Shown one piece after another: positions 1 to 64,000 of a stretch of 64,000 bases of DNA. Within the stretch, counting starts at the first letter, position 1; every line of letters begins with the position of its first letter. The DNA is from Thiohalospira halophila DSM 15071. Lineage in GTDB: Bacteria > Pseudomonadota > Gammaproteobacteria > Thiohalospirales > Thiohalospiraceae. The stretch lies in assembly GCF_900112605.1 (NCBI RefSeq), contig NZ_FOMJ01000007.1, positions 1 through 64,000 of the forward strand. Direction: 5' to 3'. The translations under genes were made by a program, and so were the position numbers. The notes beneath the pieces were generated by a model that did not search any database, had not been told where the DNA came from, and saw only the letters and a list, made by a program, of their open reading frames with translations.

Positions 1-594
1 CTCCTTGTAGTTGCCGAAGGAGGTGCCGCAGTGCACCAGCGGGAAGAAGTGGCCGGCCTGGTGGCCGTGCTGCTGGCCGGAGACGTAGGCCTGGTGGAAG
101 TTGCGCAGGAACACCGCCGACAGCGACTCGACGTTGCCGATGCCCGAGCCGTGGTAGTTCCAGGCGGTGCAGGAGGTCTGGTCGGTCTCGTCCAGGTAGT
201 CCTTGCCCGGCTCGAAGCCGAACTGGTTCATGAACCACATCAGCGAGGCCGGGTAGCCCGGGATGTTGCCGCACTGGCCGCAGGACTTGTGGTGCCACAG
301 CTTCTTGGTCGGCACCCGCTTGGTCCAGCCGAACAGCGTCTCCACCTCCACCGGCTCCATGTCGTCGGTGATGCGATGGACGATGATCTCGCCGTCCTTC
401 TCCAGCTCCCACATGTGCTCGCGGATGTCGTCCATCCGGTCACCCAGGTCCACCGTCCGGCGGTCCACCTGACGGCGCACCCATTCGGTCGCCGCCTCGG
501 CCTCGTTGGCGTTGAGATTGGTGTCCTGAAAGAAGGAACCGTGACCGGCCACGCCCTCGGCGCCGGTGGTGTTGTGCTCGGTCTCGTCAGCCAT
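1..594 (-). CDS. HdrB-like heterodisulfide reductase subunit B (N-terminal 198 residues; runs off the left edge)
   Basis: The C-terminus lies outside the window. The visible 198 residues have a short charged N-terminus, then a Cys motif CGQCGNIPGYP and, about 40 residues on, SCTAWNYHGSGIGN followed by a helix and HCGTSFGNYKE. The spacing recalls one CCG repeat of HdrB, the Fe-S subunit that handles disulfide or persulfide chemistry in methanogens and in the sulfur oxidisers' Hdr-like or Apr-Qmo-Hdr complexes. The canonical CC pair appears as SC-TAW here, so it is a variant CCG site. The start at 594 is preferred over an in-frame ATG at 609 because GGAGG sits 8 nt upstream of it. The subfamily (sHdr versus Qmo-associated) cannot be settled from half a protein. 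Confidence 0.6.
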   Translation of the reverse strand, partial: MADETEHNTTGAEGVAGHGSFFQDTNLNANEAEAATEWVRRQVDRRTVDLGDRMDDIREHMWELEKDGEIIVHRITDDMEPVEVETLFGWTKRVPTKKLWHHKSCGQCGNIPGYPASLMWFMNQFGFEPGKDYLDETDQTSCTAWNYHGSGIGNVESLSAVFLRNFHQAYVSGQQHGHQAGHFFPLVHCGTSFGNYKE

Positions 595-778
595 GCCTGT
601 GTCCTCCATGGGCCTTGTCGGGGCCTCGTCGAGGCCGCCGGTAAACCCGCACCCTTTGCGCGGGCAAAACCTGAGTGTTTGACTCAACTTTAGGGGCGAG
701 GCCGGTCACTGTCAAGACACCCGCCGGGCCGCCGCCTGCGCTACAATCCGCGCCCACAGGCACCAGAGGAGTCGAACC

Positions 779-1222
779 ATGCAGCAGCACCTGGACCATC
801 TCGCCCAGCAGGCCCGCGCCGACCGGGTTGCGGTCACCCCCGATCTCGACGCCGCCCTCGCGGCCCTGGACGAGGCCATCGAGGCCATCGCCCCCGAGCT
901 GGAGGTGGAGGCCTACGGGCCCGGCGTGGGCGTGGAGGGAGAGCAGGACGTCTACCGGCTGGTTATCCGCAACCACGAGTGGAATGCCGGTGATTACCGC
1001 TGGGGCCTGAAGGTCTGCGACGCCCTTCCCAACGCCGGCTGGCGCGTGGCCTGGCCCATCCAGGGGGTGGCCCGGCTGCGCAAGGGCGAGGTGGTCCGCG
1101 GCCTGCCGGCCATGCTGGGGGAGTGGCGCCGGGCCGTGGCCAAGGCCGGCCTGGCGGAGAGCGATGCCGGTCGCCGGGTCTCGGAACTGGCGGCGGCGCT
1201 GGGTGCCCCCGCCGACGCCTGA
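779..1222 (+). CDS. Conserved hypothetical protein, 147 aa
   Basis: A soluble, acidic alpha/beta-looking protein of 147 residues with no signal peptide or membrane segment. The middle has a Trp-rich patch (HEWNAGDYRWGLKVCD and GWRVAWPIQG). GAGGAG lies about 7 nt upstream of the ATG and a TACAAT box at 742-747 could be its -10 element. It points away from the HdrB-like gene, so the two are divergent and may share a control region. I do not recognise the family. Confidence 0.7.
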   Translation: MQQHLDHLAQQARADRVAVTPDLDAALAALDEAIEAIAPELEVEAYGPGVGVEGEQDVYRLVIRNHEWNAGDYRWGLKVCDALPNAGWRVAWPIQGVARLRKGEVVRGLPAMLGEWRRAVAKAGLAESDAGRRVSELAAALGAPADA

Positions 1223-1253
1223 GGCGTTTCAGCCAGGTGGCCGTTGTCAGACG

Positions 1254-1694
1254 TCAGACGTCGGCGGCGTCCGCCACCCGGCGCAGGCCCAGGCGCAGGC
1301 AGTAGCGCAGCCAGTCCTCCAGGAAGCGGTTCACCTGGCCCTTCTCGTCGGGCAGACGCATGGCGGGATTGGGATAGGCGTAACGCGGCTGGAAGCGATT
1401 CCCGCCCTGATAGTCGATGACCTCGGCCACCCGGGCGTCGTGGTAGGCGCGCACCTTGAGGCTGACGTCGGGGAGGCAGGCGGCCTCCCCGCCCAGGCAG
1501 TGGTCCAGGCGGATAGTGGAGGTGTAGCGGGCCCGCTCCAGCAGCTCCACGCGCAGCTGCCCTGCCCCCTCCCCGGCCACGGCCACCGCGCCAGCCCGGT
1601 CCGGCATGGCACCGAGTACGCGCAGCAGCATGCGGTAGTTCGCCGCGTAGACGCGCATGCTTCCGGGGGTGTCATTGCCGGTGTCCACGGCCAT
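1254..1694 (-). CDS. DUF1249 family protein (YqiB-like)
   Basis: Encodes 146 aa. The family signature is clear: an N-terminal YAANYRMLLRVL segment, then RYTSTI, VRAYHDARVAEVIDYQ and the C-terminal YPNPAMRLPDEKGQVNRFLEDWL block shared with E. coli YqiB. The biochemical role of the family is unknown; it is widespread in gammaproteobacteria. The start at 1694 was chosen because GTGAGGA lies about 9 nt upstream; in-frame ATGs at 1724 and 1742 would add a Pro/Thr-rich stretch unlike the family. It converges with the upstream hypothetical gene and diverges from the Kdo-transferase-like gene. Confidence 0.85.
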   Translation of the reverse strand: MAVDTGNDTPGSMRVYAANYRMLLRVLGAMPDRAGAVAVAGEGAGQLRVELLERARYTSTIRLDHCLGGEAACLPDVSLKVRAYHDARVAEVIDYQGGNRFQPRYAYPNPAMRLPDEKGQVNRFLEDWLRYCLRLGLRRVADAADV

Positions 1695-1808
1695 GGGGGC
1701 AGTCCTCACTGGGTTCGGACCCATGGTATCAGGCTCCACCACCCTGTGCGCCCTTGCCGACGCCCGCTACGTGGGGATAATGGCCCCTTTGACCAGCGCG
1801 AGGTTCCC

Positions 1809-2813
1809 ATGGATCAGGCCCCCACTGTGCTCCTGGCCCCCGATGAGGCGGTCCGCCACGCCGACGCCTTTCTGGACCGGCTGGAGGCGGAGACCGGCCC
1901 CCTGGTCCTGGCGACCCCGGGCGGCCAGGGCAGCGACCGGCACCCGGCGCGCAAACTGCCCTGGCTGGGCAAGCGGCGCTGGCTGGCGCGACTGGCGCCG
2001 CGACGGCTCCTTCGGCTGGGCGCCGCGCCCACCGTACCGGCCCCGGAGGGAACCCCGGCGGTCTGGATCAACGCCCCCGTCGACGCCGATCCCGCCCTGG
2101 CGGACCGGCTCCTCTACGCCGACCCGACCGAGGGGACGCCGTCGAGGGAAGTCACCGGCGATCCCGTCCTCTGCCTGGAGGAGCCGGCCACCGGCGGGGA
2201 CACCGACCTGTGCGAGCGCTTCCGGGAGCTGCGGGAGGCCGGCCGCTGGATCTGCTACTTCGCGGGCACGGTGGAGGGGGAGGAGAGCCGGGCCTACGGC
2301 GCCTTCTTCGACCTACTGCGCCAGCGCATGGGCTTCATGATTCTGGCGCCCCGGGATCCCGAGCGCTACGAGCCCGTCTACCGCGACGCCATCAAGTACA
2401 ACCTGCCCACCAACCGCCACAACCGGCTCTCCACCAGCTGGATCCCCAAGAAGAGCCGCGTCTACTACGTGGAGGATCCCGAGACCCTGGCCGGGATCTA
2501 TCCCTGCGCCGACCTGGTGGTGCCGGGCGGGACGCTGGTGGGGGATGGGCGCACACCGGACCTGGCGACCCCCCTGGCCCGGGGCTGTGCCGTGGCCGTG
2601 GGGCCGGCGGGGCGGGCACATCCGGTGGTGGCCTCGGCGGTGGCGGCCGGGGCGGTGGCCGCGGCCGGTGACGAGGAGCTGGAGGAGACCCTGGCCGCCC
2701 TGCTCACCGACCCGGAGCGCCGCGAGGCGCTGGCCACGGCCGGCCAGGCCTGGCTGCGGCACCACTCCGGGGCCCTGGAGCGGGTCCTGCGGGCCGTAAA
2801 GGAGGCCGGTTAG
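1809..2813 (+). CDS. Kdo-transferase-like (GT30-related) glycosyltransferase, short form
   Basis: 334 aa. The C-terminal half resembles WaaA/KdtA, which adds Kdo to lipid A: WICYFAGTVEGEE (compare the family's AGSTHEGEE), then ILAPRDPERYEPV, VYYVEDPETLAGIYPCADLVVPGGTLV, and a late DPERREAL helix. Canonical WaaA is about 420 aa; here the acceptor-binding N-terminal domain is reduced to about 120 residues, and the usual NPLEPA motif is replaced by TPDLATPL. It may be a paralogue with another acceptor rather than the essential housekeeping enzyme. GAGG is 5 nt before the ATG. A far upstream in-frame start is unlikely because that stretch lies antisense to the DUF1249 gene. Confidence 0.65.
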   Translation: MDQAPTVLLAPDEAVRHADAFLDRLEAETGPLVLATPGGQGSDRHPARKLPWLGKRRWLARLAPRRLLRLGAAPTVPAPEGTPAVWINAPVDADPALADRLLYADPTEGTPSREVTGDPVLCLEEPATGGDTDLCERFRELREAGRWICYFAGTVEGEESRAYGAFFDLLRQRMGFMILAPRDPERYEPVYRDAIKYNLPTNRHNRLSTSWIPKKSRVYYVEDPETLAGIYPCADLVVPGGTLVGDGRTPDLATPLARGCAVAVGPAGRAHPVVASAVAAGAVAAAGDEELEETLAALLTDPERREALATAGQAWLRHHSGALERVLRAVKEAG

Positions 2814-2849
2814 GGACGCACGGCAGGAAAAGGCAGGAAGCGGAGCGGC

Positions 2850-3470
2850 TCAGCGCTCCAGAATGGTGGCCATGGCCTCGCGCATGCCGTTGGCCACGGT
2901 CCATTCCGCCTCCCGCGACTCCACGGCCCGGCGCCACGCCTCCACCCGGCGAAGATAGGCCCAGGGCTCCTCACCGGCCCCGATATCCCCTACGTTCAGC
3001 GCCACGAAGCGGTATCCGCCGAAGTGCGGGCCCAGCTCCTCCGGCTCGCCGGCGGTGAGGTCGGTGGCCAGTACGATGATCCGGTTCCGGCAACGGGTCT
3101 CCTCGAGAAGGGTCCGGGCCCGGCGAATCGCCGCCACGCCCTCCACCGGCTCGGCCGAGGGCTCGGCCTCGAGGAGGCCATCCACCTGGCGCAGCAGGGC
3201 GCGCCGCTCCACGACCGCCACGCTGGGACGCCCGTCCAGATTCACCCCCAGGCGGTGTTCATTCCCCGTCCGGGCACCATCGATCCGTTCCACTGCGAAG
3301 GTATCCCCGGCCTCCAGGCCAAGAATCAGCCGCCGAGTGAGGCGTCTCAGGGCGGCGGTCTCCACCCCTTCGGCATCCAGAACGAGATAGACCCCCCGCG
3401 AGTCAGGAGCGGTATCCAGGCAGCCGGTGGTCACCACCACCGCGAGCAGCAATACCGCGACTGTCCTCAC
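2850..3470 (-). CDS. VWA-like lipoprotein
   Basis: 206 aa starting at GTG. The N-terminus is a lipoprotein signal (hydrophobic LLLAVVV followed by TTGC), so the mature protein should be lipid-anchored at Cys17. The body looks like a von Willebrand factor A fold: a first strand VYLVLDAEG in the MIDAS region and a later strand RIIVLATDLTAGE, although the classic DxSxS is degenerate. The start overlaps the stop of the upstream membrane-protein gene (GTGA), so it is the third gene of a coupled three-gene operon headed by an S24 autoprotease. Function unknown. Confidence 0.7.
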   Translation of the reverse strand: MRTVAVLLLAVVVTTGCLDTAPDSRGVYLVLDAEGVETAALRRLTRRLILGLEAGDTFAVERIDGARTGNEHRLGVNLDGRPSVAVVERRALLRQVDGLLEAEPSAEPVEGVAAIRRARTLLEETRCRNRIIVLATDLTAGEPEELGPHFGGYRFVALNVGDIGAGEEPWAYLRRVEAWRRAVESREAEWTVANGMREAMATILER

Positions 3471-4900
3471 GCGGTGGCACTCCCCTCGATCTGTTCACCG
3501 GACGGAGGAGCGGGGCGACGACGGTTCAGGCGCCCCTGGATCCACAGGGGCAGGAAGATCACGGCGTCGTAGAGGCGGGTCAGGACCCGCGCCAGGGCAA
3601 CCAGGGCGTTCCCCAGCCAGCGCAGGGCCAGGGCCAGCAGGGTCAGCAGCGCCTCGGCGAGGAGACCGGCGACTACCCGGGTGGCCTGAACGAACCCCTC
3701 CAGTGGGAGCAGGGCCACGGCCAGGGCCAGCGGGAAGATGAGCCCCAGGAGCATGTGGATCACGGTCGCTGCCACTCCCGGGCGGGAAGGCTGCAGCCCA
3801 CCCGCTTCGGCGGCCAGGGAGGCCACCTCGGCCTCCACCGCCTGGTGGAGATAGCCGAGGACCGCGCCCAGCAGGGCGGTAGCCACTACCAGCACCACGC
3901 CGACCACGAGCAAGCTCCTGCGGCCGCCGCCCTCCAGAGAGTCCAGCTGCGGTAACAACCGGGTGAACCGGGCCGACTCCAGGATCAGGGCGCCACCCAG
4001 GATGGCCATGCCCACCAGGGCCGCTGCGGCGACCGAGGCCGCGGACCACGGCCCCAGCTGATTCCCCGCCCCCACGACCTCCTGCAGGGGGAAGGTGGCC
4101 ACGGCCATGTGTGCCGCCGCGATGAGCACGAGGACCGCCACGGCCCCGCCATTGATGAAGAACCGGACCAGCGCCGACAGATTGAGCTGGCGGTCCATGC
4201 CGTCGCCGGCCTCCAGGAGGCCCTGATAGGAGTGCCACAGGCCGTCGATGTGCCGCCCCCGTTCCTCCAGCGTCCGGATGCGCCCGCGCACCGCATCCAG
4301 GCTGGCCTGTACCCGGCGCCAAAGCGGCAGCAGTGCCCGCAGCCGGCGCTGGCGCCGACGGAACTCCCGGCGGTGCCGGCGCAGGGCGCGATCCTCCGAA
4401 CGCTCCAGCGACTGTCGAATCCGGGCGAGCATGTCGGCAGTCGTACCGTCGCCGCGGTCGGAGACGGCGGCGACGGCCTCGGTGGCCTCCCCCCAGGCCG
4501 CCGGCAGGGGCGGCGGGGTGCTGCTGGCCTCGTATTCGCGCTCCTGTTCGGCGATGGCGTCGTTGAGTCGCCGCTGGAGCTCGGGGAAATGGCCGAACTC
4601 CCGCTCCACCAGCGCCTCCATGCCGTTGAGCGACCGCGCCAGCCGCTCCTCGGTGCGATCCACCGCCAGGGCCCGGCGGACGCGCGTATTGCGCTCCGCC
4701 AGCCCGCGCCGGGCAGCGTCCACCGCGGCGGCCAGGTGGCGCAACAGCCCCCGGAGCTGGCGGGCGACACTGAGCAGGAGCCGATGGGCCATCCGGCGGG
4801 CCAGGAAGAGCAGAACCAGCCCTGCCACCACCCCGACCAGAATGGCGCTGACGGGATAGTCGTGGATCCAGCCCAGGGTCAGGTAGGCGAGATCGCTCAC
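3467..4900 (-). CDS. Coiled-coil multi-pass membrane protein, unknown function
   Basis: 477 aa. One membrane helix lies near residues 18-36, followed by a long Arg/Glu-rich helical region (about 40-240) likely to form coiled coils in the cytoplasm or periplasm, then four or five membrane helices between about 245 and 460 and an Arg/Pro-rich tail. No catalytic motif is visible. The architecture is reminiscent of large membrane scaffolds or channel-like proteins but I could not assign a family. Its start overlaps the stop of the S24 peptidase gene (4 nt) and its stop overlaps the start of the VWA-like lipoprotein gene, implying translational coupling and joint function. Confidence 0.7.
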   Translation of the reverse strand: MSDLAYLTLGWIHDYPVSAILVGVVAGLVLLFLARRMAHRLLLSVARQLRGLLRHLAAAVDAARRGLAERNTRVRRALAVDRTEERLARSLNGMEALVEREFGHFPELQRRLNDAIAEQEREYEASSTPPPLPAAWGEATEAVAAVSDRGDGTTADMLARIRQSLERSEDRALRRHRREFRRRQRRLRALLPLWRRVQASLDAVRGRIRTLEERGRHIDGLWHSYQGLLEAGDGMDRQLNLSALVRFFINGGAVAVLVLIAAAHMAVATFPLQEVVGAGNQLGPWSAASVAAAALVGMAILGGALILESARFTRLLPQLDSLEGGGRRSLLVVGVVLVVATALLGAVLGYLHQAVEAEVASLAAEAGGLQPSRPGVAATVIHMLLGLIFPLALAVALLPLEGFVQATRVVAGLLAEALLTLLALALRWLGNALVALARVLTRLYDAVIFLPLWIQGRLNRRRPAPPSGEQIEGSATA

Positions 4901-5373
4901 GCGCCCTCCGCCTCCGGAAGGCGGAGTACCCCCGTGACGATACCCAGGATCTCCACCTCCGCGTGGGCCAGGTGGATAGGCGCCATATCCGGATTGGCCG
5001 GCTGCAGGCGGATCCCGTCCGGCTCCACGTAGAAGCGCTTGAGGGTCACCCGTTCGCCGTTGATCATGGCCACCACGGACTGACCGTTCTCCGCCGTCTC
5101 GCGCTTGTCCACCACGATGATGTCGCCATCCTGGATGCCGTCATCGATCATGGAGTGGCCCCGCACCCGCAGCGCGTAGCTGTTCTTGCGCACCATGTTG
5201 GACGGGACCTGGACGGTCTCCTCGTCCACCACCGCATCCAGCGGTTCGCCGGCCGTGATCCGCCCGAGCAGCGGGATCGTTGCCATCGCGGCCGGCTCGA
5301 CTTCCCTGTCATCGGCGCCCGGAACCCACAACGGCCGCTGCCGTCGGGACAGTAAGAGGCTTACATCCGCCAT
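4897..5373 (-). CDS. LexA/UmuD-like S24 autoprotease lacking the DNA-binding domain
   Basis: 158 aa. It contains the complete LexA/UmuD cleavage-and-catalysis unit: scissile Ala41-Gly42 in RITAGEPLDA, nucleophile Ser74 in GHSMIDDGIQDGDIIVV and general base Lys112 in VTLKRF, with spacing close to E. coli LexA (A84-G85, S119, K156). The winged-helix domain is absent: only about 36 residues precede the cleavage region and no HTH ORF lies upstream before the divergent SCO gene. UmuD has a similar layout, but no umuC or other polymerase gene is adjacent. The start at 5373 has GGGAG 8 nt upstream. RecA-stimulated self-cleavage controlling two downstream membrane genes is an inference. Confidence 0.85.
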   Translation of the reverse strand: MADVSLLLSRRQRPLWVPGADDREVEPAAMATIPLLGRITAGEPLDAVVDEETVQVPSNMVRKNSYALRVRGHSMIDDGIQDGDIIVVDKRETAENGQSVVAMINGERVTLKRFYVEPDGIRLQPANPDMAPIHLAHAEVEILGIVTGVLRLPEAEGA

Positions 5374-5426
5374 GCCGATGCTCCCGAAAAATGGAGGGGT
5401 CTGCGTGGAAACGGTACGCGGCGGCG

Positions 5427-5435
5427 TGGTATAGA
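5427..5435 (+). promoter_or_regulatory. Extended -10 promoter element for the SCO gene
   Basis: TGG followed by TATAGA matches an extended -10 (TGnTATAAT) 25 nt before the SCO start codon. No good -35 is visible, which is normal for extended -10 promoters. The 86-nt gap also has to hold the divergent promoter of the S24 peptidase operon. Confidence 0.35.
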
Positions 5436-5459
5436 TCAATGTTCAACAAGGGAGAACCC

Positions 5460-6092
5460 ATGCGACGCAACTGGCTCACCCCCGCCCTGGTCCTCGGCCT
5501 CGCCGCCCTGGCCGGCGCCTGGCTCACCACCCAGCTCACCCCCGGAGCGGACGCGCCGGAACACGGCGGGGCCGGCGAACTGGCCGCCGACGCGCTGCCC
5601 CGAACGGTGGAGCCCTTCGAACTCACCTTCGCCGACGGGTCGCCGTTCACCGAGGCCGCGCTGGAAGGGGGCTGGCAGCTGGTCTTCTTCGGCTATACCC
5701 ACTGCCCCGACGTCTGCCCCACCACCCTGCACAACCTCCAGCGGACCGTCGGGCTGCTAGAGGAGCGCGGGGCCACGCTGCCCGAGGTGGTCTTCGTCTC
5801 GGTGGACCCGGCGCGGGACGACCGCGAACAGCTGGGGCAGTACGTGCGCTTCTTCCGGGACGACTTCCGCGCCGCCACCGGCGCGCGGGAGGCCATCGAC
5901 AATCTCACCGACCAGTTCGGCGCGGTCTACCGCATCAACCGGGAGGAGGGGGAGGACTACACCGTGGACCACAGCGCCGCCATTGCCGCCGTGGGGCCCG
6001 AGGGCCGGATCCGCGCCCTGCTCAACCCGCCGCACCGACCGACGGAGATGGCGACCCGGCTGGAGCGCCTGATGAGCGGGAATGAATCGTGA
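5460..6092 (+). CDS. SCO1/SenC/PrrC family copper chaperone
   Basis: 210 aa. An N-terminal membrane anchor (about residues 6-25) is followed by a thioredoxin fold with the copper-binding CPDVC motif in FGYTHCPDVCPTT and the conserved distal His in VDHSAAIAAV. SCO proteins deliver copper to the CuA site of cytochrome c oxidase or act as periplasmic thiol reductases. The start is placed at 5460 because GGGAGAA lies just upstream. It overlaps psd by 4 nt (GTGA). No oxidase genes are nearby, so the target oxidase must be encoded elsewhere. Confidence 0.92.
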   Translation: MRRNWLTPALVLGLAALAGAWLTTQLTPGADAPEHGGAGELAADALPRTVEPFELTFADGSPFTEAALEGGWQLVFFGYTHCPDVCPTTLHNLQRTVGLLEERGATLPEVVFVSVDPARDDREQLGQYVRFFRDDFRAATGAREAIDNLTDQFGAVYRINREEGEDYTVDHSAAIAAVGPEGRIRALLNPPHRPTEMATRLERLMSGNES

Positions 6093-6967
6093 GCCTGGGC
6101 GACCGACTGCGCGCCCTGCTCCAGTACCCGCTGCCCCAGCACGCCCTCTCCCGCCTGGCGGGGCCGGTAGTGCGCTGCCGCTGGCGTCCGTTCCGGAGCG
6201 CCCTCATCCGCTGGTTCGTGCGCCGCTATCGGGTGGAGCTGGAGGAGGCGGAACACGCCGACCCCGCCGCCTATCCCCACTTCGATGCCTTCTTCACCCG
6301 CGCCCTGGCCCCGGGGACCCGGCCGGGGCCGGCCGCCGCCGAGGCGCTGGCCGCGCCGGTGGACGGCACCGTCTCCGAGGTGGGCCGCATCGAGGACGGG
6401 CGGATCTACCAGGCCAAGGGGCGACACTACACCGCCGCCGAGCTCCTCGGCGACGAGGCGGAGGCCGCGCGCTACGAGGGCGGCCACTTCATCACCCTCT
6501 ACCTCTCGCCGCGGGACTACCACCGCATCCACGCCCCGGCGGCGGGGCGGCTGGTGAGCAGCCACTACCTGCCGGGTCGCCTGTTCTCGGTGAACCCGGC
6601 CACCACCCGGGCCGTGCCACGCCTCTTCGCCCGCAACGAGCGCCTGGCCACCCGCCTGGAGACGGCGGTCGGCCCCGTGGGCCTGGTGATGGTTGGTGCC
6701 CTCATGGTGGCCGGCATCGAGACCACCTGGGGCGGCTGGATCACCCCGCCCCATCGGCGCCACGCCCGGCGGCGCGACCACGATGGACCGGACTTCCACC
6801 GAGGCGACGAGATGGGCCGCTTCCACATCGGCTCCACCGTGATCCTCCTGCTGCCGCCGCGCGCCAGCACGACCTGGAGCCCGGGATTGACCCCGGGGAC
6901 CCCGGTGCGGCTGGGCCAGCCGCTGGCCAGCCTTGCCACCGGCGTGGACCAGTACCATCCTGAATAG
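6089..6967 (+). CDS. psd: Phosphatidylserine decarboxylase proenzyme
   Basis: 292 aa; converts phosphatidylserine to phosphatidylethanolamine at the inner membrane. The self-processing site is IGST with Ser249, which becomes the pyruvoyl group after cleavage; the family usually has LGST, so the Leu to Ile change is conservative. The catalytic region DYHRIHAP and the APVDGTVSEVG block are present. GTG start overlapping the SCO stop by 4 nt. The length matches bacterial Psd. Confidence 0.95.
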   Translation: MSLGDRLRALLQYPLPQHALSRLAGPVVRCRWRPFRSALIRWFVRRYRVELEEAEHADPAAYPHFDAFFTRALAPGTRPGPAAAEALAAPVDGTVSEVGRIEDGRIYQAKGRHYTAAELLGDEAEAARYEGGHFITLYLSPRDYHRIHAPAAGRLVSSHYLPGRLFSVNPATTRAVPRLFARNERLATRLETAVGPVGLVMVGALMVAGIETTWGGWITPPHRRHARRRDHDGPDFHRGDEMGRFHIGSTVILLLPPRASTTWSPGLTPGTPVRLGQPLASLATGVDQYHPE

Positions 6968-7004
6968 GAAGGGCCGAACCACGCCAAGCACGGGGAGAAG
7001 GGAT

Positions 7005-7184
7005 ATGGCCGACAACGACGAGCAGGAGACCCCCACCATCGCCTGCGATGTCTGCATGGCAGAGGTGCCCGCCTCGGTGGCCCAGACGGCCGAGGGGCCG
7101 GACTACGTCCAGCACTTCTGCGGCCTGGACTGCCTGGAGAAGTGGCAGGAGCAGAGCGAGAAGGAGGAGAAGAAGCCGGGCTGA
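7005..7184 (+). CDS. DUF3330 family small metal-binding-type protein
   Basis: 59 aa. It has the DUF3330 pattern: CDVCMAEVPAS, a Glu/Gly/Pro linker, VQHFCGLDCLEKW and a Lys/Glu-rich tail. Four cysteines plus a His suggest a bound metal such as zinc. Family members occur near metal or mercury resistance and respiratory genes, without a proven role. GGGAG lies a few nt before the ATG. It closes the SCO-psd transcription unit and converges with epmA. Confidence 0.75.
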   Translation: MADNDEQETPTIACDVCMAEVPASVAQTAEGPDYVQHFCGLDCLEKWQEQSEKEEKKPG

Positions 7185-7217
7185 CCGCCCCCTGCCCAGG
7201 GATCATCCAGAGTCATT

Positions 7218-7236
7218 CCGGGCCGCTCAGGCCCGG
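7218..7236. terminator. GC hairpin between convergent DUF3330 and epmA genes
   Basis: A 7-bp perfect stem (CCGGGCC / GGCCCGG) with a 5-nt loop overlaps the epmA stop codon. There is no U-run on either strand, so it may only slow polymerase or stabilise mRNA ends. Confidence 0.3.
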
Positions 7237-8198
7237 TCAACCGGGAAGGCCAGCACCCCCTCGATGGCCACCGCCCCCGTGGCGGCCATGATCAGGCGGT
7301 CCACGCCCATCGCCATCCCGCAGGCATCGGGCAGCCCCGCCTCCAGCGCCGCCAGCAGATGCTCATCCACCGGCAGCGGCTGCTGCCCCGCGAGGCGACG
7401 TCGATCGTTGTCGTCCTCGAAACGCCGCCGCTGCTCCGCCGGATCCGCCAGCTCGTGATAGCCATTGGCCAGCTCCAGGCCGTGGAGGTAGATCTCGAAG
7501 CGCTCCGCCACCGCCGGCTCCTTCGGGTCATCGGCCGGCCGGAGCCGGGCCAGGGCCGCATCATCGGCAGGGAAGTCGGACACCACGACCAGCCCCCTCT
7601 CCGCCAGGGCCGGCTCCACCAGGCATGCCTGAAGGAGGTGGCGCCAGGGGCGCGGATCGCCCTCCCCCTCCAGCCCGGTGACGACCAGACCGGCCGCCCG
7701 GGCCGCCTCCGCCAGCTCACCGGCATCGGCGCGGTGGGGATCCACGCCACAGGCCTGGTGAAAGGCGTCGGCATAGGACAGCCGGGTCACCGCCGGCTCC
7801 GCCCCCAGCCCGGCTGCCGCCAGCGCCACCGCCTCGGCGATGAAGGCCGCCGGGGCGACCCCCGGGGCGTACCACTCCAGCAGGGTGAACTCGGGATTGT
7901 GCCGACGCCCCTGCTCCTCCCGGCGAAAGGCGCGGGCCATCTGGTAGATGGGGCCGGAATCGGCGGCCAGCAGGCGCTTCATGGGGAATTCGGGGGAGGT
8001 TGCCAGCCACAGGGGGCCGGCGTCGCCCGCCACGGAGAAGGGCTCCACGGCGGGATCGGGATTGGCCGCGGCGGAGAGCTGGGGGGTCTCCACCTCCAGG
8101 TAGCCGCGCGCCTCCAGGAAGTCCCGCAGGCGGCGGCGAACGGCGGCGGCGGCGGCCAGGGCCGCCCGGTCGGCGGTGGGCCGCCAGTCCGCCGCCAC
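7227..8198 (-). CDS. epmA: EF-P (R)-beta-lysine ligase (lysyl-tRNA synthetase paralogue)
   Basis: 323 aa. A class II synthetase catalytic core without the anticodon-binding domain, the hallmark of EpmA/PoxA/GenX. Motif 2 reads FRREEQGRRHNPEFTLLEWY and motif 3 contains GMAMGVDRLIM. It activates (R)-beta-lysine and attaches it to Lys34 of EF-P. It starts with GTG 5 nt after the efp stop, so the two are cotranscribed; the beta-lysine-producing mutase epmB lies just on the other side of efp. All three parts of the modification pathway are therefore together. Confidence 0.95.
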   Translation of the reverse strand: MAADWRPTADRAALAAAAAVRRRLRDFLEARGYLEVETPQLSAAANPDPAVEPFSVAGDAGPLWLATSPEFPMKRLLAADSGPIYQMARAFRREEQGRRHNPEFTLLEWYAPGVAPAAFIAEAVALAAAGLGAEPAVTRLSYADAFHQACGVDPHRADAGELAEAARAAGLVVTGLEGEGDPRPWRHLLQACLVEPALAERGLVVVSDFPADDAALARLRPADDPKEPAVAERFEIYLHGLELANGYHELADPAEQRRRFEDDNDRRRLAGQQPLPVDEHLLAALEAGLPDACGMAMGVDRLIMAATGAVAIEGVLAFPVDRA

Positions 8199-8202
8199 CG
8201 GC

Positions 8203-8772
8203 CTACTCCTTGACCCGGCCGACGTACTCCCCGGTGCGGGTATCCACCTTGATCACCTCGCCCTCGTCCAGAAAGAGCGGAACCTTTACCACCGCGCCGG
8301 TCTCCAGGGTCGCCGGCTTGGTGCCGCCCTGGGCGGTATCGCCCTTGAGACCCGGATCGGTCTCGGTGACCTTCAGGGTCACGTGGTTGGGCGCCTCGAC
8401 GATGATGGGCGACCCATTGTAGAGGGTGACGGTGCAGGTGTCCTGCTCCTTGAGCCACTGGGCGGCATCGCCCACCACCGCCTTGTCGGCGGGGTACTGC
8501 TCGAAGGTCTCGGGATGCATGAAGTGCCAGTGCTCGCCGTCGTTGTAGAGGTACTGGAGGTCCAGCTCCATGACGTCGGCCCCTTCCAGGGATTCGCCGG
8601 ACTTCAGGGTCCGCTCCACCACCCGGTCGGTCTTGAGATTGCGCAGCTTCACCCGGGTGAAGGCCTGCCCCTTGCCGGGCTTCACGAATTCCACATCGAC
8701 GATGGCGCAAGGGTCGCCATCGTTCATTACCTTGAGCCCGTTCTTGAGTTCGTTGGTACTATAGCTCGCCAT
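8203..8772 (-). CDS. efp: Elongation factor P
   Basis: 189 aa, the standard three-domain length. Lys34 in the KPGKGQAF loop is the site modified by EpmA/EpmB, so the protein belongs to the beta-lysylated class rather than the Arg-rhamnosylated class. EF-P rescues ribosomes stalled on polyproline motifs. It is cotranscribed with epmA and diverges from epmB; only 32 nt separate the two start codons, so the promoters must overlap each other or the coding sequences. Confidence 0.97.
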
Positions 8773-8804
8773 TCTCGCCTCGTAGTGGTCCGACGCAGCG
8801 CCCC

Positions 8805-9809
8805 ATGATAGCCCGAACCGAAGCGCCCGCCCAACGCCTGCCGGAATGGCAGCGCCAGGCCGCCGAAGCGGTCCGCGATCCCGATACCCTCTGGGCGCTA
8901 CTGGACCTGCCCCCGGAGGGCCTTCCGGCAGCCCGGGCAGCGGCCGAGACCTTCGGTCTGCGCGTCCCGCACCCCTATCTGGCCCGGATGCGCCGCGGCG
9001 ACCCCGACGATCCCCTGCTTCGCCAGGTTCTGCCGCTGGGAGCGGAGCTCACCCCTGCCCCGCCGGGCTTCACCACCGACCCGGTGGGCGACGGCCCGGC
9101 CCGGGCGGAGACCGGGCTGCTGCAGAAATACCACGGCCGCGCCCTGCTCTTAGCCTCCGGCGCCTGCGCCGTCCACTGCCGCTACTGCTTCCGGCGCCAC
9201 TACCCCTACGCCGAGGCCGGCGCCGGCCGCTGGGAGGCGGCCCTGGAGGCCATCGCCGCCGATCCCTCACTGGAGGAGGTCATCCTCAGCGGCGGCGATC
9301 CCCTCTCCCTGGCCGACCACCGCCTGGCGGAGCTGGTCGCCGCCATCGAGGCCATCCCCCACATCCGCCGCCTGCGCCTGCACACCCGTCAGCCGGTGGT
9401 CCTGCCGGCTCGGGTGGACGACAACCTGCTGGAATGGCTGGGCCGTACCCGACTTTCGACGGTAGTGGTCTGGCACCTCAACCACGCCCGGGAGATGGAT
9501 GCCGAGGTGGCGGCCGCCGCCGGGCGGCTACGCGAGGCGGGGGCCACGCTGCTCAACCAGGCGGTACTGCTGGCGGGGGTTAACGATAGCGTGGAGGCCC
9601 AGGCGAACCTGGCGGCGGCCTCCTTCGATGCCGGGATCCTCCCCTACTACCTCCACACGCTGGACCGGGTGGCCGGGGCGGCCCACTTCGAGAGCGGGGT
9701 GGACACGGCCGCACTCATGGAGGGCCTGCGACGCCGCCTGCCCGGCTACCTCGTCCCGCGCCTGGTGCGCGAGGAGGCCGGCGGGGCCTACAAGACCCCG
9801 CTGGAGTGA
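8805..9809 (+). CDS. epmB: EF-P beta-lysylation protein, lysine 2,3-aminomutase-type radical SAM enzyme
   Basis: 334 aa. Radical SAM cluster CxxxCxxC at C121, C125 and C128 in [15 protein letters not shown], then SGGDPLSL and the PLP-region [10 protein letters not shown]. Converts (S)-lysine to (R)-beta-lysine for EpmA. The length matches YjeK/EpmB and lacks the C-terminal oligomerisation extension of clostridial aminomutases. No strong RBS precedes the ATG at 8805. It is divergent from efp-epmA across a 32-nt gap. Confidence 0.94.
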
Positions 9810-9813
9810 GGAC

Positions 9814-10371
9814 CTACGCCTCCACCGGGCGGCGGTAGAAGGCGCGGAAGGGGGCGGGATAGTCCAGCCGGCCACCCCCGGCCAGGGCCCCCTCGGTGAT
9901 CTCCAGGGCGGTGGCAAAGTCCGCGGCCACCGGCAGGTCGTGGTGGAGGCCGTGCTCGGTGATGGGTCGGAAACCCAGCCGCTGGTAGAAGGCCGGGAAG
10001 CCCACCTCCACGATGGCGGAGAAGCCCATCTGCCGGGCCCGCTCCACCCCCTCGCGAACCAGGGCGGTCCCCAGTCCGCGATGGGTGCGGGAGGGGACCA
10101 CGGCCGTGGGCGCCAGGGTGAGGATGGTCTGCTCGTTCCCCTCGCCGGTCAGGGTACTCCGGAAGAGCATGAGGTGGCCGGCCACGCGGCCACCATCCTC
10201 GGCCACCAGGGAGAGCTCCGGCACGTAGGCCGGCGTCTTGCGCAGTTCGTCCACCAGCCGGGCCTCGGCATCACCGGCGAAGGCGCTCATGTTGATGAGA
10301 TCGATGGCCCCGGTATCATCGGCGGTCTCGGGGCGGATGGGACGTTGCTCCGCAGCTACCGCTTCGCTCAT
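9814..10371 (-). CDS. GNAT family N-acetyltransferase
   Basis: 185 aa. The acetyl-CoA-binding motif A appears as VPSRTHRGLGTALVREGVERAR, followed by AFYQRLGFRP, the family's C-terminal core. The layout is YhbS-like; the substrate is unknown. The start at 10371 follows GGGAG with 7-nt spacing; the alternative 30 nt upstream lacks such a signal. It converges with epmB, 4 nt apart. Confidence 0.85.
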   Translation of the reverse strand: MSEAVAAEQRPIRPETADDTGAIDLINMSAFAGDAEARLVDELRKTPAYVPELSLVAEDGGRVAGHLMLFRSTLTGEGNEQTILTLAPTAVVPSRTHRGLGTALVREGVERARQMGFSAIVEVGFPAFYQRLGFRPITEHGLHHDLPVAADFATALEITEGALAGGGRLDYPAPFRAFYRRPVEA

Positions 10372-10512
10372 GGTGCGCTCCCGTGGACGTTGGGCCGCCA
10401 CCGGCCCTCACATCCCCGATTATAGTAGAGGTCCCGGGGGTGGAAACCCGGCGGGAGGCGCGGCATCCTAGGCGGGTCGGCAGGATGCCGACGACAGCCT
10501 GGAAGGGAAGCC

Positions 10513-12519
10513 GTGAGCCACGAGGAACCGACCCCCCTGCGCCTGCTCGTCGTCGACGGCGACGATGCCCTCAAGGAGAACGCCGTGCGCGCCCTGCGCC
10601 GCCGCGGCGACCCCGTCAGCGCGGCCCGAGTCGAGGATACCGCCGGCCTGGAGACGGTTCTGGCTGGGGATGGAGCGGACCTCGTACTGCTTCACCCCCA
10701 CCTCACCGGGGTGGACCCCGCCGCGATAGTCGCTGCCGCCACTCAGCCGGAGCCCCCGGTCCCGGTACTCCTCCTGGCGGGCTCCACGCCACCGGCGGCT
10801 GTTGGCGCCCGTGATCGGGTGGACCCCGATGACCCCGAGGACCTGGTCCACCGCCTGCGCCGGGAGGCAGCGGATCTGGCCGCCCGCCGGCGGCTGAGTC
10901 TGGTGGAGCGGCGCTATCGGGACAGCGAGCGGCGCGCCCACGAGCTGGTGGACCGCTCCCGGGACCCCATCGCCTACATCCAGGAGGGCATCCTAGTCCA
11001 TGCCAACCCGGCCTTCCGCCGCCGCCTGGGCGAGGAGGCCGAGCCAGAGGGCACTCCGCTGCTGGAGTGGCTCCGCGGCGAGGGGCGCGAGGCCGTAAAG
11101 AAGGCCCTGCGCCGGACCGAGGGGGGCCAGGGGCGGCCCGGCCCCCTCTCCTCGGAACTGCTCCGGGCCGGTGGCCACAGTGAGACCGTCCAGCTCGACC
11201 TCCGCCCCGCCGACCACCAGGGCGAGCCGGCCATCCAGCTCACCCTCCAGAGCGGCGAGGAAGAGGGCGCCCTGAGGCAGCGCGTCCGGCGACTGGAGCA
11301 CCAGGACCCCATCACCGGCCTCTTCAACCGCCAGCACTTCCTCCAGAACCTGGAGGCGCTCTCGCCCGACCGGGATCCGGGCGCCGTGGTGGTCTGCCTC
11401 ACCGTGGATCACTTCGAACAGCTGCGGGAGCGCCTGAACCCTGCCGGCGCCGATGCCCTCCTGGCCCGGATCGCGGAGCGCCTGCGGCGACGCTTCAGCC
11501 CCCGCCACCACCTGGCCCGGTTCCAGGGCTCACGCTTCACCGCCGTCCTGGAGGCGCTGGACACACCGACCCTGGAGCGGCTCGGCCAGGCCCTGTGCCG
11601 GGACATCGCCGACGACCTCTTCGAGGTGGGGGAACACTCACTCCCGGTAAGCGCCAGCATTGGCATCGCCTGCTGGGACGGCGACGAGAGCCCGGTGGAA
11701 CTGCTGGAGCGCGCCTTTGACGCCGCCCGGGAGGCCGCCGACGGCGGCGGCAATACTGCCCGCCTGGCCCCGGCGCCGGACCGCGGCGAGGAGGCGGACG
11801 ACTGGCTGAATGCCCTGGAGCGGGCGCTGGCCGAGGACCGACTGGTCCATGTCTTCCAGCCCGTGGGCGATGTCCGTTCCGCCGCCACCCACGGCGGGGA
11901 ATTACTGGTCCGCCTGCGGGATCGCGAAGGGACCCTCCATCCGCCGGGGCCCTTCCTCTCGGCGGCGCGACGCGGAGGCCTCATGCCGCGCCTGGACCGC
12001 CTGACCCTGGATCACGCGGCCGAGCGCCTGGCCAGAGACGGGAGCGGCCCCCTCTTCCTCAAGGTGGCGGCGGAGAGCCTGGAGGAGGCCGACTTCCCCG
12101 CCTGGTTCGGGGACCGCTTCGCCGGCGAGGGGGCCAACGGCCTGGTCATCGAGCTGGCGGAGGCCGACGTGGTGGCCCACCTCAAGGCGGCGGTGGCCCT
12201 GGCGGAGGCGGTGCGGGCCGCTGGCGGCGCCGTGGCACTGGAGCACTTCGGCACGGCACCGGATGGCGAGGCGGCCCAGGAACGGGTACAGGCCGAATAC
12301 CTCAAGATCGACGGCGAGGTCATCGCCCGACTGGAGGAGGACCCGGACTGCCTCGCGCGGCTGGAGGGGATCGTCCGCCTTGCCGGGGAGACCGGCGCTA
12401 CCACCATCGCCGAGCAGGTGGAGAGCGCCCGGACCCTGCCGATGCTCTGGCAGGCCGGGGTCGACCGGATCCAGGGCTACTTCCTCCACGCCCCGGGGAG
12501 CGAGCGCGCCGCCGGTTGA
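10513..12519 (+). CDS. FimX-like REC-PAS-GGDEF-EAL protein with degenerate catalytic sites
   Basis: 668 aa, close to P. aeruginosa FimX (about 690). Order: receiver-like domain (about 9-120, starting LRLLVVDGDD), a PAS-like domain (about 150-250), a GGDEF domain (about 265-420) and an EAL domain (about 430-660). The GGDEF loop is QGSRF at 338-342, the EAL motif is ELL at 463-465, and the DDFG metal motif is EHFG. All indicate loss of cyclase and phosphodiesterase activity, while YLKIDG, AEQVE and QGYFL are kept. By analogy it would be a c-di-GMP receptor acting on type IV pili. Start GTG with GGAAGGGA upstream. Confidence 0.75.
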   Translation: MSHEEPTPLRLLVVDGDDALKENAVRALRRRGDPVSAARVEDTAGLETVLAGDGADLVLLHPHLTGVDPAAIVAAATQPEPPVPVLLLAGSTPPAAVGARDRVDPDDPEDLVHRLRREAADLAARRRLSLVERRYRDSERRAHELVDRSRDPIAYIQEGILVHANPAFRRRLGEEAEPEGTPLLEWLRGEGREAVKKALRRTEGGQGRPGPLSSELLRAGGHSETVQLDLRPADHQGEPAIQLTLQSGEEEGALRQRVRRLEHQDPITGLFNRQHFLQNLEALSPDRDPGAVVVCLTVDHFEQLRERLNPAGADALLARIAERLRRRFSPRHHLARFQGSRFTAVLEALDTPTLERLGQALCRDIADDLFEVGEHSLPVSASIGIACWDGDESPVELLERAFDAAREAADGGGNTARLAPAPDRGEEADDWLNALERALAEDRLVHVFQPVGDVRSAATHGGELLVRLRDREGTLHPPGPFLSAARRGGLMPRLDRLTLDHAAERLARDGSGPLFLKVAAESLEEADFPAWFGDRFAGEGANGLVIELAEADVVAHLKAAVALAEAVRAAGGAVALEHFGTAPDGEAAQERVQAEYLKIDGEVIARLEEDPDCLARLEGIVRLAGETGATTIAEQVESARTLPMLWQAGVDRIQGYFLHAPGSERAAG

Positions 12520-12526
12520 CCGCCGC

Positions 12527-12549
12527 GCGCCTGCACCCGACTCAGGCGC
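12527..12549. terminator. Hairpin between convergent FimX-like gene and htpX
   Basis: Perfect 7-bp stem GCGCCTG / CAGGCGC with a 9-nt loop, overlapping the htpX stop. Placed between convergent genes but without a U-tract. Confidence 0.3.
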
Positions 12550-13432
12550 CGCGCTGCTGCTTCAGGGCCTCGATGCGCTCCTGCAGTGGGGGGTGGGACA
12601 TGAACAGCCGCTTGAGCCCCTGGCCGAAGCCGCCGCTGATCCCGAAGGCGGCCATCTGGTCCGGCAGATGGGGCTCCCCGGCGTAGCGCTGCAGGGCCTG
12701 CAGCGCCCCGATCATGGACTCCCGGTCCGCCAGCCGCGCGCCACCGGCGTCGGCCCGGAACTCCCGCTTGCGGCTGAACCACATGACGATGGCGGAGGCG
12801 AGGATCCCCAGGACCACCTCGGCGATGATGGCGGTGATCCAGAAGGCCGGGCCGTGGCCCTGCTCGGTCTTGAAGACCACCCGGTCCACCAGATGGCCGA
12901 TGACCCGGGAGAGGACGATGACGAAGGTGTTCACCACCCCCTGGATGAGGGCGAGGGTAATCATGTCGCCGTTGGCCACGTGGCTCACCTCGTGGCCCAC
13001 CACCGCCTCCGCCTCGCGCTGGCCCATGTGCTGGAGCAGGCCGGTGCTCACGGCCACCAGGGCGTCGTTGCGGTTCCAGCCGGTAGCAAAGGCGTTGGGA
13101 TCCGGCGAATCGAAGATGGCAACCTCCGGCATGCCGATGCCGGCCGCCCGCGCCTGACGCTCCACCGTATCCACCAGCCACTGTTCGGTGGCGCTGGAGG
13201 GGGTTTCGATAACCTGCGCCCCGGTAAGGTGCTTGGCGGTCCACTTGGAGATGACCAGGGAGAAGAGCGAGCCGCCGAAGCCGAGGACGGCCGCGAAGAG
13301 CAGCAGGCTGCTCATGTCCAGGCCCACGCCCTGCTCGTCGAGGATGTCCTCGAACCCCAGCAGCCGCAGGGTAATGGAGAGCACTACCAGGATGGCGAGG
13401 TTGGTCGCCAGGTACAGGGCAATACGCTTCAT
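12542..13432 (-). CDS. htpX: Heat-shock membrane metalloprotease HtpX (M48)
   Basis: 296 aa. Two N-terminal membrane helices, zinc motif HEVSH with the distal Glu in the [12 protein letters not shown] segment, and two further membrane helices between them. HtpX degrades misfolded inner-membrane proteins together with FtsH. MKRI start and the VAVSTGLL and [11 protein letters not shown] segments match E. coli HtpX. It is monocistronic and divergent from the SulP gene. The tail [17 protein letters not shown] is the usual C-terminal element. Confidence 0.96.
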
Positions 13433-13509
13433 GCTGGAAACTCCCGAAGAGGACCGGAATCACCCCTTCGACCACGGCCGGGAGGATTCCGGCCCACCCC
13501 GCCCCCGGC

Positions 13510-13539
13510 GGGACAGTCGAAGGGTAGCCGTAATATAAT
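13510..13539 (+). promoter_or_regulatory. Sigma70-type promoter for the SulP transporter gene
   Basis: GGGACA (-35, matching GACA of TTGACA) and a perfect TATAAT (-10) at 13534-13539, separated by 18 nt. It lies about 68 nt before the SulP start codon in the htpX-sulP divergent region. Confidence 0.55.
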
Positions 13540-13607
13540 GGCGGTTTTACAGGATTCAAGGGGCCGGCCTTGCCGGTTCCCCGGTAACCACATAGGGAGG
13601 AAGAGCG

Positions 13608-15431
13608 ATGTCCCAGGCGCAGCAGTGCAACCTTCTACTGGCGCGACTTTTCCCGCCCATGCGCTGGCTGCACCGGGTCAACCGTTCCACCTTCCGCGAC
13701 GACCTCATGGCCGCCATTACCGGCGCCATCATCGTCCTTCCCCAGGGCGTGGCCTTCGCCGCCATCGCCGGCATGCCGCCGGAGTACGGCCTCTACGCCG
13801 CCATGGTGCCGGCCATCATCGCCGCCCTTTTCGGCTCCTCCTGGCACCTGGTCTCCGGCCCCACCACCGCCGCCTCCATCGTCCTGTTCGCCTCGCTGTC
13901 GACCATGGCGGAGCCGAGTTCGGAGCAGTACGTGGCCCTGGCCATCACCCTGACCTTCATGGTCGGAGTCATACAGATCGCCATGGGCATGGCGAAGCTG
14001 GGAACGCTGGTCAACTTCATCTCCCACTCGGTGGTGGTGGGCTTCACCGCAGGGGCGGCCATCCTCATCGCCGCCCAGCAGATCCAGAACTTCTTCGGCA
14101 TCGCCATTCCCCGGGGCTCCGACTTCCACGAAACGCTGTGGCACTTCGCCACCGGCCTGGACGAGCTGGACGGCTTCATTACGCTGATCGGCGTGGTGAC
14201 GCTGATCAGCGGCATCCTCGTACGCCGCTACTTCCCCCGGTTCCCCTATATGGTCATCGCCATGGGCGCGGGCACGGCGGTCTCCATCGGGCTCAACCTC
14301 TACTTCGGGCGCGAGAACACGGACATTGCCACCGTGGGCGCCCTGCCCGCCTCCCTGCCGCCGCTCTCCGCGCCGGATCTCACCCTGGAGACGCTGCGTG
14401 AACTCGCCCCGGTCGCCCTGGCGGCGACACTGCTCGCGCTCACCGAGGCGGTCTCCATCGCCCGCGCCCTGGCCGCCCGCTCCGGGCAGCGCCTCGATGG
14501 CAACCAGGAGTTCATCGGCCAGGGGCTGTCCAATGTCGTCGGCAGCTTCTTCTCCTCCTACGTGGCCACCGGCTCCTTCAATCGTTCCGGGGTCAACTAC
14601 GAGGCCGGCGCCCGGACGCCGCTGGCCGCCGGCATGGCCGGGATCCTGCTCATCCCGCTGACCCTGGTGGTAGCGCCCTACGCCGAGTTCCTCCCCAACG
14701 CCGCCATGGCCGGGATCCTCTTCCTGGTGGCGTGGGGTCTCATCGACTTCCACCACATCCGCCAGATCCTCCAGACCAGCCGGTCGGAGGCGATGATCAT
14801 GGGGACCACCTTCCTGGCCACCCTCTTCCTGGAGCTGGAATTCGCCATCCTCATGGGCGTCTTCCTCTCCCTGGTGGTCTACCTCAGCCGCACCTCCCGG
14901 CCGCGCATCGTCAGCCGCGTCCCCGGCCTGCGCGACGGCAAGCGCACGATGGTGACCAATGAGACCGGTCTGGCGGAGTGCCCCCAGCTCAAGGTCATCC
15001 GCATCGACGGCTCCCTCTTCTTCGGCGCCGTGCCCCACGTGGAGGAGGCGCTGCAGAACATCGATGCCGAGGACCCCGAGCGCAAGCATCTGCTCATCGT
15101 CGCCGACGGCATCAACTTCGTGGACGTCGCCGGCGCCGAGATGCTGGCCCAGGAGGCCGAGCGCAGGCGCTACATGGGGGGCGGCCTCTACCTCTACGGG
15201 GTGAAGGCGTCGGTCTGCGCCACGCTGCGCTCCGGCGGCTACCTCGACGCCATCGGTGACAAGAATATCTATACCTCCAAGACCGAGGCGCTGCACGACA
15301 TCGTCCTCCTGCACCTGGACCCGGAGATCTGCCGCGGCTGCGACAAGCGGATCTTCCAGGAGTGCGACCAGCAGCCCGGTGGTGCCGGCCTCGCCGCGAG
15401 CGCCGCCGCCTCCCGGGGCGATGGCACTTGA
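13608..15431 (+). CDS. SulP family anion transporter with STAS domain
   Basis: 607 aa. About a dozen hydrophobic segments from residues 30 to 430, with the SulP signature region LPQGVAFAAIAGMPPEYGLYAAMVPAI shortened here, then a cytoplasmic STAS domain (about 460-570) with the nucleotide-loop-like VDVAGAEML. SulP members carry sulfate, bicarbonate or dicarboxylates; the substrate is not readable here. Unusual feature: the C-terminal tail carries a Cys cluster, CRGCDKRIFQEC, which could bind a metal or sense redox state. GGGAGG lies upstream of the ATG. The next promoter is about 35 nt downstream. Confidence 0.9.
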   Translation: MSQAQQCNLLLARLFPPMRWLHRVNRSTFRDDLMAAITGAIIVLPQGVAFAAIAGMPPEYGLYAAMVPAIIAALFGSSWHLVSGPTTAASIVLFASLSTMAEPSSEQYVALAITLTFMVGVIQIAMGMAKLGTLVNFISHSVVVGFTAGAAILIAAQQIQNFFGIAIPRGSDFHETLWHFATGLDELDGFITLIGVVTLISGILVRRYFPRFPYMVIAMGAGTAVSIGLNLYFGRENTDIATVGALPASLPPLSAPDLTLETLRELAPVALAATLLALTEAVSIARALAARSGQRLDGNQEFIGQGLSNVVGSFFSSYVATGSFNRSGVNYEAGARTPLAAGMAGILLIPLTLVVAPYAEFLPNAAMAGILFLVAWGLIDFHHIRQILQTSRSEAMIMGTTFLATLFLELEFAILMGVFLSLVVYLSRTSRPRIVSRVPGLRDGKRTMVTNETGLAECPQLKVIRIDGSLFFGAVPHVEEALQNIDAEDPERKHLLIVADGINFVDVAGAEMLAQEAERRRYMGGGLYLYGVKASVCATLRSGGYLDAIGDKNIYTSKTEALHDIVLLHLDPEICRGCDKRIFQECDQQPGGAGLAASAAASRGDGT

Positions 15432-15465
15432 ACCGCCCGGCGGAGGATAGCCACATCGTGGGCAA

Positions 15466-15494
15466 TTGACCCCCGCGGCGGTGCGGCCTATCTT
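15466..15494 (+). promoter_or_regulatory. Sigma70-type promoter for xseB-ispA-dxs
   Basis: TTGACC and TATCTT separated by exactly 17 nt, 36 nt before the xseB start codon. Confidence 0.6.
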
Positions 15495-15529
15495 GTCGCC
15501 GCACCGCCCATGCATCCGGAGAAACCCTG

Positions 15530-15823
15530 GTGTCCGACGAATCCACCCAGCCCGAGACGGCCGGCACCGAGCCGGCAGCCACCGAGGAGCCACTGGCCCC
15601 GGAGGGCTTCGAGTCCGCCCTCAAGGAGCTGGAGAGGCTCGTAGAGCGCCTGGAGCAGGGTGATCAGGGACTGGACGCGGCCCTGCGGGACTTCGAGCGC
15701 GGGATCGGCCTCTCCCGCCAGTGCGAGCAGGCGTTGAAGGCGGCCGAGCAGCGCGTGGCGACCATCACCGGCGACGATGGTGACGGTGAGTCGGCCGGCG
15801 ACGAAGACAGCCTCCCCTTCTGA
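15530..15823 (+). CDS. xseB: Exodeoxyribonuclease VII small subunit
   Basis: 97 aa. The core GFESALKELERLVERLEQGD followed by LDAALRDFERGIGLSRQCEQAL is the XseB helical hairpin. It pairs with XseA (not in the window) to degrade single-stranded DNA. An N-terminal acidic/Pro extension of about 24 residues and an acidic tail are longer than in E. coli (80 aa). GTG start. It is 2 nt upstream of ispA, the standard xseB-ispA-dxs order of proteobacteria. Confidence 0.95.
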   Translation: MSDESTQPETAGTEPAATEEPLAPEGFESALKELERLVERLEQGDQGLDAALRDFERGIGLSRQCEQALKAAEQRVATITGDDGDGESAGDEDSLPF

Positions 15824-15825
15824 CC

Positions 15826-16701
15826 ATGGCCATCACCCTCGCCGAAGCCGCCGAGCGCGCCGAAGGGGCGCTCTCCGCCCGCCTGCCCCCCGAGGCCGAC
15901 GACCCCACGCCGCTGGCGGCCGCCATGCGCTACGCCGTCACCGGTGGCGGCAAGCGCGTCCGCCCCTTCCTGGTCTACGCCGCCGGGAGCGCCCTGGGTG
16001 CCCCGCTGGAGCACCTGGACGCCCCGGCGGCCGCGGTGGAGTTCATCCACGCCTACTCCCTGGTCCACGACGACCTGCCGGCCATGGATGACGACGACCT
16101 CCGTCGGGGACGGCCCACCTGCCACCGCGCCTTCGACGAGGCCACCGCCATTCTCGCCGGCGACGCCCTCCAGGGCCTCGCCTTCTCGGCGCTGGCCGAG
16201 GCGGGAGCGCTCCCCGAGGTTACCCGGCTGCGCATGGTTGCCAGCCTGAGCCGCGCCGCCGGGGCGGAGGGAATGGTCGGCGGCCAGGCCCGGGACATCA
16301 ACGCCGTGGGCCGGGAGACCGACCTGGCCGGGCTGGAGGCCATGCACCGCCGCAAGACCGGCGCCCTCATCGAGGCCAGCGCCCGCCTGGGCGGCCTCGC
16401 CGCGGGGGCCGACGACGCCACCCTGGGGACCCTGGAGCGGTACGCCGCCGCCGTGGGCCTGGCCTTCCAGATCCAGGACGACATCCTGGACGTGGTGGGC
16501 GATACCGCGACCCTGGGCAAGACCGGCGGCGCCGACGCCGCCCGGGAGAAGCCCACCTACCCCGCCCTGCTGGGGCTGGAAGGGGCCCGGGAACGGGCCC
16601 GCGCCATGGTCGACGACGCCCTGGAGGCCCTGGCCGAACTGGGCGACGGCGCGGAACCCCTGCGAGACCTGGCGCGCTACGTCATCGAGCGGGATCACTA
16701 G
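15826..16701 (+). CDS. ispA: Polyprenyl synthetase, (2E,6E)-farnesyl diphosphate synthase
   Basis: 291 aa. First Asp-rich motif in DDLPAMDDDDLRRGRPTCH, second in FQIQDDILDVVGD, plus GGGKRVRP near the N-terminus. It condenses IPP with DMAPP and GPP to make FPP for quinones, undecaprenyl phosphate and hopanoids. Start 2 nt after xseB stop; dxs, which supplies the precursors, follows after 99 nt. Confidence 0.95.
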   Translation: MAITLAEAAERAEGALSARLPPEADDPTPLAAAMRYAVTGGGKRVRPFLVYAAGSALGAPLEHLDAPAAAVEFIHAYSLVHDDLPAMDDDDLRRGRPTCHRAFDEATAILAGDALQGLAFSALAEAGALPEVTRLRMVASLSRAAGAEGMVGGQARDINAVGRETDLAGLEAMHRRKTGALIEASARLGGLAAGADDATLGTLERYAAAVGLAFQIQDDILDVVGDTATLGKTGGADAAREKPTYPALLGLEGARERARAMVDDALEALAELGDGAEPLRDLARYVIERDH

Positions 16702-16800
16702 GGCGGAATCACCCGGCAGCCCGATTCCCCGGCTCCCGTCCCGCTTGCCCGGAACGGGCAGACAGCGCATCATTACCGTTTATCCTGGCCAGAACCCCCG

Positions 16801-18669
16801 ATGCCCGGCAGCGACTACCCCCTCCTCCAGCAGATCGACGACCCGGCCGCCCTGCGCGCCCTCCCCGAGGGCGAGCTGGCGCCCCTGGCGGCGGAGCTGC
16901 GCGCCTTCCTCATCGACTCGGTGGCCCGCACCGGCGGCCACCTGGCGGCGGGGCTGGGTACGGTGGAGCTCACCGTCGCCCTCCACCGGGTCTTCGAGAC
17001 CCCGGAGGACCGCCTGGTCTGGGATGTGGGCCACCAGAGCTACCCGCACAAGATCCTCACCGGCCGCCGCGAAGCCATGCCGACCCTGCGTCAGCACGGC
17101 GGCCTGGCCGGCTTCCCCAAGCGCGACGAGAGCCCCTTCGACACCTTCGGCACCGGCCACTCCAGCACCTCCATCAGCGCGGCCCTGGGCATGGCCCTGG
17201 CGGCCCGGCGCGAGGAGGACCCGCGGCAGGTGGTGGCCATCATCGGGGACGGCGCGCTCACCGCCGGCATGGCCTTCGAGGCGCTGAACCACGCCGGCGG
17301 CATGGATGCCAACCTGCTGGTGATCCTCAACGACAACGACATGTCCATCTCCCCCAATGTCGGCGGGCTCTCCAGCCACCTGGCCCGGATCCTCTCCGGC
17401 CGTCTCTACGCCGGCATGCGCGAGGGGGGCAAGAAGGTCCTGTCACTGATGCCGCCGGTCCACGAGCTGGCCCGCCGCGCGGAGGAGCACTTCAAGGGCA
17501 TGGTGGTGCCGGGGACGCTGTTCGAGGAACTGGGTTTCAACTACATCGGCCCGGTGGACGGCCACGACCTCTCCACCCTGGTGCCCACCCTGGACAACGT
17601 CCGCCAGCTGGAGGGGCCGCAGTTCCTCCACGTGGTCACCCGCAAGGGCAAGGGCTACGAGCCGGCGGAGGATGCCCCCACCCGCTACCACGGCGTCGGT
17701 CGCTTCGACCCGGCCCAGGGGCAGACGCCCAGCGCCCCCGCCCCCTCGCCCACCTATACCGAGGTCTTCGGCGACTGGCTCATGGAGACCGCCGCAGCGG
17801 ATGAACGCGTCCACGCCATCACCCCGGCCATGGGGGAAGGGTCCGGCCTGGTCGCCTATGCCGAGCAGTTCCCGGAGCGCTACTACGATGTCGGCATCGC
17901 CGAGCAGCACGCCGTCACCATGGCCGGCGGCCTCGCCTGCGAGGGGGCGAAGCCGGTAGTGGCCATCTACTCCACCTTCCTCCAGCGCGCCTATGACCAG
18001 GTCATCCATGACATCGCCCTGCAGGACCTGGATGTGCTCTTCGCCATCGACCGGGGCGGCCTGGTGGGCCCGGACGGCCCCACCCACGCCGGCAGCTTCG
18101 ACCTCGCCTACCTGCGCTGCCTGCCCAACCTGGTGGTGATGGCCCCGGCGGACGAGGCGGAGAGCCACGCCATGCTCACCGCCGGCCTCGCCCACCCCGG
18201 CCCGGCGGCAGTCCGCTACCCCCGGGGCCGGGGACCGGGCCGGCCGGTGGCCGACGCGCCGGCGGAACTCCCCCTGGGCCGGGCGGAGGTCCGCCGGCGC
18301 GGGCAGCGCGTCGCCCTCCTCGCCTTCGGCAGCATGGTCGCCCCCGCCACCGAGGTGGCCGAGGAGCTGGACGCCACCCTGGTGAACATGCGCTTCGCCA
18401 AGCCCCTGGACGAGGCGGCCATCCTCGAGGCCGCCGCGGGCCACGAGCTGCTCGTTACCCTGGAGGAGGGGGCGGTGATGGGCGGCGCCGGCAGCGGCAT
18501 CCTGGAGACCCTGGCCCGCCACGGCCGGCTGGCGCCGGTGCTGCAGCTCGGTCTGCCCGACCGCTTCCAGGAGCAGGGCAGCCGCGAGGAGCTACTGGCC
18601 GAGGCGGGGCTGGATGCCGCCGGCATCCGCACCGCCATCCGCGAGCGCCTGGGGGAGTCCGCGGCGTAG
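16801..18669 (+). CDS. dxs: 1-deoxy-D-xylulose-5-phosphate synthase
   Basis: 622 aa, full length. Thiamine diphosphate binding at [18 protein letters not shown]...[13 protein letters not shown], the catalytic-region [15 protein letters not shown], and the transketolase domain with [17 protein letters not shown]. It condenses pyruvate and glyceraldehyde 3-phosphate, the first step of the MEP isoprenoid pathway. The ATG at 16801 lacks a strong RBS. It closes the xseB-ispA-dxs unit. Confidence 0.97.
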
Positions 18670-18735
18670 CCGGCGGGACGACCCTCGCTCCCGCGCTGGA
18701 TCTCGATAATAGTTCAGTAATATACTCAGGATTCA

Positions 18736-19125
18736 ATGACTGCACGCTACACCATGACCATCCGCACCGAGTTCGCCGCCGCCCACTGGCTGCGCGACTA
18801 CGACGGCCCCTGCAACCGCCTCCACGGCCACAACTGGAAGGTCGATGTCGAGGTGGATGCCAGCGGCCTGGACGAGCTGGGGATGGGCGTGGACTTCGGG
18901 GACATCAAGGCGGCAACCCGCGAGATCACCGACGGCCTCGACCATCGCAATCTCAACGACCTGCCGCCCTTCGACCGACTCAATCCCACCGCCGAGAACA
19001 TCGCCGCCCACCTGCACGGCGAGCTCTCCGAGCGCCTGAACGACGAACGGGTGCGGGTCCGCGCCGTCACCCTCTGGGAGACCGACCGCGCCTGCGTCCG
19101 CTACACGGAGGACGAACCCGCATGA
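18736..19125 (+). CDS. queD: 6-carboxy-5,6,7,8-tetrahydropterin synthase
   Basis: 129 aa. Zinc ligands are His in the FAAAHWL segment and the CNRLHGHNW motif, with the catalytic Cys in the same motif; the later LDHRNLNDL and PTAENIA segments are typical of QueD. It converts dihydroneopterin triphosphate to CPH4 in queuosine synthesis. It overlaps folE2 by 4 nt, and FolE2 makes the same substrate, so the pair feeds queuosine or folate synthesis. The short upstream region is unusually AT-rich and carries an AGGA RBS 4 nt before the ATG. Confidence 0.93.
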
Positions 19126-19931
19126 ACGACACCACCAAGCCGACCATCGCCGACGTCCAGGCCAGCGCCGACACCCGCAACATCCCCATCAACAAGGTGG
19201 GGGTCAAGGACGTCCGCCATCCGGTGCGGGTGCGGGATCGCAGCGGCGGCGAACAGCACACCGTCGCCAACTTCAACATGTACGTGAACCTGCCCCACAA
19301 CTTCAAGGGCACGCACATGTCCCGCTTCGTGGCGATCCTCAACAACCACGACTACGAGATCACCACGCACTCCTTCAAGGAGATGCTGCGGGAGATGACC
19401 CACACCCTGGAGGCGGAGGCGGGCCACATCGAGATGAGCTTCCCCTACTTCGTGAACAAGGCGGCGCCGGTGAGCGGGGTCCAGAGCCTCATGGACTACG
19501 CCGTCACCTTCCAGGGGGACTTCCGCGCCGGGGAGCCGGAGCTGACCATCAAGGTCCAGGTCCCGGTAACCAGCCTCTGCCCCTGCTCCAAGGAGATCAG
19601 CGACTACGGCGCCCACAACCAGCGCTCCCACGTCACCGTGGCGGCGCGGACCCGGGACTTCGTCTGGATCGAGGAGCTCATCGACCTGGTGGAGTCGGAG
19701 GCCTCCTCGGAGCTCTGGGGGCTGCTCAAGCGGCCGGACGAGAAACACGTCACCGAGCGCGCCTACGACAATCCCAAGTTCGTGGAGGACATGGTCCGGG
19801 ACGTGGCCGCCCGCCTGAACGCGGACCACCGGATCGCCGGCTACACCGTGGAGTCGGAGAACTTCGAGTCCATCCACAACCACTCCGCCTACGCCCGCAT
19901 CGAGATCGACAAGGAGGCGCACGGCGCCTGA
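19122..19931 (+). CDS. folE2: GTP cyclohydrolase FolE2 (type IB)
   Basis: 269 aa. The family signature includes the metal-binding Cys in [21 protein letters not shown]-type sequence (shortened here) and [10 protein letters not shown] at the end. FolE2 uses Mn or Fe instead of strictly Zn, and in many bacteria replaces FolE under zinc limitation under Zur control; here it is fixed in an operon with queD and I see no convincing Zur box. A long hairpin follows 8 nt after the stop. Confidence 0.95.
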
Positions 19932-19939
19932 ATCCCGTC

Positions 19940-19971
19940 GTTCCGGATGGCGCGCAGCGCCAGTCCGGAAC
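19940..19971. terminator. Large hairpin after folE2
   Basis: GTTCCGGA-TGGCGC pairs with GCGCCA-(G)-TCCGGAAC around a 3-nt loop, giving about 14 bp with a single bulge. It sits 8 nt after the folE2 stop. No U-run follows; it may be a dispersed palindrome acting as an mRNA 3' end. Confidence 0.45.
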
Positions 19972-20020
19972 CTCGAGAACAGGCCCGTAGCGGTCGGTTC
20001 AGGCCGGTGGCTACGTTCGC

Positions 20021-20050
20021 GGGATTCCCGCCTGCGCGGGAATGACGGGG
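20021..20050. repeat. Dispersed palindromic element, copy 1
   Basis: ATTCCCGC and GCGGGAAT form an 8-bp stem around a 4-nt loop (20024-20043), with GACGGGG flanking. The same unit in opposite orientation occurs at 55397-55424. Such ATTCCCGC palindromes are common intergenic repeats in proteobacteria. Confidence 0.6.
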
Positions 20051-20060
20051 AATACGCCCG

Positions 20061-20459
20061 CTAGAAGGGCCGCAGCCGCCAGCGCTCGCCCTCGGTGGCC
20101 TCCCCCTCCAGCTCCACCACCACCGGATTGCCGCCCCAGCCGTGGAGCCGATCGTGGGCCTCCACCTGCAGCCGCGTCACCCCCTCGGGGAGGCGGACCC
20201 CGCGGAGGGTCGCCCGTCGAGGCGGCGCCTGGGGCCGGGGATGCTTGAAGTCCTGCTCGGCCAGGACCTCCCCCTCCGGCGTAGTCACCCGCCAGCCGTC
20301 CAGGAAGTGGTAGCGCGCCTCGTCGTCGTGCTCCAGCACGGCGGTGACCGTGTAGCTTCGCACCTCCTCGGTGACCTCCACCCAGGAGACCCGGGGCTCC
20401 CCCGCCTGCGTAGTGGTAACCAGCAGTAACAACAGCAGCGAACCCAGCGCGCGGCTCAT
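20061..20459 (-). CDS. Hypothetical periplasmic protein
   Basis: 132 aa. A Sec signal peptide (MSRALGSLLLLLLVTTTQAG, cleavage likely after Ala) precedes a beta-rich domain that may be an immunoglobulin-like sandwich: YTVTAVLEHDDEARYHFLDGWRVTTPEGEVLAE and a Pro/Arg-rich strand. No catalytic motif. The ATG overlaps the pgpA stop (4 nt), so it is the last gene of thiL-pgpA. I do not know its function. Confidence 0.7.
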   Translation of the reverse strand: MSRALGSLLLLLLVTTTQAGEPRVSWVEVTEEVRSYTVTAVLEHDDEARYHFLDGWRVTTPEGEVLAEQDFKHPRPQAPPRRATLRGVRLPEGVTRLQVEAHDRLHGWGGNPVVVELEGEATEGERWRLRPF

Positions 20460-20971
20460 GCGCCCACCCCCCATGCCAGCAGTTGCAGGACCGCCAGGGC
20501 CAGCAGCCCGGCGGCGACGTCATCGGCCATCACGCCCAGGCCGCCGGGCAGATTCCGGTCCAGCCAGCCCACCGGCGGCGGCTTGGCGATATCGAAGAGC
20601 CGAAAGAGCAGAAAGCCGCCCAGGACCCAGTACCAGCCGGCCGGTACGGCGACCAGCGCGATGAGCAACCCGGCCACCTCGTCCCAGACGATGGCCGGGT
20701 GATCGGAGACGCCCAGGGCCCGGCCGGTGCGCCCGCAGATCCCGACGCCGGCCACCACCACGATGAGGGTGGCGACCAGATACGCGGTCAGGGAGAGCTG
20801 GCTCAGCGGCCACCAGAGGAGAAGCGCGGCCACCGTGCCGAAGGTCCCGGGCGCCTTCAGGGCAAGGCCACTACCCAGCCCCAGGGCCAGGGCGTGGCCG
20901 GGATCCCGGAGCAGTCGCGGGGACGGCGGAGCGGGTCGTTCCTCGGCAGAACGCCTGGCGGTCCGGCTCAT
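20456..20971 (-). CDS. pgpA: Phosphatidylglycerophosphatase A
   Basis: 171 aa. PgpA motif with the metal ligands in the APGTFGT segment and in HPAIVWDEVAG, then RLFDIAKPPPVGWLDR and GLGVMADDVAAG, all membrane-facing. It dephosphorylates PGP to phosphatidylglycerol in the inner membrane. Overlaps thiL by 4 nt (ATGA), the conserved thiL-pgpA pairing. Confidence 0.95.
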   Translation of the reverse strand: MSRTARRSAEERPAPPSPRLLRDPGHALALGLGSGLALKAPGTFGTVAALLLWWPLSQLSLTAYLVATLIVVVAGVGICGRTGRALGVSDHPAIVWDEVAGLLIALVAVPAGWYWVLGGFLLFRLFDIAKPPPVGWLDRNLPGGLGVMADDVAAGLLALAVLQLLAWGVGA

Positions 20972-21939
20972 GGGTCTCTCCGAAAGTGATCGTGGCCGCC
21001 GGCCGCCAGCAGGGCCACGTGGCCGTCGGCCCCCCGCCCGCGCAGGCCGGGCTCGGGGTCGATGGTGCCGATGCGGGTGAGGGTTCCCCCGGTCTCGGCG
21101 ACGGCGGCCACCGCCTCCTCTTCCACAGCTGGTGGCAGGGTCACCACCAGCTCGTAATCATCGCCGCCGGCCAGGGCCGCCTGGCGGGCCACCTCCTCGC
21201 CGGCGGCACGGACCCCGGCGGGGACCAGAGGAAGGTCGACCAGCTCCAGGGTCGCCCCCGCGCCGCTGGCGGCCAGGATGTGGCCGAGATCGGCGGCCAG
21301 GCCGTCGGAGACATCCACCGCCGCGGTGGCTCGCCGGGCCAGGGCCCGTCCCGCCCGCACCCGTGGCTGCGGCCGATAGTAGCGTTCCCGCAGGACCTCG
21401 CCATCCGCGTCGCCGGGGGTGAGCCGGCCCAGGACGACCTCCAGGCCGATGCCGCCACCCCCCAGTTCGCCGGTGACCCAGATCCCGTCCCCCGGGCGGG
21501 CCCCGCCCCGGGGCAGGGGGCGGTCGACGAAGCCGGCCACCCCCACGGTGACGGTGAGCGGGCCACCGGTGGTATCCCCGCCCACCAGGGCTACCTCGTG
21601 CTCGGTGGCGAGGTCACAGAGGCCGGCGGCGAAGCCGGTGAGCCACGCCTCCTCGGCCTCGGGCAGGGTCAGGGCCAGGGTGGCCCAGGCAGGCTGGGCG
21701 CCCATGGCGGCGAGGTCGGAGAGGTTCACGGCCAGCGCCTTGTGGCCCACCGCGGCCGGATCCGCCCCCTCCGGGAAGTGGCGACCGGCCACCAGGGTAT
21801 CGGTGGCCCAGGCCAGGCGACGGCCGGCGGCCGGGATGAGCAGGGCCGCGTCGTCGCCGACACCCAGCTCCACATCGGGCCGGAGGGCGCCGCAATGGGC
21901 GAAATAGCGGTCAATGAGGTCGAATTCGCTCAGGGACAC
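20968..21939 (-). CDS. thiL: Thiamine-monophosphate kinase
   Basis: 323 aa. PurM-like ATP-binding fold: GVGDDAALL, the ATDTLVAGRHF stretch, NLSDLAAMGA and the GGDDYELV C-terminal motif. It phosphorylates TMP to thiamine diphosphate, the cofactor of Dxs encoded upstream in this window. GTG start at 21939 (VSLSEFDLI); the longer reading frame upstream would be antisense to the DsrE-like gene. First gene of thiL-pgpA-hypothetical; nusB lies across the intervening dsrE-like gene. Confidence 0.95.
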   Translation of the reverse strand: MSLSEFDLIDRYFAHCGALRPDVELGVGDDAALLIPAAGRRLAWATDTLVAGRHFPEGADPAAVGHKALAVNLSDLAAMGAQPAWATLALTLPEAEEAWLTGFAAGLCDLATEHEVALVGGDTTGGPLTVTVGVAGFVDRPLPRGGARPGDGIWVTGELGGGGIGLEVVLGRLTPGDADGEVLRERYYRPQPRVRAGRALARRATAAVDVSDGLAADLGHILAASGAGATLELVDLPLVPAGVRAAGEEVARQAALAGGDDYELVVTLPPAVEEEAVAAVAETGGTLTRIGTIDPEPGLRGRGADGHVALLAAGGHDHFRRDP

Positions 21940-22002
21940 CGTGAACCCCCGAGAACACGGGCGGTCACAGGAGGTGCAACCCCAACTGCAATGGAGGCAG
22001 TC

Positions 22003-22494
22003 ATGCCACGCATCATCCTCTCCCTGCTCACCGCCCTTCTCGCCTTCGGCCTGATGGCCCCCGCAGCGGCGGTCCAGCCCTCCGCCGGTCTCGACGGCGT
22101 GGAGCAGGCGAAGGCGGTCTACCAGTTCAACACCGGCAAGCCCAGGAAGGCGGCCTTCATGCTCAAGGGCGTGGGCAAGAACTTCGACGCCCTGGCCGAG
22201 GCCGGCCACGATCCCGACTTCGTGGTGGTCTTCGCCGGCCCGGCGGTGCGCCTGCTCACCGAGGAGCCGCCGGAGAAGATCGCCAACCGTCACGGCGACC
22301 GGCTGCTGGCCATCGAGGGCACCGTGGAAGAGCTGGCCGAGGCCGGGATCCGCATGGAAATCTGCGCCACCGCCCTGAACGCCTTCGACATCGACCCGGA
22401 GAGCGTCCTCGACGGCATCCAGCCGGTCCCCTCCGGCCACCAGGCCATTATCGGCTGGCAGAACCGCGGCTACGCCCTGGTCCCCGTGCTGTAA
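22003..22494 (+). CDS. Periplasmic DsrE-like protein
   Basis: 163 aa. Signal peptide (cleavage probably after APAAA) and a DsrE/DsrF-like Rossmann domain: VYQFNTGKPRKAAFMLKGVG, DFVVVFAGPAVRLL and a single Cys in the GIRMEICATALNAF segment, corresponding to the persulfide-carrying Cys of DsrE-type proteins. Start at 22003 follows GGAGG by 5 nt. It is an isolated gene on the plus strand between thiL and nusB. A second periplasmic relative is encoded at 40006-40497. Confidence 0.75.
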   Translation: MPRIILSLLTALLAFGLMAPAAAVQPSAGLDGVEQAKAVYQFNTGKPRKAAFMLKGVGKNFDALAEAGHDPDFVVVFAGPAVRLLTEEPPEKIANRHGDRLLAIEGTVEELAEAGIRMEICATALNAFDIDPESVLDGIQPVPSGHQAIIGWQNRGYALVPVL

Positions 22495-22512
22495 GAGTCG
22501 GAGCCGGGGCGG

Positions 22513-22959
22513 TCAGGCCGCCCCGCCTCCCGTCGCCTCGATCTCGGTCCTGCGCAGCTCGCGGGCGGCGCGGTCGAGGACCGCATTCACGTAGCGGTGG
22601 CCCTGTTCCGCCCCGAACTGGTGGGCAAGCTCCACCGCCTCGCTGATCACCACCCGCCACGGCACCTCGGGGCGGTGGATGAGTTCCCACGCACCCAGGC
22701 GCAGGATGGCGCGCTCCACCGGGTCCACCGACTGGAGGCTCCGGTCCATGTGCGGGGAGACGGCCTCGTCCAGCGCCCCCAGGTGTTCGGGGACGCCGGT
22801 GAGGAGGTCGTGGAGGTACTCCAGGTCGGCCCCGTCGGCCGCCGGCGTGGTGAGGATGTGCTCCTCCACCTGCCGCGGTGTGTTACCGGTGAGCTGCCAC
22901 TGATAGAGCCCTTGCACCGCGGCCATGCGGGCGCGGTGTCGTTCGCGGCTCGCCTTCAT
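22513..22959 (-). CDS. nusB: Transcription antitermination factor NusB
   Basis: 148 aa. All-helical NusB fold: [19 protein letters not shown] near the start, then [29 protein letters not shown] and [11 protein letters not shown], all hallmark segments. It works with NusE/S10 in rRNA antitermination. Its ATG overlaps the ribH stop (ATGA), the classical ribH-nusB coupling. It converges with the DsrE-like gene. Confidence 0.97.
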
Positions 22960-23441
22960 CCGCGGCCCTCCGGCGCCAGCTGGCGCAGGGCGTTGGCCGT
23001 CTCGATGGCCGCCATGGCCGCCTCGGCGCCCTTGTTGCCGGCCTTGGTCCCGGCCCGCTCGATGGCCTGCTCGATGGTATCCACGGTGAGGACACCGAAG
23101 GTAACCGGCCGGTCCTCCTCCATGGAGACCGAGGCGAGCCCCTTGGTGCACTCCCCGGCAACGTAGTCGAAGTGGGGGGTGCCGCCGCGGATGACGCAGC
23201 CCAGGGCGATGACGCCGTCCAGCTCCCGCGCGCGCAGCAGGCGACGCGCCGCCATGGGGAGCTCCCAGGCGCCGGGGACCAGGACCTCCTCCATGTCCGC
23301 CTCGCGCGCGCCGTGGCGGCGCAGGGTGTCCACGGCCCCGCCGCGCAGGCGGTCCACGATGAAGTCGTTGAAGCGGCCGACGACGAGGCCGAAGCGCAGG
23401 CCGGTGGCGTCGAATCCGCCCTCGTGGGTGGCGATGGTCAT
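22956..23441 (-). CDS. ribH: 6,7-dimethyl-8-ribityllumazine synthase
   Basis: 161 aa. Substrate and phosphate-binding segments [40 protein letters not shown] and [24 protein letters not shown] are complete. It joins the ArP pyrimidine to dihydroxybutanone phosphate. It overlaps ribBA (4 nt) upstream and nusB (4 nt) downstream. Confidence 0.97.
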
Positions 23442-24586
23442 GGTGCAGTTCTCCTGTTCGTTTCCCCGGACGGCCGCTCGCCGTCCACGTATTCCACGAC
23501 CTCCAGGCCGTAGCCGGAGAGGGCGTGCAGCCGCTTGGGCGCCGACAGCACCCGCATCCGGCGCACGCCGAGGTCGGTAAGGATCTGGGCGCCGATACCG
23601 TAGGTGCGCAGGTCCTCGGCACCCCCCTCGCCCGGCGCCTCGGCCCCCTGGTCCCGCAGCTCCCAGTCCTGGACCCGGTGCAGCAGCGCGCTCTCGTCCT
23701 CCGGCGGCCGCAGGATCACGGCGACACCGCTCTCGGCCTCGGCGATCCGCGCCAGGGCATCGTCCAGGGGCCAGCCGCACTCCGGCCGCCGGCCGAGGAC
23801 GGTGTCGCAGAGTCCGTCCTGGACGTGGACGCGCACCAGGGTGGACTGCTCGGGGTCAGGCTCGCCGCGGACCAGCGCCCAGTGGAGCCGGCCGTCGGTG
23901 GTATCACGGTAGGCCACCATGCGGAAGTCGCCGTGGGCGGTGGGCATGGTGGTCTCCGCCACCCGCTCCACGGTCTTCTCGTTGCGCAGGCGGTACTCGA
24001 TGAGATCCGCGATGGTCCCCATCTTCAGGCCGTGCTCCTCGGCGAAGGCCTCCAGGTCCGGGCGCCGGGCCATGGAGCCGTCCTCCTTGAGGATCTCGAC
24101 GATGACCGAGGCCGGTTCCAGCCCGGCCAGCCGGGCCAGGTCACAGCCCGCCTCGGTATGGCCGGCCCGGGTGAGGACCCCGCCGGGCTGGGCCATGAGC
24201 GGGAAGATGTGGCCGGGCTGAACCAGGTCGTCCGGGCCGGCGTCGGGGGCGACGGCGGCGCGCACCGTCACCGCCCGGTCGGCGGCGGAGATCCCGGTGG
24301 TCACCCCCTCCGCCGCCTCGATGGAGACGGTGAAGTTGGTCGCCTCGCCGGGGTTGTTGTCGCTGACCATCAGCGGCAGCTTGAGCTGCCGGCAGCGCTC
24401 CTCGCTCAGGGTCAGGCAGATGAGCCCGCGGCCGTAGCGGGCCATGAAGTTGATGTCCTCCGGGCGGACCCAGGAGGCGGCCATGACGAGATCGCCCTCG
24501 TTCTCGCGATCCTCGTCATCCATGATGACCACCATCCGCCCCTGGCGGAGGTCGTCGATGATGGCTTCGGTATTATCCAGCGGCAT
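23438..24586 (-). CDS. ribBA: RibBA-like protein: active DHBP synthase fused to a degenerate GTP cyclohydrolase II domain
   Basis: 382 aa. The N-terminal DHBP synthase (about 1-200) is intact, with [16 protein letters not shown], the [14 protein letters not shown] acidic/His site and [12 protein letters not shown]. The C-terminal half has a GCH II fold but the zinc and GTP site has decayed: the family's HSECLTGDVFGSLRCDCG appears as [19 protein letters not shown], so the three-Cys zinc site and the Arg-Cys-Asp-Cys core are lost. GTP cyclohydrolase II activity must come from elsewhere. This is a known RibBX-type arrangement in some proteobacteria. Located between ribE and ribH. Confidence 0.9.
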
Positions 24587-24629
24587 GGGGCCAAGTATCC
24601 GTGCGGTCGGGGGGGCGGGGCAAGGGCGA

Positions 24630-25289
24630 TCAGCCGCCCAGGAAGCCGTGCTCGGCGAGGAAGGCGCGATCGATGCCCGCGTCGGGGTCGGCGGCGGCCT
24701 CGCCCAGGAGCAGCCGCTCCAGGTAGCGCGCCACCAGGTCCACCTCGATGTTCACCCGGGAGCCGGTGGTCCAGCCGTCCAGGGTGGTCGCCGCCAGGGT
24801 GTGGGGGACGATGTTCAGGTCGAAGCGGGCCCCGTCCACGGCGTTCACCGTGAGGCTGACCCCGTCCAGGCAGACCGAGCCCTTGCGCGCCAGGTAGCGC
24901 GCCAGCTCCGCCGGTGCCTCCAGGCGGAAGCGCTCGCTCCGCCCCTCCGGGGCCCGCTCCAGGACCCGGGCGACACCGTCCACGTGGCCGCTGACGAGGT
25001 GGCCGCCCAGGCGGGTGGTGGGCAGCAGCGCCTTCTCCAGGTTCACCGGCGAGCCGGCGGCAAGTTCCCCCAGGGCGGTGTTCGCCAGGGTCTCCCCGGA
25101 GACGTCGGCGACGAAGCGCTCGCGCCCCGCCTCCACCGCCGTGAGGCAGACGCCGTTGACCGCCACGGAGTCGCCCACCGCCAGGTCGGCGGTATCCAGC
25201 TCCCCGGTGGCCACGGTCACCCGGCGGTCGCCGCCCCGCGGCTCCATGGATTCGATGCGGCCCACGGCCGTGACGATCCCGGTAAACAT
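24630..25289 (-). CDS. ribE: Riboflavin synthase, alpha chain
   Basis: 219 aa. Two tandem lumazine-binding barrels beginning [10 protein letters not shown] and [24 protein letters not shown] and [12 protein letters not shown] mark the two halves. It dismutates two lumazines to riboflavin. ATG 1 nt before the ribD stop on the minus strand, so they are essentially contiguous. Confidence 0.96.
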
Positions 25290-25290
25290 G

Positions 25291-26415
25291 TCAGCCCTCC
25301 TCCCGACGGATCCACAGCCGCTGGTCATCCCCGAACATCCGCCGCTCCACCACCCGGAGCGTGGTCCGCTCCGCCATGGAGGCCGGCTCCGGCAGGCGGA
25401 AGAGGCCCCGGGCGGCGTCGCCCAGCAGGTGCGGGGCCTGGTAAAGGACCAGCTCGTCCCACAGGCCGGCCTCCAGGAAGGCACCGGCCAGGGTGGCGCC
25501 GGTCTCCACCAGGAGTTCGTTGACCTGCTCCTCGGCCCCCAGGTGGTCCAGCAGCGGCCCCAGACGGATGGTCCCGCCGTGGGCCGGGAGGCGGATGACC
25601 TCCGCCCCGGCGGCCACCAGGGCCGCCTCCGCCCCGTCATCGGCCTGGCCATCGCCGCCGGCGGCGGCCACCACCAGGGTCCGGCCGGGTTCGCGCAGCA
25701 GGGCGGCCTCCGGCGGCAGGGCGAGGTGGGGATCCAGGACCACCCGCAGGGGCTGGGCCACCGCGTCCTCCACTCGCGCCGTCAGCCGGGGATCGTCGGC
25801 CAGAACGGTGCCGATGCCGGTGACCACCGCCGAGCTGCGCGCCCGCAGCCCATGGACGTCGGTCCGGGCCGCCTGGCCGGTAATCCACTGGCTCTCGCCG
25901 GAGGCCAGGGCGGTCCGCCCATCCAGGCTGGCCGCCATCTTCAACCGCACATGGGGGCGGCCGGTCTGCATCCGCCGGATGAAGCCGGGGTTGAGGGTCC
26001 GTGCAGGCCCCTCCATGAGGCCGCTGGCCGTCTCCACCCCGGCCACCTTCAGCCTTTCCAGGCCCTGGCCGGCCACCTGCGGATTGGGATCCTCCATGGC
26101 CGCCACCACCCGGGCCACCCCGGCCCGGGCCAGGGCCTCGGCACAGGGCGGGGTCCGGCCGTGGTGGGCACAGGGCTCCAGGGTGACGTAGGCCGTGGCC
26201 CCGTGGGCCGACTCGCCGGCCGCCTCCAGGGCGCGGACCTCGGCGTGGGGTTCACCGGCACGCAGATGCCAGCCCTCCCCCACCACCTCGCCGCTGCGGA
26301 CCAGGACACACCCCACCCGCGGATTGGGATCGGTGGTCCGGAGCCCGCCCTCGGCCAGGCGCAGGGCCCGGGTCATGAAGGCGTGGTCGGCGGCGCTGAA
26401 GGGGGTGTCAGCCAT
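25291..26415 (-). CDS. ribD: Bifunctional riboflavin deaminase/reductase RibD
   Basis: 374 aa. Deaminase zinc site PHAEVRAL...[14 protein letters not shown] with the HAE glutamate, then the reductase domain with the [17 protein letters not shown] and [16 protein letters not shown] segments. It performs steps two and three of the riboflavin pathway. It overlaps nrdR by 8 nt. I looked upstream of the operon for an FMN riboswitch and did not find one. Confidence 0.96.
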
Positions 26416-26869
26416 CCTCCCCCCGCTCGAGCCGATCGATGGTCTCGCGGAAGGCGCGGATATCCTCAAAGCTGCGATAGACGGAGGCGAAGCGGACGTA
26501 GGCGACGTGGTCCATGGCCCGGAGTTCGTCCATGACCCACTCGCCCAGCAGGTCCGCCGAGACCTCGCGCTCCCCGCGGCTGTGGAGCTGACGGGTGATC
26601 CGGCCCACGGCCGCTTCCACCTCGTCCGCCCCCACGGGCCGCTTCTCCAGGGCGTGCTGGATCCCGGCGCGGAGCTTGGCCTCGTCGAAGGTCTCCCGGG
26701 AGCCGTCACGCTTGACGATGCGCGGCATGGTCAGCTCGGCGGTCTCGAAGGTGGTGAAGCGCTCACCACACTCCCCGCAGGCCCGTCGCCGGCGGACCGC
26801 ATCGCCCTCCTGGGCGAGGCGCGAGTCCACCACGCGGGTATCGGCGGCACCGCAGAAGGGGCAGCGCAT
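26408..26869 (-). CDS. nrdR: Transcriptional repressor NrdR
   Basis: 153 aa. Zinc ribbon from Cys3 and Cys6 ([15 protein letters not shown]) and Cys31/Cys34 (CGECGERF), followed by an ATP-cone domain ([22 protein letters not shown]). It represses ribonucleotide reductase genes when bound to dATP. The glyA-nrdR-ribD order is conserved in gammaproteobacteria. Start codon 18 nt after the glyA stop. Confidence 0.96.
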
Positions 26870-26887
26870 CGCGGCTCCCGGCCCCGA

Positions 26888-28141
26888 TCAGTTGCCGTAG
26901 ACGGGGAAGCGCCCGCAGATCTCCAGCACCTTCTCCTTCACGGACTGGATGGTGGCCTCGTCACCCATGTTGTCGATGACGTCACACATCCAGGTAGCCA
27001 GCTCCTTGGACTCGGCCTCGCCGAAGCCGCGGGTGGTGATGGCCGGCGTGCCGATGCGGATGCCGCTGGTGACGAAGGGGGACTGCGGATCGTTGGGCAC
27101 GGCGTTCTTGTTCACCGTGATGTTGGCGCGACCCAGGGCGGCGTCGGCGTCCTTCCCGGTGAGCTCCTTGGGCGTGAGGTCCACCAGGAAGAGGTGGTTG
27201 TCGGTGCCGCCGGAGACGATGCGGAAGCCGCGCTCCACGAACACCTGCGCCATGGCGCGGGCGTTGTCGACGACCTGCTGCTGGTAGGCCTTGTAGTCCG
27301 GCTCCAGCGCCTCCTTGAAGGCCACCGCCTTGGCGGCGATGACGTGCATCAGGGGGCCGCCCTGGGTACCGGGGAAGATCAGGGAGTTGAGCTTCTTCTC
27401 CAGGTCCGGGTTGGACTTGGCCAGGATGATGCCGCCGCGCGGACCGCGCAGGGTCTTGTGGGTGGTGGAGGTCACCACGTCGGCGTACTCCATGGGGCTC
27501 GGGTAGACCCCGGCGGCCACCAGGCCGGCGACGTGGGCCATGTCCACCAGCAGCCAGGCACCGACCTTGTCGGCGATGGCGCGGAAGCGGGCCCAGTCCA
27601 CCTCGCGGGAGTAGGCGGAGAAGCCGCCGACGATCATCTTCGGCTTGTTCTCGACGGCCAGGCGCTCGATCTCGTCGTAGTCGAGGTAGCCCTCGTCGGT
27701 GATGCCGTACTGCACGGCGTTGTAGATCTTGCCGGAGAAGTTCGGCTTGGCGCCGTGGGTCAGGTGGCCGCCGGCGTCCAGGCTCATGCCCAGGACGGTG
27801 TCGCCGGGCTGGCAGAGCGCCATGTAGACGGCGGCGTTGGCCTGGGAGCCGGAGTGGGGCTGGACGTTGGCGTAGTCGGCGCCGAAGAGCTGCTTGGCGC
27901 GGTCGATGGCCAGCTGCTCGACGATGTCCACGTGCTCGCAGCCGCCGTAGTAGCGCTTGCCCGGGTAGCCCTCGGCGTACTTGTTGGTCAGCGCGGAGCC
28001 CTGGGCCTCCATGACCCGGGGGCTGGCATAGTTCTCGGAGGCGATGAGCTCGATGTGCTCTTCCTGCCGGGTGCGCTCGGCCTCCATGGCATTAAAGAGG
28101 TCATCGTCGAAACCGGCAATCTTCATATCGTTCTTGAACAT
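26888..28141 (-). CDS. glyA: Serine hydroxymethyltransferase
   Basis: 417 aa. PLP lysine in the [16 protein letters not shown] segment, substrate-binding IASENYASP and the [13 protein letters not shown] region. It interconverts serine and glycine with tetrahydrofolate. Start at 28141 follows AAGGATC; a longer frame upstream would be unlike the family. Head gene of the glyA-nrdR-ribDE-ribBA-ribH-nusB series. Confidence 0.97.
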
Positions 28142-28306
28142 GGGGGATCCTTCGCGGTTGCGCCCGCGTTTCGTCTGCGTGTCTTTGAGTTCGCGCGCCT
28201 GCGGGCTTGGCTCGCGGTAGGCGGCGGCGCGTCCCCGCCAACGGGGGATGCGGCCGCGTGACCCTCCATGATAACGCAAATGCCCCCGTTCTTCATGGCC
28301 TCCTGT

Positions 28307-29251
28307 TCAGTGCCCCAGCAGGGCCTCCAGCACGGCGCGCCAGCCGGCGGCGATATTGGGATCGAAATAGCCGCCGCCGCCCAGGGCCAGGAGGCGGCCG
28401 TGGCCCAGTTCATCGGCCCGATCCGCCAGCCGCCGGGTGGCGTGGCGATGGGCCGCCGGGGTGAAGGCGAGATGGGCCAGGGGATCGCCGCGCAGGCTGT
28501 CCACGCCACACAGGAAGAGGACGAACTGGGGGCGCGCCCGCTCCAGGTGCTCCTCCACCGCCTCCCAGGCGGCATGGAACTCGGCGTCCCCCGCCCCGGG
28601 CTTCAACGGCAGGTTGAGCTTGGTCCCCTCGGCGGCCCCGGTGCCCGTCTCGTGGCGGTGGCCGGTGCCGGGAAAGTTGTGAGCCCCGTCCTCGTGGATA
28701 TCGGCGGTCCAGACGCGGGGATCGTCATCGAAGGCGTACTGGACGCCGTCGCCGTGGTGGGCGTCGATATCCACGTAGGCGATGCGCTCCAGGCCGTACT
28801 CCGCCAGCAGGGTAGCGATGACCACGCCGGCATCGTTGAAGACGCAGAAGCCGGAGGCGGCATCGCGGCCGGCGTGGTGGAGCCCGCCGATGGGGACGAA
28901 GGCGCGGCGGCAGGTGCCGTCCATGAGCCGGCCGGTGGCGTCCACGGCGGCGCCGACCACGGTGGCCGCGGCCTCGTAGATCCCGTTCCAGGCCGGGGTG
29001 TCGCCCCCGTCCAGAAAGCCCTCGCCGCTCTCGGAGGCCGCCCGCACCCGCTCGATATGGGCCGCCGTGTGGAAGCGCTCCAGCACCGCGGGCGAGGCGG
29101 GTTCGGCGTCCCGCAGGCGCACCCAGGCATCCAGCCCGGCGAAGCGCACCCCATCCATGAAGCGGTTCAGCCGCCCCTGGTGGAAAGGGTGCTCCCCCGG
29201 AAAGCCGTAGCGCCCGATTTCGTCGCCGTCGTAGAGACAGACCGCTGCCAT
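28307..29251 (-). CDS. Histone deacetylase-superfamily amidohydrolase
   Basis: 314 aa. Class II HDAC/AcuC-like zinc hydrolase: catalytic His pair in GGLHHAGRDAASGFCVFNDAG, zinc ligands in the DIDAHHGDGVQ motif and in the later VDSLRGDPL aspartate. Bacterial relatives deacetylate polyamines, acetoin-related or lysine substrates; the substrate is not predictable. It is monocistronic, 165 nt upstream of the glyA start. Protein begins MAAVCLYDGDEIGRYGFPGEHP, shortened here to the recognisable core. Confidence 0.88.
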   Translation of the reverse strand: MAAVCLYDGDEIGRYGFPGEHPFHQGRLNRFMDGVRFAGLDAWVRLRDAEPASPAVLERFHTAAHIERVRAASESGEGFLDGGDTPAWNGIYEAAATVVGAAVDATGRLMDGTCRRAFVPIGGLHHAGRDAASGFCVFNDAGVVIATLLAEYGLERIAYVDIDAHHGDGVQYAFDDDPRVWTADIHEDGAHNFPGTGHRHETGTGAAEGTKLNLPLKPGAGDAEFHAAWEAVEEHLERARPQFVLFLCGVDSLRGDPLAHLAFTPAAHRHATRRLADRADELGHGRLLALGGGGYFDPNIAAGWRAVLEALLGH

Positions 29252-29350
29252 TACTCACCTCGCTCTCTCGCCCAGTGTAGGCGGTTTGGTCGGCGCTTCA
29301 CCGCAAGCCCAGGCATTGACCCGCCGGCGCGGCTGTCGCATAAAGCGGCC

Positions 29351-29899
29351 GTGACTCATGCGACCGACCCATCATCCCCCACCCCGACCGTGGCGCCAAG
29401 CGAGGCGCTCGTCGTCGGCTGGCGCGAATGGCTTGCCCTCCCCCGACTGGGAGTCGACGCCATCAAGGCCAAGGTGGATACCGGCGCCCGGACCTCGGCA
29501 CTCCACGCCTTCGAGCTGACCACCGAGGAGACGGACCAGGGCAGCTGGGTCCACTTCGGCCTCCATCCCGACCAGGGCCCCGAGAGCCGGGTGGTCTGGT
29601 CCAGCGCCCCGCTGGTGGATCAGCGCTGGGTCACCGACTCCGGTGGCCACGGCGAGTGGCGCTACGTCATCGAGACCCCCCTGGTCCTCGGCGACCGCTG
29701 CTGGCCGGTGGAGATCACCCTCACAGTCCGCGACAGCATGCGTTTTCGCATGCTCTTGGGCCGGACCGCCATGCGTGGCATCATCCACGTGGATCCCGGG
29801 GCCTCCTACCTCGCCGGCCCGCCCCATACGGGGCCGGACGAAGCGACTCAGGACGCCCCGGAAACGCCCAGCCCTTACCGCCAGGACCATTCGACTTGA
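29351..29899 (+). CDS. Retropepsin-like RimB-type protein (ATP-dependent zinc protease family)
   Basis: 182 aa. Starts at GTG (VTHATDP). The conserved core [30 protein letters not shown] includes the DTGARTS aspartate of retropepsin folds, with a second block [13 protein letters not shown]. In Pseudomonas, RimB regulates RimK, and the order rimB-rimK is conserved here with a 4-nt overlap. Ribosome glutamylation control is therefore the likely role. Confidence 0.8.
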
Positions 29900-30804
29900 A
29901 GATCGCCATCCTCTCCCGCCGCTCCAGCCTCTACTCCACCCGGCGCCTGGTGGAGGCCGGCCGTGAACGCGGCCACGAGGTCCGGGTCATCGACACCCTC
30001 CGGTGCTACATGAACATCACCTCGCACCGGCCGGAGATCCACTACAAGGGAGAGAACCTCACCGGCTTTGACGCCGTGATCCCGCGGATCGGCTCCTCCA
30101 TCACCTTCTACGGCACGGCGCTCATGCGCCAGTTCGAGATGATGGGGGTCTTCCCGGTGAACGAATCCGTGGCCATCGCCCGCTCCCGGGACAAGCTGCG
30201 CTCCCTGCAGCTCCTCTCCCGCGAGGGGATCGGCCTGCCAGTGACCGGCTTCGCCCACTCGCCGGACGATGTCCAGGACCTCATCACCATGGTCGGCGGC
30301 GCCCCCCTGGTCATCAAGCTGCTGGAGGGGACCCAGGGGATCGGCGTGGTCCTGGCGGAGACGCGCAAGACCGCCGAATCCATCATCGAGGCCTTCATGG
30401 GGCTGCGCGCCAACATCATGGTGCAGGAGTACATCAAGGAGGCCGGCGGCGCCGACATCCGCTGCCTGGTGGTAGCCGGCAAGGTGGTGGCCTCCATGAA
30501 GCGCCAGGCCAAGGAGGGCGAGTTCCGCTCCAACCTCCACCGCGGCGGCAATGCCACCCTGGTGCGCATCACGCCGGAGGAGCGCGCCACCGCCGTGCGC
30601 GCGGCCAAGGCCATCGGCCTCAACGTGGCGGGCGTGGACATCCTGCGCTCCAACCACGGCCCGGTGGTCATGGAGGTGAACTCCTCCCCGGGCCTGGAGG
30701 GGATCGAGGCGGCCACCCACAAGGACGTCGCCGGCCAGATCTTCAGCTTCATCGAGAAAAACGCCGCCCCCAACCGGACGCGCACCAAGGGCCGGCGGGG
30801 GTGA
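29896..30804 (+). CDS. rimK: Ribosomal protein S6 glutamate ligase
   Basis: 302 aa, starting at TTG that overlaps the rimB stop (TTGA). ATP-grasp enzyme: [27 protein letters not shown]-type phosphate loop and the metal-binding [18 protein letters not shown]. Adds glutamates to the C-terminus of S6. Overlap with the next gene is 4 nt (GTGA). Confidence 0.95.
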
Positions 30805-31841
30805 GCACCCCGCTGGTCATCAACGGGACCACCATCCCCCCCGGCCGGCGGACCACGGTCGAACTCCCCGCCGGCCGCCTCTACACCCACGCCCCCATCA
30901 ATGTCCCGGTCCACGTGGTCCGCGGCCGCAAGGACGGGCCGCGGCTCTTCGTCTCGGCGGCCATCCACGGCGACGAGATCAACGGCGTGGAGATCATCCG
31001 CCGACTGCTGGGCAACAGCCTCCTGCGCCGGCTGCGCGGGACGCTCATGGCGGTGCCGGTGGTCAACGTCCACGGCTTCATCGACCGCACCCGCTACCTC
31101 CCCGACCGGCGCGACCTCAACCGCAGCTTCCCCGGTTCGGAGAAGGGCTCCCTGGCGGCCCGGCTGGCGCACCTGTTCATGAACGAGGTGGTGGCCAATT
31201 CCACCCACGGCATCGACCTGCATACCGGCGCCCTCCACCGCAGCAACCTGCCCCAGATCCGGGCCAACCTGGACGACCCGGAGACCCGCGACCTGGCGCT
31301 GACCTTCGGCACCCCCATGGTGCTCAACTCCGACCTGCGCGACGGCTCCCTGCGCCAGGCCGCCGCCGATGCGGATGTCCCCATCCTCCTCTACGAGGCC
31401 GGCGAGGCCCTGCGCTTCGAGGAGCCCTCGGTGCGCGCCGGGGTCTCCGGGATCATCGAGGTCATGCGCAAGCTGGGCATGCTCCCGCCCTCCACCCGCC
31501 GTCGGAAGAAGACCACCGAGCCGGTGGTGGCGCGGACCTCCGGCTGGGTCCGCGCCCCCCAGAGCGGGATCCTGCGCTCCACCACCGCCCTGGGCGCTCG
31601 GGTCCACCGCGGCAGCACCCTGGGCATCATCGCCGACCCCTTCGGGGTGCGCGAGGAGCGCATCGAGGCCCCCTGGTCGGGGGTCATCATCGGCCGGCTC
31701 AACATGCCCCTGGCCTACGAGGGCGACGCCCTCTACCACATCGCCCGGTTCGAGGGGCCCGACGAGGCGGAGCAGGTGGAGGCCTCCAGCAACGCCCTCT
31801 CCGACTGGGCCGGGGACGACGACGAGCCGCCCCTGGTCTAA
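30801..31841 (+). CDS. AstE/AspA-family zinc carboxypeptidase-like protein
   Basis: 346 aa. Succinylglutamate desuccinylase/aspartoacylase (M14-type) core: zinc ligands in [14 protein letters not shown] and the DLHTG motif, then catalytic Glu in [12 protein letters not shown]. Its fixed place after rimB-rimK suggests removal or editing of a glutamate-type modification, although this is inference. The C-terminal third has a lipoyl-like beta region seen in other family members. Start GTG overlaps rimK. Confidence 0.85.
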
Positions 31842-31858
31842 CGAGGTTCGCCGCGACC

Positions 31859-32572
31859 ATGTCCGACCCCCATCGCCTCTCCGACCCCTACTATGCCCAG
31901 CGCGTGGCCGGCACCATCAACGGTCTGCTGAGCGATGTCATCGCCATCGGCCTGCTGCTGCTCTCCTTCAACTACATCCGCCTGATCCTCGAGTACCCGG
32001 AACTCCTCGGCGACCCCGAACTCTGGAAACGACTGGTGCTGCTGCTCCTGGCCATCGCCTTCATCGCCTACGATGTCCTCGCCTACAAGACCCACCTCGC
32101 CCTCCAGGAGGGGGAGACCCGACCCGCGGATGGCGGCAGCAGCCCGCGCCGGATCCTGGCGCTCTACTTCATCGACCTCTTCCGGATCGGCGTCTCCGCC
32201 TGGCTGCTGGCGGCGCTGGCCATCGGCGACCTCGCCGAAGACCCGCTGAACGCGAAGCTACGGGCGGAACTGGCCGTGGGCCCCTCGCTGTTCGCCACCG
32301 TCTTCACCTTCGTCGCCCTCTGGCACGCCACCATCGGTCTCTGGTACGTGGTCGAGGGCTCCAATCGCCGGAACAAACGCCTCCACGCGGCCTACGCCCT
32401 GGGCCACGCCGCCGCGGCGTTCTTCTTCGCCGGCCTGGCCCCCGCCAGCTACGCCGCCGCCAAGGACCTCTGGGACCTCGCTGCCACCGGCTGGCTGGCC
32501 CTGTTGATCGCCCTGGTCTATCGCACCCAGGTGATGGCCTTCCTGCGCTCGGACATGGAGCGCGCTCGCTAG
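31859..32572 (+). CDS. Six-helix membrane protein of unknown function
   Basis: 237 aa. Hydrophobic segments at about 24-42, 61-78, 100-120, 140-160, 178-197 and 205-222. A His in LWHATIGLWY and loops rich in Arg are the only polar features within membrane. No family recognised. It lies between the rimB-rimK-AstE-like operon (17-nt gap) and ettA. Confidence 0.7.
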   Translation: MSDPHRLSDPYYAQRVAGTINGLLSDVIAIGLLLLSFNYIRLILEYPELLGDPELWKRLVLLLLAIAFIAYDVLAYKTHLALQEGETRPADGGSSPRRILALYFIDLFRIGVSAWLLAALAIGDLAEDPLNAKLRAELAVGPSLFATVFTFVALWHATIGLWYVVEGSNRRNKRLHAAYALGHAAAAFFFAGLAPASYAAAKDLWDLAATGWLALLIALVYRTQVMAFLRSDMERAR

Positions 32573-32587
32573 CCCCCGGCGGGCATC

Positions 32588-32596
32588 TGTTACAAT
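32588..32596 (+). promoter_or_regulatory. Extended -10 promoter of ettA
   Basis: TG-T-TACAAT is an extended -10, 43 nt before the ettA start. No -35 of quality is visible. Confidence 0.4.
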
Positions 32597-32638
32597 CGCG
32601 ACCTTTCCACCTCAGCCCAGCGGAGCTTCGAGCGAACC

Positions 32639-34306
<1,668 letters not shown>

Positions 34307-34310
34307 GACC

Positions 34311-35168
34311 GTGGAGCTGGACGAGTTCCTCGACCGCGCCGCCCGGGTCCTGGAGCGGGCGGAGGCCTGGCTGCCGCCGGCGCCGGAGCCGGTGGACTGG
34401 GCCGCCACGCCGGCGGCGCGCTGGCGCCCCCACCCCGCCGGCGGCGGCCACCTGGAGGCGATCACCCGCCCCGACCCGGTGAACCTCGCCGACCTGCGCG
34501 GCGTGGACGAGGCCATCGCCCGGCTCACCGGCAACGCCGAGCAGTTCCTGGCCGGCGCCCCGGCCAACAATGCCCTGCTCTGGGGCGCCCGGGGCACCGG
34601 CAAGTCCAGCCTCATCAAGGGGCTGCTCACCGCCTACCGGGAGCGCGGCCTGCGCCTGGTGGAGGTGGACAAGGCCGACCTCGTCCACCTCCCGGCCATC
34701 GTCGAGGGGCTGGCGGCCGAGCCCTACCGCTTCATCGTCTTCTGTGACGACCTCTCCTTCGACGCCGACGAGCGCGGCTACAAGGCGCTCAAGGTCGCCC
34801 TGGACGGCTCCCTGGCGGCCCCGCCGGCCAACGTCCTCATCCACGCCACCTCCAACCGGCGCCACCTGCTGCCGGAGAGCATGGAGGAGAACCGCCAGGC
34901 CCGGATGGTCGACGGCGAGATCCACCCGGCGGAGGCCACCGACGAGAAGATCGCCCTGTCCGAGCGCTTCGGCCTCTGGGTGCCCTTCCACCCCTTCTCC
35001 CAGGAGGAGTACCTGACCGCGGTGGACCACTGGCTGCTCCACCACGGCCTGGAGGCGGACGCGGACCGCCACGAGGAGGCGCTGCGCTTCGCCCTGGAGC
35101 GGGGCTCGCGCTCCGGCCGCGTGGCCGCCCAGTTCGCCCGGGATTGCGCCGGGCGGGCGGCGCTCTAG
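34311..35168 (+). CDS. DUF815 family AAA+ ATPase
   Basis: 285 aa. P-loop GARGTGKSSLIKG, Walker B-like FIVFCDDLSFD and sensor-like IHATSNRRHLLPE with the family-specific RFGLWVPFHPFSQEEYL. The YlbF-neighbour-like DUF815 family has no assigned function. GTG start 5 nt after ettA. Confidence 0.88.
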   Translation: MELDEFLDRAARVLERAEAWLPPAPEPVDWAATPAARWRPHPAGGGHLEAITRPDPVNLADLRGVDEAIARLTGNAEQFLAGAPANNALLWGARGTGKSSLIKGLLTAYRERGLRLVEVDKADLVHLPAIVEGLAAEPYRFIVFCDDLSFDADERGYKALKVALDGSLAAPPANVLIHATSNRRHLLPESMEENRQARMVDGEIHPAEATDEKIALSERFGLWVPFHPFSQEEYLTAVDHWLLHHGLEADADRHEEALRFALERGSRSGRVAAQFARDCAGRAAL

Positions 35169-35185
35169 GGCCCTCGCTGCTCCGC

Positions 35186-35536
35186 CTAGAAGACCAGGAC
35201 CTTTTCGGCGGCGGTGGTCCACTGGGTGAGTTCGTCCATGGTGCTGCGATGGGCCCCTTCGAAGAGTTCCTCCGCCTTGATGCCGCGGGCATCCATGCAG
35301 GTGCCGCAGACGCCGATCTCGCCACCGTGGCGGACGACGATGGAGAGCATCTGCTGGAGGTTGTAGTAGCCCTTGGGCACCTTCTGCCCGCCGTGGCCGG
35401 CGACGGCGGCATCCCCCATGAGGAAGAGGCGGACCGCGTTGCCCTCCTGCCGGATCAGGGACTCCGCCAGGCGGACGGCGTTGAAGGTGCGCTCGGAGCC
35501 GTAGGGGCTGTCATTGAGGATGAAGAGGTAGTTCAT
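35186..35536 (-). CDS. Cytoplasmic DsrE/YchN-like protein
   Basis: 116 aa without a signal peptide. The DsrE-fold N-terminus MNYLFILNDSPYGSERTFNAV and a reactive motif VCGTCMDARGI with two cysteines three residues apart, where DsrE-like sulfur carriers place their active Cys. Neighbour is an ArsR-rhodanese fusion gene transcribed in the same direction, so persulfide relay is plausible. Confidence 0.82.
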   Translation of the reverse strand: MNYLFILNDSPYGSERTFNAVRLAESLIRQEGNAVRLFLMGDAAVAGHGGQKVPKGYYNLQQMLSIVVRHGGEIGVCGTCMDARGIKAEELFEGAHRSTMDELTQWTTAAEKVLVF

Positions 35537-35581
35537 GGGAGGCCCTCCCGGGCGCTGGGGACAGGGTCGTGGCAGCGGGGT

Positions 35582-36271
35582 TCATTCACCCCGCGCCACC
35601 GGTAGATGGGCGGCATTCCACTCCGGATAGCCGGCCTCCAGTCGACGGACCTGGTAGCCCTGCTGGCGCAGGCGTTCCACCGCCTCGAAGGCGAGCATGC
35701 AGTAGGGGCCGCGACAGTAGGCGACCACCTCCCGGTCCCGCGGCAGCTCGGCCAGGCGGTCATCCAGCTCCTCCAGGGGGACGTTGACCGCCCCCTCGAT
35801 GTGGCCGGCGCGGTACTCCTCGTCGGGCCGGACATCGATCACCGTGACGTCGCCCTCGCGGGCCCGCTCCATGAGCTCATCGTGGCTCACGGGGGTCAGC
35901 GGATCCCGACTCTCAAAGGCCTCGCGGACGATCCGGTTCACCTCGGCGAGCTGCTCCTCGGCGATCCGGCGCAGGCCGTTCAGGACACCGACGATCTCCT
36001 CCTCGTCACTGAGGCGATAGAAGGCCTGGACCCCCGCCCGGCGAACATTGACGAGCCCGCCCTCCCGGAGGACCTGGAGATGATGGGAGGTATTGGCCTT
36101 GGGGGCGCCGATGGCCTGCGCCAGCGCCTCTACGCTGTGCTCCCCCTGGGCCAGCGCCTCCAGAATATCCAGCCGCTGGGGGCTGGCCATGGCCTTGGCC
36201 ACCCGGGCAAAGCACTCCAGCAATCGCTGCTTGGGAGGCGTCTCGCCGCCGGGATCCGACTGTCCTGCCAT
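35582..36271 (-). CDS. ArsR-family regulator fused to a rhodanese domain
   Basis: 229 aa. An N-terminal winged HTH (about 15-95) with LLECFARVAKAMASPQRLDILEAL and NTSHHLQVLREGGLV, followed by a rhodanese (about 115-220) whose loop is CRGPYCML, with candidate catalytic Cys186 and an extra Cys191. Metal-ligand cysteines of ArsR/SmtB are absent, so sensing more likely uses the rhodanese cysteines as a sulfane-sulfur switch. The DsrE-like gene follows 45 nt downstream in the same direction. Confidence 0.88.
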   Translation of the reverse strand: MAGQSDPGGETPPKQRLLECFARVAKAMASPQRLDILEALAQGEHSVEALAQAIGAPKANTSHHLQVLREGGLVNVRRAGVQAFYRLSDEEEIVGVLNGLRRIAEEQLAEVNRIVREAFESRDPLTPVSHDELMERAREGDVTVIDVRPDEEYRAGHIEGAVNVPLEELDDRLAELPRDREVVAYCRGPYCMLAFEAVERLRQQGYQVRRLEAGYPEWNAAHLPVARGE

Positions 36272-36399
36272 GTAATGTTCCTCTCCTGCTTCCTTCTTTA
36301 TCCCAGTCTACCCCAGGGGCGGCCCCCAGGGGCAGCGCACGGCGGACATCCCTTCGGCAAGCTGCTAGACTCCCAAGGGTCACGAACGCGGAGATCGTC

Positions 36400-37083
36400 A
36401 TGGCCCGGATGTCCCTGGAACAGGTCCGACCCGGCATGGTGCTGGCCAGCCCCGTCATGGGGGCCAACCAGCGGGTCCTTCTGCGCGCCGGGGTCCAGCT
36501 CACCCGCAAGCACCTCCAGAGCCTGGCCAGCCTCGGCTTCACCCAGCTGGACATCCGCCAGGCGGAACAGCCCACCCGGGGCGAGGAGCCGGCGAAGGCC
36601 CAGCAGCCGCAGCGCCGCCGGACGAGCCAGCAGCAGCCCCGGCGCCCGCGCCCCAGCCGGCCCGAGCCGCGCCCGGCCACCCCGCGCCGGGAACGGATCG
36701 CGGACAAGCCCATCCTGGACCACGTCCCCGACGAGCCCATCCCGGAGCGCGCCCGGGAGGTGATGAGCACGCTGGAGGTCAGTCGGCCGGCCAGCCGCTC
36801 CCTGCACGAGCGCACCAGCGCCGACCCCGAGACCGTCCGGCAGGCGCGCGCCATCTCCGAATCCCTGCTGGCCCACACCCGCCACGCCGAGGGCTCGGCC
36901 CTGGGCGAGGCCCTGCAGCGGGCGGCGGCGCGCCGGCTGGGCGATGATGGCGTCGCAGAGGGGGAACCCGCCACGGCCCCCCAGGCCACCGGCGAGGCGG
37001 AGGCCACCAGCGACCCGCTGGAGGTCCGCAACGACGCCCTCAAGGACCTCATCGCCGGCCAGTTCGGCCGCCGGCCGAGTTAG
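36400..37083 (+). CDS. HD-GYP-type N-terminal domain protein without the HD-GYP domain
   Basis: 227 aa. MARMSLEQVRPGMVLASPVMGANQRVLLRAG...LTRKHLQSLASLGFTQLDI resembles the N-terminal segment that precedes HD-GYP domains in c-di-GMP phosphodiesterases; the catalytic domain is absent. The middle is a Pro/Arg/Gln-rich low-complexity linker and the C-terminus a helical stretch. Possibly a domain that once headed a hydrolase, or a partner protein. The stop overlaps the stop of the convergent hypothetical gene. Confidence 0.6.
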   Translation: MARMSLEQVRPGMVLASPVMGANQRVLLRAGVQLTRKHLQSLASLGFTQLDIRQAEQPTRGEEPAKAQQPQRRRTSQQQPRRPRPSRPEPRPATPRRERIADKPILDHVPDEPIPERAREVMSTLEVSRPASRSLHERTSADPETVRQARAISESLLAHTRHAEGSALGEALQRAAARRLGDDGVAEGEPATAPQATGEAEATSDPLEVRNDALKDLIAGQFGRRPS

Positions 37084-37454
37084 CCCGCCAGGCAGTGCTC
37101 CCGGATGGCCGTCTCCAGGGCGGCGACATCCGCGCAGGCCGCCAGCGCCTCCGGTTCCAGGCACGGCGTCAGCGCTGCACCCTCGCGCACGAAGACCGCC
37201 GGCAGCCCTACCGGCGGCTCCCCGTACTGCTCGCGGAACTGGTCGCGGTGGAGGAACTCCGCGGCCAGTGGCAGCCCCTGCACGAAGGCCTGCCACTCCT
37301 CGCGGACGCTGAACAGGCCGTAGGTGATCCGGCAGAGGTCGCACTGGTAGGTCTGCGGCGAGAAGAGCTTGTGGCCGATGTCGGCCACGGTATTGAAGAG
37401 CCCGCTGTCGGCGTTGTAGACGAAGACCAGGGCGCGTTCCGTTTCATCAGCCAT
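37080..37454 (-). CDS. Conserved hypothetical protein with CxxC motif
   Basis: 124 aa. Thioredoxin-like secondary structure (LVFVYNADSGLFNTVADIGHK) and a YQCDLCRITYG motif whose CxxC could be redox or metal binding; a later PAVFVREG strand fits a thioredoxin-like beta strand. It precedes, on the same strand, the small membrane protein and sugar-transferase genes. I do not know its function. Confidence 0.7.
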   Translation of the reverse strand: MADETERALVFVYNADSGLFNTVADIGHKLFSPQTYQCDLCRITYGLFSVREEWQAFVQGLPLAAEFLHRDQFREQYGEPPVGLPAVFVREGAALTPCLEPEALAACADVAALETAIREHCLAG

Positions 37455-37486
37455 CCTGTGCACCTCCCCGTCCGGGTTCGATGGGT

Positions 37487-37720
37487 TCAGCCGCGGTGGA
37501 AGGTCGCCACCCCGGCCATGCGCCCGAGCTTGGCCGCCAGCAGCATCCACGGGGCGCCGTGGAGCACCAGGTCGAAGATGTCCAGGGGCCGCGAGAGTTC
37601 GCCGGCCGAGAGCATCTTCAGCTTCTGCCACAGATGCGGCTCCGGAATGAAGGGAGCCAGCCCCAGGGTCAGGGCGATAAGCAGGATCAGGGGCAGGGAT
37701 TGGCGGTCGAGCCAGTTCAT
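37487..37720 (-). CDS. Small membrane protein (RND-transporter-annotated family)
   Basis: 77 aa with one strong helix (about 9-25) and a second amphipathic one (about 52-66). Sequences of this type (MNWLDRQSLPLILLIALTL) recur as small annotated 'RND transporter' proteins next to ArsS-like or rSAM clusters. The start overlaps the stop of the glycosyltransferase-like gene by 4 nt. Confidence 0.65.
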   Translation of the reverse strand: MNWLDRQSLPLILLIALTLGLAPFIPEPHLWQKLKMLSAGELSRPLDIFDLVLHGAPWMLLAAKLGRMAGVATFHRG

Positions 37721-38352
37721 GGTTCCTCCGTGGTGATGAGTTCCGGGAAGGCGGCCAGGTCCGCCGGCGTATCCAGGTCCTGCAGCGTGGCCACCTCGGC
37801 CAGCCTCAGGCCGGCGGCCGCAGCCCGCGCCCGGGTGGCCGCCGCCACTTCCGGGCCGCCCCAGGGGATCCCGGTAAAGAGCGCCCGGGCCGGCCGGCGC
37901 AGACCCACGAGATAGTACCCGCCATCGACGGCGGGACCCAGGACAGCATCCGCCCCGGCAGCCATTTCGGCGAAAGCCGCGGCGACCGGTTCGGCGGTGA
38001 GGCCCGGGCAATCGCTGCCCACCAGGACCGCCGCCGGAGCGCCCTCCTCCAGGGCCGATTCCAGAGCGCCGGCCATGCGCTCGCCCAGGTCGTTGCCGGC
38101 CTGCTGACGTAGCCGGAATCCCCGCGCTTCCGCCGCCCGGAAGACCGGGTGGTCAATATCGGGATGGCACCAGAGCTCCGCCTCCAGGCCAGGGATGCGC
38201 GCGGCTGCCCGCTCCGCCACTTCCAGGGTACGCTGCAGCAGCCGGTGATGGACATGGGCCGCACCCGCCGCTCCCAGCGCCGGTATGAGGCGCGTCTTGG
38301 CCGCCCCCGCCACCGGGGCGCGGGCGAAGAGTTGCAGGCGCGGACCGGTCAT
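37717..38352 (-). CDS. TIGR04282-type nucleotidyl/glycosyltransferase-like protein (DUF2064)
   Basis: 211 aa. FARAPVAGAAKTRLIPALG is the DUF2064 N-terminal motif, with GSDCPGLTAEPVAAAF and GPAVDGGYYLVGL later. Related to MobA-like nucleotidyltransferase folds. This family typically sits with TIGR04283 and the ArsS-like radical SAM protein, as here. Overlaps the next gene upstream by 4 nt. Confidence 0.88.
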   Translation of the reverse strand: MTGPRLQLFARAPVAGAAKTRLIPALGAAGAAHVHHRLLQRTLEVAERAAARIPGLEAELWCHPDIDHPVFRAAEARGFRLRQQAGNDLGERMAGALESALEEGAPAAVLVGSDCPGLTAEPVAAAFAEMAAGADAVLGPAVDGGYYLVGLRRPARALFTGIPWGGPEVAAATRARAAAAGLRLAEVATLQDLDTPADLAAFPELITTEEP

Positions 38353-39023
38353 CGATACCACGCCGCCAGTCTCCGCGCCGGCACGCCCAGGAAGAAGGCC
38401 AGCCGCAGCCCCCACATGAGCAGGATGGTCCGGGCCACCCCGCCCTCCTCCCAGCGGCGGCTGGCGGTGGTCAGCGCCGGCCGCAGGCAGGCCGGCCAGC
38501 CGGCCCGGCGCCGCAGGCGGCGGGAGAGCTCCACATCCTCCATGAGCGGCAGCGCCGGCCAGCCGCCCACGGCGGTGAGGGCCGCGCGGGTGACGAAGAT
38601 CCCCTGATCGCCGGTGGCGATGCCGGTGAGGCAGGAGCGGCGATTCATGAGGGCGGCGATGACGCGGAAGATCGGCCGGCGACCGGAGAGGCGGACGTCG
38701 AATCGCCCCCAGCGTCGGCCGGCGGCCACCGCGGACCGCAGCGCCGCCTCCGCCCCCGCCGGCAGCCGGGTATCGGCGTGGAGGAACCAGAGCAGCTCCC
38801 CGCTGGCCGCCGCCACGCCGGCCGCCATCTGGCCGGCCCGGCCACCATCGGCGGTGAGGACCCGGTCCGCGCCGGTCCGCGCAAGGTCCGGGGTGCCGTC
38901 GACGCTGCCGCCGTCGACCACGATGACCTCCCCGCCGGCGGCGCGCAGCGGCGCCAGGTCGGCGAGGAGTGCCGGCAGTGCCGCCGCCTCGTTGCGGGCG
39001 GGGATGACCACCGACAGCCGCAT
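38349..39023 (-). CDS. TIGR04283-type family 2 glycosyltransferase
   Basis: 224 aa. GT-A fold: MRLSVVIPARNEAAALPALL, nucleotide-binding GGEVIVVDGGSVDGTPD and LLWFLHADTRLP, with the usual QDWD-type region replaced by MEDVELSRRLRRR. No membrane segments except a weak C-terminal one. It starts 1 nt after the ArsS-like gene stop. Confidence 0.88.
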   Translation of the reverse strand: MRLSVVIPARNEAAALPALLADLAPLRAAGGEVIVVDGGSVDGTPDLARTGADRVLTADGGRAGQMAAGVAAASGELLWFLHADTRLPAGAEAALRSAVAAGRRWGRFDVRLSGRRPIFRVIAALMNRRSCLTGIATGDQGIFVTRAALTAVGGWPALPLMEDVELSRRLRRRAGWPACLRPALTTASRRWEEGGVARTILLMWGLRLAFFLGVPARRLAAWYR

Positions 39024-39986
39024 TCAGCCGGCGGCCAGGGCGCCCCCGCAGGAGGAACCCTGGCCGGCGGTGCAGCCGTAGCAGTGGTCCGCCACGGCGA
39101 TGGGCTCGCCGGCGAGATCGCGCTGGAGCAGGTCGGCCAGGTGGACCGGCCCGCCCCCGCCCAGGTGGAGGCCCAGCATCTGGTTGAAGTCGCAGTCGTA
39201 GACCTGCCCCTGCCAGTCGACGCTGATGAGGCTGCGGCACATTACCGCCGCCAGGTTCTCGTCGCGGTGGGAACCGCGCAACAGCGCCATGTAGTCGTCG
39301 AACTGGCCCCGGCTTACCAGGGTGGAGCCGAAGCGCTGGATGGGGAGGTTGGCCAGGGCCAGGAGGTGGTCGAAGACGATCCCGAAGCGCCCCTGCAGCT
39401 CCTCACGATAGGCCGCCTCCAGCGCCCCCTGCTCCGGCGGCAGATGGGGGCCGCCGGGGTTGTAGACCAGGTCCAGCCGGTGGCGACCGTCCCCGCTGCC
39501 GTAGCCTCGCTGGTTGAGCAGCCGCAGGGCCCGGATGCTGCCGTCGTGGACCCCCTCGCCGCGCTGGGCGTCGACGTTCTCCGCCTCGTAGCAGGGCAGG
39601 GAGGCGACCACCTCCACGTCGTGGTCGGCCAGGAAGTCGGCCAGGTCCTCGTGGCCGGGCTCCAGGAGGATGGTGAGGTTGCAGCGGTCGCGGACGTGGA
39701 CGCCCCGCTCCCGGGCCGCGACCACCAGCCGCCGGAACTCCGGGTGGAGCTCCGGGGCGCCGCCGGTGAGATCCAGCTCCCGCACCCCGCTGGCCTCCAG
39801 GAAGGCGATGACGGTATCCACCGTCTCCGCGCTCATCATCTCCGTACGCTTGGGGCCGGCGTTGACGTGGCAGTGGAGACAGGCCTGGTTGCACTGGTAG
39901 CCCAGGTTGACCTGCAGGGTCTCCAGCGCCCCCCGGCGGATGGCCGGGAAGTCCGAGCGCTGCAGGCGATGGAGTGTGGCGTGCAT
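39024..39986 (-). CDS. arsS: Arsenosugar biosynthesis-type radical SAM protein ArsS
   Basis: 320 aa. Radical SAM Cys32, Cys36, Cys39 in GYQCNQACLHCHVNAGPKR, then the ArsS-like LDLTGGAPELHPEFRRLV and the C-terminal DUF3641 region with CYGCTAGQGSSCGGAL. ArsS couples a 5'-deoxyadenosyl unit to arsenic in arsenosugar synthesis. No arsM methyltransferase is in this window, so the arsenic role is inferred from family and neighbours. Confidence 0.85.
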   Translation of the reverse strand: MHATLHRLQRSDFPAIRRGALETLQVNLGYQCNQACLHCHVNAGPKRTEMMSAETVDTVIAFLEASGVRELDLTGGAPELHPEFRRLVVAARERGVHVRDRCNLTILLEPGHEDLADFLADHDVEVVASLPCYEAENVDAQRGEGVHDGSIRALRLLNQRGYGSGDGRHRLDLVYNPGGPHLPPEQGALEAAYREELQGRFGIVFDHLLALANLPIQRFGSTLVSRGQFDDYMALLRGSHRDENLAAVMCRSLISVDWQGQVYDCDFNQMLGLHLGGGGPVHLADLLQRDLAGEPIAVADHCYGCTAGQGSSCGGALAAG

Positions 39987-40005
39987 GGGTCCTCCCGGAC
40001 TCCCC

Positions 40006-40497
40006 TCACCGGATCCCGATGATGGAGTACCCCTTCTGGGTGTAGCCGATATTGGAGACGTAGGTGTTGCCCACCACCTCTACGTCGTCGCGGATGGCGC
40101 CGCGATCGGCGCCGTAGACGCGGGTGGCAATGGCGCAGGCCTCGACGCGAACGCCGTCCAGGGCCAGGAGCTTGTCCAGGGCCTGGTTGAACTGCTCCAC
40201 CTGGTCGACCTCCTCCAGCGGCACGGACTCCAGGTCCTCGGTGAGGAAGTGGACGTTGCGGCCGTGGAAGGCCAGCACCATGCGCGGCTCGATGCCGTTC
40301 TCCTGCAGGTCGTGGTAGGTCTCGCGGATCACGCCCATCTGGCCGGTGAGCTGCGCCGGCTTGGAGAGGGTGATATCCCAGATGACATCGCCGTTCTCCA
40401 CCCCTTCCAGGGCGTGGTCGTTGTTCTGGGGCTCGGCCATCGCTGCCAGGGGCAGTGCCAGGGTCGCGGCCAGGGCCGGGATGCGGACGTTCTTCAT
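40006..40497 (-). CDS. Periplasmic DsrE-like protein, second copy
   Basis: 163 aa. Signal peptide (cleavage after AMAEP-proximal Ala) and a DsrE-like domain: DITLSKPAQLTGQMGVIRETYHDL and FHGRNVHFLTEDL, with Cys in VRVEACAIATRVYGA. It is distantly like the 22003-22494 product (similar length, signal peptide and conserved Cys context). It sits directly upstream of the ArsS-like gene. Confidence 0.75.
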   Translation of the reverse strand: MKNVRIPALAATLALPLAAMAEPQNNDHALEGVENGDVIWDITLSKPAQLTGQMGVIRETYHDLQENGIEPRMVLAFHGRNVHFLTEDLESVPLEEVDQVEQFNQALDKLLALDGVRVEACAIATRVYGADRGAIRDDVEVVGNTYVSNIGYTQKGYSIIGIR

Positions 40498-40541
40498 GGC
40501 AGGCTCCTTGTTGTTCTGAGCGGGTCGCGCCTCAGTATGGA

Positions 40542-41510
40542 TCATCCGCGGCCGGAAGGGGCCCCCTCGCCGGCCCGCCAGGCAGTCATGCCGCCCCGGA
40601 CCACGGCCACCTCGGGAAAGCCCCGGGTGCGCAGTTGCCGCGCCGCGGTCAGGGAGCGGCGGTCGGTCTTGCAGACCAGGGCCAGGGGCCGGTCCGCCGG
40701 GATCTCGTCCAGCCGGCCCTCCAGCTCGTCCAGGGGCAGGTTGAGGGCACCGTCGATGTGGCCGAGCTCGCCCTCGAACTCGTCGGGGCCGCGCACGTCC
40801 ACCACCACCGGCGGCTCGCCCCCCTCCAGGCGCCGGGCCAGCTCCGCGGCATCCACCCACTCGGAGGGCCCGCGCATCCGCTGGACCAGCCGCGGCAGGA
40901 AGGCCACCGCCGCCAGCAGCCCCAGGGCGATGAGGGCGGTCTGGATGACGGTCTCGCCCCCGGCCACCGCCTGGCGACCGGCGTAGCCCACGTAGGTGTA
41001 GGCCAGCGCCCCGGGCGCCATGCAGATGGCGGTGGTCAGGGCGTAGGCCACCAGGGGGATCCGGGTCAGCCCCAGGGCGTAGTTGAGCAGGTTGAAGGGG
41101 AAGAGCGGCACCAGCCGGGTAAAGGCGACGAAGCGCCAGCCCTCCGCCTCCACGCCGTGGATGAGCTTCGCCAGCCGGCCGCCGGCGCGCCGGGCCACCC
41201 AGTCCGAGGCAATGTAGCGCGCCACCAGGAAGGCCAGAGTCGCCCCCAGGGTCGCCCCGGCGAGGTTGAGCAGCGTCCCCCACACCGGCCCGAAGAGCGC
41301 CCCTCCGGCCAGGGTCATCACCGACCCGGGCACGAAGAAGACCGCGCCCAGGGCGTAGACCAGGATGAAGAGCGCCGGCCCCATCCAGCCCGCCGCCGCG
41401 ACCCAGGCCTCCAGCGCCGCGGGGTCGATGCGGTCGCGGTTGAGCAGGACCACGGCGATCCCCGCCGCCAGGACGACGACCAGTAGGATGCGCAGCCACC
41501 GCCCGCTCAC
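40542..41510 (-). CDS. TVP38/TMEM64 membrane protein fused to a rhodanese
   Basis: 322 aa. Five or six membrane helices (about 8-200) with the TVP38/DedA-like core GSVMTLAGGALFGPVWGTLLNLAGATLGA, then a cytoplasmic rhodanese domain (about 215-320) with the active loop CKTDRR and candidate Cys280. A GTG start overlaps the stop of the sterol-desaturase-like gene. Such fusions may couple sulfane-sulfur transfer to membrane transport. Confidence 0.88.
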   Translation of the reverse strand: MSGRWLRILLVVVLAAGIAVVLLNRDRIDPAALEAWVAAAGWMGPALFILVYALGAVFFVPGSVMTLAGGALFGPVWGTLLNLAGATLGATLAFLVARYIASDWVARRAGGRLAKLIHGVEAEGWRFVAFTRLVPLFPFNLLNYALGLTRIPLVAYALTTAICMAPGALAYTYVGYAGRQAVAGGETVIQTALIALGLLAAVAFLPRLVQRMRGPSEWVDAAELARRLEGGEPPVVVDVRGPDEFEGELGHIDGALNLPLDELEGRLDEIPADRPLALVCKTDRRSLTAARQLRTRGFPEVAVVRGGMTAWRAGEGAPSGRG

Positions 41511-42364
41511 GACTGGCCCCCGGAGAAGCGGCGATTGATGGCGTACTCGCCCACCGGCCCCTTGAAGGGCAGGGCCAGCATCCCGGGCAGGTAATCGCAC
41601 TCGCGCACGTCCCGGATGTTGTGGATGCCGATGGTCATGCCCTCGTGGCCGGCCCGGGGCTGGGCGCGGTAGGTGCCCAGGAGCCGGTCCCACCAGGGGA
41701 AGTTGAAGCCGAAGTTGGAGTTGGTCTCGTCCCCCTCCACCGAGTGGTGGACCCGGTGCATGTCCGGGGTGACCACGAACAGCCGCACGATCCGGTCCAC
41801 CGCCAGGGGCATGCGGATGTTGCTGTGGTTGAACATGGCCGTGGCGTTGAGCAGCACCTCGAACAGGACCACCGCCACCACCGGCACACCCAGCAGGAGG
41901 ATGACCCCGAACTTGATGACCATGGAGAGGATGATCTCGATGGGGTGGAAGCGGGCGCCGGTGGTCAGGTCGAAGTCCAGGTCGGCGTGGTGCATCCGGT
42001 GGACCCGCCACAGCGCCGGGATGGCGTGGAACATCACATGCTGGACCCAGATGGCCAGATCCATGAGCAGGACCCCGGCGACCACCGCCAGCCACCACGG
42101 CACCTCCCAGAGATGGAAGACCCCCCAGCCCTGGCTGGTGGTGAAGGCGGCCACCCCGACGGCGGCCGCCGGGAAGAGCAGGCGCAGGAGGATCGTATTG
42201 AAGACCACCAGGGTGATATTGTTCGTCCAGCGCACCGCCCGGGGGAGCAGCCGCACCCGGCGCGGGGCGGCGATCTCCCACAGGGCCATGAGGGCGAAGA
42301 TCCCCAGGAAGGCGGACAGCCGGATGGCCGGCTCGTTCTCGGTAATGAAGGTCTGGAACTCCAT
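41507..42364 (-). CDS. Sterol desaturase/fatty acid hydroxylase family di-iron protein
   Basis: 285 aa. Membrane protein with three His clusters of di-iron hydroxylases: HVMFH, HRMHH and HRVHHS, plus helices around them. Family members hydroxylate or desaturate lipids, hopanoids or carotenoids; the substrate is unknown here. It shares a 4-nt overlap with the TVP38-rhodanese gene. An AT-rich promoter region with tandem TATA-like boxes lies upstream (42370-42410). Confidence 0.9.
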   Translation of the reverse strand: MEFQTFITENEPAIRLSAFLGIFALMALWEIAAPRRVRLLPRAVRWTNNITLVVFNTILLRLLFPAAAVGVAAFTTSQGWGVFHLWEVPWWLAVVAGVLLMDLAIWVQHVMFHAIPALWRVHRMHHADLDFDLTTGARFHPIEIILSMVIKFGVILLLGVPVVAVVLFEVLLNATAMFNHSNIRMPLAVDRIVRLFVVTPDMHRVHHSVEGDETNSNFGFNFPWWDRLLGTYRAQPRAGHEGMTIGIHNIRDVRECDYLPGMLALPFKGPVGEYAINRRFSGGQS

Positions 42365-42480
42365 GCGCTCCTCCTGCGATGGTTATAATACAAATATACT
42401 TTTGATTAATAGTGAATGCAGGGCCCGGGCCTGTCAACGCACCGGACAGGGGAAGCGGCGGGGACAACGAGGGCAGGCCC

Positions 42481-43671
42481 ATGGCCGGTAGCGGCGCGAC
42501 CTTCGACGTCGTCGTCATCGGCGCGGGGGCGGCCGGGCTCATGGCGGCGGCCACCGCCGGCGCCCGCGGCCGCCGGGTGCTGGTCATCGACCACGCCGAG
42601 CGGCCGGGCAAGAAGATCCTCATGTCCGGCGGCGGCCGCTGCAACTTCACCAACCTGGAGTCGGGGCCGGAGCACTTCCTCTCCGACAACCCCGACTTCT
42701 GCCGCTCCGCCCTGGCCCGCTACACCCCTTGGGAGTTCCTGGCGCTGGTGGAGGGCCACGGGATCCCGTGGGTGGAGAAGGCCGCCGGCCAGCTCTTCTG
42801 TCGCGACTCCAGCCGGGATATCGTGACCCTGCTGGAGCGGGAGAACCACGCCGCCGGCACCACCCTGTGGCTGGAGACCCGCGTGGAATCGGTGGAGGCG
42901 ATGGAGGGCGGCTACCGGCTGGCGACCTCCGCCGGGCCCGTGACCTGCGAGTCGCTCATCGTCGCCACCGGCGGCCGCTCGGCGCCGAAGATGGGCGCCA
43001 CCGGCTTCGGCTACGCCCTCGCCGAACAGTTCGGCCTGCAGGTGCTGCCCACCCGCCCCGCCCTGGTCCCCTTCACCCTGGACGAGGGGCTGCGCCGCCA
43101 GCTCTCCGAACTGGCCGGGGTGAGCATCCCGGTGGAGGTGGCCGCCGGCGAGGCCGCCTTCCACGAGCCCATGCTCATCACCCACCGCGGCCTCAGCGGC
43201 CCGGCCATGCTCCAGGTCTCCGGCTTCTGGGAGCCCGGCGAGGCGCTGACCATCGACCTGCTCCCCGGCGAGGCGGCCCTGGATCTGCTCCGGGAGTGGC
43301 GGGAGGACCACCCGACCCGCCCCCTGGATCGGCTGCTGGCCACCCGCTTCCCCCGCCGTTTTGCCCGGGGGCTGGCCGCCCTGCACGGCTGGACCGGCCC
43401 CCTGCAGGGCTACTCCAACGCCGACCTGGAGCGGGCGGCGGCCACCCTCGCCGGCTGGCGCCTGGTGCCGGCGGGCACCGAGGGCTGGCGCACCGCCGAG
43501 GTCACCCTGGGCGGGGTGGATACCCGCGCCCTCTCCTCCCGCACCTTTGAGGTCCAGGGCCAGCCGGGGCTCTACTTCATCGGCGAGGTGCTGGACGTCA
43601 CCGGCCAGCTGGGCGGCCACAACTTCCAGTGGGCCTGGGCCTCCGGGATCGCCGCCGGTCGCCACGCCTGA
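42481..43671 (+). CDS. BaiN/RdsA-family (HI0933-like) flavoprotein
   Basis: 396 aa. N-terminal FAD-binding GAGAAGLMAAATAGARG, SGGGRCNFTNL and the late GEVLDVTGQLGGHNFQWAWASG signature of YhiN/HI0933-like NAD(P)/FAD oxidoreductases. Biochemical role in this family is often unassigned. Start ATG at 42481 follows AGGGCAGG. Confidence 0.9.
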   Translation: MAGSGATFDVVVIGAGAAGLMAAATAGARGRRVLVIDHAERPGKKILMSGGGRCNFTNLESGPEHFLSDNPDFCRSALARYTPWEFLALVEGHGIPWVEKAAGQLFCRDSSRDIVTLLERENHAAGTTLWLETRVESVEAMEGGYRLATSAGPVTCESLIVATGGRSAPKMGATGFGYALAEQFGLQVLPTRPALVPFTLDEGLRRQLSELAGVSIPVEVAAGEAAFHEPMLITHRGLSGPAMLQVSGFWEPGEALTIDLLPGEAALDLLREWREDHPTRPLDRLLATRFPRRFARGLAALHGWTGPLQGYSNADLERAAATLAGWRLVPAGTEGWRTAEVTLGGVDTRALSSRTFEVQGQPGLYFIGEVLDVTGQLGGHNFQWAWASGIAAGRHA

Positions 43672-43707
43672 TTTCCCGAATTTCCCGAAACCCGAGGATC
43701 GCGAACC

Positions 43708-44445
43708 ATGCTCGAAGCCCTTCCCCTGACCCTGACTGAATGGCTCCTGGCCAGCCTGGTGCTGGTAGGCGGGGCGATCGTGCAGGGTTCGGTGGGTTTC
43801 GGCGTGGCCCTGGTGGGGGCGCCGCTGCTCTTCCTGGTGAACCCCGCCCTGGTGCCGGCCCCCATGCTCATCGCCGGGCTCTTCCTGCCCGCCCTCATCC
43901 TGATCCGGGACCGCGCCGGCCTGGAGATGGGGCCCGTGGCCTGGGCCGTGCCGGGCTTCATGGGGGGCTCCATACTGGCCGGCGGCGTGGTGGCCGCGCT
44001 GCCCGAGGGCGGCCTGGCCCTGGTCTTCGGCAGCCTGGTCCTGCTGGCGGTGGCCCTGAGCGCCCTGGGCTGGGCCCCCGCACACCCCCGCCGCGGCCAC
44101 CTGGCGGCGGCCGGAACGCTGGCCGGCTTCATGGCCACGGCCACCTCCATCGGCGGCCCGCCCCTGGCCCTGGTCTTCCAGCACGCCTCCGGCCACCGGC
44201 TGCGGGCGACCCTGTCCGCGATCTTCGTGCCCGGCGGCCTGTTCGCGCTGCTCTCCCTGGCGGCAGTGGGCCGCTTCGGTGTAACGGAGCTGACCCTCGG
44301 CCTGTCACTGCTGCCGGCCATCTTCGCGGGCTTCTGGCTGTCCAGCTTCACCGCCCACGCCCTGGACCGGTCCTGGCTGCGCCACGCAGTGCTGGCCGTC
44401 TCTGCCGTCGCCGGGGTCGGGGCCGTGGTCCGGGCGTTCATCTGA
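43708..44445 (+). CDS. TauE/SafE (TSUP) family putative sulfite/sulfonate exporter
   Basis: 245 aa with about seven or eight hydrophobic segments, including GGAIVQGSVGFGVALVGAPLL and the later LAAAGTLAGFMATATSIGGPPLAL motif typical of TSUP. Family members export sulfite, sulfoacetate or related anions. It fits the sulfur-oxidation theme but transport substrate is inferred. Last gene before the AT-rich island. Confidence 0.9.
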   Translation: MLEALPLTLTEWLLASLVLVGGAIVQGSVGFGVALVGAPLLFLVNPALVPAPMLIAGLFLPALILIRDRAGLEMGPVAWAVPGFMGGSILAGGVVAALPEGGLALVFGSLVLLAVALSALGWAPAHPRRGHLAAAGTLAGFMATATSIGGPPLALVFQHASGHRLRATLSAIFVPGGLFALLSLAAVGRFGVTELTLGLSLLPAIFAGFWLSSFTAHALDRSWLRHAVLAVSAVAGVGAVVRAFI

Positions 44446-44482
44446 GCCGGGCGCCTGCCCCAAGTTCCGGAAACAACGGTAA

Positions 44483-44510
44483 AACGAGGCCCTGCGAACG
44501 AGGCCCTGCG
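44483..44510. repeat. 14-bp tandem duplication
   Basis: AACGAGGCCCTGCG occurs twice head to tail without a spacer. It lies 38 nt after the TSUP stop codon, at the left edge of the AT-rich island. Confidence 0.85.
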
Positions 44511-44784
44511 CAAGAAGGTATACACGGCTTCCCGCTTGCTGCATAAGGATTCCATCGCTACCGTGGCTGAACGTCCGGTCCGCAAGGAGCGCTTCCGCCG
44601 TGGACACTACCAGCCCCCGCATCCCCCTAGCGCCGCCTCATCGCCATGATGAGGGAGCTAACGGCAAGCCTACTGCGCACCACCTTCTCCAACGTGGCAT
44701 CCAAGGCCAACTACCTCTTCATCGGCGACTTCGCCTGGGAGTCATGGGCGTTCGCCCTAAATTGAACGTCCTCGAGGCTGCAGC

Positions 44785-44800
44785 CATCCCGAACGGGATG
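44785..44800. repeat. 16-nt palindrome
   Basis: CATCCCG-AA-CGGGATG is a perfect palindrome except for the 2-nt centre. CTGCA and GCAG flank it with extra partial symmetry. It could be a protein-binding site; too tight to be a hairpin loop. Confidence 0.6.
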
Positions 44801-45028
44801 CAGGCAGATTCTAGGTTCGCGAGCAATGCCCTAAAACGCGCGGCCTCTGGAGAGAACGCTAATTGGGAGATCGGGCAATCCCAAGGGTAATAACGAAATC
44901 GAGCGCACGACTGCGGGTGCGAATTAAGGGTCCAAGAACCCAACCACCAACGTCTCCGTCATCGCTGACCGAATCCGAGCTAAATAGGTGGGGAGTCCTG
45001 AAGACTGAATAAGCGTTCTGGAAGGCTA

Positions 45029-45058
45029 ACATTTGAGGCTGGCCTGATTCCCAAATGT
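45029..45058 (+). promoter_or_regulatory. Hairpin in the leader of the PHP-ATPase gene
   Basis: ACATTTG and CAAATGT form a perfect 7-bp outer stem with an inner AGG/CCT stem in the loop. It is 102 nt upstream of the ATG at 45161. It may be a 5' UTR control element or an mRNA end of whatever precedes it. Confidence 0.35.
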
Positions 45059-45160
45059 GTACAGAAGCCCTATCGAAGATTCCGGCCAGGGGTGCCTTTG
45101 AACCGAAACCTCACCACCCCACAAAACCATTCTTTCGCTAATAACTCACAGGCTTTAATA

Positions 45161-47893
45161 ATGCAAGAAACTGAGTACAAATTCGGATCGGAATGGATTA
45201 GGTGCGATCTTCATGTTCACACTCCGGAGTCCTTGGTAAACACTAACTACGGGGGAGCCGGGAACGAGCCTTGGGAAGAGTTTATCGCCGATCTAGAAAA
45301 CCTACCCGAAGATTTTAAACTCCTAGGAATTAATGATTATTTGTTTCTAGATGGGTATAAAAAAGTACAAGAATACAAAAAACAAGGGAGACTTAAAAAT
45401 ATAGACTCCATCATCCCTGTCATAGAATTGAGACTAGCTCAGTTTGCATCTTCCAGCGGGAAGTGGCAAGAAGTTAATTACCACGTAGTTTTCTCAGACG
45501 AACTGTCAGCGGAAGATATTGAGACTCAGTTCATTGGCGGCCTAATGGCTGATTTCCAGCTTTCTGATTCGTATGCTTATTTGAAGGAGCGCTTTTCGGC
45601 GGCCCCTACTTATAAATCCCTAACAGAACTCGGAAAGTTAATTATTGATGCCGCCCCAGAAGATAAAAGAAAAGATTTCTCTGCACCATTAATAGAGGGA
45701 TTCAATAATTTAGTTTTTGAAAGAAACGTCATTGAAAAACTACTCCAGAAATCTGTATTCAACAACAAAACATTGACAGCAATAGGAAAAACTGAATGGG
45801 ATAAATTACAATGGAACGATCATAGCATCGCCTCAAAAAAACACACCATACAGTCTGTCGATTTTTTATTCGTCTCCTCCGAAAATGCGTCTGCGGCAAC
45901 TAATGCGTGGCAAAAGTTAAAAGACCAGAACGTCAATGACAGGTTGATAGATTGCAGTGATTCTCACTATCACTCTTGGAGCTCTAATAAAGACCGATTA
46001 GGAAACTCTTTTTCTTGGATACGAGCCAAGCCTTCTTTTGAGGGAATACGGCAGGCTCTTTATGAGTACCCGGCCCGTGTTCGATTCTCGGACGCAAAAC
46101 CTAATGAACCAGTTCAAAGGCTAGACAATTTCAAAGCATCCCTTCCAAATGACATTTACTTAAAAGAAGAAAAGTTTTGCTTTAGTGGTGATTATGAATT
46201 CAACTTCAACCCCTGCTTTACGTGCATAATTGGAGGCAGAGGCTCAGGCAAGAGCACACTACTCCAAATGGTAGCGAAAAGTTATGGGGCTTCTATAACT
46301 AACGATATTTGGGATCAAACTTTAGGATCGTTGTCCTCGGATGGAGGCCCCTTACAAGTCACAGATTTTTTTGAAACGAAGGGCACTGCCTATTCATCAG
46401 AGATAGAATATATACACCAAAATGCTGTTGAGGCCTTTGCGCAAGACACATCAAAATTAAAAACCGCGATCAATAATAGGGTTAAAAAGAGGGTCGATAA
46501 AACCGAATACGAGGAAATCAAGGAAGACTTGAAAAGCAGCCACGAATTGAGTAATGAGGAAATCAATAAAGTCAAAGAAACGATTTCTCTGCAAAAGGAG
46601 AAGGACTCACTCTCTTCGCAGATTAAAGAAAAAAGGTCTCTAATTGAAACTGTCTCGGACGAAAAGTATAGAGAAAAGCAGAACAAACTCGATAAATCCC
46701 AACAACACGAAAAGGAGTTAAAAAAGGCGTACGATAAAACGTCTGACGCTCTGTCCGGGCTTAAAGAATGTCAAGATCGCCTAGATGAAGTTACGTCTTT
46801 GGAAAATAATCCTCTGGCCTCTCCAGCGGAAGCGGCAAAGAAATATCTAGAAGAGGCCATTTCGGAGCTATCAAAGAAGGAACCTTGGCAACGATCAAAC
46901 GAGCAATTAAAGGCTGCCAAGGATGACGCTACACACGCTCAGCATGAAATCCAGAAAATTTTTCAGGATAAGGGGTTGGATCCTGAATCAGTAACGGATG
47001 TTCAAACTGCAAGTTCAGAAATCGGCCCTTTAGAAGACCGCCTTTCTGAAATTGACGGTATTCTGGGGAGTTTCAATGAAGAAGACGACCCTAAGAGGTT
47101 ATGCGCTGAAAACGCGAAACGCTTGGAATGTTATTTAGATTCCGTTTTGGAGTCGATGGTTAAAGAATTGGCAAGCTCTTCAGACCAGGTTTCTGACCTT
47201 CAGATTGTTAGCGAGAGGGCGCGCTCTAAGGCTCATGAAGATTGGGTGCAATGGTTAATCGAGGAAATCAGGAAATCCAACAAAGAAGAGAGAGTTCAAG
47301 AAGCGAAAATCACAGAGATTTTTGCAACCATCCCCCTAAAGGATGATCTGGTTTGGAGCGATATAGATTCCGCTTTGACATCCTCCTCTGCCCAAAAAGC
47401 TTCAACTCAAATAAGAGAGTTTCTAAAGGATCCATCCGTATTCAAGATCGCCCAAATCAAGTGGAACTCTCTTCAAACGGATGTTGAAAACTATAGAAGT
47501 TATCGACTTTTATATAATGGCCGTAATATTGAAGATTTATCTTTTGGCCAAAGATGTACAGCTGTTCTAGTTTTTTTGTTAAAAATGGGAAACACTCCTG
47601 TCATTATTGATGAACCTGAGGCCCACTTGGATTCATTGCTAATTGCCAAATACTTAGTGGAATTAATCAAGGAAAAGAAGCAATACAGACAGATTATTTT
47701 TGCAACGCATAATGCTAACTTTGTTATAAACGGGGATGCCGATTTAATCCACCACCTTGAGGTCGATGAAAGTGGAACGACTAAAGTTGAATCCTTTTCT
47801 ATCGAAGACACTGAGAATCGACAAAGGCTTTTAGGATTGGAGGGAGGAGATAGGGCTTTTCGCTTGAGAGCCACCCGCTACCACACTTATTGA
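45161..47893 (+). CDS. PHP-domain + SMC/RecN-like AAA ATPase (TrlF-like), candidate defence protein
   Basis: 910 aa. An N-terminal PHP phosphoesterase domain (about 1-330) keeps metal ligands His18 and His20 in CDLHVHTPES and the late DCSDSHYHSW motif. An ABC/SMC-like ATPase follows: Walker A GGRGSGKST (358-366), a long charged coiled coil (about 430-720), signature LSFGQ (793-797) and Walker B IIDEPEAHLDS with Asp817-Glu818. Resembles the TrlF family of standalone PHP-ATPases often seen in defence islands. The gene is far AT-richer than every neighbour, with A/T-ending codons, so it is horizontally acquired. A GTG at 45092 in frame was rejected as the start since it adds a non-conserved tail; the ATG at 45161 has only a weak AGG. 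Confidence 0.85.
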   Translation: MQETEYKFGSEWIRCDLHVHTPESLVNTNYGGAGNEPWEEFIADLENLPEDFKLLGINDYLFLDGYKKVQEYKKQGRLKNIDSIIPVIELRLAQFASSSGKWQEVNYHVVFSDELSAEDIETQFIGGLMADFQLSDSYAYLKERFSAAPTYKSLTELGKLIIDAAPEDKRKDFSAPLIEGFNNLVFERNVIEKLLQKSVFNNKTLTAIGKTEWDKLQWNDHSIASKKHTIQSVDFLFVSSENASAATNAWQKLKDQNVNDRLIDCSDSHYHSWSSNKDRLGNSFSWIRAKPSFEGIRQALYEYPARVRFSDAKPNEPVQRLDNFKASLPNDIYLKEEKFCFSGDYEFNFNPCFTCIIGGRGSGKSTLLQMVAKSYGASITNDIWDQTLGSLSSDGGPLQVTDFFETKGTAYSSEIEYIHQNAVEAFAQDTSKLKTAINNRVKKRVDKTEYEEIKEDLKSSHELSNEEINKVKETISLQKEKDSLSSQIKEKRSLIETVSDEKYREKQNKLDKSQQHEKELKKAYDKTSDALSGLKECQDRLDEVTSLENNPLASPAEAAKKYLEEAISELSKKEPWQRSNEQLKAAKDDATHAQHEIQKIFQDKGLDPESVTDVQTASSEIGPLEDRLSEIDGILGSFNEEDDPKRLCAENAKRLECYLDSVLESMVKELASSSDQVSDLQIVSERARSKAHEDWVQWLIEEIRKSNKEERVQEAKITEIFATIPLKDDLVWSDIDSALTSSSAQKASTQIREFLKDPSVFKIAQIKWNSLQTDVENYRSYRLLYNGRNIEDLSFGQRCTAVLVFLLKMGNTPVIIDEPEAHLDSLLIAKYLVELIKEKKQYRQIIFATHNANFVINGDADLIHHLEVDESGTTKVESFSIEDTENRQRLLGLEGGDRAFRLRATRYHTY

Positions 47894-48153
47894 AAGCAGC
47901 CGGCGGTACCCACTCCGGTTATATCTAGTTGCCGGAGTTGGTTCTGGAAGACAAAAGAGTGAAGCAAATTATCCCGGAAAACGAGGGCCAGTTTTTATTT
48001 TGGCTTATGTGTAAAGCCTTACTCTTGCGCGTTAGAGCATCGACAAATAATTCTTTAGAAAGCCGGGCCTTGAGGTTACGCGCATCAAAGACTAGGTTTT
48101 TCTTGTGAGCGCGCCGCGGACGACGTTCCAGTTGCCAAAAAGGAGGGAAGAAT
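47894..48153. other. 260-nt gap downstream of the PHP-ATPase gene
   Basis: Intermediate GC and AT-rich patches; no ORF worth calling. It contains the hairpin at 47912-47938 and carries the strong AGGAGG RBS of the lipase gene. It marks the right boundary of the AT-rich island. Confidence 0.5.
47912..47938 (+). terminator. Hairpin after the PHP-ATPase gene
   Basis: ACTCCGG and CCGGAGT pair perfectly over 7 bp around a 13-nt loop, beginning 18 nt after the stop. No U-run, so a weak or Rho-assisted terminator. Confidence 0.35.
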
Positions 48154-49206
48154 ATGGCCAGCTATTTCAGAGAGAAGAGATTACTGACTTCTCCGCCCGT
48201 GGCCCGGGCGGCCTACTCGGATCGGACCGCCTGGATCATGGCGGAGCTGTCACGGCTCGTGTACGAGCCGTTGCCGGCAGAGGTCTCAATCACCCGGCTG
48301 GTGCAAGAGATCAAGGAATCCGTGGAGACCGGGGAGGCGGAAGACACCGTTACAGCTCTGGTCAGAAAGGCCGTGGCGGCAGAGCAGGAAACCACAACGG
48401 AGCTGGCCTCGATCCTGCGACAAGCCGATTTCGAGCTTCTGGAGAGCTTCGATGAAGGGGGAACCCAGGCCTTCCTGGCGCGGCTCAATGCGAACGGCGC
48501 CGCCGGTAGCATGCTAATTCTGGCCTTCCGGGGAACGGAGCTAGAAGCCGCTGATATCTTTGCTGATATCAAGGCGAACCTGCGCTCGGCCCCGGGCGGA
48601 GGGCGCGTGCATCGGGGTTTCCTTGAGGCCTTTCAACGTGTTGAGGAGCCCATCAGGCAGGCTCTGGAACAGCACGCCGGGCCACCCCTCTACATTACCG
48701 GCCACTCCCTGGGCGGCGCCCTGGCCACACTCGCCACCCGGTATCTGGAGAAGGACAGCACTGGTGCCTGCTATACCTTCGGCGGCCCCAGGGTTGGTGA
48801 CCGGGAACTCTTTGCCGGGATCAAAACGCCGGTGTATCGGGTGGTAAACGCCGCGGACGGGGTGCCAAGGGTGCCTTTCGGCTATGGCTTCAACATTATT
48901 TCAGGGGCCATTGGCCTGCTCCCGGGAAGTATCTCCAAGCGAATCTCCAGCTTTATGGAGAACTTCAAGGGCTATACCCACTATGGCTATCAGGTATTCC
49001 TCACCGCGCCCCCGAACCAGCCTGATGAGAAAGGCATCCCGTTCAAGAAGCTGCGGGTGGAGCATAGCCCGAATTTCTTCCGGAAGGCGCGCCTGGTTCT
49101 CGCCCGCTGGATAAAGTCCTGGGGCGCGGCGGCGGCCCAAGACCACGGCTCGGGCGAATACGTCGAGAAGCTCCAGGCCCACGCCCTACGCCGGAATCCG
49201 GAATAG
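48154..49206 (+). CDS. Class 3 lipase-family alpha/beta hydrolase
   Basis: 350 aa. Nucleophile Ser185 in ITGHSLGGALATLATRYL, Asp likely in VVNAADGVPRVPFGYG and a His further on in the HYGYQVF or terminal HGSGEY region. The oxyanion-hole region is LAFRGTE. No signal peptide: MASYFREKRLLTSPPVARAAYSD. It has lower GC than the flanking housekeeping genes but not the extreme AT bias of the PHP-ATPase. GGAGGGAAG precedes the ATG. Lipases with this fold occur as effectors or as abortive-infection components, but here only proximity to the island supports this. Confidence 0.85.
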   Translation: MASYFREKRLLTSPPVARAAYSDRTAWIMAELSRLVYEPLPAEVSITRLVQEIKESVETGEAEDTVTALVRKAVAAEQETTTELASILRQADFELLESFDEGGTQAFLARLNANGAAGSMLILAFRGTELEAADIFADIKANLRSAPGGGRVHRGFLEAFQRVEEPIRQALEQHAGPPLYITGHSLGGALATLATRYLEKDSTGACYTFGGPRVGDRELFAGIKTPVYRVVNAADGVPRVPFGYGFNIISGAIGLLPGSISKRISSFMENFKGYTHYGYQVFLTAPPNQPDEKGIPFKKLRVEHSPNFFRKARLVLARWIKSWGAAAAQDHGSGEYVEKLQAHALRRNPE

Positions 49207-51697
<2,491 letters not shown>

Positions 51698-51722
51698 CCC
51701 CCGTCACCGGTATTCCGCATGA

Positions 51723-51756
51723 AAAAGGGGCCGCCCCTCCCGGGACGGCCCCTTTT
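51723..51756. terminator. Bidirectional rho-independent terminator between katG and soxB
   Basis: AAAAGGGGCCG pairs with CGGCCCCTTTT over 11 bp with a 12-nt loop; A-rich before and T-rich after give U-tracts on both strands. It serves katG from the left and soxB from the right. Confidence 0.9.
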
Positions 51757-51780
51757 CCTCTTACCGGTGGCTGAGCGGGA

Positions 51781-53562
51781 CTAGCTCAGGATCTCGCCGG
51801 CGTAGTCATCGATGCCCGGGTTGCCCTTCACGTTACGCAGCTTGGGCGTGTTGAGCTTGTCGATGCTCACCGTGTCGCGATCGCGGAGGTAGGTGGCCAC
51901 CACGTCCCAGATGGGCTCGCCGGGGGACTGCTCGCCCACGGTGGCCCAGCCGGCGACCTTGTAGGTCTTGTTGGCCTCCAGCTTCTCGCCGTTGTCCAGG
52001 GTGAGGTCGGAGATCCGCTTGCCGATGGTGGCGGTGGGGTCGATGGTGTAGTCGAGCCCGCCGACGCGCACCATGTCCCCGCCCTGCTGGCGGTAGGGGT
52101 CCTCGTTGAAGAGGTTGTCGGCGACATCCTCCAGGACCATCTTGATCCGCTCGCCGGTCATCTCCTGGACGTAGGTCTCCGGGTAGGTGACGCCGGTCTG
52201 GTCCATCACGTGCTCCATGGTGATGGACTGGCCGGGCAGCACCGAGGTGCCCCAGCGGAAGCCGGGGGAGAGGCTGATATCGGCCCCGCCCACCTCGCGC
52301 TGGGCATCGCAGATCACCTGGTCGAAGGTGCCGTTGAAGTTGCCGCGGCGATACATCAGCTCGTCGGCCACCGCCAGCTCCTCGTTGAGCTTGTCGAGGT
52401 AGGGCTCGCGGACCCCCTGGATGTAGCGGCTCATCTCCTTGTCCGGCTCGATGTAGTTGGAGAAGACCGGCACCAGGTGGTACTTGAAGTCGCGCATCTT
52501 GCCGTCGCGGATATCCATGTCCATGACCGCGAGGAACTTGCCGTTGGAGCCGGCGTTGGAGACCACGGTCTGGCCGTCGGGGCTGTCCACCACCACCGGC
52601 TCGACGATGGCATCGTGGGTGTGGCCGCCGAAGATGACGTCGATGCCGCGCACCCGCTGGCCCATCTTGATGTCCACGTCCGCGCCGTTGTGGGAGAGGA
52701 CGAAGACCGCGTCGGGCTTCTCCTTCTCGCGCACCTCGTCCACCACCTTCTGCATCTCCGACTCCTTGATGCCGAAGCTCCAGTCGGGGATGAAGCGCTG
52801 CGGGTTGGCGATGGGGGTGTAAGGGAAGGCCTGGCCGATGACGGCCACCCGGGCGCCGCCCACTTCCTTCATGGTGTAGGGCGGGAAGACCCGGCCGGAA
52901 TCCTCGTCGTAGACATCCGCGCCGCCGAAGATGGCGTCGATACTGGCGAAGACGTTCTGCGCCACGAAGTCGCCATTGAAGCGCTTGATGTTCTTGAGGA
53001 TCTCCTCCTGGTGGTAGGTGAACTCCCAGTGGCCGGTCATCACGTCCACGCCCAGGAGGTTGGTGGCGTCCACCATGTCCTGGCCACGGGTCCACAGGGC
53101 GGTTCCGGAGCCCTGCCAGGTATCGCCGCCGTCCATGAGGAGGGTGTTGTTGTCGCCGCGCTCGGCCCGGATCTTCTTCACCAGGGTAGCCAGGTGGTCA
53201 AAGCCGCCGACCTTGCCGTACTTCTCCGCCGCCTCGGCGAAGTCGAGGTAGGTGAAGGCGTGGGCCTCGGGGCCGTTGGAGGGCAGGCCGAAGTAGTCCA
53301 GCAGGTGTTTGCCCACCAGGTGCGGCGGCCGGCCCTTGGCGCTGTTGAGCCCGAGATTGACGTTGGGCTCACGGAAATAGACCGGGTTGAGCTGGGCGTG
53401 GCAGTCGGTCATGTGCATGACCGTGGCATTGCCGAACTTCGGAATATCGTAGAGCTGCTCCGGCGACTTGACCGTGCCCCGGCCGGAACCGCAGGCCGGC
53501 AGCATGCCCACGGCGCCGGCGGCGCCGATCATCTGCAGGAATTCGCGACGATTGAAGTGCAT
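51781..53562 (-). CDS. soxB: Sox thiosulfohydrolase SoxB
   Basis: 593 aa. Tat-type signal with twin Arg5-Arg6 (NRREFLQ) and a lipobox-like PACG. Nucleotidase-type dimanganese site: MHMTDCHAQLNPVYFREP, DGGDTWQGSG, TGHWEFTYHQ and GGHTHDAIVEP. It hydrolyses the sulfate group from SoxY-bound thiosulfate in the periplasm. No soxXA/YZ lies next to it; a stand-alone soxB is common in some sulfur-oxidising gammaproteobacteria. Start at 53562 follows GAGGAGATAAT. Convergent with katG across a shared terminator. Confidence 0.96.
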   Translation of the reverse strand: MHFNRREFLQMIGAAGAVGMLPACGSGRGTVKSPEQLYDIPKFGNATVMHMTDCHAQLNPVYFREPNVNLGLNSAKGRPPHLVGKHLLDYFGLPSNGPEAHAFTYLDFAEAAEKYGKVGGFDHLATLVKKIRAERGDNNTLLMDGGDTWQGSGTALWTRGQDMVDATNLLGVDVMTGHWEFTYHQEEILKNIKRFNGDFVAQNVFASIDAIFGGADVYDEDSGRVFPPYTMKEVGGARVAVIGQAFPYTPIANPQRFIPDWSFGIKESEMQKVVDEVREKEKPDAVFVLSHNGADVDIKMGQRVRGIDVIFGGHTHDAIVEPVVVDSPDGQTVVSNAGSNGKFLAVMDMDIRDGKMRDFKYHLVPVFSNYIEPDKEMSRYIQGVREPYLDKLNEELAVADELMYRRGNFNGTFDQVICDAQREVGGADISLSPGFRWGTSVLPGQSITMEHVMDQTGVTYPETYVQEMTGERIKMVLEDVADNLFNEDPYRQQGGDMVRVGGLDYTIDPTATIGKRISDLTLDNGEKLEANKTYKVAGWATVGEQSPGEPIWDVVATYLRDRDTVSIDKLNTPKLRNVKGNPGIDDYAGEILS

Positions 53563-53779
53563 ATTATCTCCTCGATGGTCTGTTCTCGCCGATCCGGCGT
53601 CCGGGCGACACCGCATCCTCCTCCCTGCGCCCCGCCTGCAGCGGTGGGGATAGCCACTTCCTCCATTAAGCGGGCTACTTTAGCCCCCGGGCTTCCCGCG
53701 GACAAGGCGACTCCCCCACTGAGATGCGGGATTGGCCCTCGGGATTCCGCTTAAGGGGATGGGATTTTTTATGGGGGCA

Positions 53780-54388
53780 TTAGTTGCGTTGGAGAATCCG
53801 GGGCGCCCAGCCGAACACCAGCCGATAGCCTAGCAACAAGGTCATAATAATGGCATGGACCATCGCCTCGCGGTAATCGGCCCGGACGATCCACCAGTGG
53901 TGGACCACCCCGGCCACCGCCGCCGGGTAGACCAGCCGGTGCAGCGCCTGCCAACGCTTGGCCCCCAGCCGCTTCACCGCCGCCCGGGGCGAGGTGAGCG
54001 CCAGCGGCAACAGCAGGGTGAAGGCCAGCAGGCCCACCGTGATGAAGGGCCGCTCCAGGATGTCCCGGGCGATCTCCGTCCACCAGAAGAACTGGTCCAG
54101 CCAGAGGTAGAGGGTCAGGTGGGCGGCCGCGTAGAAGAAGGCGAAGAGCCCCAGCATCCGGCGTAGCTGCATGGGCCAGTTCCAGCCGGTGAGCCCGCGC
54201 AGCGGGGTCAGGGCCAGGCCGATAAGCAGCATGCGCAGAGTCCAGGTGCCGCTCTCGACGATGAGGGTCTCCGCCGGATTGGTCCCCAGGCCGCCGGTGA
54301 ACGCCCCCCACACCAGCCACAGGGCCGGCAGCGAGGCGAGGCCGAAGACCGCCGGCTTGAGGCGGTAGCGGACGGTCTGTCGGCGCAT
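53780..54388 (-). CDS. msrQ: Heme-binding membrane subunit MsrQ of the periplasmic methionine sulfoxide reductase
   Basis: 202 aa, six predicted helices. His ligands in the FFYAAAHLTLY and LHRLVYPAAVAGVVHHWW segments, as in E. coli YedZ. It passes electrons from the quinone pool or flavin reductase to MsrP. The start lies next to the msrP stop. Confidence 0.95.
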   Translation of the reverse strand: MRRQTVRYRLKPAVFGLASLPALWLVWGAFTGGLGTNPAETLIVESGTWTLRMLLIGLALTPLRGLTGWNWPMQLRRMLGLFAFFYAAAHLTLYLWLDQFFWWTEIARDILERPFITVGLLAFTLLLPLALTSPRAAVKRLGAKRWQALHRLVYPAAVAGVVHHWWIVRADYREAMVHAIIMTLLLGYRLVFGWAPRILQRN

Positions 54389-55342
54389 CTAGAAGTGCTT
54401 CTCCAGATCCATCCCGCGGTAGAGATCGGCCACCCATTCGCCGTAGCCGTTGAATTTCTCCGTGGGCCGCTTGCCGAACTCGCCGATGCGCCGCTCCCGG
54501 CGCTGGCTCCAGCGCGGATGGGGCACCTCGGGGTTCACGTTGGCGTAGAAGCCGTACTCCTCCGGCGCCGAGCGCATCCAGGTGGAGGTGGGCTGCTCTT
54601 CGGTAAAGCGCATCTCCACGATGGACTTGATGCTCTTGAAGCCGTACTTCCACGGCACCACCAGCCGGATGGGGGCGCCGTTCTGCTTGGGCAGCGCCTC
54701 GCCGTAGAGGCCCACGGCGAGGAGGGTCAGCGGATGGGTGGCCTCGTCCATACGCAGCCCCTCCACGTAGGGCCAGTCCAGGATGTCTCGGCGCTGGCCG
54801 CGCATGTTCTCCGGGTCATGGAGGGTGGTGAACTGGACGTACTTGGCCCGGGAGGTGGGCCGGAAGCGCTGGATGACGTCGCGCAGGGGGAAGCCCACCC
54901 AGGGGATGACCATGGACCACCCCTCCACGCAGCGCAGCCGGTAGATCCGCTCCTCGAAGTCGTGGGGGCGAACGAACTCCTCCAGCGGGATATCACCGGT
55001 GCGCTCCGCCTCCCCCGAGACCCGCACGCTCCAGGGGTCGATGGGCATCTGGTGGGCGTAATCGCTGGGGTCGGACTTGCCGGTCCCGAATTCGAAGAAG
55101 TTGTTGTAGGTGGTGACGTCACCGTAGGGTGTGCGCTCCTCGTCGGTGGAGAAGCGACCCGGCTCCCGGATCTCGCCGAACCGCCCCTCGGGGATGGCCG
55201 CCTCCGCCAGCGCCGGCAGGCCGCCGGCCGTGAGCAGGACCCCGGCGGCATCGCGCATGAAACGCCGCCGCTGGCGATAGACCGGCTCCGGCGTCACATC
55301 CTGTTCGCGGCCCTGCCACGGGCGCTGGGGACGAATGAACAT
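54389..55342 (-). CDS. msrP: Periplasmic methionine sulfoxide reductase catalytic subunit MsrP
   Basis: 317 aa. Tat signal ([11 protein letters not shown]) and a molybdopterin SUOX fold: [21 protein letters not shown] with the Mo-ligating Cys in RCVEGW, then [17 protein letters not shown]. It repairs oxidised periplasmic proteins and fits an oxidant-exposed periplasm. Start at 55342 follows GGAGG. First gene of the msrPQ operon; the prophage begins about 220 nt upstream. Confidence 0.97.
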
Positions 55343-55396
55343 GGCGACCTCCTCTTTCGTTCCGGGGCTTTCACTGTATTCCCGGGGCTGCAAAAG

Positions 55397-55425
55397 ACCC
55401 CGTCATTCCCGCGAAGGCGGGAATC
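55397..55425. repeat. Dispersed palindromic element, copy 2
   Basis: CCCCGTC followed by ATTCCCGC-GAAG-GCGGGAAT, the inverted counterpart of the copy at 20021-20050. Hairpin at 55405-55424. It lies between the host msrP gene and the prophage edge. Confidence 0.6.
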
Positions 55426-55523
55426 TCGAAGACCCGCCACCGAGCCTGAAGGGCCAATGGAGCAGGACCTTGTGGCATGATGATAGCCCAGAATATGACC
55501 TATCCCCGCTAGCCTTAGAGTTA

Positions 55524-55539
55524 ACCTGTTATTTCAGGT
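55524..55539. repeat. Short inverted repeat near the prophage edge
   Basis: ACCTG and CAGGT flank a TTATTT loop. It lies in the AT-rich stretch between the host and the integrase; possible integrase core or terminator. Confidence 0.35.
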
Positions 55540-55555
55540 ACTTGGATAAAGCAGT

Positions 55556-55594
55556 TAGGGGCGTGTATACAATTCTAGGGGGTGCCTGTATACA
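55556..55594. repeat. Iterated TAGGGG-n-TGTATACA motif downstream of the integrase gene
   Basis: TAGGGG followed by TGTATACA occurs twice (55556-55571 and 55576-55594), spacers 2 and 5 nt. Each TGTATACA is itself a palindrome. The second copy ends 1 nt before the integrase stop codon. Likely integrase or excisionase arm-type sites. Confidence 0.6.
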
Positions 55595-55595
55595 G

Positions 55596-56630
55596 TCACT
55601 CGCCGGGGTCCGGGTCGATGAGGTCCAGGGGGTTCATCTGCCGCTGGCTCTTGGCGCGGAGGTAGGCCTCCGTCGTCGACCGGCTCCGGTGTCCGGCCAG
55701 GGCTTGCGCGTCTTCTCCGCGCTCATGGTAATCCGTCAGGCTCTTGGCGCGTAGGTCGTGGAAGGTGAAGCTCTCGGCGATGTCTTCGGCGCGCATAGCT
55801 CGTTTGATGGTGTTCCTCCAGGTCGAGCCAAAGCCGCCAGAGGTGTACGGCTGGCCATGGGACGAGGTCAGGATGTAGACGCTGGGGACGGTTCGCCTGT
55901 TCAGGTTCTTGGCGTGCTCCAGGGCGCTGGCAAGGGCCGGCGTTATGCGAAGGACGAGGGGCCGGCCGCCCTTCTTGGGCTGTATGCGCAGGCCGTCCTC
56001 GGTGACGTCGCTCCAGCGCAGGGCGATCAGTTCGCTCTTCCGCCGAGCCGTGATGTAGGCCAGATCCATGGCCAACGCCATCGACGCCGATGCGTGACTC
56101 CGAACCGCCCGGAACTCCGCGTCTGTGACGTATCGCTCTCGAGGTTTTTCCGGGAAGCTCCGGACGTCCCTGCATGGGTTTCGGTCAGCCAGCCCCCGCC
56201 GCAAGGCGTAGGCGTACACCGAGGATAGGACGGACTTGTCCCGGTTGGCTGCTGAGTGGCTGAAGTGTTCGTCGAGGTATCGGGCGACGTGGCGGGGCTG
56301 GATCTCCTGGATGGGCATGTGGCCGAAGACCTGCTCCAGGCGGCGCAGGCACACGTCGTAGGAGGACTGGGTGTTGGCGGCCTTCTCAACCAGGACCTCG
56401 GCCCTGTACTGGGCGATGGTCGCGGCCACGCTCCCGGGTGGCACCTCCCCCATCTCGGCCTCGAGGCGCGCATACTCGGCCAGGGCCTCTTCCCAGGTGG
56501 TGCCCAGACGAATCCACCGGCGCCCCTTACCGCCCCGGCCGGAGGTCAGGTAGCGATAGGCTCCGTTTTTCCAGTGCATCCGGCGCGGTAGCCCCGCGCC
56601 GTTCGTCCTTTGTCGCCCCATACCCTCCAT
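55596..56630 (-). CDS. Phage tyrosine recombinase (integrase)
   Basis: 344 aa. Core-binding helices in the N-terminal half and a catalytic domain with Arg in ITARRKSELIALRW, HDLR at 291-294 and the nucleophile Tyr323 in TTEAYLR; GHRS provides the second His/Arg region. It catalyses site-specific integration and excision. The start at 56630 lies 1 nt after the DUF4224 stop, so the two are coupled. An ATG at 56621 has GGAGG too close to serve well. Confidence 0.93.
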   Translation of the reverse strand: MEGMGRQRTNGAGLPRRMHWKNGAYRYLTSGRGGKGRRWIRLGTTWEEALAEYARLEAEMGEVPPGSVAATIAQYRAEVLVEKAANTQSSYDVCLRRLEQVFGHMPIQEIQPRHVARYLDEHFSHSAANRDKSVLSSVYAYALRRGLADRNPCRDVRSFPEKPRERYVTDAEFRAVRSHASASMALAMDLAYITARRKSELIALRWSDVTEDGLRIQPKKGGRPLVLRITPALASALEHAKNLNRRTVPSVYILTSSHGQPYTSGGFGSTWRNTIKRAMRAEDIAESFTFHDLRAKSLTDYHERGEDAQALAGHRSRSTTEAYLRAKSQRQMNPLDLIDPDPGE

Positions 56631-56631
56631 G

Positions 56632-56853
56632 TTAGCCGGTCTTCCTCAGCCTGGCGAAGTCCGGCTCGGGACGAGCGGAGGACCCGCTGCCCCCTGCAAG
56701 CATCTGCTCGGCGTGGGCCCGACTGACGCGCGGGCGGCCGACGCGGTCCTCGACGTAGGTCCACCCGTTGCGCTCCAGCCATCCCCGCTGATACGCCGGC
56801 AGCTGGTAGCCAGTCAGCTCCTGGAGCTCATCGGCGGTCAGGCAGAGGCTCAC
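56632..56853 (-). CDS. DUF4224 phage protein
   Basis: 73 aa. CLTADELQELTGYQLPAYQRGWLERNGW and VGRPRVSRAHAEQML are the family features. DUF4224 proteins are short and sit next to phage integrases; an excisionase-like role is proposed but unproven. Starts with GTG, overlapping the exonuclease stop (4 nt). Confidence 0.8.
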   Translation of the reverse strand: MSLCLTADELQELTGYQLPAYQRGWLERNGWTYVEDRVGRPRVSRAHAEQMLAGGSGSSARPEPDFARLRKTG

Positions 56854-57419
56854 GATTCGGCTTCCTCCAGGTCGTGGGGGTCGGCGCTCCGGATCCAGGT
56901 GTCGCGCTCCAGGTGCCGGTAGACGTCGCGCAGGATCCGGGCATCGTCCAGGGCATCGTGGCGCTGGTCGCGCTGGCCCCGGTCGACGCCGTAGTAGAGG
57001 GCGAGGTTGTCCAGGCTGTAGATCCGCAGGCCCTCGGCCTGCTCTTCGAGATCAGGCAGGACCCGGCGGGCCAGGGTCTGGGTGCAGATGACCCCGGAGA
57101 TCGCTGGGGGCCGCTCGTCAGCCCGGTCGAACTCGGTCAGCAGGTGGACGATGTCGAAGGGGGCGTTGTGGGCGATGAGCGTGGCCCCGTCCAGGGCCTC
57201 CCGGATGTCGACGGCCACGTCGAGCCAGCGCGGGAGCCCTCGCAGCTGTTCGCGGCTGAGGCCGTGTACCGCGTAGGCGCCGTCGTCGCTCTCGCGCTCG
57301 GGGTCCACGGTCCACAGGCTCTCGCCGCCGGCGCCGTCGACGGCGCCCAGCTGGATGATCCGGTGGCCGGCGCTTATTCGGAAGCCGGTGGTCTCGGTGT
57401 CGATGAAGATCGGGTGCAT
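56850..57419 (-). CDS. DEDDh 3'-5' exonuclease (DnaQ-like)
   Basis: 189 aa. DEDDh motifs: FIDTETTGF (Asp, Glu), IAHNAPFDIVHL (Asp) and QRHDALDDARIL (His, Asp). Probably proofreads or processes DNA ends during phage replication. Start at 57419 has GGGAG 7 nt upstream; an ATG at 57431 has a poorer spacing. Next to the SSB gene, so both act on replicating phage DNA. Confidence 0.88.
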   Translation of the reverse strand: MHPIFIDTETTGFRISAGHRIIQLGAVDGAGGESLWTVDPERESDDGAYAVHGLSREQLRGLPRWLDVAVDIREALDGATLIAHNAPFDIVHLLTEFDRADERPPAISGVICTQTLARRVLPDLEEQAEGLRIYSLDNLALYYGVDRGQRDQRHDALDDARILRDVYRHLERDTWIRSADPHDLEEAES

Positions 57420-57434
57420 GAGGTCTCCCATATC

Positions 57435-57893
57435 CTAGAAGGGGATGTCGTCGTCCATGTGGTCGAAGCCGTTGCCGGTCTGCTGGCCGGCGGGCTGCCC
57501 CTGACCCTGCTGGCCGCCGGCGGTCTGGCCGCCCTGGTCACCGCCCTGCCCTCCCCGGCTGTCGAGCATCTGCATCTCGTTGGCCACCACTTCGGTGGTG
57601 TAGCGGTCCGAGCCGTCCTGGGCCTGCCACTTGCGGGTCTGCAGCTTGCCCTCGATGTAGACCTTGGATCCCTTCTTCAGGTACTGGGCGGCCACTTCGC
57701 CCAGCCGGCCGAAAAGGGATACCCGGTGCCACTCGGTGCGCTCCTGGTTCTCGCCGGTCTGCTTGTCCTTCCACTGCTCACTGGTGGCCAGGCGCAGGTT
57801 GGCGACGGCGGTGCCGTTCTGGGTGTAGCGGACCTCCGGGTCGGCGCCGAGGTTGCCGATGAGGATGACTTTGTTCACTCCGCGGGATGCCAT
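57435..57893 (-). CDS. ssb: Single-stranded DNA-binding protein
   Basis: 152 aa. OB-fold [50 protein letters not shown] and [12 protein letters not shown] (shortened), Gln/Gly-rich linker and the acidic tip MDDDIPF that recruits partners. This is a phage-borne copy. Start ATG 57893. Confidence 0.95.
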
Positions 57894-57921
57894 AACTTTT
57901 ACTCCGCTCTGCTTTTTCTGT

Positions 57922-58398
57922 TCATTCCTCGAGGTACTCCCGCGGGTCGACCTCGATCTCGACCTCCGAGGGCTCGCAGGGCCAGACCGGATACTGCTCG
58001 CCGACCATGGCCACGAGTTCCCGGGCCTTATCCCAGATCGCCGGGTCGGCCTGGTTGGCCTGCATCTCCTCGTCACCAATGCTCGGGTCGGGGCCGTACT
58101 CCTCACCAAGCCACTCGTAGAGGTGGGTCAGCATGAAATCGGCCATCCGCTGTTCGCTCGGGAGGGCCATCGGGACATACCCCACGACCGTCACCGAGGT
58201 CGGTGCATCGGATGGGTCCACCTGTTCATGCTCACCAGCCCGGAATGCCCGCTCCACCGCCTCCTGGGGATCGGCCGGAAGCGTCTCGGCTGCGTCCTCA
58301 TAACCCTTAACCTCCCACCCCTTGATGGGGCGTCCACGGTAGTCTTTCGCCTGCTTATTGCTGGCGCCGCCGTGGTTTATCTGATCACTGTTCTCCAT
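57922..58398 (-). CDS. Hypothetical phage protein, acidic
   Basis: 158 aa, strongly acidic in its second half (DPREYLEE tail) with no recognisable domain. Lies 28 nt upstream of ssb in the same direction. Confidence 0.55.
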
Positions 58399-58407
58399 GG
58401 GTCTCTC

Positions 58408-59007
58408 CTATACCGCGAGGGCGAGCTGTACCGGCTCGCTGGTGTGTTGTGCGTGGCGTCCACGGTTTCGGCTGTCCGGCGGGATGGCGCCGCCCACTAC
58501 CCGCTCCGCCCACCGGCGGACGGTGGCCACGTTTGCCAGGCGCAGGCGCTGCACCTGGGCCAGCAGGGTGGCGGCGCCGGCGGCCAGGGCCTCGCGCCGG
58601 GTGGTCCAGCGCGGGCCGGTCAGCCGGTCGTCGATGGGGCCGGCATTGATCCAGGTGCCGTCCTGGAGCTGGACCACGCCGATCATCGGCGGCGGGGCGC
58701 GGAAGGTCCGCTCCTCGGTGGACCGGATCATGGCGTCCATCATGGTGTCGCTGGCGCGCTGCTCCGCCGGCGTGCCTCCCCGGCCGAGCTGCCAGGTGTG
58801 CCAGGTCTCCCGCCGGACGGCGCGGCGGTGGGCCATCCACATCACGTCCCATGCGTGGTAGTTGCAGTGCCAGTCGCCACCCGAAAAGAAGATCCGGCCG
58901 CCGTCATACTGGCCGGAGACCTCCAGGCCGTAGACGCCGATCAGCTGGTGGTATCCGCCGGGGCCCGGGGCGACCCGGGCGGGGACGGGGCAGCGGTCGA
59001 GCTTCAC
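58408..59007 (-). CDS. Hypothetical phage protein
   Basis: 199 aa, starting at GTG that overlaps the stop of the small upstream gene (GTGA). A central region DGTWINAGPIDDRLTGPRWTTRREALAAG may be a small DNA-binding or cofactor fold, but no family is recognisable. It lies between the short helical protein and the acidic protein. Confidence 0.55.
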   Translation of the reverse strand: MKLDRCPVPARVAPGPGGYHQLIGVYGLEVSGQYDGGRIFFSGGDWHCNYHAWDVMWMAHRRAVRRETWHTWQLGRGGTPAEQRASDTMMDAMIRSTEERTFRAPPPMIGVVQLQDGTWINAGPIDDRLTGPRWTTRREALAAGAATLLAQVQRLRLANVATVRRWAERVVGGAIPPDSRNRGRHAQHTSEPVQLALAV

Positions 59008-59246
59008 GATTTCGGCTCCGGGAGCGAGCGCTGGTTGCCGGCCAGGAATGCGCTGCCGCTGTCCTGGCCGGTGGCCTCGAGGTATTCCACCTCGGCCTTG
59101 GCGCTGTCGATGAGCCGCGCGGCGGTGTCGTTGATCGACTTGGCCTTGCGGGTCTCGCGGTCCAGCGTCTCGGTGTCGTCGGCGTCCCGCAGGCGCTCCA
59201 GGCTCTCGAATAGGTGATCGCGGAGATCGTCCATTTTGTTCTTCAC
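59004..59246 (-). CDS. Small helical phage protein
   Basis: 80 aa, mostly charged helix (LRDHLFESLERLRDADD) with a Gly-containing tail. Overlaps the HNH gene stop at its start. No family recognised. Confidence 0.55.
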   Translation of the reverse strand: MKNKMDDLRDHLFESLERLRDADDTETLDRETRKAKSINDTAARLIDSAKAEVEYLEATGQDSGSAFLAGNQRSLPEPKS

Positions 59247-59842
59247 ACTGCCTCCTCGGCTTCTCGTATGCGGCGCTTGAGCTGGCCGCGCAGGATGATG
59301 GCGTGGGCCAGCGCGTGCGGGTATCGGGTCCAGATCCCGTTGCGGCGGACGTTATCCGTCTTGCTGATGCACTCGAGGTTCGCCGGGTCCAGGTTGTCTC
59401 GGTCGCCGTCGCGGAAGATGACGATGTGGCCCTCGGGTATGGGGCCGTTGTGCTCTTCCCAGACAATCCGATGGATGTAGCGCCAGTTGAACCTGGCCGG
59501 CCGGTCACGGCGGTCGCTGATCTTCCGCTTCCAGTAGCCGTCCGGGTCGCGGACCTCGGTGCCGACGGGGTGCCAGGTGTGCGGCGTCTGCCCGGGCTGG
59601 AAGCGGGTCTCGGCGCTCCGGCCGCCCGCGATCCAGCGCTGGCCCTTGTTCCAGGGCTTGTGCCCCGCGGGGAAGCGGCCGGCGTTCATGTCCGGATCCT
59701 TGGTCAGGCCCATCTTCCGGGCCTTCTGGCCGATGGCCCGCGCCGGCCGACCCAGGAGGCCGGCGATCACGGTGTTCGGGGTGTCGTGGTACATCACCTC
59801 GAGCCAGGATTCCTCGATCTCGGTCCAGCGGCGGTAGCTCAC
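59243..59842 (-). CDS. HNH endonuclease (phage)
   Basis: 199 aa. An N-terminal helix-turn-helix-like segment (TVIAGLLGRPARAIGQKARKMGL) and an HNH_3-type core with WRYIHRIVWEEHNGPIP, the His-Asp of HIVIFRDGDRDNLDPANLE and the closing NVRRNGIWTRY. GTG start overlaps the upstream stop. Could be a homing-type nuclease or a terminase-associated nuclease. Confidence 0.85.
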   Translation of the reverse strand: MSYRRWTEIEESWLEVMYHDTPNTVIAGLLGRPARAIGQKARKMGLTKDPDMNAGRFPAGHKPWNKGQRWIAGGRSAETRFQPGQTPHTWHPVGTEVRDPDGYWKRKISDRRDRPARFNWRYIHRIVWEEHNGPIPEGHIVIFRDGDRDNLDPANLECISKTDNVRRNGIWTRYPHALAHAIILRGQLKRRIREAEEAV

Positions 59843-60228
59843 GGCTCGTCGGCCTCCAGCGCCCACTTGTCGTCGGTGTACGCGGCGGCCGGGGCGGACC
59901 AGCCGCGGCCGATCTGGCGGTATTCAATCGGGCGGCCGTGGCGGGTGGCGTGGTCGATGCCTTGCTGCATTCCCTCGGTTACGCCGAGGTCGGTGTAGAC
60001 GACGGTGGCGTCTGCGACCTCGCCCCAGACGAGGCCGGCGGCGATGCCGGTGGCGCGCTGCGCGTGGTCCCGGTCGTCCAGTACGTCGGTCAGCAGGCCG
60101 TGGCTGGCGTAGGGGCTGTCGCCCTGGGCGATGCAGTCCTCTTTGGCCGCCCGCAGGTACTCGGCGTGGAGCTGGAGCTGTTCGTCGGTGTCGGCCGCGT
60201 GGGGGCTTTCGATGATTACGCGCCTCAC
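59839..60228 (-). CDS. DUF7768 (deoxyribosyltransferase-like) phage protein
   Basis: 129 aa. VRRVIIESPHAADTDEQL, YLRAAKEDCIAQGDSPYASHGLL, VLDDRDHAQR and VVYTDLGVTEGM match the nucleoside 2-deoxyribosyltransferase-like family often encoded by phages. GTG start (coupled to the stop of the Rz1-like gene). Confidence 0.75.
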   Translation of the reverse strand: MRRVIIESPHAADTDEQLQLHAEYLRAAKEDCIAQGDSPYASHGLLTDVLDDRDHAQRATGIAAGLVWGEVADATVVYTDLGVTEGMQQGIDHATRHGRPIEYRQIGRGWSAPAAAYTDDKWALEADEP

Positions 60229-60491
60229 TCCTCGCCCTCCTCTTCCTCGGCCCACTCGCGCAGCTCGCGGCGGTCGGCGTTGTCGGCGCGGATGACCTGG
60301 CGCATGGTCAGCGCCCAGGACAGGAGCGCGCCGTTGGTGCTACCCATCAGGGCCGGCACCGGAATCGTCTCCATCAGCTCCGCCGGCGGCGTCACCCGCT
60401 GGGTCTCGGTCTGCGTCACCACTTCCGAGCCCCCGCAGCTTGTCAGCAAGGGCATCAGGCAGAGGGCGGCGGCTCCACTGGTCCACCTCAT
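60225..60491 (-). CDS. Rz1-like outer-membrane spanin lipoprotein
   Basis: 88 aa. A lipoprotein signal with LLTSC near residue 19 and a Pro/acidic body. It overlaps the Rz-like gene in a different frame (60340-60491), the classical nested Rz/Rz1 arrangement. O-spanins link the outer membrane to Rz to fuse membranes at lysis. Confidence 0.85.
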   Translation of the reverse strand: MRWTSGAAALCLMPLLTSCGGSEVVTQTETQRVTPPAELMETIPVPALMGSTNGALLSWALTMRQVIRADNADRRELREWAEEEEGEE

Positions 60492-60771
60492 CGTCGGTCT
60501 CCTGCAGTTGGTCGATCTCGGCCCGGAGCTGCCGGGCTTCGTTCTCGATGGCGAGGCGGCGCCGGCGGGCGTCGGCCACGGCTTGCTGGGCGCGCTCGCG
60601 CTCGGCCTGGAGCTGTTCCAGGGCCTCCCGGGTACGCTCGGCGGCGTTCTGGTGGGCCTGGACTCGTTTCTCGGCCACGGCCAGGTCCTCGGCGGTGGCC
60701 TGGTACTGCCACCAGAGGACGGCCGCGACCAGGGCGAGGACGCCGGCGGCGCCCAGGGCCATGCGGCTCAT
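60340..60771 (-). CDS. Rz-like inner-membrane spanin
   Basis: 143 aa. An N-terminal membrane helix (about 5-22, LGAAGVLALVAAVLWWQYQ) and a long periplasmic coiled coil (about 25-90). The Rz1 gene is embedded within its C-terminal part in another frame. Starts with ATG that overlaps the holin-like stop (ATGA). Confidence 0.85.
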   Translation of the reverse strand: MSRMALGAAGVLALVAAVLWWQYQATAEDLAVAEKRVQAHQNAAERTREALEQLQAERERAQQAVADARRRRLAIENEARQLRAEIDQLQETDDEVDQWSRRPLPDALADKLRGLGSGDADRDPAGDAAGGADGDDSGAGPDG

Positions 60772-61073
60772 GCCTCGCCCCCAACGGCCCGGCGGGCGCG
60801 AGCGGTGACCATCTCCAGCGCGGAGTCGGCCAGGTAGCCGGCGCCGAATGCGGTCAGGAGGGAGAGCTGCCCGGTCTCCGCCAGGACGCCGTAGGCGGCG
60901 AGCGCTCCGCCGGCGGCGAGCGCGGTCTTGTACGGCCGCTGGGAGAGCCAGCCGGCCAGGGTCTGGCCGTCGCCGCTCTCTCGGGCTTCGACGACCCGGG
61001 CGAGGATGTGGCAGGCGAGGCCGACCAGGAGCATGGCGAGCGCGGGGGCGTGGGTGGTCAGGAGTTCCGGCAT
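60768..61073 (-). CDS. Candidate phage holin
   Basis: 101 aa with two or three hydrophobic segments (LAMLLVGLACHILARVV, TALAAGGALAAYGVL, LLTAFGAGYLADSALEMV) and a charged tail, directly upstream of the spanin genes. No sequence match to a known holin family, so the call rests on size, topology and position. Confidence 0.6.
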   Translation of the reverse strand: MPELLTTHAPALAMLLVGLACHILARVVEARESGDGQTLAGWLSQRPYKTALAAGGALAAYGVLAETGQLSLLTAFGAGYLADSALEMVTARARRAVGGEA

Positions 61074-61402
61074 GCCTGCGCCTCCCCCGCCTTGGCGGCG
61101 ATGTTGATCCACAAGAGAGAGAGCAGGTAAGCCACGCCGGCCACCGTCCAGCCCGCAACGGCAAGAGTTGCGCCGGCGCCGATGGATGCCGGGAAATAGA
61201 CCCACCTGTGCGCTTTTTCTTCTTCCTTGGGCGGCTTCTCGGCAAAGGAAAAGCCAGAGAGGATCATCATCGGAATCAGCGCCCAGACAATTACCGCTGC
61301 AATATTCCCGGCCCATTCCTGGCCGCCCCAGTAGCTCGCACCGACGAGGCCGGCGATAGATCCGTTGATCGCTATATTGGTGAGGGTTGCTTTCAGCTTC
61401 AT
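61058..61402 (-). CDS. Phage membrane protein, unknown (possible holin or antiholin)
   Basis: 114 aa with three or four hydrophobic segments (GSIAGLVGASYWGG, GNIAAVIVWALIPMMILSGFSF, GAGATLAVAGWTVAGVAYLLSLL) and a charged KPPKEEEKAH loop. It overlaps the 3' neighbour. The upstream 5' region is duplicated ahead of another gene at 61577-61655. Confidence 0.55.
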   Translation of the reverse strand: MKLKATLTNIAINGSIAGLVGASYWGGQEWAGNIAAVIVWALIPMMILSGFSFAEKPPKEEEKAHRWVYFPASIGAGATLAVAGWTVAGVAYLLSLLWINIAAKAGEAQACRNS

Positions 61403-61437
61403 GCCTTCCGTCCTTATTTCCCGATTCTGATGGGGTG
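61362..61437. repeat. Duplicated leader, copy 1 (pairs with 61577-61655)
   Basis: Around the start of the 114-aa membrane protein gene, the minus strand reads IRIxK-stop, GGACGGAAGG, ATG and then M-x-x-K-x-T-L-x-N. The same arrangement is repeated about 215 nt upstream. Local identity is high over about 70 nt. Confidence 0.8.
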
Positions 61438-61451
61438 TTCGGTCCGTTCAC

Positions 61452-61619
61452 TCACTGCGTCCCTCCTGTTCGGTCTGTAACGGTCATCGGCGGGATCCGT
61501 ACAACGGCCCCGCACCAGGGGCAGGTCACCGCTACCCCGCCCGGCACGTCGCGCCAGACCATGCAAGTCGTGCAGCGACCGTTGACGGATAGATTGATGA
61601 GGGTGCCTTTCACGCTCAT
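61452..61619 (-). CDS. 55-aa zinc-ribbon-like phage protein
   Basis: 55 residues, too short to be obvious: MSVKGTLINLSVNG, then CTTC and CPWC motifs 15 residues apart that would bind zinc, and a Thr-rich tail. It begins with the duplicated leader (RBS GGAAGG) and its stop overlaps a tiny 13-codon frame ending in IRIGK. Confidence 0.65.
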   Translation of the reverse strand: MSVKGTLINLSVNGRCTTCMVWRDVPGGVAVTCPWCGAVVRIPPMTVTDRTGGTQ

Positions 61620-61655
61620 TCCTTCCGTCCTTATTTCCGGATTCTGATAAGGTTT
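61577..61655. repeat. Duplicated leader, copy 2 (pairs with 61362-61437)
   Basis: Contains the end of the 52-aa upstream gene (IRIRK-stop), the GGACGGAAGG ribosome site and the start of the zinc-ribbon gene. The mirror copy carries the end of another frame (IRIGK-stop) and the start of the membrane protein gene. Confidence 0.8.
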
Positions 61656-61789
61656 CCGCAGCCATCCGTGTAAACTGGCCCGTTAACCATTTCCCATTCC
61701 CTGAACCTCACCCCGTATAAAAACCAGATCACCGTGGAAGTCGCCGGGTCCAGGCGGACCGAAGTGGTGGTTTTGCTGGGAATGTTCAT
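61631..61789 (-). CDS. Small phage protein, 52 aa
   Basis: 52 aa starting at an ATG with GAGGAAGTGGC upstream; the sequence MNIPSKTTTSVRLDPATS continues to a CGNLIRIRK end. No family recognised. It overlaps the 106-aa gene upstream by 4 nt and its 3' end belongs to the duplicated leader. Confidence 0.55.
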   Translation of the reverse strand: MNIPSKTTTSVRLDPATSTVIWFLYGVRFREWEMVNGPVYTDGCGNLIRIRK

Positions 61790-62106
61790 GCCACTTCCTC
61801 GTCTCGGCCCCAGCTCACGTCGGTGCCGCATTCCTCGGGGGGAGTCTCCGCCTCAACCAATGGCCGCCCGCAGAAGGGGCAGTGGCGCATACCCATTTCC
61901 GTGGGGCGGGCATCTTCCGTCCAGAACTCGCGCCCGCAGGACGTGCCGAATATCAGTTCGGCCCCCTCCTGCCAGGAGCAGAAAACCGCCCGCTCCTCTT
62001 CCGGAAGCGTCCCGTCATGAACCCGCTGTGCCAGTTCGCGGGCACCTGCCCAGCGCAGGAGCTGCATCGCCGGGTGCCCGATTAGGTTGTGAACAGGCCA
62101 GTTCAT
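61786..62106 (-). CDS. Phage protein with C-terminal CPFCGRPL zinc-ribbon motif
   Basis: 106 aa. An N-terminal hydrophobic-aromatic region (NWPVHNLIGHPAMQLL) and a late HCPFCGRPLVEA motif plus an earlier Cys in FGTSCGREFW, suggesting a zinc ribbon. Unknown function. Overlaps the lysozyme-like gene by 4 nt. Confidence 0.6.
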   Translation of the reverse strand: MNWPVHNLIGHPAMQLLRWAGARELAQRVHDGTLPEEERAVFCSWQEGAELIFGTSCGREFWTEDARPTEMGMRHCPFCGRPLVEAETPPEECGTDVSWGRDEEVA

Positions 62107-62606
62107 GCCGTCACCTCGTCTTCGCCGGAGTGCAGGGCCTCGGTGACGGCCTCGATGTAGTGCTCGACGGTGCCGGCGCCCTGGTCGGTGTTGTAGTGGC
62201 GCTTCCAGTAGTCCGCCTGGGCCTCCAGGTCGCCGGAGAGCGGCAGGGGCTCGGAGACGCGGTAGTAGTGGACGCGGGCCATTGCGGCGGCGTAGAAAAG
62301 GTTACCGGTGAGCGCTCCTCCTGCTTTAGCGAGCGTCCGCCGGCCCTCCAGCCCGTCAATTGCTAACTCCAGTTCGCCACGGTATCCCAGGAAGTTGTCC
62401 CAGATGTCCCTCTCGGTCGCCGGCTCCATCTGCCACAGCCCCAGCGCGGGGCCACCGCCGAGCTGCTGGAGGTACTGCAAACCGCTCTCGGTGATGGCGG
62501 TGCCGAGCAGCAGCTCCTCGGCTTCTTCGGTGTGCGGGATTTCGGGGTCCAGGTGGGCCAGCGTGGGCCGGATCACCAGATCCATGAGTTGGTCGGGGCT
62601 CAGCAT
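62103..62606 (-). CDS. Lysozyme-like phage protein (candidate endolysin or tail lysozyme)
   Basis: 167 aa. GTAITESGLQ with candidate catalytic Glu40, followed by GPALGLWQMEPATERDIWDNFLGYR, resembles the goose-lysozyme/SLT arrangement (ES ... GL.Q). It has no signal peptide, so it would need the nearby holin-like proteins. Close to spanins and holin candidates, forming a lysis cassette. The start overlaps the methyltransferase stop by 7 nt. Confidence 0.65.
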   Translation of the reverse strand: MLSPDQLMDLVIRPTLAHLDPEIPHTEEAEELLLGTAITESGLQYLQQLGGGPALGLWQMEPATERDIWDNFLGYRGELELAIDGLEGRRTLAKAGGALTGNLFYAAAMARVHYYRVSEPLPLSGDLEAQADYWKRHYNTDQGAGTVEHYIEAVTEALHSGEDEVTA

Positions 62607-63124
62607 GCCGCCTCCTTCTGGGTGCGTTTGTCGGGGATCGCGATTACGCCGCCGGCCGGGGCCTCTACGCGCCACGGGGTCCAGATCGGCACGATGGAGC
62701 CCTTGGGGTTGCCCTCCTGGGGCTGGCCGTTGGCGTCCAGGAATGCGATCCGGCGGGTGGTGATGTAGATGGCGCTCGCGTTGGGGTGGACCGCGTTCTG
62801 ATACCACTCGGTGCTGCGGTCGTCCGGCAGCAGGCCGATGACGATGGAGCCGTGGGAGGCCTCATGGGCGGCCTTACGGCACCAGGCGCCGGGGTCGCTG
62901 TAGGGCGGGTTCATCCAGCAGACCTCGTTCTTCGGCCACGGCCGCGCCAGGGCGTCGTCCTCGGCCGTCCAGTAGTTCGGCGCCTTGGCGGTCTCGGGTT
63001 CGGCGCAGACGTCCAGCGTCGGCTCCACGCCCAGCTCGGTGCAGATGGCGTGGTAGACCGGCCAGGGCGTGCCGCGGCGGTCGCGCTCCTCCTTGGGGGT
63101 GCGGCTTCGGGCGTAGGCGTCCAT
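62600..63124 (-). CDS. Phage DNA N-6-adenine methyltransferase
   Basis: 174 aa. NPPYS in EVCWMNPPYSDPGAWC is the Dam-type catalytic motif (DPPY/NPPY), with GSIVIGLLPDDRSTEWY downstream. The short single-domain layout matches PF05869-like phage Dam enzymes. Possibly protects phage DNA from host restriction. Overlaps its neighbours by 1-7 nt. Confidence 0.88.
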   Translation of the reverse strand: MDAYARSRTPKEERDRRGTPWPVYHAICTELGVEPTLDVCAEPETAKAPNYWTAEDDALARPWPKNEVCWMNPPYSDPGAWCRKAAHEASHGSIVIGLLPDDRSTEWYQNAVHPNASAIYITTRRIAFLDANGQPQEGNPKGSIVPIWTPWRVEAPAGGVIAIPDKRTQKEAAC

Positions 63125-63642
63125 CAGGAAACCCCTTTCATAAATACGAGCCAGTGGGTCTTCCCGGCGCGGCCCGCCTGCTGGCCGAACAGCGGCTTTC
63201 CGGGGGCGAGCGGCAGGACCTCACGTAGCGGCACCTGGGTTTCGTTCCACTTGAAGACGAGCGTCCCTTCGGGCTTGAGGACTCGCCAGCACTCAGAGAA
63301 GCCCTGGCGGAGGTCCGATCGCCAGTCATCGCCGAGCTTCCCGTAACGGGCCGCCATCCAGCTGCGGTCGCCGGCCCGCTCCAGGTGCGGCGGGTCGAAG
63401 GCGACCAGCGGGAACGACGCATCGGCGTACGGGAGCGCCCGGAAGTCGAGCTCCACGTCCGGCTCGATCTTCAGGACCCGGCGACCGTCCTCGCGGCCGT
63501 GGGAGCGGTCGGTTACCTCCCGGGTCTCCGTGCGGCAGTCACCGAAGACGGCGGCCGGGTTTGTCGGGTCGAACCACATGGAGCGCGGCCCACAGCAGGC
63601 GTCCAGGATGCGCGGCCCGGAGGCCTCGTTCGGGGCGTTCAT
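63124..63642 (-). CDS. Phage class I SAM-dependent methyltransferase
   Basis: 172 aa. LDACCGPRSMWFDPTNP begins a SAM-binding region (a motif I variant), then VAFDPPHLERAG is a DPPH catalytic motif and GFSECWRVLKPEGTLVFKW the following strand. Likely DNA or nucleotide substrate, not determined. Its ATG overlaps the stop of the next small gene (ATGA). Confidence 0.8.
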   Translation of the reverse strand: MNAPNEASGPRILDACCGPRSMWFDPTNPAAVFGDCRTETREVTDRSHGREDGRRVLKIEPDVELDFRALPYADASFPLVAFDPPHLERAGDRSWMAARYGKLGDDWRSDLRQGFSECWRVLKPEGTLVFKWNETQVPLREVLPLAPGKPLFGQQAGRAGKTHWLVFMKGVS

Positions 63643-63740
63643 CCCGCCACCTCAACCAGGAACCGCAGGCCTTCCAAGAACAGAGTCCCCAGGACGAAGC
63701 CAGCGAGAGCAACCAAAAAACGGATCGTGTAGCTATTCAT
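63639..63740 (-). CDS. 33-aa single-helix phage protein
   Basis: Starts with MNSYTIRFLVALAGFVLGTL and ends with FLVEVAG, so it is a tiny membrane protein with one helix. ATGA overlap with the methyltransferase gene and the next gene upstream supports translation; too short for most gene callers. Confidence 0.6.
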   Translation of the reverse strand: MNSYTIRFLVALAGFVLGTLFLEGLRFLVEVAG

Positions 63741-63991
63741 GCCACCCCCTCCCGGTCCTGCCGCATCGCGTCCAGCGCGAGGGCGTCCACGGTGTCGGCC
63801 AGGTAGGTGAGCCAGGCGCGCTCGTCGCCCTGGCTCACGTCCGCCGCTCCCCGCAGGCGGGCGCCGAAGCGCTCCACCATCAGCGGGAGGTCGGCGGGCA
63901 GAAACTCGATGGAGTTGCGAAGGTCCTGGATGGCGATGTACCACAGGACCGCGGCGCGGGCGGCGGTCGATAGGCTTACGGCCCCGGGCAT
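63737..63991 (-). CDS. Hypothetical phage protein
   Basis: 84 aa, helical (AARAAVLWYIAIQDLRNSIEF, VERFGARLRGAADVSQ). No family recognised. Last complete gene at the right edge. Confidence 0.5.
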   Translation of the reverse strand: MPGAVSLSTAARAAVLWYIAIQDLRNSIEFLPADLPLMVERFGARLRGAADVSQGDERAWLTYLADTVDALALDAMRQDREGVA

Positions 63992-64000
63992 GGATGCGGG

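Follow-up and report, generated by a model that had tools for sequence, protein, structure and literature searches.

Why does the GC-rich chromosome of Thiohalospira halophila DSM 15071 hold a single AT-rich gene between a permease and a lipase gene, and what might the product of that gene do? Along the window, the whole 64,000-nucleotide stretch analysed here, GC stands at about 0.70, falls to 0.41 and then recovers. The island has one long open reading frame, a trlF gene at 45161-47893 on the + strand that encodes 910 amino acids from an ATG; a GTG at 45092 would extend the product to 933 amino acids, and relatives begin near the ATG at 45161. With a GC of 0.411 and a GC3 of 0.407, the gene lies far below gene-sized windows drawn from 104 kb of the same contig (mean 0.704, sd 0.025, z = -11.6), among which the lowest equal-sized window outside the island still has a GC of 0.612. 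The abrupt shift in composition and the single 910-residue gene, both proposed in an earlier sequence-only reading, are thus borne out. We consider it quite probable that the island was acquired horizontally and constitutes a single-gene system of the antiviral type within the TrlF/Ppl superfamily, encoding an ATPase-gated PHP nuclease whose role in defence we infer.

The extent of the island needs some refinement. The interval 44446-48153 initially assigned to it does span the entire intergenic gap, but the AT-rich core is smaller: the best two-breakpoint segmentation by maximum likelihood puts it at about 44850..48190 (no strand), give or take tens of bases, with a GC of 0.42 inside against 0.68 outside within 43.0-49.5 kb, and with intermediate values of 0.57-0.64 across 44446-44850. 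Sequence scans of the non-coding upstream part of the insert (44446..45160, + strand) revealed no recognisable gene, and searches with this DNA matched neither plasmids nor any other part of the host genome; a shorter non-coding part (47894..48153, + strand) follows trlF. A perfect 14-bp tandem duplication, AACGAGGCCCTGCG, lies at 44483-44510, close to the left edge of the insert and a short distance to the right of the permease gene. Neither an integrase nor a transposase was found at the island borders, no flanking direct or inverted repeat was convincing enough as a transposon end, and the window contains no tRNA gene. About 7 kb to the right, 55596-63642 on the - strand looks like a prophage or integrative element, with a tyrosine integrase, an RNase_T exonuclease, an SSB, and HNH-like and methylase-like reading frames.

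The flanking genes allow the site to be compared with one that lacks the insert. On the left is a TauE/SafE permease gene (43708..44445, + strand; Pfam PF01925) and on the right a class 3 lipase gene (48154..49206, + strand; Pfam PF01764), 3708 bp apart in the window. In a single genome of another family of the same class (G245, locus L243), the same two genes are adjacent, 259 bp apart with nothing between them; the permease gene (2752-3487) shares 86% nucleotide and 86% protein identity with that of the window, and the lipase gene (3749-4801) shares 78% and 82%, respectively. No alignment was obtained between the intergenic DNA of L243 and the insert, which leaves the insertion junctions approximate. 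The host genus is represented in the comparison by one genome, and the 11 other genomes of the host family carry neither trlF nor the two flanking genes and so provide no empty site of their own. The permease-lipase pair (L243 2749-4801; window 43708-49206) is common to different families and missing from the other genomes of the host's own, and was probably itself transferred. Together, the empty site and the composition support insertion of trlF in the lineage of the window, as had been suspected; loss in G245 is less probable, though the comparison involves one genome, unaligned intergenic DNA and a patchily distributed flanking pair.

The encoded protein matches the NCBIfam TrlF model NF045780 along its full length (432 bits against a cut-off of 350; residues 9-908 on model positions 2-944). 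AlphaFold2 models the whole protein with a mean pLDDT of 87, and SMC, Rad50 and JetC heads take the top Foldseek ranks; when residues 1-313 are modelled separately (pLDDT 89), the matches above a probability of 0.9 are exclusively PHP phosphoesterases, among them BAD_1165, RNase AM and the PHP domains of bacterial replicative polymerases. These models support an N-terminal PHP phosphoesterase (residues about 8-306; 45182..46078, + strand) joined to an SMC/Rad50-like ATPase head (residues about 345-906; 46193..47878, + strand) with coiled coils at about 430-670, in agreement with the TrlF-like plan first read from the letters, and the motifs named then all sit at the residues given for them. 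The PHP domain has the ligand-type residues H18, H20, D59, E89, H108, D267 and H269, with H18 and H20 in CDLHVHT and with S266-D267-S268-H269 as the last motif. In the ATPase, Walker A (G358-S365, GGRGSGKS), LSFGQ (793-797), D817-E818, a Q-loop-like Gln420 and His850 make up the sequence motifs required for ATP binding and hydrolysis. Two features had been overlooked: PHP motif II reads D59-Y60, with a tyrosine where histidine is usual, and the Walker B glutamate marks a distinct clade. With Tyr60 in place of the motif II histidine, the PHP site may be one metal ligand short, so that it need not act as a nuclease.

The Walker B sequence DEPEAHLD is shared by the window protein, a protein of a Burkholderia pyrrocinia plasmid (L057) and an IMG/VR protein (L087), while the remaining full-length relatives with a recognised Walker B motif have DQPE or DQPD. 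A scan of genome contigs with the window protein as a single sequence found nothing, whereas an alignment-based scan did recover relatives: a profile of the three DE proteins yielded 64 loci in named genomes, a recruited sample rather than a census, in which most strong matches are DE-type, as the search pattern favours. When the Walker B columns were removed before tree building, the 41 DE-type proteins still grouped as a single clade, with an SH-aLRT support of 96 that comes from a quick method and carries moderate weight. Position 818 is Glu in 41/41 DE-type proteins and Gln in all 44 of the other typed TrlF/Ppl proteins, a contrast by which the groups were defined, so that it is their monophyly that stands as an independent result. 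The clade covers many phyla; the window protein falls within a supported set of eight that includes proteins from Planctomycetota, Verrucomicrobiota, Nitrospirota and Colwellia as well as the Burkholderia plasmid copy. Conservation in the PHP domain is high (H18 and H20 in 39 of 41 proteins, D59 in 38, E89 in 40, D267 in 41, H269 in 40), and a motif II tyrosine in 32/41 is the norm of the clade. An Asp-Gln Walker B, which is an observed trait of typed family members and no curated criterion, is absent from the window protein; judged by its sequence, E818 marks a variant, not an exclusion from the TrlF family, in which the protein stands out by DEPEAHLD in place of DQPE, by its own clade and by about 15-22% identity to aligned non-DE members. 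Separately, in a TrlF subgroup (L041, L042, L044, L045, L046, L047 and L050) the PHP site is degenerate, HxH having become QxN and DxH having been lost, which suggests a non-catalytic PHP domain there. The TrlF family is an established one. Its DE-type clade, and the association of that clade with restriction-modification (R-M) genes set out below, appear undescribed in the open-access papers and named databases searched.

DE-type relatives are enriched beside defence genes. R-M genes lie no more than two genes from trlF in about 10/42 DE-type loci (L167, L170, L171, L184, L185, L186, L187, L190 and L193, and probably L188, where the gene beside trlF groups with the R-M gene next to trlF in L187), several of them in apparent operons. 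In L170 the order is hsdM-hsdS-trlF-hsdR and the junctions measure -4 and +1 bp; in L193 a type III methylase gene overlaps trlF by 20 bp; and in L186 and L190 gaps of 3-6 bp separate trlF from R-M genes. Among near neighbours, Pfam counts reach 7 for N6_Mtase, 7 for ResIII, 5 for Eco57I, 4 for Methylase_S and 3 for HSDR_N, against at most two members per family and no R-M family among the 25 listed for a far control of genes 5-7 positions away. PADLOC families matched at E 1e-10 numbered 328 near and 35 far, a ratio that overstates the effect because the R-M models overlap heavily; one REase_I match and a few other defence matches came from the far control. The proximity to defence genes predicted for proteins of this kind accordingly holds for the relatives but not for the window copy, whose neighbours are TauE, the lipase and katG, with no defence or R-M gene next to it. 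We also observed, in L193 (7867-9480), an AlbA_2-like protein, recognised by eye, between trlF and the type III restriction gene, which recalls the TrlG partner; in L202 (9941-12971), a DE-type trlF is followed by a small gene and then by a PDC-S73/short-Argonaute-like protein, and in L180, too, trlF precedes a small gene resembling that one.

This neighbourhood raises the possibility of a PrrC/RloC-like guard coupled to restriction, silenced by the R-M complex, released upon restriction inhibition or DNA damage, and then cutting tRNA or other RNA. The type I or III R-M operons of L170, L193, L186 and L190 fit such a role, as do three strong N6-methylase genes elsewhere in the host genome and the presence of the ribonuclease RNase AM among the closest PHP folds; there is also precedent in two ABC/Rad50-like ATPases, of which PrrC is invariably and RloC seldom tied to R-M loci (PMC2610378). 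The likeness, an ATPase of this type fused to a nuclease inside R-M loci, is a resemblance in how the systems work and entails no membership by sequence: PrrC and RloC have an anticodon nuclease domain, whereas Pfam and NCBIfam scans found no anticodon nuclease or HEPN domain in the window protein, whose nuclease part is of the PHP type. Moreover, DNA is the substrate of Ppl, the relative that has been studied, and most DE-type loci, the window copy included, have no R-M neighbour, so that we hold this alternative to be unlikely. We regard as similarly unlikely a version that spans the clade, according to which DE-type TrlF proteins would be R-M-associated guards and the PHP equivalent of PrrC: hydrolysis-gated nucleases that sense the state of the restriction enzyme and fire when a phage inhibits restriction. 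The copy in the window would then work in trans with the R-M systems of the host.

Rather than a defence gene at work, the island might be a neutral passenger, a recent arrival that is intact yet unexpressed or catalytically dead in this host. Promoter and terminator scans of the island gave nothing above chance level, which leaves expression of trlF in the host uncertain, and the strong compositional mismatch, Tyr60 and the lack of defence neighbours could be read in the same direction. Against this, the 910-codon frame is fully open, no ATPase motif is lost, most of the PHP ligand-type residues are kept, and Tyr60, as the clade norm, represents no local loss; we think the passenger explanation improbable. 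Mobility is itself general in these genes: in all 36 DE-type loci with at least 5 kb of flank, trlF has a lower GC than its flanks, by 0.01 to 0.21, and near-copies occur in different phyla (L170/L171, L178/L205). TrlF/Ppl relatives further occur in 1095 plasmid records, 804 of them predicted to be conjugative, and on IMG/VR contigs, and the distribution across the class is patchy, with 19/369 genomes over the TrlF cut-off.

A closer equivalence to Ppl seems still more doubtful than these. A review describes the antiphage protein Ppl, the product of one gene, as a PHP exonuclease that carries an NTPase domain, degrades ssDNA in the 3'-5' direction and is switched on by nucleotide depletion and by 3' ends (PMC12904381), and proteins called ppl by PADLOC have been associated with phage resistance in Staphylococcus epidermidis in a genome-wide association study (PMC13152194); an orthologue would be expected to work likewise, as an exonuclease licensed by NTP depletion. 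The domain plan is identical, and the homology runs full-length: in an end-to-end profile alignment, residues 7-893 pair with the Ppl of E. coli (plasmid copy L082; probability 100, E 2e-56), likewise a mobile single gene. Yet the window protein scores 124 bits on the Ppl model NF042955, whose cut-off is 1000, belongs to a separate clade and shares about 17% identity with Ppl, whose Walker B is Asp-Gln and whose motif II is of the DH type, where the window protein has glutamate and tyrosine. As Ppl itself reaches 477 bits on the TrlF model, it belongs within a broad TrlF family. The Spaf_1101 family ATPase (NF045781) is related in its ATPase half, and here too the window protein scores below the cut-off (152 bits against 475). 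That the gene serves stress or temperature-dependent growth, as the name TrlF might imply, is very improbable: trlG and trlR do accompany trlF in the temperature restriction operon of Photorhabdus, but the phenotype there is carried by trlG, trlF had no mutations and its role was left open (PMC7554251), and the window copy is solitary, with neither a trlG nor a trlR neighbour. The family name originates there as 'temperature restriction locus F' (PMC7554251), so we reject a reading of it as a reference to tRNA; a tRNA target, earlier suggested alongside phage DNA, gains no support here.

We therefore return to a self-contained, ATPase-gated PHP nuclease as the favoured account of the island. 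Such a protein would dimerise via its ATPase heads, and the ATPase would read the state of nucleic acid, for example DNA ends, or DNA that is stalled, restricted or damaged; the ATP cycle would then license the PHP domain to cut nucleic acid and so block phage or plasmid propagation. Because the DE-type clade keeps the catalytic Walker B glutamate, we would expect its members to be gated by the hydrolysis and turnover of ATP, and not simply by whether a nucleotide is bound. In this host, trlF could work by itself or together with putative hsd-type systems encoded elsewhere in the genome, and since many relatives have trlF as a component of R-M operons, it might plausibly back up restriction as a second line. 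Ppl is the sole mechanistically studied member of the superfamily that we found; if hydrolysis-driven gating holds true for DE-type proteins, the Gln/Glu difference in Walker B may separate two gating modes, and the DE-type clade raises the question of whether R-M loci harbour a PHP-type second line of defence.
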